IMG/VR virus record: IMGVR_UViG_3300020457_003081
Location: 1-31,566 of that record
From: a virus
Length of the DNA: 31,566 nucleotides
Direction: 5' to 3' (one strand)
Below are positions 1-31,566 of the stretch, in pieces. Under the pieces are notes generated by a model that worked only from the letters and a program-made list of their open reading frames with translations, was not told where the DNA came from and searched no databases. Made by a program: the position numbers and the translations under genes. Every line of letters begins with the position of its first letter. Position 1 is the stretch's first letter.

Positions 1-51
1 CATATCATCATCTGCTGGGCCTTCATTTAATATATCTTTTAATTTTATCAT
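1..51 (-). CDS. N-terminal fragment of a protein with a CTS-like leader
   Basis: The gene begins with ATG at 49-51 and runs off the left edge, so only 17 codons are visible. It opens with MIKLKDILNE followed by GPADDD. That leader is nearly the same as those of the genes starting at 352 and 4931, and its first 28 bases match the 4931 gene exactly at DNA level. A Shine-Dalgarno-like AAGGA lies about 7 bases before the ATG, just past the stop of the upstream gene. The leader ends in I-L-N-E followed by G, which fits the T4 gp21 prohead-protease preference. I infer a head-packaged protein whose leader is removed in the prohead. The function of the body cannot be seen. Confidence 0.7.
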   Translation of the reverse strand, partial: MIKLKDILNEGPADDDM

Positions 52-54
52 TTT
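27..54 (-). repeat. 28-base exact direct repeat, copy 1 (leader of partial gene)
   Basis: This sequence is identical to 4907-4934. It spans the start codon and codons 1-8 of the MIKLKDIL leader plus 3 bases upstream of the ATG. The downstream coding regions are unrelated, so the repeat behaves as a portable leader cassette. Confidence 0.9.
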
Positions 55-61
55 AATTCCT

Positions 62-352
62 TTATAATACACTCATTATAATATCATGATTACTAAAAGT
101 CTTTTTAGATTTAGCAAACAACATCTTATCTAATCTTGCTCTTGCATCTTTAGTGCTATTTGCGTCTCTTAGTAAATCTTCAACATACATTAAACCTTCA
201 TACGCCTTTATAAGTCTTTTATCTCCAATGGCTCTGGCTAAATCAGCACGTGCTGCAGTATGATTATTTCTATCTGTAGACATTCTGATTGAGTCTATAT
301 AGGCACCGCCCATTTCTTTCTTTTCTGATATTATGTCTTTAAGCTTTATCAT
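62..352 (-). CDS. Small helical protein with CTS-like leader (candidate internal head protein)
   Basis: This 96-residue protein of unknown function starts MIKLKDIISE and then KKEMGG. The rest is predicted helical and charged, with a run of Arg/Asp/Lys from about residue 25 to 85 and no membrane segment or recognised motif. An AGGAG lies 8 bases before the ATG and supports the start. It sits 3 bases after the 356-808 gene and 10 bases before the gene that leaves the window, so all three are probably co-transcribed. The leader matches two other genes here and resembles the short N-terminal capsid-targeting sequences of T4 internal proteins, which end in Glu and are cut by gp21. Packaging into the head is inferred. 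Confidence 0.75.
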   Translation of the reverse strand: MIKLKDIISEKKEMGGAYIDSIRMSTDRNNHTAARADLARAIGDKRLIKAYEGLMYVEDLLRDANSTKDARARLDKMLFAKSKKTFSNHDIIMSVL

Positions 353-355
353 TAT

Positions 356-808
356 TTAGCTCCTAAACAATTTATCGTATTCTTTTCTATCGTACTTTAC
401 ACCTGCGTATTTAGCAGCTTGGAATAGCGTAATATATTGAACTTCAGGTCTTACAAAAAATTTAGGTTCTTTTTCACTCAATTCCAAATCCATATCTGCT
501 TTTTCCCACGCTTTTTTTAGTCCCATTGCAGCTGATTTATTTAATGCATGACCCCAAACGCTTCCCAGCATTCCACTTTCTTTTCCAAAAGAAAAAGCTT
601 GAATTCCTGCAGAAGGTTGAAAGGACATATAAAGGTTTTTGATTTTAAATTTTCCCTTTTTAGCGGCTGCTTGGAAAATAGGTTTAGCAAATTTAATTTG
701 CTCTGGAGACATCTTTTCTTCCTTTATAACTGCTTTCTTCTTTTCCTTAAGAACAGCCTTTATGCCTTCTTTAATAATTGTTTTAAGTTGAGATTTTTTT
801 ATCTTCAT
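356..808 (-). CDS. Hypothetical basic protein, possible head-associated protein
   Basis: This 150-residue protein is unrecognised. Residues 1-32 are extremely Lys-rich and amphipathic (MKIKKSQLKTIIKEG, then repeated KE/KK), which would suit DNA or scaffold contact. The I-I-K-E before Gly resembles a prohead-protease-type site like those of the neighbouring leaders. The remainder (about 33-150) is a mixed globular region containing FKIKNLYMSFQPSAG and a Gly-rich stretch, ending in a charged tail. It ends 1 base before the 810-2597 stop side and 3 bases upstream of the next gene, within one tight minus-strand run. No catalytic motif is visible. A structural or ejected head protein is the best guess from context only. 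Confidence 0.7.
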   Translation of the reverse strand: MKIKKSQLKTIIKEGIKAVLKEKKKAVIKEEKMSPEQIKFAKPIFQAAAKKGKFKIKNLYMSFQPSAGIQAFSFGKESGMLGSVWGHALNKSAAMGLKKAWEKADMDLELSEKEPKFFVRPEVQYITLFQAAKYAGVKYDRKEYDKLFRS

Positions 809-809
809 T

Positions 810-2597
810 TTATTTTACCCTGGTTAATAATTTTTCTGCTGCCTTAAGCGCTTTTGCTGAAGGTTTAATTTTATCAAATACTTTATCGCTGTGCTCACCA
901 CTTGCCAATTTTATTAGCTTAGCCACTTTTTGCTTTACATCATCTAAAAGATCTTTAGATCGAGGATGTTTTAATTCATGAATCGATTCATTTGCAAAGA
1001 AGTTTTTCTGTAAAGTTTTCATCATCTGCAACGCTAGCTTTGCCTTCTTTGTTTCTTTTGCTTTATTTAAAATTTTAGAAAATTTTTCTAGTGCATGTAA
1101 AACATTTGTGTATGCACCCATCTTTGCTTGCAAAGGAGTATTTTCATTATAGATTATTTTATGTTCTTTCCCATCAGGATCTACTAAAACAATTTCACCG
1201 TCGTTATGAAGTTTACCCATTTGGTCTTTATCCATAGTGACAGTAGATTCATTTACTTTTCGAGCTTTTAAAAATTTATTTGCAAGGTGTTTTTCTTTTC
1301 CGTATTCTGCAAACTGCCATTTCTTTTTTAATGATTCTGGCAATTCATCTTCTTTAATTCCGTTATTAATAAATGATGCGATTCTTCTAACATCAACCAT
1401 TGGAACTTTTCTGTACCTATATTCTTCTAAAGTTTTTAAATACTTAAAAACTTCTTTAACAGTAACTTTCTTATTTACAGATTCTAATATACCTAGCTTT
1501 TTAGCTTGTTTAATTGCTTTTTCTAACTTGTCCATTGCTTTGCGAGCGTCTCTGTTAACGAAGCTCATGCTTCTATCTATATCTTTGTAATCTGCCATTG
1601 TGATACTCTTGCTAGCATCACGTATTTCTTTTGAAAACTTTAAGAAAAATGAATAAGCATTATCTAATTTTTTAACTATATCTTTTTCCTTAGCAACAGG
1701 CTCTCTTTCATTTAGTTTAATTTCATCTAAATCTGTCTTCTTAAAATCTTTTAAAGTTTTAACAACTTGTTGGAATTTATCTAAACGACCAATAATAAAA
1801 TCTTTAGAAGAAACCCCTAGATTTATGTAACCTTTTTTATCTATATAAAACGGAAGTGTATCATTACCACTAGCAGCCTTAACAGTAAAAAATGCACCAA
1901 ATACAGTATTACCGCTTACCCATCCAGACTTCATAGGTTTAAATTTTATAACTCTGATTCCTGCTTTTTTAAGTGCTTTTTCTAAAAACATTTTATAAGT
2001 CTCAAATCGAGCTTTATCATTTCTCAACATATCTTCAGACTCACCAATGCTTTCTTTCTTTTTTTCTCTATTAATTTTTTCACCTGCAGCTTTTGCATCT
2101 TTATAAGCTTTTGAGTTTTTAGGAGATGATTTTTCTCCTCTTTTCTTTTTTGCATTTATATTATGCCATAACCCTTTATTTTTAGCTTCATTAGCACTTT
2201 TATAATTGTCATCTACATAATTAAAAAATTCTTTCTTTTTATCATCTTCCAATTCAGCTGGTGATTTTACACCAAATTTTGATAATGCTGAATTAAAAAA
2301 TTTCTGGTAAGCTTCTTTATCTTCTCTTAACTCGTTTGCTCTTTTCATCATCTGTGCAATTTTTATAAGAGTATCTCTATCTTTTTTAGAAATATTCTTT
2401 AGCTTTCTGTCTTTTGCGATTGTTTGTAGAGCTTTTCCGTATGCTTTTGTAGACTCATTTTTTCCTTTAAAATTATCATCTACATAATTAAAAAATTCTT
2501 TTTTCTTACTGTCATCAAGTTCAGCTGGTGATTTTACACCAAACTTAGCAAGTGCAGAATTAAAGAACTTTTGGTACTTTGTTTGACTATCACTCAT
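810..2597 (-). CDS. Modular, polyprotein-like phage protein with duplicated KFF domain
   Basis: This 595-residue Lys-rich protein is built of blocks. Residues 7-50 and 96-138 are two copies of one domain (YQKFFNSAL, FGVKSPAEL, KKKEFFNYVDDN). Residues 138-155 hold a KGLWHNINAKKKRGE motif. About 197-290 form a mixed alpha/beta block containing RFETYKMFLEKALKKAG. The regions 305-370, 376-447, 452-530 and 545-595 are mostly helical. Between blocks lie short sequences ending in Glu that fit or nearly fit a T4 gp21-type site: ANE-A at 135, IGE-S at 184, LNE-R at 295, ILE-S at 370, VNE-S at 448 and ANE-S at 535. The gene has its own upstream gap with the ATATTTAT octamer 18 bases before ATG. I infer a head protein processed into several peptides. 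There is no enzyme motif. Confidence 0.8.
   Translation of the reverse strand: MSDSQTKYQKFFNSALAKFGVKSPAELDDSKKKEFFNYVDDNFKGKNESTKAYGKALQTIAKDRKLKNISKKDRDTLIKIAQMMKRANELREDKEAYQKFFNSALSKFGVKSPAELEDDKKKEFFNYVDDNYKSANEAKNKGLWHNINAKKKRGEKSSPKNSKAYKDAKAAGEKINREKKKESIGESEDMLRNDKARFETYKMFLEKALKKAGIRVIKFKPMKSGWVSGNTVFGAFFTVKAASGNDTLPFYIDKKGYINLGVSSKDFIIGRLDKFQQVVKTLKDFKKTDLDEIKLNEREPVAKEKDIVKKLDNAYSFFLKFSKEIRDASKSITMADYKDIDRSMSFVNRDARKAMDKLEKAIKQAKKLGILESVNKKVTVKEVFKYLKTLEEYRYRKVPMVDVRRIASFINNGIKEDELPESLKKKWQFAEYGKEKHLANKFLKARKVNESTVTMDKDQMGKLHNDGEIVLVDPDGKEHKIIYNENTPLQAKMGAYTNVLHALEKFSKILNKAKETKKAKLALQMMKTLQKNFFANESIHELKHPRSKDLLDDVKQKVAKLIKLASGEHSDKVFDKIKPSAKALKAAEKLLTRVK
2211..2576 (-). repeat. 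Two 99-base direct copies coding the duplicated KFF domain
   Basis: Bases 2211-2309 and 2478-2576 are collinear 99-base copies that stay clearly alike at DNA level: both begin ATCTACATAATTAAAAAATT and share CAGCTGGTGATTTTACACCAAA. They encode the two YQKFF...YVDDN domains of the 595-residue protein. The nucleotide similarity, not only the protein similarity, points to a recent internal duplication or to recombination keeping the copies alike. Confidence 0.85.
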
Positions 2598-2615
2598 TGC
2601 GCTTCCAGTTTTTTA

Positions 2616-2633
2616 ATAAATATTGATTAATCA
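2616..2633 (-). promoter_or_regulatory. ATATTTAT octamer with adjacent 10-bp palindrome
   Basis: On the gene strand ATATTTAT (2616-2623) lies 18 bases before the ATG of the 595-residue protein. It is preceded by the perfect palindrome TGATTAATCA (2624-2633). The same octamer occurs in four other intergenic gaps here. It is probably a promoter element or operator of the late transcription programme. The direction of reading is uncertain because ATAAATAT on the other strand matches the T4 late-promoter core. Confidence 0.5.
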
Positions 2634-2638
2634 CTAAA

Positions 2639-3298
2639 TTAACTCTTTTTTCTGCTGCTTGAAACTAATGCCTCTGATACTTGCGCGCTTAATACTGATT
2701 GTATTGTAAAGTATAAAGAAGGATTACGCTTTAGTAGGTCTTTAAACTCAGGTTGTTCCCAAACTAAGCATTCACAATCATGCTTAACTATACATGTTGC
2801 TGTGGCAGGTTTTTCAGTCAAGAATGACATTTCTCCTACAAATTGTCCGTCTTTTAATTGCGCAACCATTTTACCATCAACAGCAACATCAACTGTTCCA
2901 TTATAAATTAATATTAGATCTGTTACAGGCGTTCCGTGCTTTATTATTTTCTCTCCACAAGAGAACTTCTTCCACTCAGCAATCTTTGTTATCTTAAGAT
3001 ATTCAACAGGTGTCATTTCTTTAAATAGTGTCTCATATAACTCTTTGTCTTTTGGTGCCATTTTAATAGGACGTTTTTCATATATGATAACTGCTATATG
3101 ATAAACATTGACCAATATAAAAACTACATTCCAATTAATAGCCAACCACATAGGTTCAACTGGTATTGTGTAATTATAAAATACAGAAAATAAACTAGCT
3201 AAAACTGATAGCAGACGCAACCATAAAATGTCCTTGACTAGAAAAGAAAAGGCAATTAGTCCAAATGCTAAGTGACCAGCTATAGTTGCTATATTCAT
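2639..3298 (-). CDS. Popeye-like membrane protein with cyclic-nucleotide-binding domain
   Basis: In this 219-residue protein, residues 5-42 and 50-73 are hydrophobic and give about three membrane passes. Residues 85-200 form a cyclic-nucleotide-binding (cNMP) beta-barrel. The phosphate-binding cassette is visible at 152-169 (QFVGEMSFLTEKPATATC). The Arg that grips the cyclic phosphate in CAP and PKA is Ala (position 165), as in many bacterial Popeye-type and degenerate cNMP domains. Three short TM segments followed by a cNMP domain match the Popeye/POPDC layout. The domain would face the host cytoplasm. The stop is the last minus-strand gene before the 2.6-kb regulatory gap, and the start overlaps the previous stop by one base (TAATG), so it is probably made together with the two-TM protein. 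Ligand and role are unknown. Sensing or sequestering a host nucleotide signal is an inference. Confidence 0.8.
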   Translation of the reverse strand: MNIATIAGHLAFGLIAFSFLVKDILWLRLLSVLASLFSVFYNYTIPVEPMWLAINWNVVFILVNVYHIAVIIYEKRPIKMAPKDKELYETLFKEMTPVEYLKITKIAEWKKFSCGEKIIKHGTPVTDLILIYNGTVDVAVDGKMVAQLKDGQFVGEMSFLTEKPATATCIVKHDCECLVWEQPEFKDLLKRNPSLYFTIQSVLSAQVSEALVSSSRKKS

Positions 3299-3624
3299 TA
3301 GTCATCTGCGTGTTCTAATAACTTTACATCATCCTCAGCATTGTTAAACCAGAAGTCAATTACTTTTGCAAATGAACCAACAAATCCACCTAACATTAAT
3401 AATAAGATTTCTTTCCATCCACCCATCACATCAACACCACTACTCATAAAGTAAATCATCAGAGCAAGTATTGCTGAGAATAATGATACTACTGCAATTG
3501 AGATGTACCACTTTTTATTTTGTCTAAATTTTATTATACCAACCAGTTCTTTATTTATTTCGTGCTTTTGGTCCTGCACATGCATTTCTGGTGTGTCTAA
3601 TAAATTACTCTTTTTTTCTGGCAT
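3298..3624 (-). CDS. Small two-TM membrane protein (holin-like or partner of the Popeye-like protein)
   Basis: This 108-residue protein has a charged N-terminal region (1-38), two hydrophobic segments at about 39-62 (WYISIAVVSLFSAILALMIY) and 72-93 (EILLLMLGGFVGSFAKVIDF), and an acidic tail (EDDVKLLEHADD). Two segments and a small size are compatible with a class II-type holin or an accessory membrane protein. A second, better holin candidate lies at 4928-5341. The one-base overlap with the Popeye-like gene suggests coupled translation and a possible shared complex. An AGGAGATAG-type ribosome site lies just upstream of the ATG. No family could be named with certainty. Confidence 0.7.
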   Translation of the reverse strand: MPEKKSNLLDTPEMHVQDQKHEINKELVGIIKFRQNKKWYISIAVVSLFSAILALMIYFMSSGVDVMGGWKEILLLMLGGFVGSFAKVIDFWFNNAEDDVKLLEHADD

Positions 3625-3635
3625 AACTATCTCCT

Positions 3636-3920
3636 TTATTTTATGTAGTCACCGTCAGACTTTAAAAAACTAAACCACGAATCAAATGCAATATCAGCAT
3701 CACGTGCCAAATCTTTAAATTTATTTTTATTATTATAAAGAACAGTATGACTTATTGGTGCGCCTCCGTGTATCTTTTCAAATAGCTTTGCGCATTCATA
3801 TAATAATTTAACTGCTTTATTGCATTTCATTTCTAATTTTAAAACATCACGTTTTGTAGCAGCATAATCTTTCGGATCGTATGCTTCACTTACTTCTAAA
3901 AATTCTTTTAAGCTTACCAT
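3636..3920 (-). CDS. Small hypothetical protein with CTS-like leader
   Basis: This 94-residue protein of unknown function starts MVSLKEFLEVSE and then AYDPKD. The leader is a short amphipathic helix ending in S-E before Ala, comparable to the MIKLKDIL leaders nearby and to the T4 internal-protein leader style (short helix, then Glu, then Ala). Residues 20-94 look helical, with Lys/Asp/Phe-rich segments and two Cys (about 33 and 43). Its start lies inside the upstream gene: the two overlap by 7 bases. Head packaging is an inference from the leader and its neighbours. Confidence 0.7.
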   Translation of the reverse strand: MVSLKEFLEVSEAYDPKDYAATKRDVLKLEMKCNKAVKLLYECAKLFEKIHGGAPISHTVLYNNKNKFKDLARDADIAFDSWFSFLKSDGDYIK

Positions 3921-4570
3921 TTTTTACAGCTCCAATATCTTGCTTTATGTTTTGGTCCAGGGCTATCACAATTATGTCTTGCTCTGAAAGATGCTCTTCT
4001 ACCTGGATCTGATTTTTTAATTCTATTCTTTTTACCTTTAGCACCAAAGTTAACTTTAACAACATTACCTTTAGGATTTTTTACATATACTTTAAATTTA
4101 GCTGTGTCGCCTTGCATGGGTTTATTTAATTTTACTTTTCTTCCCTGGTATTCTGCTTCATGCATAGCTTCTTTTTCTGTGCTAAATTCGAGTGTGTATC
4201 CTATTCCAGTTTCTTCACTCCACACATCATATGACTCAGAACTTTTCCAATGACAGTGTTCATTTACGGCTTCTTTAATTTTTTTACCACCCATTTGTTT
4301 ATAAATCTTTATTAGATTTTTAAGGTGGTCTTCATCTCTAGCATTAGTAACTCTTCCTTGTTTCTCAATCTTCTTCTGAAACATTTTGATAGCATCTTCT
4401 AACTTTTTAAGTTCCATACCAGCTTCATTTATAGATTCAAACTTTTTCATAAGTTTTTTCACTTTTCTATTTCCTTGTAAATCTCTCCAAATATCAGGTT
4501 TGTATTTTCTCATATACAAAAGATAATTGTATTGTTCTTTATCAGAAAGTTTTTTTACTTCTGTTTTCAT
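3914..4570 (-). CDS. Hypothetical head-region protein with Cys/His-rich C-terminal motif
   Basis: This 218-residue protein has a helical N-terminal half (1-100) that contains SINE-AG (46-51), a good prohead-protease-type site, and AVNE-H (101-105). Residues 115-175 look beta-rich, and the region ends with a basic segment. The C-terminus (187-218) has an arrangement I have seen in marine T4-like phage proteins: DPGRRASFRARHNCD, then PGPKHKARYWSCKKW. His199, Cys201, His208 and Cys215 could bind a metal. It lies 1 base after the 4572 gene's stop and overlaps the next gene by 7 bases. A role in the head or as an ejected protein is inferred from the cleavage-like sites. Confidence 0.75.
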   Translation of the reverse strand: MKTEVKKLSDKEQYNYLLYMRKYKPDIWRDLQGNRKVKKLMKKFESINEAGMELKKLEDAIKMFQKKIEKQGRVTNARDEDHLKNLIKIYKQMGGKKIKEAVNEHCHWKSSESYDVWSEETGIGYTLEFSTEKEAMHEAEYQGRKVKLNKPMQGDTAKFKVYVKNPKGNVVKVNFGAKGKKNRIKKSDPGRRASFRARHNCDSPGPKHKARYWSCKKW

Positions 4571-4571
4571 T

Positions 4572-4931
4572 TTAGATCTCTACGTATCCATATACTTGAC
4601 CACGACCATAAGTACCAAATTCTAAATCTTTTCCATCAATTGCTTTTTTTGGGCTTTTTAAATACCAGAGTGTTTTTCCACGAATTTCACCTTTTGCTTT
4701 TAAATTTCTAATTTTAATTTTAAAAGATTTTTTGTACTTATCTAATTCACCATTCTTTTTTTGTAAAATAATACCTGGAGCTTTTTTATGATATTTATTA
4801 TCAACAACAACATGATCACCTTTTACTGCTAAGAAATGTTGTACATATCCACCACTTACTACAAGCGCAACTCTGTCACCTGGCTTCGGCTTTTCAGCTG
4901 CTTCTGTTAATATATCTTTTAATTTTATCAT
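4572..4931 (-). CDS. Small beta-rich protein with CTS-like leader MIKLKDILTE
   Basis: In this 119-residue protein of unknown function, residues 1-10 (MIKLKDILTE) followed by Ala-Ala form the clearest capsid-targeting-like leader in the window: the predicted cut after L-T-E before Ala fits the T4 gp21 rule. Residues 15-119 are rich in short beta strands (VALVVSGGYVQHFLAV, HVVVDN, GTYGRGQVYGYVEI), like a small SH3- or OB-type barrel. The start overlaps the holin stop by 4 bases (ATGA), so translation is probably coupled. The body shows no homology to the other leader-bearing proteins, so only the leader is shared. Confidence 0.75.
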   Translation of the reverse strand: MIKLKDILTEAAEKPKPGDRVALVVSGGYVQHFLAVKGDHVVVDNKYHKKAPGIILQKKNGELDKYKKSFKIKIRNLKAKGEIRGKTLWYLKSPKKAIDGKDLEFGTYGRGQVYGYVEI

Positions 4932-4934
4932 TTT
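4907..4934 (-). repeat. 28-base exact direct repeat, copy 2 (leader of 119-aa gene)
   Basis: This sequence is identical to 27-54. Together with the weaker third copy at the start of the gene beginning at 352, it links three otherwise different genes through the same first codons. Confidence 0.9.
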
Positions 4935-5341
4935 GTCACCTTCTTAACTTTTTCAATTGAACGACCAGCAAAATAAGCCGCATATACGGTCATTAATAAA
5001 GTTTGATATACAGGTACATATGCTTCACCTATTGTGAACTCACCCATATTACCGTCAAATACACTTAGTATTACAAAAACACCTGTTAAGAAGATAAGTG
5101 TAATCGGTCTTATGTTTTTTGATAACCAACTTCCGTGTTTTAAATCTGCTTCCCATCTTGCAGAAACTTGTGCTTGTGCTGCTTGTTCTGCTGCTGCTAA
5201 TATCTGTGTAATTTTTTGTTTAGCCTCTTCCTTCTCTTCACCAGAAGTATGTAGGTCATCTACTATATTTCCGATGTCTTTAATTGCGTCTCCGCCTAAA
5301 AGGCTTCCTGCTGCTTTTCCTAATGTTGCTAAAAAACTCAT
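4928..5341 (-). CDS. GTA-type 3TM holin family protein
   Basis: This 137-residue protein begins with a Gly/Ala-rich segment (MSFLATLGKAAGSLLGGDAI), followed by a charged helix (about 30-65). The signature region is RWEADLKHGSWLSKNIRPIT (about 63-82), then hydrophobic segments at about 80-97 and 108-125 and a basic tail. SWLSKNIRP before the membrane segment is characteristic of the holin family found in gene-transfer agents and many marine phages (GTA_holin_3TM). The expected role is forming inner-membrane lesions at lysis. The endolysin is not obvious in this window. An AGGAGATAAG site precedes the ATG. The stop overlaps the next start by 4 bases. Confidence 0.8.
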   Translation of the reverse strand: MSFLATLGKAAGSLLGGDAIKDIGNIVDDLHTSGEEKEEAKQKITQILAAAEQAAQAQVSARWEADLKHGSWLSKNIRPITLIFLTGVFVILSVFDGNMGEFTIGEAYVPVYQTLLMTVYAAYFAGRSIEKVKKVTK

Positions 5342-5352
5342 AACTTATCTCC

Positions 5353-5715
5353 TTATATGCCTCCACGAATATCGTGCTGTGCTTTAGTATATTTTTTATC
5401 TCCAATATCAGATGAGTCTGCCATTATACTTACACCTGGTGGTGAATCATATCCCTTTTGTATTCCAGCTTTTTTTAGTCTATCTTCTACCATATCAGCT
5501 AAATCACCAGTGCCTTCAGGGTTAGGTTTTCTATAATAATTAAAACCTAAAGCTATAGTTATTCTATCCTCATCATTTAGGTGAACTGTAGCTTTAACTT
5601 TCAGTCCCTTCAGTGCTTTTACTATTTTATCAAATGTCTTTTTATCTGATTTGTTTTTGTTTTCACTTAAGCTACGCTTCCATTTCCGAAAATTTTTCCA
5701 AATATTGTAATGCAT
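5353..5715 (-). CDS. Small hypothetical protein
   Basis: This 120-residue soluble protein is not recognised. The N-terminus is strongly basic and aromatic (MHYNIWKNFRKWKRSLSE, then NKNKSDKK) and could be another leader ending in L-S-E. Next come an alpha/beta segment (about 30-60, KIVKALKGLKVKATVHL), a strand pair (RITIALGFNYY), an acidic helix (DLADMVEDRLKKAG) and a hydrophilic tail. The start overlaps the thioredoxin-like gene's stop by one base. It is likely co-translated with the gene before it. Function cannot be assigned. Confidence 0.65.
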   Translation of the reverse strand: MHYNIWKNFRKWKRSLSENKNKSDKKTFDKIVKALKGLKVKATVHLNDEDRITIALGFNYYRKPNPEGTGDLADMVEDRLKKAGIQKGYDSPPGVSIMADSSDIGDKKYTKAQHDIRGGI

Positions 5716-6086
5716 TAGTATTGCTCTCCAGCTAATGCTTCTTCAATTGCATCCTTTATGTCACCTGGTTCAACTTCAATTACGCCATCCATATCACCTT
5801 TCCAAGTATCTATTTTGTCACCGTTAACATACAGCGCAATTGAAGGATAATTTCTTATCCTTAATTTTTTACAAGTCTTTTTAGCTTCTTCTGACATCAC
5901 TTGTAGTATTGATGCATCTTCGTGCCCTTTAACACCCTTCACATAATCCATGCCATCGCTCTCTGCCCATTTAGATCCAAAAACAACTACTACGACACCG
6001 TCACCAATTTTTTCTTTAAAATTTTTATCTGTTACTTGAGCACTCAACGAGGCTAACAGAAATAATAATAAAAGTATTTTTCTCAT
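5715..6086 (-). CDS. Exported thioredoxin-fold protein lacking CXXC
   Basis: In this 123-residue protein, residues 1-16 are a classic Sec signal (MRKILLLLFLLASLSA), with cleavage expected before Gln17. The mature part shows a thioredoxin pattern: strand VVVVVFGSKW (31-40), helix 60-73, then a strand with the cis-Pro at 81 (NYPSIALYVNG) and a C-terminal helix (EPGDIKDAIEEAL). Where thioredoxins carry WCxxC, this protein has KWAESDG, so it has no redox pair; one Cys remains at 72. It would act in the periplasm as a binding or chaperone-like domain, not as a disulfide oxidoreductase. It precedes the holin group in the same operon. The fold is read with fair confidence. The role is unknown. Confidence 0.75.
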   Translation of the reverse strand: MRKILLLLFLLASLSAQVTDKNFKEKIGDGVVVVVFGSKWAESDGMDYVKGVKGHEDASILQVMSEEAKKTCKKLRIRNYPSIALYVNGDKIDTWKGDMDGVIEVEPGDIKDAIEEALAGEQY

Positions 6087-6095
6087 AACAAACTC

Positions 6096-6689
6096 CTATT
6101 TGTCCCGTTTCCTCTTTTCGAGGTCTTTAATATCTTTTCGTAATTCTTTGATAATATCTTTAATATCTTCTATGTCACCGTATGCTTCATCCATATCATC
6201 TTGAAGTGTACCTACTTGGTCTTTATATTGCTCGTATGATCTTGGCCAGTTGTAACCTTCCGGTCTTGATGGATATTCAGCCTTGTATAAAGTTTCTAGA
6301 CTTGGTAACTCTTTTGCTTCTTGAATTTCACCCTGTAATGTATACCACATACCAATTAATGAAGCCAATCCAGTTCCAGCTGCAACCATTGTTTGTACTG
6401 ATAATGTAAATTTTGTATCTAAAACTTTATCTTCGCTTATCTCTATTGGTTCTTTTCCTGTTGGTTCTATTTTCTCAGAAATTTCTTCTTGTTTTGCTTC
6501 ATGCCCGTTTCCGTGTTCTAATATAATTTCTGTTATATCTTCTAGAGAACAAAAACCTTTATCAACAAGTATTTCTCCAAGAGTGCGTTTATCACCTTGT
6601 ACTTGTTCTTGCAAACATTGATTTAATTGGCGCTTTGTAATAATATCATGTTCACAAAGTAGCTTACCTATTTTAACATCTCCGTTCAT
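6096..6689 (-). CDS. Membrane protein with MshEN-like (GspE N-terminal) domain and C-terminal coiled coil
   Basis: In this 197-residue protein, residues 5-58 read KIGKLLCEHDIITKRQLNQC...TLGEILVDKGFCSLEDI, the repeated LGxxL / L..QL / Q pattern of the GspE/MshE N-terminal domain. In MshE and relatives this domain can bind cyclic di-GMP. An acidic linker follows (64-92), then a membrane segment at about 97-117 (SVQTMVAAGTGLASLIGMWY), a Pro/Tyr/Trp-rich stretch (135-152) and a charged coiled coil (155-197). It lacks an ATPase domain, so it is not a secretion motor. The stop is 10 bases before the thioredoxin-like gene, and the start overlaps the previous stop by one base. Whether the ligand-binding residues are intact cannot be decided by eye. 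Confidence 0.7.
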   Translation of the reverse strand: MNGDVKIGKLLCEHDIITKRQLNQCLQEQVQGDKRTLGEILVDKGFCSLEDITEIILEHGNGHEAKQEEISEKIEPTGKEPIEISEDKVLDTKFTLSVQTMVAAGTGLASLIGMWYTLQGEIQEAKELPSLETLYKAEYPSRPEGYNWPRSYEQYKDQVGTLQDDMDEAYGDIEDIKDIIKELRKDIKDLEKRKRDK

Positions 6690-6925
6690 TACTTATCCTT
6701 ATAATAGCTTTTAGGGTGAAACTTAAATTCCACCACTTTAGCATCTTTGCTTATACTTTTACCATCTACCAATACTTCTACTGGTGCGACTTTACTTGGA
6801 TCTTCATACCAATACGCTGCTTTATACCCACCGTCTTCTAATAATTTTATAAGCATACCTCTATCATATTCCTTGTCTTCGGCTTTTAGTATAGCTGTTT
6901 TACCTCGTTTTAATTCTAAGTCCAC
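6689..6925 (-). CDS. Small hypothetical protein
   Basis: This 78-residue protein is not recognised. It is charged and soluble, with an N-terminal strand/Lys segment (MDLELKRGKTAILKAEDKEY), a helix (MLIKLLEDGGYKAAYWY) and a C-terminal beta pair (VEVLVDG, VVEFKFHPKSYY). There is no signal peptide, membrane segment or Cys. Both ends overlap neighbours by one base (TAATG junctions), so it is translated as part of the lipoprotein-MshEN-like chain. Context gives no specific function. Confidence 0.7.
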   Translation of the reverse strand: MDLELKRGKTAILKAEDKEYDRGMLIKLLEDGGYKAAYWYEDPSKVAPVEVLVDGKSISKDAKVVEFKFHPKSYYKDK

Positions 6926-7530
6926 TAATTTCCACCTGTATAAAATGTTGCTTCTGGATCTGTTCCAATTTCAACGTTTTCAAAAATTAATAATCCTATT
7001 TGCATTTCATCTCTATATGGATTATAAAATTTACCATTTGCCATACCAGAAATTTTGTTATCATCATTTATATATATTTCTGATTGTGCGAATTCTGTAT
7101 AATCTTGACTACCAATAATTTCCATATTTAATGTTTGTTCTCTTGTATGTGCCAACGTATCAGTAGGACCATAATTTAAATACAAACCAGGATCAATCAA
7201 ATTTCCATTTGTTTCTCCATCTTGATCATACCATATAGCAGCATAGTGCTCTAACTCTGGCAAAACTCTACCAACTTCTCTTTGTAAATGTAGTACTAAT
7301 AATTTTTTAACCTTACCATCTTCACCGATATTTACTTCACCGTACGTATTTATTTGTGCGTAATAAGTATATGGGTCTATAAAATCACCGTTTACCCAAA
7401 GTTGCATTGACGGTTCTAATGGTTCTTCAACTCTTGTATCTTCACATGATGGAAATATAAACATTATCGTCATTAATAGACACCCAAATAATGCGTTAAC
7501 TGTATGATATATTTCGTTGTGATCTTTCAT
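6925..7530 (-). CDS. Phage-encoded lipoprotein
   Basis: In this 201-residue protein, residues 12-28 are hydrophobic and end in a lipobox-like F-P-S-C (Cys29), followed by EDTRVEEPLEP. This indicates a lipid-anchored envelope protein. The signal is preceded by MKDHNEIYHT, weakly charged for a Sec signal, so lipobox recognition is likely but not certain. The mature part is acidic and beta-rich (MQLWVNGDFIDPYTYYAQINTYG, KLLVLHLQREVG, EMQIGLLIFENVEIG). Phage lipoproteins often block superinfection or sit near adsorption receptors. That role here is inferred from neighbours: an outer-membrane-barrel-like protein upstream and a periplasmic thioredoxin fold downstream. ATGA overlap with the 49-residue gene sets the start. 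Confidence 0.75.
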   Translation of the reverse strand: MKDHNEIYHTVNALFGCLLMTIMFIFPSCEDTRVEEPLEPSMQLWVNGDFIDPYTYYAQINTYGEVNIGEDGKVKKLLVLHLQREVGRVLPELEHYAAIWYDQDGETNGNLIDPGLYLNYGPTDTLAHTREQTLNMEIIGSQDYTEFAQSEIYINDDNKISGMANGKFYNPYRDEMQIGLLIFENVEIGTDPEATFYTGGN

Positions 7531-7676
7531 CGTTTAACTCCAAATCTATTTGTAGACTGTCCAGCATTTTTTGCCAACCATTTTTTGTGTTGATTAGCTG
7601 TCCTGCCTTCAGAAGCCCATTTTTTATTAAGTTTAGCCCTTTGCTGTTTTTTTAATTTTGCTTTTTTATTCGGCAT
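7527..7676 (-). CDS. 49-aa highly basic protein fully between two overlaps
   Basis: This short gene fills the apparent gap between the barrel-like gene and the lipoprotein gene. Its ATG (7674-7676) overlaps the upstream TAA by one base, and its TGA (7527-7529) overlaps the lipoprotein ATG by three (ATGA). The product begins MPNKKAKLKKQQRAKLNKKW, then has EGRTANQHKKWLAKN and ends RFGVKR. It contains about one third Lys/Arg and few acidic residues. The exact fit of both ends argues strongly for a real, translationally coupled gene. Similar short PNKKAK-type proteins occur in marine phages by my recollection. Nucleic-acid or ribosome contact is plausible from composition but not shown. Confidence 0.8.
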   Translation of the reverse strand: MPNKKAKLKKQQRAKLNKKWASEGRTANQHKKWLAKNAGQSTNRFGVKR

Positions 7677-8977
7677 TAAAATCCCATAAATTGATAGTTA
7701 ACGCCAAACTTAAAGTCATAAGCAGGACGCTCCCAATAATATAAATATTTACCTTCTGCAAAAACTCCAAGATTGTCTTGTAGCTTTACACCTAATATTG
7801 CACCGTAATCATAATCGTTCCACTGCATCCACATCGGCTCCATAAATATAAATTCGTGTGGTTTTTTATTTGCGTCTTTATGTTCTGCGTATGCATCTGC
7901 ATTGTGGTAAGAATATAGATCGTGACCATAGTGATACGGTAACCAATTACCCCAAGCATGTAACCACCAGTTATCTGCGTGATAGTAAAAGTCTGTACCT
8001 AATACAATTGATGTTTCCCTTTGAAATCCTAAATCTTTTTTAACTCCGCCAATGTATTCTTCTAGCATATCAGGAAAGTGGTACAAGAAATATTCTCTAT
8101 CAGTATATGCGAATATTCTTCCAGCTTCATCTCTCCATAACCAATCGTGTCCCCAATATTCGCCACCTTCGTTCCAAAATGGACCATCACCCTCAATAGG
8201 AACCCATTCACCGTTTATAAACTCTAATAATTCGTCTTGTTTCCAAATCGGATTTCCGTCATCATCATATCCTTCTAACATACTCTCTTGATACCACATA
8301 TTGTCGTCAATACCGAATGCTTCTTCAGCAAACTTCCACCATTGTCCCCTATACCAAGTTGTATCTAATACCATAGCATCAAATCCATAAACTGGATGTT
8401 GTCTGTGTTTTACACCTGCACTAAATGTAAGACTATTATCAATTACCTCTGGAGTCCACTTAAAACGTAAATCACCTTGACCATACTTAATATCTTCTAA
8501 TCCTAATTCAGTCCATCCAATTTTAGCCATCCACCAATCACCTGTATATCTTAACCAATATTCTTGATTCAAATACTCATTACCCCATTGACGACCTTCT
8601 GTCCACTTAAATAAGAATTCCCATCCTTTCACTGGTGCTATTGTTGCACTTTCGTTTGCATTCTTTTCAGAACCATCATACCAAGTTCCACCTCTTCCTG
8701 CATTCTTAACACCTCGTTTTGGTTCGTATTTAAACCTACCAATTTTTCTTAATCCAAAAGATTTTTGAAAATCCGGTTTTAGTTCTCTTTCATCCCTGCT
8801 GACTTCTATCTGTCCAGTACTCAAACCGCCAATAATAGCAAACCTATCATCTTGGTGTCTTGGTGCATTGAGGCTGAAACTCGCATAAGCTGTGGAATAC
8901 TTTAAAAATTTCCATAGCTCTGTCTCTGCAAACAAAGATGAGGTTAACAATAAACCTATTACAATTTTCTTTAACAT
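7676..8977 (-). CDS. Outer-membrane beta-barrel-like (porin-like) protein
   Basis: I start the gene at ATG 8975-8977, not the upstream in-frame ATG at 9002-9004, because AGGAGA lies about 7 bases before it; the product is 433 residues. It opens with a Sec signal (MLKKIVIGLLLTSSLFA, cleavage before Glu). The rest is rich in Trp, Tyr and Gly with alternating amphipathic strands (QEYWLRYTGDWWMAKIGW, TSIVLGTDFYYHADNWWLHA, GAILGVKLQDNLGVFAEG). The C-terminus ends YDFKFGVNYQFMGF, a terminal-Phe strand as in Gram-negative outer-membrane proteins recognised by BAM. About 220-300 is an acidic Trp-rich insertion that looks like a loop. A porin or receptor-masking role is inferred. It sits downstream of the fibre genes and upstream of the lipoprotein. 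Confidence 0.75.
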   Translation of the reverse strand: MLKKIVIGLLLTSSLFAETELWKFLKYSTAYASFSLNAPRHQDDRFAIIGGLSTGQIEVSRDERELKPDFQKSFGLRKIGRFKYEPKRGVKNAGRGGTWYDGSEKNANESATIAPVKGWEFLFKWTEGRQWGNEYLNQEYWLRYTGDWWMAKIGWTELGLEDIKYGQGDLRFKWTPEVIDNSLTFSAGVKHRQHPVYGFDAMVLDTTWYRGQWWKFAEEAFGIDDNMWYQESMLEGYDDDGNPIWKQDELLEFINGEWVPIEGDGPFWNEGGEYWGHDWLWRDEAGRIFAYTDREYFLYHFPDMLEEYIGGVKKDLGFQRETSIVLGTDFYYHADNWWLHAWGNWLPYHYGHDLYSYHNADAYAEHKDANKKPHEFIFMEPMWMQWNDYDYGAILGVKLQDNLGVFAEGKYLYYWERPAYDFKFGVNYQFMGF

Positions 8978-9010
8978 CTGTTTTCTCCTAATTTGGACAT
9001 GCATCCATTA

Positions 9011-10111
9011 TTAAATATCGAATCTCACAACAAAAGACAAAGCTAGTTCAGGATCATTTCTAACTGGCTTTGATAATTTAGCCACAGCTAACAATTCATT
9101 AAAATCATTATATAAGCCAACAGTAGTGACATAGGGCGCAAATGCAGAGTGAGTTGCAAAATTAGCAACATCTGTTGCAGCTATGTGTCTTGTTGTCGTA
9201 TTGTACAAGCTTTCTGCAGGAGCAGGTAGTATTTCTCTTAGTGTTGCTACACCTGATTGTGCAACGCTTTGATTAATTGATAGACTTCCGCTTCTTGCTT
9301 TTGTAACACTAATATTTCTTGTTCTGTTAAAAGAGTTTGGAGGAATAACAACTGTATACTCATGTTCATACATTGTTTTTGTTGCATCCCATCTTAACTT
9401 CCATCCGTTAGATCCTGTGCCCTGTCCGACAGTTCCATAACTTCCTGTGTCTGTAACCATAACAATTCCTTGTGTATAAGATACTGTGCCGACAGCAGAA
9501 CCAGAACCTTTTGAATCTAAACTTGCGCTTAAATAATTTGTTTCATATGCAGAGTCGTATAAATTACCATAACCATCATCTTTTAAAGTAATTACTCCAT
9601 TTGTAGAATAGTCAACTATTTCTACTGAACCTGTTTTTATTTGCTCGCCATATAATTGTTGAGGTATGCTAAACACATTTATTTGATCATGTACTTTTCT
9701 TAAGCCTAGTGTCTCATAATCTCTTATAGTGTTTGATGATGATACAATTCCTCCTCTCCCCCAAGGTTTATAGTACTGATCTAAAACATATTGTGGTTGA
9801 GGTGTTGTATTGCTTCTAGGGTTTGATGTTCCAGCATAATTAAAAAACTGATGATGTAGTTGTCTGTATATTAACCAAGAATACTTTGAATAAGTTACAC
9901 CGCCTGTTACAAATGACGCTGTAGGTCCGTGATGATTTGATGATCCAGTTCGAAACATATGCAACTGTCCCCTTGTGGGCTTTATTGCTTGCATAGACAT
10001 TACACCTAAATAAGAGGTATTATCTATTGTATCATATTTTTGTGCAGTAAACCTCTTATGAACCTTTATAGGTGTTACTCTTTTATCTGATTGATCTATG
10101 TCTCCAAACAT
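9011..10111 (-). CDS. Phage structural protein (paralogue of the 10203 gene at its C-terminus)
   Basis: This 366-residue Gly/Ser/Thr-rich beta protein has no signal peptide or membrane segment. The middle (about 150-185) has FSIPQQLYGEQIKTGSVEI and ITLKDDGYGNLYD, a pattern I recall from structural proteins of marine T4-like phages. The C-terminus has YVTTVGLYNDFNELLAVAKL and SKPVRND...ALSFVVRFDI, shared with the next upstream gene (YITTVGLYNNANELLAVAKL). It is the last gene of the structural run. Its own gap carries the ATATTTAT octamer 18 bases before the ATG and follows an intrinsic terminator, so it may be separately transcribed. Fibre, whisker or decoration protein is the inference. Confidence 0.8.
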   Translation of the reverse strand: MFGDIDQSDKRVTPIKVHKRFTAQKYDTIDNTSYLGVMSMQAIKPTRGQLHMFRTGSSNHHGPTASFVTGGVTYSKYSWLIYRQLHHQFFNYAGTSNPRSNTTPQPQYVLDQYYKPWGRGGIVSSSNTIRDYETLGLRKVHDQINVFSIPQQLYGEQIKTGSVEIVDYSTNGVITLKDDGYGNLYDSAYETNYLSASLDSKGSGSAVGTVSYTQGIVMVTDTGSYGTVGQGTGSNGWKLRWDATKTMYEHEYTVVIPPNSFNRTRNISVTKARSGSLSINQSVAQSGVATLREILPAPAESLYNTTTRHIAATDVANFATHSAFAPYVTTVGLYNDFNELLAVAKLSKPVRNDPELALSFVVRFDI

Positions 10112-10129
10112 ATTTAATTCTCTTTAATT

Positions 10130-10137
10130 ATAAATAT
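10130..10137 (-). promoter_or_regulatory. ATATTTAT octamer before the 366-aa structural gene
   Basis: On the gene strand the octamer is flanked as GCGAA-ATATTTAT-AATTAAAG, 18 bases before the ATG and downstream of the terminator at 10153-10183. The position between a terminator and a start favours a promoter. Confidence 0.5.
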
Positions 10138-10149
10138 TTCGCTTATAAC

Positions 10150-10183
10150 AAAAAAGCCCCTACAGATTATTAGAAGGGGCTTT
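10150..10183 (-). terminator. Intrinsic terminator after the 343-aa structural gene
   Basis: Read on the minus strand, a 9-bp stem AAAGCCCCT/AGGGGCTTT (arms 10175-10183 and 10153-10161) encloses a 13-base loop and runs into six T residues (10150-10155). It lies 20 bases after the stop of the 343-residue gene. The A-run on the other arm would let it also work on the plus strand, but no plus-strand gene is seen. It is the only strong terminator found. Confidence 0.88.
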
Positions 10184-10202
10184 ATTAAAGTAATAAAATA
10201 AT

Positions 10203-11234
10203 TTAGAAATCTAGTCTTACTTTAATTAATGCCTCACGAGAGGTTGATTTTAGAATAGGTCTTGAAAGTTTTGCAACTGCCAATAACTCGTTTGCATTGT
10301 TATAAAGTCCAACTGTTGTGATATATGATTTTGGATCATTTCTAAAAGAAGCAATTTGTAAATCACCTTGACTACCAGATGTATATGTTGGATTTTGACT
10401 ATGATTATATTCGTTATGTCTTACTCTACAGAAATAATGTGTTGATTTAATTTGCTCTTCCCTTCTAGCAGCGAAGTAAGCACCACCTGAAACAGCATTA
10501 AAAAATACTGATGCATTATTACCGTGTGTATTTGATCCTGTGTTATAAGAGGACATTGAAATACCTGTTCCACTGCCGTTATTTAATCTTGTAGAATCTA
10601 AAACTAGTATTCCAGTTTCTGGAAAGAATTTTCCGAATGATGCTGTAGAAGCACCACCAACAACAGCTGTACCATCAGCTATCGATCCAGAAATAACATT
10701 AAATTCTCTTGCTGTATTTCTTACATTTGGATCATTAGTTGCACCACTATCATCAATTAAATGTAGTATTTGACCGTTAGATCCTGAAAGACGTAATTCC
10801 CAGTTACCTGGATCCATTTTCTCTTTTAGTCTTCCTCTGTTTAAACTGACTGCAAATATTACATCTGTTTCTGCATCAGTTCCACCACCTTGATAAGCAC
10901 CTGCTTTAAATTTTTCTGTGCCTTGTGGTAATAATAAATTTCTTAATTGTCTATAAATAGCTTTTGCAGATGCAAAATTAGAATCACCTGTTCTAGAACC
11001 TGATCCTGCATAGTGACCGTAAGCAACAGAAAATTGAATAGAAGCTGTAGCGTTTGTTCCGACTGCTCCGTTATAAACATCATAATAATGCTCACCTGTG
11101 CTTCCGCTTTGTGTTGAAGATGTATAAAAGGAATTTAGTGTTCCTATTCCGCCGGACCACATTCCAGACGAAACAACACTAATGTTTCCTGTCTTTATAT
11201 CTTCTTCTGGTGTGAACTGTGTAAAAATTGACAT
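10203..11234 (-). CDS. Phage structural protein
   Basis: In this 343-residue beta-rich protein, the N-terminal half contains AIYRQLRNLLLP (about 93-104) and then DVIFAVSLNRGRLKEKMDPGNWELRLSG, a conserved-looking block I recall from marine myovirus structural proteins. The C-terminus (about 304-343) has YITTVGLYNNANELLAVAKL and SRPILK...ALIKVRLDF, shared with the 9011 gene. There is no Cys-rich, signal or membrane region. The shared C-terminus suggests that both proteins attach to or assemble on the same virion partner. The gap before the ATG carries the ATATTTAT octamer 23 bases upstream plus AGGAG, and a terminator follows the stop. Confidence 0.8.
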   Translation of the reverse strand: MSIFTQFTPEEDIKTGNISVVSSGMWSGGIGTLNSFYTSSTQSGSTGEHYYDVYNGAVGTNATASIQFSVAYGHYAGSGSRTGDSNFASAKAIYRQLRNLLLPQGTEKFKAGAYQGGGTDAETDVIFAVSLNRGRLKEKMDPGNWELRLSGSNGQILHLIDDSGATNDPNVRNTAREFNVISGSIADGTAVVGGASTASFGKFFPETGILVLDSTRLNNGSGTGISMSSYNTGSNTHGNNASVFFNAVSGGAYFAARREEQIKSTHYFCRVRHNEYNHSQNPTYTSGSQGDLQIASFRNDPKSYITTVGLYNNANELLAVAKLSRPILKSTSREALIKVRLDF

Positions 11235-11257
11235 AATATCTAACTCCTATTCGTTTA

Positions 11258-11265
11258 ATAAATAT
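11258..11265 (-). promoter_or_regulatory. ATATTTAT octamer before the 343-aa structural gene
   Basis: Gene-strand context is ATACA-ATATTTAT-TAAACG, 23 bases before the ATG, with an AGGAG ribosome site between. It is one of five such intergenic copies. Confidence 0.5.
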
Positions 11266-11292
11266 TGTATTGTTTACCTTTTCAATAAATTT

Positions 11293-12012
11293 TTATCTTC
11301 TTGTTGATGTTGTTCTGGTATTTCCAGATCTTCTTGTAGTACTAGACCTTCTTGTTGCAGTAGATCTTCTGTCACCTCCTGGCGTCCTTGCCGTATCGGT
11401 TAAGCGCGTTATGGAAGTTTCTCTAGGTGTGCTTTGCGCACGACTTCTAGTATTTCTAGTAAACGGTGGTCTAGAACCATTTATTTCCCTATTTAGTCTA
11501 CTAGGGCCAGGCTGAACATTAACAGTAACTCTTCTTACAGCACCTGATTCAACGCCTGTTATTACTAATTCTACTTGTGTTGCAGATGATACATTACGTG
11601 CAACTAATGTTACTTCTCTAGCAGTTACAGTTTCTTGAACACCTCTATTTGATACATCTCTTACAAGATCTTCTCTTTCTAGTGTAGCCTCATCACGTGA
11701 ATCTAATGTTTCTCTTACTTCTTCTTCTCTTTCCCTATTAATTTCTTGTGCTTCTCTCTCAGCTGGAGGTGTCATAGCTCGCTGAGGAGTCTGATCTATA
11801 TCAGTAGATCTAGTCTCAGGAGGTGTAACTGTTGTCTGCCTTGTTTCTCTTTCAGGAGGTGTATATGTGCTTCTAGCTTCAGTACTTCTAGATTCAGCAG
11901 CTGATGTACTCCTTGCAGCTGATGTACTTCTAGTTGTATTGGTACTTCTTGTAGTCCTAGTTCTACTTGATCTGCTAGTTCTACCGCTTCTTCCGCTTGA
12001 TCTTGTTGGCAT
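11293..12012 (-). CDS. Lysine-free Arg/Ser/Thr-rich low-complexity protein
   Basis: In this 239-residue protein, residues 1-50 and 183-239 are almost pure Arg/Ser/Thr with scattered Ala/Gly (SGRSGRTSRSSRTRTTRS style). Residues 51-85 repeat TPPE/TPPAE-type Pro motifs, 86-120 is an acidic Glu/Arg helix, and 130-172 is a compact beta-type segment (VTLVARNVSSATQVELVITG, then VTVNVQPGP). No Lys, His, Cys or Trp is present, although its neighbours are Lys-rich. It resembles eukaryotic SR proteins in composition only. The start overlaps the upstream stop by one base, so it is co-translated with the structural paralogues. A virion-associated, disordered nucleic-acid or scaffold-binding protein is possible. 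I could not name a family. Confidence 0.75.
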   Translation of the reverse strand: MPTRSSGRSGRTSRSSRTRTTRSTNTTRSTSAARSTSAAESRSTEARSTYTPPERETRQTTVTPPETRSTDIDQTPQRAMTPPAEREAQEINREREEEVRETLDSRDEATLEREDLVRDVSNRGVQETVTAREVTLVARNVSSATQVELVITGVESGAVRRVTVNVQPGPSRLNREINGSRPPFTRNTRSRAQSTPRETSITRLTDTARTPGGDRRSTATRRSSTTRRSGNTRTTSTRR

Positions 12013-12455
12013 TATTCAGTTCCTTCTAATACATTACCAGGTGTTATAGTCACATCTTGATTGCTAGCTAATTCAAAAATATAGTCTTCATCACCAAATC
12101 CGTTTAGTGTTCCAGGAGATATGACCAATGCATCTCCTTCACCTGTAACGGTTAATGTTGCCGGCACGCTTTCTGCAATACTAGGACTATTATTATCACC
12201 TAGAGGTTGTGTTACTAATTTATATTGTAAAGCCAAGTCAGTTGCAGTGAATGCTTGATGTATTGGCATATTCTCTATTATAATACCGTAGTTATTAGGC
12301 CCACCAGTATTTGCCTCATTGTATAGAGAATAGTCTATTTCATCATCACCTAAAGCAAACTTATCGACAATAAAATTATTTTCAGATAATCTTTGTCGTC
12401 CTACTTTTGTTAATACTGCATCAACTACTAAGGTTGATCTGTCAATAAAAGACAT
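12012..12455 (-). CDS. Phage structural protein, DAVLTKxGR family copy 2
   Basis: In this 147-residue protein, residues 1-85 (STLVVDAVLTKVGRQRLSEN, FALGDDEIDYSLYNEA, YGIIIENMP, YKLVT) closely match the N-terminal half of the adjacent 225-residue protein. Residues 86-147 are a different short beta/acidic tail. The pair probably arose by tandem duplication with replaced C-termini. There is no signal or membrane segment. The location between the giant wedge protein and the fibre-like proteins indicates a virion component, perhaps a tail or fibre adaptor, but a specific T4 equivalent is not evident. Confidence 0.75.
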   Translation of the reverse strand: MSFIDRSTLVVDAVLTKVGRQRLSENNFIVDKFALGDDEIDYSLYNEANTGGPNNYGIIIENMPIHQAFTATDLALQYKLVTQPLGDNNSPSIAESVPATLTVTGEGDALVISPGTLNGFGDEDYIFELASNQDVTITPGNVLEGTE

Positions 12456-12475
12456 AGTCTATTCCTTATATTTTA

Positions 12476-13153
12476 TTAAGCTGGGTTTTGATTACCACCA
12501 GCATCATTTGGAACATAATTAACAGTCACAGTAAAAGCTGCTGTAGCACCCCATTCAATACTAGTTACAACAACAGTTGTTGTTGGATCTGGTTGACCGC
12601 TAGTAGTATTGTCTTGCACAGATTTTGCTCTAATTGCACATGTTGATCCAACTACAGTTTGACTTATAGAATCTAAGCTAGTTGAGTAATCAATATTTCC
12701 TGTACCAACTGCTCCTGTTCCACCAGCTGTTAAATATGCTATTGAGGAATTCAATACTGTAAACATGAATTCTCCTTGAACATCTACATTAACTAGGTTT
12801 GGTGCTATTGTAACAGGTGCACCTGAAACGTTCTGATTCCAAATAACTGTTTGATCGACTATAGGCGATATTACAGGTAATTTATTTGGTAGATCATTAC
12901 GTGTTATGAGTTTATATTTCATAACAGTATCAGGATCTGTTGTTGGTTCAAGCAGTGGCAAGTTTTCTATTACTGTACCATAATAATCTGTACCAAGAGG
13001 ATGAGCAACATTCCACAAAGAGTAATCTACTTCATCGTCAGAAAGTGCAAATTTTGTTATATTAAAAGCTTGCTCTCCACGAGATAATAGCTCACGACCT
13101 TTTTTTGTTAAAACAGCGTCCAGTACTGTGGTTGCGTTGTTTAAGTATCCCAT
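12476..13153 (-). CDS. Phage structural protein, DAVLTKxGR family copy 1
   Basis: This 225-residue protein has an N-terminal domain (1-88, TTVLDAVLTKKGRELLSRGE, FALSDDEVDYSLWNVAHP, YYGTVIENLPLL, MKYKLITRND) that is shared with the downstream 147-residue protein. The remainder (about 90-225) is Thr/Val/Gly-rich beta structure ending in NPA and is not shared. It is the first gene after the giant wedge protein and has its own upstream gap with the octamer and a dyad. It is likely a head-to-tail, tail or fibre attachment component. The longer C-terminus may be an exposed Ig-like domain. Confidence 0.75.
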   Translation of the reverse strand: MGYLNNATTVLDAVLTKKGRELLSRGEQAFNITKFALSDDEVDYSLWNVAHPLGTDYYGTVIENLPLLEPTTDPDTVMKYKLITRNDLPNKLPVISPIVDQTVIWNQNVSGAPVTIAPNLVNVDVQGEFMFTVLNSSIAYLTAGGTGAVGTGNIDYSTSLDSISQTVVGSTCAIRAKSVQDNTTSGQPDPTTTVVVTSIEWGATAAFTVTVNYVPNDAGGNQNPA

Positions 13154-13174
13154 TTTTGTCTCTCCAATTTCTTA

Positions 13175-13203
13175 AGATATTTAGAACTTTTATATAAATA
13201 TCT
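13175..13203 (-). promoter_or_regulatory. ATATTTAT octamer inside an 8-bp dyad before the 225-aa gene
   Basis: On the gene strand the octamer (13194-13201) lies 40 bases before ATG. It is part of the inverted repeat AGATATTT/AAATATCT (13196-13203 and 13175-13182, 13-base spacer). The arms could form an RNA or operator dyad. It has no T-run and so is not a standard terminator. Confidence 0.45.
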
Positions 13204-13223
13204 AGTTATTAAAAATAATTCTT

Positions 13224-16200
13224 TTATTCATTGTCTATTTCAACATCAACAAATGTATCGCCTGATCTTCTAGTAGTAACTCTATAAGGATTAACTTCAG
13301 TTATTTCAATAGCAATTTTATTTCCATCAGGTATTGTATCACCATTTTCTAAACAGCCACCATACATTAAGTTAAACATACCTGTATGTGAAGTAAATAG
13401 CGATTCTTTTTCTGATTTTTCAAATGATGATGAATACCAAAGATTTAGTGATTTACTTACTGATGAACTATAATGATATATTCTATCATCATTTAAAGCT
13501 GACTTAACAGATCCTGTCACCATTGGCATTAATATTTCATGAAAAATATTTCCACCACCACCTGAGTAGACTTCACCTTCAGTATAATTTCTCTCTAGCG
13601 GATCAATTAACGGATCAACTTTAAACCCTCTAAATTGTTCATAATTAAATCTATTTGCATTTGCAATAGACTCATAATCACTTCTACTAGAAGTTAATGG
13701 AACATTTGCCTCATATGACCATCTAAAATGCGAAGCCATATCATCCCTAGAAGAAGTATACTTTCTATGAGCCAGTATGTTTAAGTTAGATGTTCTGCTT
13801 TCATATGAACCTGTATCTAAGTTGTAAACTTTTCCACTCATCTGTGATGTATACATATCATTTGATGATGTCAATAAACCTGTGAACGGAAGATTTATAG
13901 ATCCTGATTTTGTGTATTCAGCTGCGCTTTGACTATACAACGTGTAATGTCTTATTCTTCCTCTATAATTTCTTTCTTCTACGAATGGCTTATTACCAAC
14001 GATCACTTTAGGTCTTTCTAAAAGTGTTGGTTCTATTAATATACCAATATTCTTTTTAGCTCTTGCAGGAGAAAGTTTTCTAAGATGATCAAATAAACTT
14101 AAGTCATAATACTTTATTAATTTTAAATAATCCCAGAAATTAAATTTTGTTGTCCACTTTTGCCAGTATGTATCTGATATTCTATCTAATCTTCCGTGAT
14201 AATATCTATCTGCATAAATATCTCTTGGGTCACCTAAGTAAGATCCGAAGTCCAAATCAGCTAATGACAATATAATATCTTCATTTATAACATCACTTGG
14301 TGCAAAGAATATTCCTAATTTATTTGAATCAAGTGGTGCTGTATCATATGAGCTTAACTCAACTCTTTCAGTTGTACTTAAAACAGGTGGAACACCATCT
14401 GAATAAATAGTTTTTCTATTATCTAGTCTGAGCTTATTAGATGTTTTGTTTAAACCTATCGATGGTATAAATCCTTTTTGCCTGTCAGATACAGAACTAA
14501 AATTTATTACATTTGCGAATCCAGATCCAGTTGCATATACTTGTCCACCTGTTAGTGAATAATCTCTCACTACATTTGGACTTTGATTTAAGTTTGCCTT
14601 GTCATCCATTGAAAATCTTAAATTCATATCATAGAATGATGAGCTTTCATGATTTCCGTTTATTGCTTTTGGCGCAGCAACGTGATTAAAAAATGCAGCT
14701 TCTTTTAGAGGTGTACTCCAATATCTCCATTCCATTAATGAACCTGAAAATTTACTTCCATATAATGTATTTTCTTCACTTGTTTGTGTCTTACCGCCTA
14801 TATGCCAGTAATTATCTCCTATTGAGCTTGACGCATACCAGCTGGCTAGTAAACCAGAACCAGACAGAGTCATACTAGCAGAAGCTTTAGTTATAATTTC
14901 ATCTGTTCCTGCATCATAAAATCCTGCATAAATATCAAAGCTGTGTGTTGCCTGAGTTGTCTCACCTGTAAGTGACTGTTCAGAGTAACTACTACTTATT
15001 GAAGCTTGCCTTCTCCTAACCATAACAGACCAATACTCATTATTATAAAATGGCAGTGGCTGTAAACTAGCAGTAACAAATCCTTCACTCCCAGATAAAG
15101 CAAATGCCAATTTACCTTTTGTATCTGAACCACTTACATTATGAATGTAAATCGCAGATTCGACCATATTATTAGAATTATTTTTTGTAGCTATTAATGT
15201 GTCTCTTTCTATTCCTGTTTTAAATCTAAATTCTATTGTATCACTTGTTCTGTCTGTAAGACTATTTCTATACCACGGTGATGCAAGCCTTTGTGATCCG
15301 TGGAAGTCTAAAGCGTATGTATATCTTTGTTTTATTTCAAACTCAGGTGATCCTCCTTCTATTTTTGGGCCACCGTATTCTTGTATTCTTAATATAGATG
15401 TTGGTATTCCATAAGCAGCAATAAGAGCTTTTAAAGACTGCTTTGTTCCTTTTGTTTTTAGAATATAAGGCATTGTAGATAATATTCTATTCCATATTTC
15501 TCTTGTTACATCTTTTTGAGATTTCTTTGTAAACCTTACATTAAATTCACCTGTTCCGCTTCCTGATTCTGCAAGACCTAAATGATATTGAGGCATTCTA
15601 ACTAAATCACGTCCTTCAAGCATTGTAAAGCCAAGAGATTCAGCAACTGGTTGAACAAGTTGTTGTGATATTCCTTTTGTTATATCTTCACTTCTTTCAT
15701 GAACATCTGTCATTGCTTTAATGTGTGTCCATATAATGTCGTAATGGTGTCCCATCATATCCATAAATCTTATGAAAGGCTCATTATCAACATCATAAGT
15801 TACGTGTGCTGGTATTAAATTAATAAGACGATTTGTATTTTTCCTATCAAATACTGATGCTGAAGAAATTAATTTATCATGCCAGGTTGTAAATTCAGAA
15901 CTACTCACAGAAAATAATTTATATGGATTTGTTAGTGTACCATCACCAGAAAATTTAGGTGCAGCATTATCATATTCTATACCGTTAGAACTAGAAACAT
16001 ATGAAGATGATTTAAAATACATGTAATTTTCAAAATCATCAAATCCGTTTACAACTTTTCTTTTTTCCATATCCCAAAATTTAATTTGGTCTGATGAACC
16101 AGAAACTATTGATCCAGATGTTTGTCCTGTAATATACGGCGTCTGTGAAGTTCCACCTAAAGACTGGCTTTTTTGTGTATATAATTCTATTGTTTCTAAT

Positions 16201-19200
16201 TTGTCTTTAAAGTTTTTAACTCTTTTTTCAACTGATCCGAAGTGTGAGAAATTTTCAAATACACTATAATCAACATTTATACTTACATCTAATAAGCTGC
16301 CACTAAATATCTTATCTTCTAACTGTTTCCTAACATCAGTGTTTACACCTACAAGATCCGTGTGACTTCTATATTCTGTTTCACGTCTAACGATGACAGG
16401 TTCTATTTCACTAAGCTTTGGTGCCTTTAAAACAGTGTCAGGTATTACCTCATCAATAAACGGAATCATATCAACTGTTTCAACAAGATCTGGTGTTACT
16501 TCATTTGCAATATATGCAGCATCAAATTCACTTATCTCATCTGGTAACGGTTCTAATAATTTATATGCTATTGAGCCAGGATAGTTTGTCGCATTAACAG
16601 GTTTAAAATTAACTACAAGAGATTCGACATCTCCACCAAATACAACTTTAGTGTATAGATTATCAGAATCTTTAAGTCTGTATCTTACAAAATAATCATT
16701 AAACTGATGTTCTATATTTGGTGAATCTACACTTCCACTTATTGCGTTTATTGTTCCTCCAAATTCTCTGTATGATTTATCAACAATTAACCTATTTTCT
16801 TCTATGTCTAAAATTTTTCCTTCATACCTAGCCATTATATCTTCAATAACTTCATCTGCCTCTATATAACCTACTTCATAGCCTGCACCAAATGATGTGT
16901 ATTTATTAACAGGTATATTTGCGTCTATTCTTCCTTGCTCATCTGCAGCTTCGTCATACGTCTGCTCTACGACGATAGTGTCACTCTCTAAGACTTCTTC
17001 TATTTTTAAAAGTATAGGACCTAACTTTGCAGTTTGATCTACTTTAATTCTTTCGTTTGATGTCAACAAAATATCAATTCTTACTTTGTCAACCCACAAC
17101 TCACCAAAACCACCTTTATGACCTAACATTCTTATACCACAATTTGTATATAATCCAAATGAATTATCTTCTGGTATAATAAAATCAAAATGTGCCTCTT
17201 CCCATTCACCTAATTCATGACATGAAACATATCCTTTTGCTCTTGTTGCAACTGTACCGTCCGGATTTTTTGTTAGGGTATCTGTTAGCGTAACTTTTGT
17301 AAAAGACCTGACGCCATCTGCGCCCGTCTGAACTTCTTCTTCAGTGTCACCTGCAACATAATTCCACTGAACGCCATTCCACTTCCAATTACCGTCAGCT
17401 GAATTTGTAATGTCGTTATTAATAATATCTGATGAAGGATACGGCTGAACATCTGTATATTGTGTTTCATAGTTACCGTTTGCCAAACTCTGATAAAACG
17501 GTACTACAGCTTGATTTACATAATAAAAAGATTCTTTCTGAAGTAGTTGTATCATTGATTCCCATGCATCACCATTCCATACCCATCCTAATGCTTCTGA
17601 TAAGTAGATAAATCCTCCTATTGAAACTATGGCTGGCATTATAAATCCTTCACCAGTATTTAACGGATCGTTAGCGCCTATTTGCTGCCATCTTTGACCT
17701 GGCGGATTTGTTCCTGTATAAGACCATCCAGCAGTAATTAATTCATCAGCAATAACCCATTTACTTCCGTTCCAATCCCAGTCATTATAATCATCTGTTG
17801 GAGGTCTGTTGGTAGGTGCTGGAGTTGGTGGTTTATCTTCTCTATCTGGAACAGCATTTCCACCAGAAACATTTCCAAATTCTGTGTAGCCACAATCTTT
17901 CGGCCCACCAGATGGAGGCCTTGCAGCAGTTCCAATAATTCTCGCATCGTCAGGTGTTGTAGAGGTTCTTATTTCAAAACTATAATCATTCTTTGTCATT
18001 TGGTCAACTGTCAAGACTTCTGGAATATCTATTTCTCTTAATTTATTTCTGTCATCGAGCTTTGTTATAAATGAAACTTTATCTTCAGTCACATCATCTA
18101 TTTCATCTTCCATTTCAATATTGTCCATACTAGTTATTACAAATTCACCATTTGCAATTCCAACTCTGTAATTTAATAATCCTTGATTTGGAACGTATCC
18201 TCTTCTTAGCCCATTTACTTCATTATAGTTGTTGTTTAAAAGATCTAGTATTAATTGATTTGATAATCCTTCTCTGTAAAATCCAGTTAATAAATCAATC
18301 ATTTCATTTCTAATATCTTGTCCTGTTATAAACGGTGTTGGTGGTGACTCAATAACTTCTTTATAATAATGTAGTAATTGTACTTGAGCACCCTTCCTAC
18401 CACCATTATCAAAGTCAGGATTTTGTGGTATTGCTTTTTGTTGCCATGTAATTCTTACTGTATCTCCTGGCTTTGCGCCGTAAGCTGCAAGTGCGCCTAT
18501 TGCGCTATTGTCACCATACTGACCATCAATGCCAGTTCCAATCGCCAACCATCTATGTTTAAAGCCTTCTGAATTAATTACATCGCCTGTTATTCTCGGG
18601 TCTTCTAGTCCGTCTCTTACATAATATCCTGTGACGGGATCATTATATGCAGCGAGTGATAATACTTTTCTTTGTTCTAATATTTCAGGCAGATAGTTTA
18701 AGTCAGGAAAATACATACATAATCCGTTATCAACACCTTTGTCCAACAACCAATGTGCATGATAGCCTATATTTGCATCTCCAACTTGTGACCATTTTGC
18801 TGCAGGATTAAGTGAGCTAAATCCATTGCCCCACAAGCCTCTATCATACTCGTCTTTTTGAGCAACTGCTTGTGAATGTAAATTTGTATCCCATTGAAAT
18901 GAAAAATCAACCCCTATCTGTGTCCATGATTTTGATCCGATATATGATCCAGGTATTGTAAAAGAAGAATTTACGAAAGGTTGTAGCTGCCTTATTTCTC
19001 TTAGGTCAAGCTCATTTGTAACCATCTGTGAGCTTAGGTCATCTATTGTCATCGCGTCTCTAATTAAGATATTAGATCCTTCCATTTTTGGAATGAATAT
19101 CTCATCACCAGATCCGAGATCTGCTTTAAGAGTTCTTTGTATAATAGGATCATCACTGTCAGGATCGATAAATTTAATTGTGCCTGACTCAGGTATCTCT

Positions 19201-20654
19201 ATTTCTTCAGAAGAGTCATCTTCATTTCTAGTAAATTGACTTGCTGTTGGTCCTATCTCTAACTGACCACCTGCAAGAAAATATTCTGTGCCTATTGCTG
19301 TCTCTAGACTAGGATTAAATTGTCCATTAGGATATATTACAACTCTTAGCGTAATAACATCATTACCTTCACCTACTTCAGACAATGTAAATGTGTGTGA
19401 TACTCTTTGCCATTTTCCTGTTACTTCAAATAAGGGAGATCTAGAAGTTGTAGGTGTAATTCCCCAAGGGCCAGCATGAGCCAATAGTCTTACTTTACTA
19501 TCTTTAACACCTTGAACATATACACTAAAAGTAAATTCTTGATTGTTTATTTCTCTATGTATTTTTAAATACGGTGACAAGCAGAAAGAATGATTTGCGT
19601 CTGTAGAATGATTTGCAGTTGTCTGATAAAAAACTCTAACACATTGATTCCCAACAGGTGTCTGCTTAACAACAGTTTCTGTTCCTAACAATGTTGGATT
19701 TTCTTGTGATATTGAATTTACTGCGTCTGCGTCTGGAAATGGACTGTGTCCTCTCCACTGATAATCGCTATCTAAATATCTGCCTCGTAATAAGTTTACT
19801 GGCTTTGGTTCTGTAGTAAATGCAGGTTCAACAATAATAGATGCATTTAGTGCAGGAACAACTCTCTTTCCTAAAAAGTAAGCATCATTAATTCTTATCA
19901 TTCCATTAATGTACTTTCTATTAATTGGATTATCGCTTACAACTGTAAGATAGTTTGAGTCTTCACCGTCTGCAAACTTAACGCCTTCACCTTCTAAGGG
20001 AAAATCATTTAGACATGTATAAGCTGCAATCCTAAATCTTTCTAAGTAGCTTGTGTCATTTATAAAGTTTGGTGATAAAACTATCTCTGTCCTATCAGAA
20101 GAAATCCTAGTTAATATTGCTTTGTCTTCTTTTGAAAATACTCTGTCGCCTATTGATGTTGATGATGCTGCATGATCATCAAGCGCAAACATCTTGTTTG
20201 TATCATCTTCTTCAAATCCACCAAAATAAATTTTTTCTTCACCGTTTACTAATAACGGATAAGGGCTACCAAACATTAATCTGTAAAAACAGAATTTTAT
20301 TTTAAATCTGCCTCTTCTAAATCCAAGATCTTTTAATACTTTTGCAGCGTCTATTTGTATTATAGGTTTATCTAAATCATTATCTACTTCACTCTGAAAC
20401 TCATCGCTGTTAATGTATGTTGTTGTTATTAATATATTATCATCGCCGTAAACATTAACTTTTATAAGATCGTCTTCGTGTTGACCGTACTTTAAGTCTG
20501 GCCACTTACTAGACTCATATGTCTCACTTATAAATTGTGGATACCGATGTGTATCTCTATAAGGTGTCCAGTCTTTTGTTTCTGGTAATGTAACTAAGCC
20601 CTGGATTTTTTCCGGTAGAATTTGTAGTCGTTTAGACTTCGCGTCGTATGCCAT
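13224..20654 (-). CDS. Giant baseplate wedge protein (gp7/gpI-like) with binding modules
   Basis: This 2476-residue protein follows gp25 and gp6, where T4 has gp7 (about 1030 residues). Residues about 1650-1765 hold the gpI-like tail-protein signature: REIWNRILSTMPYILKTKGT, then LKALIAAYGIPTSILRIQEYG. Around 288-478 is a jelly-roll, carbohydrate-binding-type domain ending QLEIGPTASQFTR. Around 960-1095 are three WxWNGxxW motifs 65 and 66 residues apart. Around 1780-2000 is a LamG/concanavalin-like beta sandwich (TIEFRFKTG, WSVMVRRR, YWHIGG, SGSLMEWRYW). The C-terminus is Ser/Tyr-rich. It should form the inner wedge that joins gp6 and carries surface-exposed modules. The size is far above the usual. 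Naming it gp7 rests on synteny and the gpI motif. Confidence 0.85.
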   Translation of the reverse strand: MAYDAKSKRLQILPEKIQGLVTLPETKDWTPYRDTHRYPQFISETYESSKWPDLKYGQHEDDLIKVNVYGDDNILITTTYINSDEFQSEVDNDLDKPIIQIDAAKVLKDLGFRRGRFKIKFCFYRLMFGSPYPLLVNGEEKIYFGGFEEDDTNKMFALDDHAASSTSIGDRVFSKEDKAILTRISSDRTEIVLSPNFINDTSYLERFRIAAYTCLNDFPLEGEGVKFADGEDSNYLTVVSDNPINRKYINGMIRINDAYFLGKRVVPALNASIIVEPAFTTEPKPVNLLRGRYLDSDYQWRGHSPFPDADAVNSISQENPTLLGTETVVKQTPVGNQCVRVFYQTTANHSTDANHSFCLSPYLKIHREINNQEFTFSVYVQGVKDSKVRLLAHAGPWGITPTTSRSPLFEVTGKWQRVSHTFTLSEVGEGNDVITLRVVIYPNGQFNPSLETAIGTEYFLAGGQLEIGPTASQFTRNEDDSSEEIEIPESGTIKFIDPDSDDPIIQRTLKADLGSGDEIFIPKMEGSNILIRDAMTIDDLSSQMVTNELDLREIRQLQPFVNSSFTIPGSYIGSKSWTQIGVDFSFQWDTNLHSQAVAQKDEYDRGLWGNGFSSLNPAAKWSQVGDANIGYHAHWLLDKGVDNGLCMYFPDLNYLPEILEQRKVLSLAAYNDPVTGYYVRDGLEDPRITGDVINSEGFKHRWLAIGTGIDGQYGDNSAIGALAAYGAKPGDTVRITWQQKAIPQNPDFDNGGRKGAQVQLLHYYKEVIESPPTPFITGQDIRNEMIDLLTGFYREGLSNQLILDLLNNNYNEVNGLRRGYVPNQGLLNYRVGIANGEFVITSMDNIEMEDEIDDVTEDKVSFITKLDDRNKLREIDIPEVLTVDQMTKNDYSFEIRTSTTPDDARIIGTAARPPSGGPKDCGYTEFGNVSGGNAVPDREDKPPTPAPTNRPPTDDYNDWDWNGSKWVIADELITAGWSYTGTNPPGQRWQQIGANDPLNTGEGFIMPAIVSIGGFIYLSEALGWVWNGDAWESMIQLLQKESFYYVNQAVVPFYQSLANGNYETQYTDVQPYPSSDIINNDITNSADGNWKWNGVQWNYVAGDTEEEVQTGADGVRSFTKVTLTDTLTKNPDGTVATRAKGYVSCHELGEWEEAHFDFIIPEDNSFGLYTNCGIRMLGHKGGFGELWVDKVRIDILLTSNERIKVDQTAKLGPILLKIEEVLESDTIVVEQTYDEAADEQGRIDANIPVNKYTSFGAGYEVGYIEADEVIEDIMARYEGKILDIEENRLIVDKSYREFGGTINAISGSVDSPNIEHQFNDYFVRYRLKDSDNLYTKVVFGGDVESLVVNFKPVNATNYPGSIAYKLLEPLPDEISEFDAAYIANEVTPDLVETVDMIPFIDEVIPDTVLKAPKLSEIEPVIVRRETEYRSHTDLVGVNTDVRKQLEDKIFSGSLLDVSINVDYSVFENFSHFGSVEKRVKNFKDKLETIELYTQKSQSLGGTSQTPYITGQTSGSIVSGSSDQIKFWDMEKRKVVNGFDDFENYMYFKSSSYVSSSNGIEYDNAAPKFSGDGTLTNPYKLFSVSSSEFTTWHDKLISSASVFDRKNTNRLINLIPAHVTYDVDNEPFIRFMDMMGHHYDIIWTHIKAMTDVHERSEDITKGISQQLVQPVAESLGFTMLEGRDLVRMPQYHLGLAESGSGTGEFNVRFTKKSQKDVTREIWNRILSTMPYILKTKGTKQSLKALIAAYGIPTSILRIQEYGGPKIEGGSPEFEIKQRYTYALDFHGSQRLASPWYRNSLTDRTSDTIEFRFKTGIERDTLIATKNNSNNMVESAIYIHNVSGSDTKGKLAFALSGSEGFVTASLQPLPFYNNEYWSVMVRRRQASISSSYSEQSLTGETTQATHSFDIYAGFYDAGTDEIITKASASMTLSGSGLLASWYASSSIGDNYWHIGGKTQTSEENTLYGSKFSGSLMEWRYWSTPLKEAAFFNHVAAPKAINGNHESSSFYDMNLRFSMDDKANLNQSPNVVRDYSLTGGQVYATGSGFANVINFSSVSDRQKGFIPSIGLNKTSNKLRLDNRKTIYSDGVPPVLSTTERVELSSYDTAPLDSNKLGIFFAPSDVINEDIILSLADLDFGSYLGDPRDIYADRYYHGRLDRISDTYWQKWTTKFNFWDYLKLIKYYDLSLFDHLRKLSPARAKKNIGILIEPTLLERPKVIVGNKPFVEERNYRGRIRHYTLYSQSAAEYTKSGSINLPFTGLLTSSNDMYTSQMSGKVYNLDTGSYESRTSNLNILAHRKYTSSRDDMASHFRWSYEANVPLTSSRSDYESIANANRFNYEQFRGFKVDPLIDPLERNYTEGEVYSGGGGNIFHEILMPMVTGSVKSALNDDRIYHYSSSVSKSLNLWYSSSFEKSEKESLFTSHTGMFNLMYGGCLENGDTIPDGNKIAIEITEVNPYRVTTRRSGDTFVDVEIDNE

Positions 20655-20977
20655 TACAGCTCCTTAAATTCTCTGTCAATATAATCGAATGTGTCTTCTT
20701 TTGTTCTGTATCTTCTTTGGTAAACTTCAATATATAATTTCTGTGATAAATTAGAATATGTCTCACCATTATTAAAGTTCTCAAAAAGTCTTATAACACC
20801 ATTGTTATCTCTTAAAGATGTTTTTAAAATCTTATTTTTAGTTTCCTCAGTGCTGCCTTCTTTTGTTAAAAATTTTGATAAATCTTTTTGAAATTTTTGT
20901 TCATACTTAATCTCATCTCTTTCTTTAAGAGACTGATAGTGTAAATTATCTCTTAGCTCTTCTTCTGTGTACGGCAT
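20654..20977 (-). CDS. Small charged helical protein between wedge genes
   Basis: This 107-residue protein is unrecognised. It is almost wholly helical and charged (PYTEEELRDNLHYQSLKER, KFQKDLSKFLTKEG, LYIEVYQRRYRTKEDTFD), with no Cys, signal or membrane segment. Both ends overlap neighbours by one base, so it is translated between the DNRLRE-like and giant wedge proteins. A baseplate assembly factor or small wedge subunit is possible because of that position. T4 gp53 is a candidate functional counterpart by order only; no sequence match was seen. Confidence 0.7.
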   Translation of the reverse strand: MPYTEEELRDNLHYQSLKERDEIKYEQKFQKDLSKFLTKEGSTEETKNKILKTSLRDNNGVIRLFENFNNGETYSNLSQKLYIEVYQRRYRTKEDTFDYIDREFKEL

Positions 20978-22086
20978 TATTCTACCACCTTAAATGATAT
21001 TTTGCTATCTAAAAATTCTACTGTTTCATTTATACCACTTCCACTAATAACTTTAAAAGAGATGTCGTAGTATCTTTCAGGCTCTAAGCCTTCTGTTCTT
21101 AATTTAAAAAAGTTACCTGTTGAATCACAACTAAGTTTTGATCCGCTTCCAAACGGTATTATTGTATGATTTGTTTTTGCATCTTTAATAGAGTAAAAAC
21201 TTGATGCTGATGGAAAATACTGATTTGTTAAATATGCAGACGATGTTCCAAAAGTTCTAGCTGGGTATCTTTCTCTACCTTGTACTCTTATTTTTGTTGT
21301 TGTTCCCTTCTTGTATTGTGGTCTGACACTTGTCATATAGGCTTGTATTTTTCCTAGCTCATCTAGTGCAAGTGGGCTAAGTGAACCAGTCGACCAAACA
21401 GCATCATCCCAAACAGCTTCTATTGTTGGCTTAAAAATTGTGTGTGAGTCTGATGAGAAGAATTTTAAAATACCATAATTTTGTGTTGATTCTTCTATAG
21501 CTGTTGTCCTTCGAACAACTAATCCTTCATTGGCAACTGTTCCACTGACAAATGTGTTTACTATATCTGTAATATCTATTCTTGCATCTGATCCTGACTT
21601 ACTAAAAGAAAATGATGCAGAATATCCTGATCCTGTATAGTATGTTGCTCCCCAATTTGCCTCGCTTCCTGAGAACCATTCTAAAGATCCTGTTTCGCCT
21701 GTTCTATATCTCCAGCTGACACCTTCACGTATGTGCGGATCATCAGACAACTTACCATCACCTTCAGTCCAACTTTGTGATACAACATTTATTGCAATAT
21801 TATTATTGTCTCTTGTTAGCTCAAATGAACCTGCATCGTACAAGTTTAAATAATATTTTGCATCATTTGTTATTGAACCGTCAGCAAGTGATTTAGATAT
21901 TCTAGTTATTGGAAATTGTAAAACAAATCTTTGGATTGTTCCAACACTAGTTGATGCTGCTTGAAATGTTTTTCCAACTTCTAATACTTCATCACCACCT
22001 AAGTTAAAATTACTTGATGTTCCTAATGTATCTGCACCTCTTATAAGTGATGCATCTTTATTTATTCCTACGAAATAATGTGCCAT
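20977..22086 (-). CDS. DNRLRE-like virion structural protein
   Basis: I choose ATG at 22084-22086 (369 residues) because AGGAGA lies 7 bases upstream. The in-frame GTG at 22104 would place this ribosome site inside the gene. The product starts MAHYFVGINKDASL. Residues about 30-210 look like a DNRLRE beta domain (GTIQRFVLQFPI, VSQSWTEGDGKLSDDP, SWRYRTG, ARIDITDIVNTFVSG, GLVVRR). The C-terminal half has KKGTTTKIRVQGRERYPART and a final beta segment, possibly Ig-like. The position directly after gp6 suggests a baseplate-peripheral protein. The ATG overlaps the gp6 stop (TAATG). Confidence 0.8.
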   Translation of the reverse strand: MAHYFVGINKDASLIRGADTLGTSSNFNLGGDEVLEVGKTFQAASTSVGTIQRFVLQFPITRISKSLADGSITNDAKYYLNLYDAGSFELTRDNNNIAINVVSQSWTEGDGKLSDDPHIREGVSWRYRTGETGSLEWFSGSEANWGATYYTGSGYSASFSFSKSGSDARIDITDIVNTFVSGTVANEGLVVRRTTAIEESTQNYGILKFFSSDSHTIFKPTIEAVWDDAVWSTGSLSPLALDELGKIQAYMTSVRPQYKKGTTTKIRVQGRERYPARTFGTSSAYLTNQYFPSASSFYSIKDAKTNHTIIPFGSGSKLSCDSTGNFFKLRTEGLEPERYYDISFKVISGSGINETVEFLDSKISFKVVE

Positions 22087-24089
22087 TAATAGTCTCCTAA
22101 GCACTTACCGACAATGTCTATGTCAGGAAATCTTACTTCAAAAATTGATGGGTCTAGTGACGGATAAACAACACCGTTTTTAATTGCCGTTGATATATCA
22201 AAAATATTTCCTGAGTATCCGCTAGCTTTATTAAATTTATTATTAATAATAATTAAGCTGCCTTCAGGATTATTTTCAATTGGCGGCACAACACTATTTA
22301 CACCTTCAACAAGAGAAATTTCATACGCTATGTCTGATAAAATTATTGGTTGATTTATCTGCCATTTATCTACATTAAAGTAGTCTTTTACTTTTTGAAT
22401 ACACTTAAAAATAATTTCTTCTTTATTATATCCTTTTTTCGCATATATAGAAAACCTAACGCCAACATTAATAATATATCCATCTTTAATATTGACCGCG
22501 TCTGTCAGCATTCTATAAGGCCCTAGATAAGTCTTAATGTTTCTTTTTGTTGCCTCGTTAGCGTGTTCTAATTTCTTTTGTTTGTTATATCCTAATACAT
22601 AAAAGTTTAATGCCATAGGATTAGGAACACGAACTTCTAAGTCCTGTACTTTTAACGGCTCATTTGGCTCAACATACTTTTCCATTAACACCTCAGGAGA
22701 AATAGTTTGTCCTTGTATTACACCCTGGCCAGAATTTAATTGGTCATCTTGCGTTATATAAATCTTAGAGATATTTCCAAACTTAGAAGGCATACTATAA
22801 ATTCTTGTTATGTAATCTTCTTTTGATACTGCTCTTTGTTGTGCTTGAAAATATTGTTTAACATTTTCTTTTATCTCTTTTATTGTCTCAGCGCCTTTAC
22901 CGCCTGTAGCAGGAGAAGGATTGTTAACTGATATTGAATTTAGTGATTCGTCTCTAAGTGTGCCATCTAATCCTGCAGAATTAATAGCAGCATCAACACT
23001 TCTTTTTGATGTTATAGAGTTAGCAGGAACATTATCATCTATCCCACCACCTGTTGAGTATGTTATTGTTAGTGTTGTATTCGCAGGTGCTTGTCCGTAA
23101 ACAGATGTTTCTAAAAAGTTTGCGGGATCTAATGCAGAATTAGAATTTAAGAAATCAGAATTTACATTTGAGTTTCCAACTGTTGACGGATTAGGTATAA
23201 CTTCTTCATCATTTTCAGTCGCTGTTCCTGATCCAAATTGTAACTGAAATGTTCCATCTGGTTTTAGATGTGTCTTAAATCTTTTCTTTGTTCTAATCAG
23301 CTTTAGCATATAAGGTGTTGTATCATTATATGCTGCAAGATTAGGATCAAATTCTGCATCGTTTCTAACTTCATCATATATTAAATCTTGTGCTAATGAA
23401 TCTACGTGATACCATTTATTTCCTTCTGAGTCTATGCATGATATTATTTCTAATACATTTTTACTTCCTAACGTCAACATATCATACGCCTTTGCAGTTC
23501 CAAATGTAAAAGTCTCTTTTACAACTTCACCACTAACACATCTTGCATTTTTCTTTAACAAAAATTTTGTAGGATTACCAGTATTATCTACTTCATAAAT
23601 GCTAGTTTCTACAGGATCAAGAGAGCCTGATGTGCTAAAGTCTACTTCTTCTACGAGCCTAAATGTTTTTCCAAACTGGTCTGCTGAAACTACAGAACCT
23701 GGTTTTACTCTGTAACCGTAAGAATAATTTGGTGTCACATTATCTCCTGATCCTTTCGCAGGAACTGTCTGAAATACTTCTAGCGTTGTTTGAGCAGGTG
23801 TAGATATAGTTGGCTTATATCCATAAGACTGTGCTATTGCAAATACAGTTTTTCTTTCTTCTGCGTAAGCTAACAATGATTCGCGAAACTGTTCGTCAAT
23901 ATAAAATGAAAGTATGTCACCAACATAAGCAGCCATCTCTATAAACATCATGCCAGGACTAGTTTCGTTAAAGTCTGAGTATGATGACGGAAAATAATCT
24001 TTTGCAAAGTCGATTAAATCACCACGCAGCCCTGTAAAATTCTTATTTAAAAAATTAATATCTTTTGGTCTTTGTTTATCTAGTGCCAT
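22086..24089 (-). CDS. 6: Baseplate wedge protein gp6-like (baseplate J family)
   Basis: This 667-residue protein is close to the 660 of T4 gp6. The N-terminus (MALDKQRPKDINFLNKNFTG, then LIDFAKDYFPSSYSDFNETSPG) matches the gp6/J wedge family, followed by MFIEMAAYVGDILSFYIDEQ. The body has beta-rich domains and a conserved-looking core near 395-450 (GKGAETIKEIKENVKQYFQAQ, RAVSKEDYITRIYSMPSKFG). The C-terminal part contains the YDIAYEISLVEGVNSV-type segment (residues about 600-620). In the virion, gp6 dimers and gp7 make the core of each wedge, with gp25 bridging to the tail sheath/tube. Its neighbours gp25 and the giant gpI-like protein support this. Confidence 0.93.
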   Translation of the reverse strand: MALDKQRPKDINFLNKNFTGLRGDLIDFAKDYFPSSYSDFNETSPGMMFIEMAAYVGDILSFYIDEQFRESLLAYAEERKTVFAIAQSYGYKPTISTPAQTTLEVFQTVPAKGSGDNVTPNYSYGYRVKPGSVVSADQFGKTFRLVEEVDFSTSGSLDPVETSIYEVDNTGNPTKFLLKKNARCVSGEVVKETFTFGTAKAYDMLTLGSKNVLEIISCIDSEGNKWYHVDSLAQDLIYDEVRNDAEFDPNLAAYNDTTPYMLKLIRTKKRFKTHLKPDGTFQLQFGSGTATENDEEVIPNPSTVGNSNVNSDFLNSNSALDPANFLETSVYGQAPANTTLTITYSTGGGIDDNVPANSITSKRSVDAAINSAGLDGTLRDESLNSISVNNPSPATGGKGAETIKEIKENVKQYFQAQQRAVSKEDYITRIYSMPSKFGNISKIYITQDDQLNSGQGVIQGQTISPEVLMEKYVEPNEPLKVQDLEVRVPNPMALNFYVLGYNKQKKLEHANEATKRNIKTYLGPYRMLTDAVNIKDGYIINVGVRFSIYAKKGYNKEEIIFKCIQKVKDYFNVDKWQINQPIILSDIAYEISLVEGVNSVVPPIENNPEGSLIIINNKFNKASGYSGNIFDISTAIKNGVVYPSLDPSIFEVRFPDIDIVGKCLGDY

Positions 24090-24092
24090 CTA

Positions 24093-24530
24093 TTATTCTC
24101 CTACTGTCGCTAGATTTAGTGTTATTGATTCTGTCGCATTTGGTTCTATTCTAGTTGTAAATGTTACACTTATATTTACTAAATTTTCATCATGCTGCAA
24201 ATCAATGTTTACGCCTTTTAAAATTACATGAGGCAACCACAATCCAACTGCATCTCTTATTGACGCGTCTATCTTTTCACTTAACCTATCATCCATAGGC
24301 TCAAATAAAACATTGAATAAATCACATCCAAGTTCAGGTTGATTTACACGTTCACCTTTTACAGTCAATAATAAATTTTTCATATTTGATTTTGTCTGTT
24401 GTAAAAGCGTTGTGCTAGACTTAAACCATCCAAATCTTGAATGAGCAAATGGTAATGACACACCAATAAACGTATCAGGATCTTTGTCTCTTGATCTAAC
24501 AGAAGTTGTTCTTGGATTTTCTAATGACAT
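24093..24530 (-). CDS. 25: Baseplate wedge protein gp25-like (GPW/gp25 family)
   Basis: This 145-residue protein is the size expected for gp25 (132 in T4). Conserved-looking segments are FIGVSLPFAHSRFGWFKSST, KNLLLTVKGERVNQPELGCD, then LFNVLFEPMDDRLSEKIDAS. The ERxxxPxxGxxL core with the following Glu/Pro is the family signature. The C-terminal strands (VNISVTFTTRIEPNATESIT) complete the lysozyme-like fold, which lacks lytic activity. It contacts gp6 and gp7 and starts sheath assembly. The start overlaps the previous stop by one base, and the gp6-like gene follows 3 bases later. Confidence 0.95.
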   Translation of the reverse strand: MSLENPRTTSVRSRDKDPDTFIGVSLPFAHSRFGWFKSSTTLLQQTKSNMKNLLLTVKGERVNQPELGCDLFNVLFEPMDDRLSEKIDASIRDAVGLWLPHVILKGVNIDLQHDENLVNISVTFTTRIEPNATESITLNLATVGE

Positions 24531-24985
24531 TACTTAAGTTTTCCTTTTATACTAAAAAGTCCTTTAATAATATTTGCACTCATTGCTCTAAATGTGCCAA
24601 TATTATATGTACTCGCAGCGCCCTTTGTAGTTAAATATCTCCCATTGTTAGTTTGTACCAAACCAATAGTCAAATCATTTTCAAGTTCTACAATTGCTTC
24701 CTCTCTAGCAACAGAATTTGATATAGTCAAAATTCCTAATAATCTTCTTGGAACAAATCTAAAAGAACTCGGATGCATTAATGGTGGGCTACTATTTGCT
24801 CCTCCCATAGACACATCTGCACGGGTGACATAATCATGTATTGCTAAGGCATCTTTTTGAGCTTCCTTAACATTCTTTTTCATTTCTTTTATTTTTGCTT
24901 TCGTCTTAAGAAACTTATTTTCATTTGTGTGCTCGTGCTTTATGTTTGCAAGATTTCTTATTAATCTACTAAGACTTAGTGCCAT
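24530..24985 (-). CDS. Hypothetical baseplate-region protein
   Basis: In this 151-residue protein, residues 10-60 form a Lys-rich helix (NENKFLKTKAKIKEMKKNVK and onward). A Gly/Ser/Pro segment follows (VSMGGANSSPPLMHPSSFRF), then a basic/beta part (VPRRLLGILTISNSVAREEA) and an amphipathic C-terminus (FRAMSANIIKGLFSIKGKLK). The start is 17 bases inside the preceding gene, and the stop overlaps the gp25 start by one base. This coupling makes a structural or chaperone role beside gp25 likely. No motif names the family. Confidence 0.7.
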   Translation of the reverse strand: MALSLSRLIRNLANIKHEHTNENKFLKTKAKIKEMKKNVKEAQKDALAIHDYVTRADVSMGGANSSPPLMHPSSFRFVPRRLLGILTISNSVAREEAIVELENDLTIGLVQTNNGRYLTTKGAASTYNIGTFRAMSANIIKGLFSIKGKLK

Positions 24986-25373
24986 GTTTATTCTCTATTG
25001 CTTTTACTACTTTTGCTGAATGTCCACTCATTGCTTTTTTCATGAAGTCTGGCATATTAGGATCTGTTGGTTGCATATTTATACCGCCTCCGAGTTGGTT
25101 TGTATGCTGTGTTGTGTAAGCTCCTCCGCCCATAGTAGGATACGGTGCTTGTTCTGCAGGTATTCCGCCCTGAGTTTCTGCGAGTATCTGATTTAACACA
25201 GGATCTTTTACGCTTATAGGTTGTGCTGGTGCCTGAGTTTTGGCAGGCTTGCTATGCTGTGTTGCTTGTGGGCTTGTTATTTCCTTAATTACTATTTGCA
25301 TTTGTCTGGCAACTTCTTTTTCAACAGTTTCTTTTATTATTTTTTTAAGCGCCATTATTGTGTTCTTCTTCAT
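24969..25373 (-). CDS. Small Gly/Gln/Pro-rich hypothetical protein
   Basis: In this 134-residue protein, the N-terminal helix (MALKKIIKETVEKEVARQMQ, at 7-26) is charged. Residues 35-110 are low-complexity Gln/Pro/Gly with PAEQAPYPTMGGGAYTTQH, and a helix-like basic C-terminus contains MPDFMKKAMSGHSAKVVKAI. Two in-frame starts exist (Met1 and Met7). I keep Met1 because an AAGG lies 8 bases before it. It sits between the repeat-containing 496-residue protein and the gp25-side genes. It is probably a flexible linker or assembly protein of the baseplate. Not recognised. Confidence 0.65.
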   Translation of the reverse strand: MKKNTIMALKKIIKETVEKEVARQMQIVIKEITSPQATQHSKPAKTQAPAQPISVKDPVLNQILAETQGGIPAEQAPYPTMGGGAYTTQHTNQLGGGINMQPTDPNMPDFMKKAMSGHSAKVVKAIENKHGTKS

Positions 25374-25385
25374 TATATTACCTTT

Positions 25386-26876
25386 TTAGTTTGAAAAATT
25401 AAAAGTCTTTTCAATGTCATCTATTCTAGTTAAACATTCAGATAAATCTACTAATTGTGAGTTTAAAATAGCATTAATTTCTTCTTGTGATATAGTAGCA
25501 TTTTCAGATTCTCCTGATGCACCTTCTTCACATACAACCCATCCTTGTCCCGGGATGGTGAATATTTCAGGTGCGTGTACTTTATCTCCTGTAGGAGATT
25601 CAACACAACCTGACTTTATAACATCACCTTCATTTAACTGTAGCCCTGGTCTTAAATATAAGTCTGAGTCATCACTTAAACTACCAATAAAACTATTAAC
25701 GTCGCCTTCTAAACCACCACCTCCAATTCCACCATCAGAAGCATCACCCATATCACCACTTCTTCCGGTTATCCAAGTACCACCTAAAGCTTCACAATCT
25801 TCTTTTGTCAGTCCGTCTTCCAAGCCTCTTTGATTAGCACACGCTTGAATCATTGCTGCTAGCATTGCTATTAACTGAGGTAAAATTCTATTTGCATCTA
25901 GTAAACTCCTAGCAAGTGTATCTATCATCTGCGCGAGTCCTAGCACCATTTGCTTTATAGTAAAGTAAACAAATGCCATCTTGACTGCCTTACCAATCAT
26001 AAATATACTTTCAATTATTTTGATGACTCTTTTAACAGTGTTAACAGCTGTCCTTACTGCTTGGACAACTTTTCTAATTTGTGCTATAATTCTTTGAACG
26101 TCTCTAACTAGCTGTAAAAGTTTTTGAGCTTGTGGTCTATATTTGCAAACATCACCGTCAGGATCACCATCAATTTTTATTTGTAGCGACTGAACTCTCG
26201 CAGCCAACTTAGTATGAAGCTGCGTTATCTCTACTATCTTTTCTTGTATTGGCACCCACCAAGAAAGATCCAAGCCAGGAATTTCGAAATCTAAATCTAG
26301 CTCAGGTATAAGTCTGTCTACAGGTGAAGAGTCTGCACGACCTTTGCCTGCTAATTCTTGTAAACTACAAAAACCGCTCTCATCATCTTCTGATGCTGGT
26401 GATACTACAGCGCCGTCAGGTCCTACATTCCAACCACTTACGCCGATTGATATTGGAGCATCATGTGTTACGCCATCAGGATCTACTGCTGTACCGTTAA
26501 CTATTAAGTCTCCTGGAACAAGATCTGATCCAGGACCAAATGATCTTACTTCACCACCATATCCTGAATGTATTACTTCTGCACCAGGCTCACACACTTC
26601 CCAACCTGGCTCTGTAATAAAGAACGGTTGAGGTGCATGTAACTTTGTGCCTAACGGAGTTTTTACAAGAGGATCAGAATTTAAGTCTTCTTCTGATAGT
26701 CCATATATTTCTGCGACTGCAATATTTTGTGCTATCTGTTCGTCTGTTTGAGTTTTCTTTTTTGCAGAGTGAGAAACTTTTATTGCGCAACCAGATACTA
26801 TCTGATCTCCCATCAACAGTGTTGCACCAGCGGGTAGTGATCTTCTAATATTTGTGACGTTATCGCAATTAATCAT
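25386..26876 (-). CDS. Structural protein with three repeated beta modules and a hydrophobic helical core
   Basis: This 496-residue protein has three related modules at about 15-100, 117-157 and 409-453. They share a GDxIxxGxA/C turn, a P-x-G turn, an H-(A/D)-AP motif and a G-W-x-V-(C/G)-x-x-G-A close. The first and third keep the Cys pairs (GC and VCE). Residues 211-345 are long helices with a very hydrophobic stretch (about 290-345, SIFMIGKAVKMAFVYFTIKQ, LPQLIAMLAAMIQACANQRG). This is followed by TKEDCEALGGTWI (357-369). It follows the gp5-like spike with a 2-base gap, so it likely belongs to the hub. A spike-tip or membrane-interacting role is possible. I could not name a family. Confidence 0.75.
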   Translation of the reverse strand: MINCDNVTNIRRSLPAGATLLMGDQIVSGCAIKVSHSAKKKTQTDEQIAQNIAVAEIYGLSEEDLNSDPLVKTPLGTKLHAPQPFFITEPGWEVCEPGAEVIHSGYGGEVRSFGPGSDLVPGDLIVNGTAVDPDGVTHDAPISIGVSGWNVGPDGAVVSPASEDDESGFCSLQELAGKGRADSSPVDRLIPELDLDFEIPGLDLSWWVPIQEKIVEITQLHTKLAARVQSLQIKIDGDPDGDVCKYRPQAQKLLQLVRDVQRIIAQIRKVVQAVRTAVNTVKRVIKIIESIFMIGKAVKMAFVYFTIKQMVLGLAQMIDTLARSLLDANRILPQLIAMLAAMIQACANQRGLEDGLTKEDCEALGGTWITGRSGDMGDASDGGIGGGGLEGDVNSFIGSLSDDSDLYLRPGLQLNEGDVIKSGCVESPTGDKVHAPEIFTIPGQGWVVCEEGASGESENATISQEEINAILNSQLVDLSECLTRIDDIEKTFNFSN

Positions 26877-26878
26877 AG

Positions 26879-28153
26879 TTATTCTCTCGGTGCAGACCTA
26901 GAAATAAAAACATTTTGGCTTAACAAAGCTTCTTTTAATCGTTGTAAATCAAACCTACCGTCTTTTCCAAACATAGCAGATATTAATGCACCTGATGAAT
27001 TTTCTGCAGGATGAACTGTTGGCATTCCAAAGTTACCTATACCTTGTGAGTCTCTAAGGCTGATGCCTGCTGACTCCAAGTTTATTGCCATATAGTATAA
27101 GAGGTCACACAAAGCCTCACCCAAAACAGCAGGTTCTGCAAATCCTACTTCATCATTTTCTCCTGCGCCATCTGTCTTTTTTCTTGCATCACCTATATAT
27201 ACGTTTTTTCCAATTATAATAGTATTTCTTTTTGAAATAATATTCAGCTGATTTCCAGAATATATGCTAATATTATTTCCGTCCCCTAACTTTGTATTAA
27301 AAATTATTTTACTACTATCAATTAATATTTGTTTTCCTTTGTGCGATGTTGGTGTTATTGTCTTTGACTCATCATTGTATATTAGTCTGGACGGTGTTAA
27401 TTTAATTTCCTCATCTTTTAAAAGATAAATTGATGCAGCATCTTCTATAATATTTTCTTCTTTAGGTATAAATCTTTTTGACATATCTTTGTCATCATTA
27501 GTAAGACGAATTTTAATTATTGGCTTTGATTCTGTAAGCTCTTGCTCGCTATCTAAGACTGATTGATTTTTTCCTAACTTAATTGATTGTCCTTCACGAC
27601 CATCTATAACAATGTCTCCAGGTATAACTCTTGTAGGTCTGCCTGTGATTGGTTTAAACTTCTTTGTAAGTAAGCTTACTGTATCTGAACCTATATTTGG
27701 TTTTGCGCCGTCTGTATTTGTTATTCCAATTGATGCATTATTATTAACATTTCTTTTTATGTTTAGAGGTATTGTATAATATGCCTGATTGCCGATACAA
27801 ATAACATGAACCAGCTCGCCGTATATTGGATAATTTTTGATGTTAGGGTCTAGAGGATAAACCCATTCAGACGGTAATTCAAATCCTTCAAATGTAGATA
27901 CTCGTATACAACCGATGTCCTGTGGTCTAAGCTCAGGACGATCTACAATATCTTCTTCATTGTAAATAACTTCTGTTACTTCACCTGGAATAATCTGAAT
28001 AGACGTTGCTGTCAACTGTCGTATTATATCTGTGGTAATATCTCTTACAGCTTTTTCTGTTGTCAGTGAATCACCAAGATCTAATTCATTTTTATTATTA
28101 CCGAGATCAGTCCAGATCCCACCTCTTCGTGAGACTTTGCGACTTATAGACAT
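26879..28153 (-). CDS. 5: Baseplate hub/spike protein with gp5-type OB-fold
   Basis: In this 424-residue protein, residues about 50-145 read as an OB-fold of the T4 gp5/VgrG type (IIPGEVTEVIYNEED, IGCIRVSTFEGFELPSEW, PIYGELVHVICIGNQAYYTI). Residues 180-330 alternate strands (GQSIKLGKNQSVL, NISIYSGNQLNIISKRNTII, IGKNVYIGDA), consistent with a beta-helical needle. The lysozyme domain of T4 gp5 is absent, so penetration here would not use that domain. The C-terminus (345-424) is a small Leu-rich helical part with YYMAINLESAG. It is followed by the 496-residue hub-region protein and preceded by a small helical protein. The gene symbol refers to the functional counterpart. Confidence 0.75.
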   Translation of the reverse strand: MSISRKVSRRGGIWTDLGNNKNELDLGDSLTTEKAVRDITTDIIRQLTATSIQIIPGEVTEVIYNEEDIVDRPELRPQDIGCIRVSTFEGFELPSEWVYPLDPNIKNYPIYGELVHVICIGNQAYYTIPLNIKRNVNNNASIGITNTDGAKPNIGSDTVSLLTKKFKPITGRPTRVIPGDIVIDGREGQSIKLGKNQSVLDSEQELTESKPIIKIRLTNDDKDMSKRFIPKEENIIEDAASIYLLKDEEIKLTPSRLIYNDESKTITPTSHKGKQILIDSSKIIFNTKLGDGNNISIYSGNQLNIISKRNTIIIGKNVYIGDARKKTDGAGENDEVGFAEPAVLGEALCDLLYYMAINLESAGISLRDSQGIGNFGMPTVHPAENSSGALISAMFGKDGRFDLQRLKEALLSQNVFISRSAPRE

Positions 28154-28155
28154 AA

Positions 28156-28533
28156 TTACTCCTGTATTTGCAGAGTTATATCATCAACCTCATGTTGTAT
28201 TTCTTCAGTTGCTTTATTGATCTTTTGCAAAATTTCTTCTTTCTCTTTATCCGATAGACCTAGCTCATCAGTGCCGCCCTTGCTATCAGTTGTCATAACA
28301 CGTTGAACTACTGCTGCTAACTTTACTAGTAGTTCATCATTTCTAATATTGGCTTCCATAAAATCACTGATCATAGGAAATAATTGCACAGCAGTATTTG
28401 GATCTTTTATATAGGTCATTAACTCTTGTATCGTAGTTTCTATTTGTATCTTATTACGCTGTGAGTTATGATCGATCTTTTTTAAGATGTCTGATAGCGT
28501 TGTATTATCAAATATTTTGTAATCAGTAGACAT
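28156..28533 (-). CDS. Small helical protein between gp55 and the spike gene
   Basis: This 125-residue protein is unrecognised. It is strongly helical with coiled-coil character in the last third (DKEKEEILQKINKATEEIQH). The middle contains FPMISDFMEANIRNDELLVK and VVQRVMTTDS. There is no signal peptide or membrane segment. Its start follows an intergenic gap with the ATATTTAT octamer at the 18-base spacing seen at two other genes, so it may lead the baseplate transcript. It ends 2 bases before the spike start. An assembly factor or tail-tube chaperone is possible. Confidence 0.7.
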   Translation of the reverse strand: MSTDYKIFDNTTLSDILKKIDHNSQRNKIQIETTIQELMTYIKDPNTAVQLFPMISDFMEANIRNDELLVKLAAVVQRVMTTDSKGGTDELGLSDKEKEEILQKINKATEEIQHEVDDITLQIQE

Positions 28534-28551
28534 AAAACTAGCCCTTTGATT

Positions 28552-28559
28552 ATAAATAT
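28552..28559 (-). promoter_or_regulatory. ATATTTAT octamer at the head of the baseplate gene run
   Basis: Gene-strand context is ACTCT-ATATTTAT-AATCAAAG, 18 bases before the ATG of the 125-residue gene. The position right after the gp55 gene and before the baseplate module suits a late promoter recognised by the phage sigma factor. Confidence 0.5.
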
Positions 28560-28567
28560 AGAGTTTT

Positions 28568-29284
28568 TTAAAACATGCGCGCAGATCCTGAGGTATTAAT
28601 AAATCCGTGCTTTTCCCACTGCGTATCTAGAGTTTTATAGTGTGTTCTCATTACATTTAAAACTTTTGTAATATGTTGTGTTTGAGAACCTGATATTTCT
28701 CTGAGTAAGATATATAGGGCTTTTTTATTAAAGATTTCTATAGAGTCAACACGAGTCATTAAGTCTAAAATAGAATGAGCAATATTAATGTCTCTTTGCT
28801 TCTTAAATACTTTATTAATATTTGCATCCCAATACTCAATTACACCATTATAAAATGTCTTTTTTTCTTGCACTTCTACATCATTATTTTCATACGTTAC
28901 TTTCTTAACGTCTTTATGTTTTAAGTCAACTACATCAGTATGTGTCTTCATCTTTTTATAGTTTGCATTATTATGGCATATCAACCAGTTCTTGACAACA
29001 ACACTAAAGTAACTAAATGCTTTACCCTTACCCTGTTTATATTTACCCAGACGTGTTATCATAAATGATATTACTTCATGCTTAACATCTTCAGACGGTA
29101 CATCAAAGTGATAAAACTTAAATGTGTGTATAATATTTTCACAAAGTTTTTCAAACGGTTTTCTTAAAGAAGTATTGTAGATGTGATTCTTTTCACGCCA
29201 ATCTTCTGTAGCATTATAAGCTACAATTGCTTCTTCAGTTTCTTCTGTAAAATACATTCTTGTTTTTGATTTTTTACGCGGCAT
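28568..29284 (-). CDS. 55: Late-transcription sigma factor gp55
   Basis: In this 238-residue protein, residues 12-75 contain FTEETEEAIVAYN, LCENIIHTFKFYHFDVPSED and VKHEVISFMITRLGKY. Then come KGKAFSYFSVVVKNWLICHN (about 94-113) and NANYKKMKTH, the region-2-like core of T4 gp55 and its cyanophage relatives. T4 gp55 (185 residues) lacks the other sigma regions; this version has an extra C-terminal helical extension. gp55 guides host RNA polymerase to late promoters, usually TATAAATA, together with the clamp and gp33. The octamer ATATTTAT in five gaps here is the candidate target. The upstream small coiled-coil gene overlaps the start by 11 bases. Confidence 0.93.
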   Translation of the reverse strand: MPRKKSKTRMYFTEETEEAIVAYNATEDWREKNHIYNTSLRKPFEKLCENIIHTFKFYHFDVPSEDVKHEVISFMITRLGKYKQGKGKAFSYFSVVVKNWLICHNNANYKKMKTHTDVVDLKHKDVKKVTYENNDVEVQEKKTFYNGVIEYWDANINKVFKKQRDINIAHSILDLMTRVDSIEIFNKKALYILLREISGSQTQHITKVLNVMRTHYKTLDTQWEKHGFINTSGSARMF

Positions 29285-29534
29285 TATTTTTATCCTCTAT
29301 TAAATTGTCTAATCTTTCTATTTCATTTTTAAGTGCTTCGAATATTGTTCCTGTCTCATCGTCTGATTCGAATGCGCCCAGGGTATCAATCTTCTTCATT
29401 TCTTCTTGTACAGATTCTATTAATGCATAGTTACTGTCCAATACACTTTCTAAAAATTCTAATTTATTGTATAAATTCCAAACAATATAACACAGTATTA
29501 ATATTGTTATCGAGCTTATAGTTTCAATTATCAT
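29274..29534 (-). CDS. Small single-TM coiled-coil protein
   Basis: In this 86-residue protein, residues 2-22 are hydrophobic (IIETISSITILILCYIVWNL), followed by a charged coiled coil (25-50, KLEFLESVLDSNYALIESVQ). A tail rich in Asp/Glu (FESDDETG, EIERLDNLIEDKN) completes it. It would be anchored in the host inner membrane with an acidic cytoplasmic coiled coil. The start overlaps the HD gene stop by 4 bases, and the stop overlaps the gp55 start by 11. Function is unknown. A spanin or receptor-blocking role cannot be supported. Confidence 0.7.
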   Translation of the reverse strand: MIIETISSITILILCYIVWNLYNKLEFLESVLDSNYALIESVQEEMKKIDTLGAFESDDETGTIFEALKNEIERLDNLIEDKNNAA

Positions 29535-30277
29535 GCGAATAAGTCCTTTAATTTACCAACATCTAAATTCTTTACAAGCTCTTCTTCTTTAGATTCACCT
29601 TTCATATACTTTGGAAAGTCTATGCGTGATTCACCTGACAACATAAAGGCTTCTTTCTCTTGTCTAGCTGCAGAAGAATCTGCAAAATGAATGATGTGTG
29701 GTAGGTTTGTTTTTAGTGCTTTCCATTCTGCACCTTCGAAGTAGTAAGACTTATTTGCCTCTTCATACAAACCGTCTGCAAGCCTTACACCTAAATACTC
29801 TGATTCTGTCATTGATATTTGGAATTGATTTAAAATCCATATTGCCCTATCAGTAACTGTCATATAATGAATTGCTGGATTATGATTATAATATTCTTGC
29901 AATTTCTTTGCACGCCACTCATCCTTGTTTGGTGAGTAATAGTCTTCTTCCATATTACCAACCTTACCTAAGTCATGAAACATAGCTGCGAATATTACAG
30001 ATTCTTCCGTTATATCGTCTAGGTACATGCCCTGCTTTTTAAACAGTTCATAATAATTTAAAGACCACTGTATTATGTTAAGTACATGTGCAACATAACC
30101 TCCTGGAAAAGCATTGTGATACCATGCTCTGCCAGATGCAGGTGCTAATGTCATCCTATCTTTAAAGTGATCATGTAGAGCCTCTATTTTTTCTAGCCTT
30201 TCACCAGTAAAAGTATTATTTATAATTTCGACCAGGTCGATCCAATTATCTTTTATTTGTTCTGCACTTATTCTCAT
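29531..30277 (-). CDS. HD-domain metal-dependent phosphohydrolase
   Basis: I take ATG at 30275-30277 (248 residues), which overlaps the upstream TGA (ATGA) and has AAGGAGA about 6 bases before. An in-frame TTG at 30295 would put this ribosome site inside the gene. The HD set is visible: His64 (GGYVAHVL), the His101-Asp102 pair (MFHDLGKVGN) and a later Asp200 (IIHFADSS). This is a common phosphohydrolase pattern in phages and bacteria, often with nucleotide substrates. A Tyr/Trp-rich surface and a Ser/Glu-rich end follow. Substrate is unknown. A nucleotide or alarmone target is plausible. It is coupled with the 3D-domain gene. Confidence 0.85.
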   Translation of the reverse strand: MRISAEQIKDNWIDLVEIINNTFTGERLEKIEALHDHFKDRMTLAPASGRAWYHNAFPGGYVAHVLNIIQWSLNYYELFKKQGMYLDDITEESVIFAAMFHDLGKVGNMEEDYYSPNKDEWRAKKLQEYYNHNPAIHYMTVTDRAIWILNQFQISMTESEYLGVRLADGLYEEANKSYYFEGAEWKALKTNLPHIIHFADSSAARQEKEAFMLSGESRIDFPKYMKGESKEEELVKNLDVGKLKDLFA

Positions 30278-30789
30278 GCATTCTCCTTTGTCCAATCTAG
30301 TTTGAAGATGTCACAATTTACATATTTGTAAGGTGCTACATCTTTTGATTCTAAAATATCTACAACATTAACCCATTTAGGATTCATTGTATCTCGTACT
30401 TGATATACACCATCTTTACCCTCTGTTCCTTTAAGCAATATAAAATCACCATAATCAAAAGGTCCGCCCCATCGCTTAAGTAAGTTACGAGATAAAGCAA
30501 CAAATTTATATTGTGATGCTTTATTTATCCTAATACGTGTACCGTCAGCAGTAATATCTGGTGTATCATCACACTGTATTTTATCTGGCTGATACATTGT
30601 AACGTCAACTTTTATTCCATGCATATAGAATTTTGATAATCTATCTGATAGTACTTTGTTTTGTACTGTTAATTCTGCATAGTGACCGTGATAAATTTCT
30701 TTATGCTTCTTCATAAACTTAGTAGTTATAAAGGCATTTACCGCAGTAATAAAAGCAATTGTTAGTATGTACTTATTTAGGTTTTGCAT
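30274..30789 (-). CDS. 3D-domain (double-psi beta-barrel) membrane-anchored protein
   Basis: In this 171-residue protein, residues 1-22 form a membrane anchor or signal (MQNLNKYILTIAFITAVNAF). Residues 60-147 fit the 3D/RlpA-type barrel: VTMYQPD, ITADGTRI (Asp82), FVALSRNLLKRWGGPFDYGD, GVYQVRDTMN (Asp133) and NVVDI (Asp144). The three Asp give the 3D name and are usually catalytic in peptidoglycan-cleaving MltA and related enzymes. Anchoring would place the domain in the periplasm. It could act on cell wall at lysis, or be a non-enzymatic barrel, since the conserved pattern is loose. GGAG lies about 8 bases before ATG. It is the first protein gene after the tmRNA. Confidence 0.78.
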   Translation of the reverse strand: MQNLNKYILTIAFITAVNAFITTKFMKKHKEIYHGHYAELTVQNKVLSDRLSKFYMHGIKVDVTMYQPDKIQCDDTPDITADGTRIRINKASQYKFVALSRNLLKRWGGPFDYGDFILLKGTEGKDGVYQVRDTMNPKWVNVVDILESKDVAPYKYVNCDIFKLDWTKENA

Positions 30790-30888
30790 TGCGTGCTCTC
30801 CATTATTAACTTATTATTGATAGTAGAATCTAATAACATTTTGTGTAATATGAAAGGCTTTTTTTCATTTTTTTCAATTTAATTTTTG

Positions 30889-31295
30889 TGGACCCGGGGA
30901 GAGTCGAACTCCCGTCCGGTATACTGTTAACAATGAGTCATTCACAGCTTAGTTAGGTTACTACCCTCTGAGAAGTTACCTACAAACCACCAACAACTTA
31001 TTACAGTGTTGCGAACTGGGTTTTAGTTTAAGTCCAAAATGGCCAACGACTTTTTGTCTAACTTATTTTATGACCGAGTGTTAGACAACTCAGTAACTTA
31101 AGCAGCGTATGCGTAAGTTGGTTGGTCATTACCGATTGGTAAGCTAGGTACGTCGTACTCAGCTAAATGCCAATCAATGTCCAACCCTTCTAGTGAATTA
31201 TCACCATTTGAGTTAGTGAACCTTTTTTAACAGGTCTTGTTCAAACCTTGCTGCACTCAATTGTCAAAAAGCACCCGTCGATACCAGGCGGGCCC
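30889..31295 (-). ncRNA. ssrA: One-piece tmRNA
   Basis: The 407-base RNA runs 31295 to 30889. The acceptor arms GGGCCCG (5') and CGGGUCC (3') pair fully. GGUAUCGACGGGU follows near the 5' end, as in known tmRNAs. The T-arm is GGGAG-UUCGACU-CUCCC. A long helix joins UUGACAAU/U/GAG near the 5' side to CUC/AUUGUUAA near the 3' side with a single bulge. A 9-bp hairpin (31054-31062 with 31080-31088) lies after the tag stop, as in a pseudoknot region. CCA is not encoded (discriminator A, then CAA). It starts 7 bases after the stop of the upstream gene. It would rescue stalled ribosomes and tag products with the peptide ending in AYAA. Confidence 0.95.
31098..31205 (-). other. Predicted tmRNA tag reading frame (about 35 residues)
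   Basis: The open frame ends with UAA at 31098-31100 and can be read back to a GGU at 31203-31205. This gives a tag of about 35 residues that begins GDNSLEG, has a middle DIDWHLAEYDVPS and ends GNDQPTYAYAA. The exact resume codon is inferred, not proven; the frame is open further upstream. Most bacterial tags are 8-15 residues and end in LAA or VAA. The ending AYAA and the length are unusual. Confidence 0.7.
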
Positions 31296-31302
31296 ATATT
31301 AT

Positions 31303-31566
31303 TTAATCTTCAAAATCTTCATTTACAAACTGGTCATATCCCTGTCTGTTGTCGACTTCTTCAATTTGCAAATCTTCTAATAACAGTTCGACAGCTGCCC
31401 AGTCTTTATCATATATAGCAGCTTCTAATCTCATAATAATTTCTTCTATTGATAGCATCTTATCAGCCCCCTGTTTAGTTGACACTAAATATGGATAATC
31501 TACTAAATTTAATTCAGTTACTGATGTGTTTTCTACTAAAAAATTCCACGGTAATACTATACCCAT
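31303..31566 (-). CDS. Hypothetical acidic protein, possibly cut by the window edge
   Basis: These 87 residues are visible from an ATG that lies exactly at the window edge, so the real start could be farther out. The region starts MGIVLPWNFLVENTSVTEL. The later part is acidic and Leu/Glu-rich (SIEEIIMRLEAAIYDKDWAA, ELLLEDLQIEEVDN). It ends in FEDFED-style acidic residues. There is no membrane segment or known motif. It precedes the tmRNA by 7 bases and so may share its transcript. Function is unknown. Confidence 0.65.
   Translation of the reverse strand: MGIVLPWNFLVENTSVTELNLVDYPYLVSTKQGADKMLSIEEIIMRLEAAIYDKDWAAVELLLEDLQIEEVDNRQGYDQFVNEDFED

Follow-up and report, generated by a model that had tools for sequence, protein, structure and literature searches.

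Background

Non-DNA cargo carried into the host is known for only a few cultured phages. In the T4 record, the internal proteins IPII and IPIII begin with MKTYQEFIAE↓A and gp24 with MAKINELLRE↓S (here and below, arrows mark actual or candidate cuts), and both leaders have ten residues. In the capsid-targeting sequence of IPIII, residues 4 and 7 serve targeting and residues 8 and 10 serve processing, while the cleavage rule of gp21 in T4 is L/I-X-E (PMC9026906). In the giant phages phiKZ and SPN3US, a distant gp21 relative cuts head proteins after a short Glu-ending motif, and many proteins are ejected (PMC9026906).

Here, we analyzed a 31.6 kb viral fragment from IMG/VR (the whole stretch is referred to as the window), in which three minus-strand gene starts, at 51, 352 and 4931, read MIKLKDI[L/I]xE. 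This leader shares with those of T4 IPI-IPIII, gp24 and the Alt propeptides the length of ten residues, hydrophobic or aromatic residues at positions 4 and 7, L/I at position 8, a free position 9 and Glu at position 10; the conserved positions 4, 7, 8 and 10 are those governing targeting and cutting of IPIII, and MAKINELLRE of gp24 is the closest resemblance. As in T4, one leader precedes unrelated bodies, and a gp21-family protease is found in the genomes of the window's relatives. The leader differs from those of T4 in sequence and phage lineage, in the number of body families (at least 64 rather than a handful), in the number of tagged genes per contig (up to nine), in its exchange with other leader classes, in the occurrence of fused, polyprotein-like versions and in carrying domains absent among T4 internal proteins, such as NUDIX, exonuclease, Acb1-like and lysozyme domains. 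Head proteins of phiKZ and SPN3US are likewise cut after a short Glu-ending motif; the present leader is a near-constant portable peptide whose site obeys the T4 hydrophobic-x-E rule. A literature search confined to openly accessible papers other than preprints returned no description of the MIKLKDI[L/I]xE leader or of its scale.

Leader genes and their neighbors in the window

The original prediction had named the three genes, and its start coordinates proved correct. With no mismatch allowed, the degenerate pattern MIKLKDI[LI] matches the window at exactly three places, each a gene start and all on one strand (for a 3-mismatch search of the window, 0.65 chance sites are expected); the reversed pattern matched neither the window nor any of 66 other records. 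All genes of the interval lie on the minus strand. Each of the three short N-terminal leaders ends in L/I-x-E, and the sites LTE before A and LNE before G, which had been proposed to fit the gp21 rule, are both L-x-E at position 10, in the T4 register. The bodies behind the leaders are mutually unrelated, again as proposed. Cleavage after E10 is predicted for leader peptides such as MIKLKDILTEAAEK and MIKLKDIISEKKEM. The features are listed in Table 1.

Table 1 Leaders, related modules and a leaderless homolog in the window
Feature	Coordinates	Strand	Basis or remark
Leader MIKLKDILNE, then GPADDDM	22..51	-	Gene truncated by window edge; predicted cut before GPADDD
Leader gene 2, MIKLKDIISE↓KKEMGG + 86-aa all-helical body	62..352; leader 352-323	-	Sequence, AF2 model
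Leader of another class, MKIKKSQLKTIIKE↓G + body	356..808; leader 808-767	-	Missed by the original prediction
Modular 595-aa protein, two YQKFFNSALxKFGVKSPAEL modules, several internal hydrophobic-x-E sites	810..2597	-	Missed by the original prediction
Weaker candidate, MVSLKEFLEVSE↓AYD + body	3636..3920; leader 3920-3885	-	Sequence
49-residue N-terminal module ending ESINE↓AGMEL, then AGMELKKLEDAIKMF module + phrog_7595 C-terminal domain	3914..4570; module 4570-4424	-	Missed by the original prediction
Leader gene 3, MIKLKDILTE↓AAEKPK + 109-aa body of unknown fold	4572..4931; leader 4931-4902	-	Sequence
Weaker candidate, MHYNIWKNFRKWKRSLSE↓NKN (L-S-E) + body	5353..5715; leader 5715-5662	-	Sequence
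Leaderless homolog of a leader-bearing family, outside the tag set	6689..6925	-	57.7% identity to L008_1406, E 3e-22

A Pfam search of the cluster gave a weak DUF5754 match only. In the AF2 model of gene 62-352, the body is predicted with pLDDT >90 and the leader with low confidence (pLDDT 54); fold comparison matched no solved structure (best E 3.8) and returned unnamed viral proteins only, and no homologs were found among the cultured phages searched. For gene 4572-4931, the model, built on two sequences, is unreliable (pLDDT 52); its one homolog, L455 (69% identity), begins with MIKLKELLKE↓G.

Two further genes, starting at 3920 and 5715, had been put forward as having similar Glu-ending starts. 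This holds loosely for 5715, with L-S-E, and does not hold in the strict sense for 3920, in which V-S-E or F-L-E falls outside the L/I-x-E of T4. The N-termini of gene 3636-3920 and its homolog in the relative G037 diverge after MVSLKE, and the homolog has T-L-K-E↓N where the window has V-S-E↓A, although the column is not exactly the same. The G037 homolog of gene 5353-5715 has an unrelated N-terminus with ...ESISE↓AKHNKKIFDKVV just ahead of the conserved body.

The genes starting at 808 and 4570, which are of the same kind, had been overlooked, as had the modular gene 810-2597, parts of which have homologs next to gp21 in a related phage. Gene 356-808 has a G037 homolog at 58% identity. The AGMEL module of gene 3914-4570 matches one in an ORF of G025 directly downstream of gp21 (SVNE↓APMELNKIKDAIKMF), where it sits behind a different N-terminus, DUF3008; nothing on DUF3008 as a head module was found in the literature search of the same scope. 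Gene 810-2597 matches phrog_28651 (E 1.8e-16), and one of its segments has a homolog in G020 at 102213-102575, some 1 kb downstream of gp21. The family member in L008 has MIKLKDILLE in front, and its comparison with the leaderless gene 6689-6925 shows a gain or loss of the tag. A side observation is the motif ALKKIIKE near the N-terminus of a tail-region gene starting at 25373 (minus strand).

Spread and conservation across IMG/VR

The leader, its amino-acid conservation and the site rule were computed directly. The tag reaches well beyond the window. When IMG/VR N-termini were retrieved by MIKLKDIL alone, with no Glu required, 64 unrelated body families were obtained. Glu occupies position 10 in 58 of these 64 families against a background Glu frequency of 6.6% (p ~1e-61); once small register shifts are admitted, hydrophobic-x-E is present at 10/11/14 in 63/64. 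For the same motif in cellular genomes the count was 7/25, and several of these look like viral contigs judged by their bodies.

In a wider set, the same leader stands on 96 otherwise unrelated body families. L4, I/L7 and L/I8 are each present in 96/96, a result to which the search patterns themselves contribute. Residues 2-4 are invariant at the amino-acid level with variable synonymous codons, and conservation is down to background at residue 11, E10 being partly imposed by the search; Glu counts from Glu-requiring searches were excluded as evidence for Glu. Conservation of the leader is at the amino-acid level and ends at residue 10. By these comparisons, it is a putative ten-residue tag common to dozens of unrelated proteins in a group of aquatic T4-like phages. 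Leader genes also stand in tandem, as many as nine in a row (G065).

Leader exchange and fusions

Leader exchange and retention of the site in fusions were also computed directly. Bodies exchange leaders at the same junction: W/F-rich leaders like MHYNIWKNFRKWKRSLSE stand in for MIKLKDIL in front of other bodies (L370, L443), and MKKSELKQIIRE, similar to MKIKKSQLKTIIKE, takes the place of MIKLKDILKE on a homologous body (L451 vs L091). The GPADDD body of the window has a match in G037 behind a different N-terminus, MIKLRDLLDKSEQ...APVQE↓GPADDDTKAAD, where the junction likewise immediately follows hydrophobic-x-E. In homologs of gene 62-352 (L457-L463, 74-77% identity), the leader was lost by fusion to another protein and ISE or INE (I-x-E) was kept before the body. 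Hydrophobic-x-E has too high a background in these proteins for counts anywhere in the N-termini to be informative, and a junction test was used instead: the motif lies no more than 3 residues from the junction in 52 of 93 homologs against 22% background (p ~3e-12), some of the rows being MIKLKDI-class leaders whose alignment is shifted.

gp21 protease and the head module

The presence and proximity of gp21 were likewise computed directly. The window is a fragment without head genes and without a gp21-type protease of its own; therefore, absence of the protease can be assessed in relatives only. Among leader-bearing contigs of at least 100 kb, to which the count is confined, 14/15 encode a gp21-family prohead protease (PF03420); in the remaining one, G022 (115 kb), no gp21 was detectable. 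Major capsid proteins of these genomes have the same type of site, e.g., LISE↓A, LVRE↓A and LLKE↓G. Leader genes, and with them the fused homolog of gene 62-352, lie between gp21 and gp22/gp23 (scaffold, capsid) in L461 and L458; leader genes also lie a few genes at most from gp21 in G025, G061 and G066.

Proposed function and alternatives

MIKLKDI[L/I]xE is very probably a T4-type capsid-targeting sequence, that is, a head-targeting and release tag, and the best reading is a new class of such tags in large-scale use. The comparisons above lend good support to the prediction that the leader directs proteins to the head and is cut off there by a gp21-type protease. The proposal that the window cluster encodes head-packed proteins accordingly gains from the register, the 14/15 gp21 count, the location in the head module and the site kept through swaps and fusion, but it does not extend to the holin (4928-5341) and the membrane proteins 2639-3298 and 3298-3624, which are not of this kind.

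We infer from these patterns that the leader binds the core and is in fact cleaved, that the proteins occur in virions and are ejected, and that some may act against defence. The partly amphipathic ten-residue N-terminus of a late-expressed protein would bind the prohead core via hydrophobic positions 4 and 7, and the tagged protein would be built into the prohead. The gp21-type protease would cut after hydrophobic-x-E (positions 8 to 10), and the body would be set free inside the head as the core is degraded and remain with the packaged DNA. Most enzyme-like bodies would probably be ejected into the next host; the window proteins may enter the host and act against its defences. The literature search returned no virion mass spectrometry for any phage with the exact leader.

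By profile match, the bodies found in relatives include candidate NUDIX, RNase_T, GNAT, zeta-toxin-like kinase/NT5C, ADP-ribosyltransferase, M23 and lysozyme domains and an Acb1-like phosphoesterase; the match to Acb1 (anti-CBASS), in one relative outside the window, is weak. The leader suggests that early-acting functions (Acb1-like phosphoesterase, NUDIX hydrolases, ADP-ribosyltransferases) are delivered ready-made. Since the tag matches the head-loading and release tag of T4, it offers a way to list proteins probably carried, and maybe injected, with phage DNA: a simple sequence rule nominates dozens of payload families, mostly "hypothetical", in uncultivated aquatic T4-like phages and gives, for each, the precise N-terminus expected after cleavage. 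A broader reading, for which we consider the chances even, is that these phages use a whole interchangeable code of prohead-core docking modules, hydrophobic-x-E cuts and swappable injected effectors, including anti-defence enzymes. Candidate modules are MIKLKDILxE, MxNFxLxxFLxENKLTxN...LKE, M..W.xWRxxLNE, MKKSxLKxIIKE, DUF3008 and YQKFFNSAL, and several cuts may sometimes fall within one polyprotein.

Alternatively, the tagged proteins may be prohead-core or scaffold parts that are cut in the prohead, most of their fragments being lost from it or retained as structural filler instead of being injected. We regard this as possible but rather unlikely as a general account. In relatives, the family of gene 62-352 has prohead-core genes around it, so that its members, like some other bodies, may belong to the core and not to the injected effectors; other leader genes share its position between gp21 and the genes for scaffold and capsid. 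Moreover, modular proteins rich in internal hydrophobic-x-E (window 810-2597, gp191 of phage immuto) resemble the T4 core proteins, which are cut into pieces (PMC9026906). Enzyme-domain bodies, from NUDIX to Acb1-like phosphoesterase, are difficult to account for as scaffold.

It is improbable that the leader directs proteins outside the head, e.g., to the tail tube (cf. leaders of extracellular contractile injection systems) or the membrane, with a coincidental likeness to gp21 sites. The cluster does lie downstream of tail and fibre genes and adjoins the holin, and ALKKIIKE of the tail region would fit; against this stand the near-invariant hydrophobic-x-E with its sliding register, the site retained in internal fusions, the co-occurrence of gp21 and the location within the head module. 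A secretion signal peptide would be longer and less charged: the leader has three charges within its first six residues and no long hydrophobic core, and its site is hydrophobic-x-E rather than small-x-small.

A translation start region, promoter or recombination site, suggested by the portability of the element and its place at the start codon, was rejected as scarcely credible on codon wobble, since synonymous codons vary freely, no block of the upstream DNA is conserved and Glu 10 persists next to a free position 9. Equally negligible are functionless relics of recent duplication or recombination in one phage: the tandem arrays suggest ongoing duplication, but 64 to 96 unrelated bodies on many contigs, codon divergence alongside amino-acid constancy and the sharp stop at residue 10 refute this reading.

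Cultured relatives

Flavobacterium phage immuto and Microcystis phage Mel-JY01 belong to the same gp6 lineage and encode gp21; searches of both genomes found no MIKLKDIL leader. In immuto, gp188 is homologous to a leader-bearing family and starts with MRLLELLRE↓A, and the adjacent genes gp193 and gp194, just upstream of the head module, have another leader in common. Candidate cuts are predicted after MRLLELLRE in gp188, after MKKSQLRQIIKE in gp190, and after FLTE/FLVE or LLKE/ILKE in gp193/gp194.

Leader genes in the window

The 31,566-base window carries late genes of a contractile-tailed T4-like phage, of which nearly all lie on the minus strand. As originally noticed, three genes open with MIKLKDI(L/I)xE, and a pattern search of the window returned their starts as the only zero-mismatch sites. 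The interval 1-5341 had been read as marking a candidate set of ejected head proteins; the leader genes stand, but the holin and two membrane proteins are non-members.

Gene content of the window and N-termini of the leader genes
Feature	Position	Strand	N-terminus	Remark
Leader gene	51	minus	MIKLKDILNE then GPADDD	Truncated by window edge
Leader gene (62-352)	352	minus	MIKLKDIISE then KKEMGG	
Leader gene	4931	minus	MIKLKDILTE then AAEKPK	
Alternative leader class	808	minus	MKIKKSQLKTIIKE	
Alternative leader class	5715	minus	W/F-rich, ends LSE	
Membrane protein, domain reads as cyclic-nucleotide-binding-like	2639-3298			79% identical in contigs G037 and G025; unusual phage cargo
Small secreted-looking thioredoxin-like protein	5715-6086			Just outside 1-5341; non-member
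Secreted aromatic-rich protein, resembles outer-membrane or surface protein	7676-9004			Late operon; look-alike in contig G037 at 15614-16912
Baseplate wedge proteins				One gp25-like, one gp6-like
2476-residue protein				
Putative fibre or structural genes				
Mixed gene set including holin	Low-coordinate end			

Distribution and conservation of the leader

IMG/VR was searched for open frames starting MIKLKDIL, with nothing required downstream, and the bodies following the leader were grouped by BLASTP single linkage at 1e-3. At least 107 distinct open frames in at least 64 body families were recovered; among the matches listed, Glu occupied position 10 in 58 of 64 families, and hydrophobic-x-E occurred at position 10, 11 or 14 in 63. 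Leaders with one inserted residue (ILLSE, ILINE, ILLQE) restore the hydrophobic residue two before Glu. The reversed pattern matched 0 of 66 records. Bacterial and archaeal genomes totalling 257 Gb contained the leader DNA pattern in only 68 stretches; Glu was at position 10 in 7 of the 25 matches opening a frame, several of which look like viral contigs, judging by their bodies. A wider collection, in which the search required Glu, comprised 218 leader genes, whose bodies fall into 96 unrelated families. As many as nine leader genes share one contig (G065); G020 has eight. We found no prior description of the MIKLKDIL leader in the open-access papers searched.

With one representative for each of these 96 families, the amino acids of residues 2-4 are constant while third codon positions vary, I or L fills positions 7 and 8 in every case, and conservation is at background from residue 11 onward. 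This pattern marks the conserved element as a peptide rather than a DNA signal.

Exchange of leaders at the predicted cut site

In one body family, the alternatives are MIKLKDILKE then A, MDNFNFKQYLKE then G, MNRIKMWKRYRDWRDLNE then Q and MKKSELKQIIRE then A; another has MIKLKDILTE then A, or MWSQWKDFRLNE then K. Of 93 homologs whose N-terminus differs, 52 have hydrophobic-x-E no more than three residues from where the body begins (background 22%, p about 3e-12); filtering was imperfect, and shifted MIKLKDI cases make up some of the rows. By these comparisons, leaders swap at the predicted cut site. The window has these alternative classes too, in the genes starting at 808 and 5715. Two further window genes had been proposed for their similar short amphipathic starts ending in Glu. 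The one at 5715 belongs to the W/F-rich class ending in LSE; its G037 relative starts differently and has ISE immediately ahead of the conserved body. The gene at 3920 is the weakest case, with V-S-E (L-K-E nearby in its relative). Window gene 6689-6925 is homologous to a leader-bearing family and itself has no leader.

In the cultured phage immuto, gp188 starts MRLLELLRE then AKEAIEDF and is homologous to a leader family. Two genes adjacent to each other, gp193 and gp194, have another leader in common on unrelated bodies and lie immediately upstream of terminase, gp20, gp21 and gp23. The annotation of gp188 (MW353176 112217-112531) as tRNA(Ile2) agmatinyltransferase looks wrong, since the protein has 104 residues and its leader-bearing homologs are of unknown function.

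Correspondence with T4 and the prohead protease

In the T4 record, ipII and ipIII start MKTYQEFIAE then A and gp24 starts MAKINELLRE then S, each ten residues long. T4 gp21 cuts after L/I-X-E; the first ten IPIII residues suffice for incorporation, residues 4 and 7 serving targeting and 8 and 10 processing (PMC9026906, a review of T4 head work). Their counterparts here are L4, I/L7, L/I8 and E10, a match in register with the capsid-targeting sequence of T4. Capsid proteins of the leader-phage genomes carry the same kind of site (LISE then A, LVRE then A, LLKE then G, LIVE then T) at the place matching FLTE then A in T4 gp23.

The gp21-type protease expected under the original prediction was detected in relatives: PF03420 is present in 14 of the 15 leader contigs with a length of 100 kb or more, only leader contigs being counted. 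The two cultured phages with a relative of the window gp6, Flavobacterium phage immuto and Microcystis phage Mel-JY01, have it as well. Seven large gp21-bearing leader contigs (G003, G006, G009, G019, G020, G025, G031) encode a window-like gp6 at 40-50% identity and therefore belong to its broad lineage. In the 368 kb leader contig G057 (locus L478, 71514-72392), the gp21 match falls in two pieces within one 367-residue frame, with ~157 additional residues separating model positions 95 and 102; these could be an intein or an inserted domain.

The leader is best explained as a T4-type head-targeting tag that would direct the protein into the head and be removed by a gp21-type protease. From the concordant comparative evidence, we infer that tagged proteins enter heads and are cut.

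Association with the head module

In loci L461 and L458, homologs that are 77% identical to gene 62-352 sit with gp21 on one side and the gp22-like scaffold plus gp23 on the other. There, MVKLKNIINE then SAPGYENRKFGDPLPT...KKTISE then KKELGSAY represents two joined passengers, the second leader lost and I-x-E retained; a neighbouring core gene starts MKLKDILKE then S. E10 is invariant across nine homologs, fused and unfused. For gene 62-352 itself, structure prediction gives a compact helical body and a leader of low confidence, and the fold had no match among solved structures. For this gene, a core role is as likely as ejection.

The AGMELKKLEDAIKMF module of window 3914-4570 reappears after SVNE in the G025 ORF immediately downstream of gp21, whose N-terminus differs from that in the window and is DUF3008. 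This domain (PF11450, unknown function) is the N-terminal module of proteins encoded immediately downstream of gp21 in two phages (G025 72140-73399, G021 110903-111499) and also that of a modular protein in G037 (20632-21648); it may dock to the head core. In G020, a homolog of one segment of window 810-2597 lies ~1 kb downstream of gp21. Window 810-2597 and immuto gp191 (L454 9841-12366) are long proteins that contain repeated modules, with several hydrophobic-x-E sites in their interior; they resemble polyproteins made up of core or internal proteins.

Passenger proteins

Pfam domains among 94 body representatives include NUDIX, RNase_T, GNAT, ADP-ribosyltransferase, M23, lysozyme, ATP-grasp and a zeta-toxin-like kinase with NT5C; the window's own bodies gave no notable Pfam match. 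By analogy with T4 Alt and IPs, the enzyme-like bodies are likely ejected. The anti-defence action raised in the original prediction is a hypothesis, with one weak domain match outside the window: a leader protein of locus L357 matches the 2'-5' RNA ligase superfamily above the cut-off and Acb1 (anti-CBASS) below it (E 2.7e-4). This leader-bearing, 2H-phosphoesterase-like protein (L357 8704-9255) is a candidate head-delivered anti-defence enzyme.
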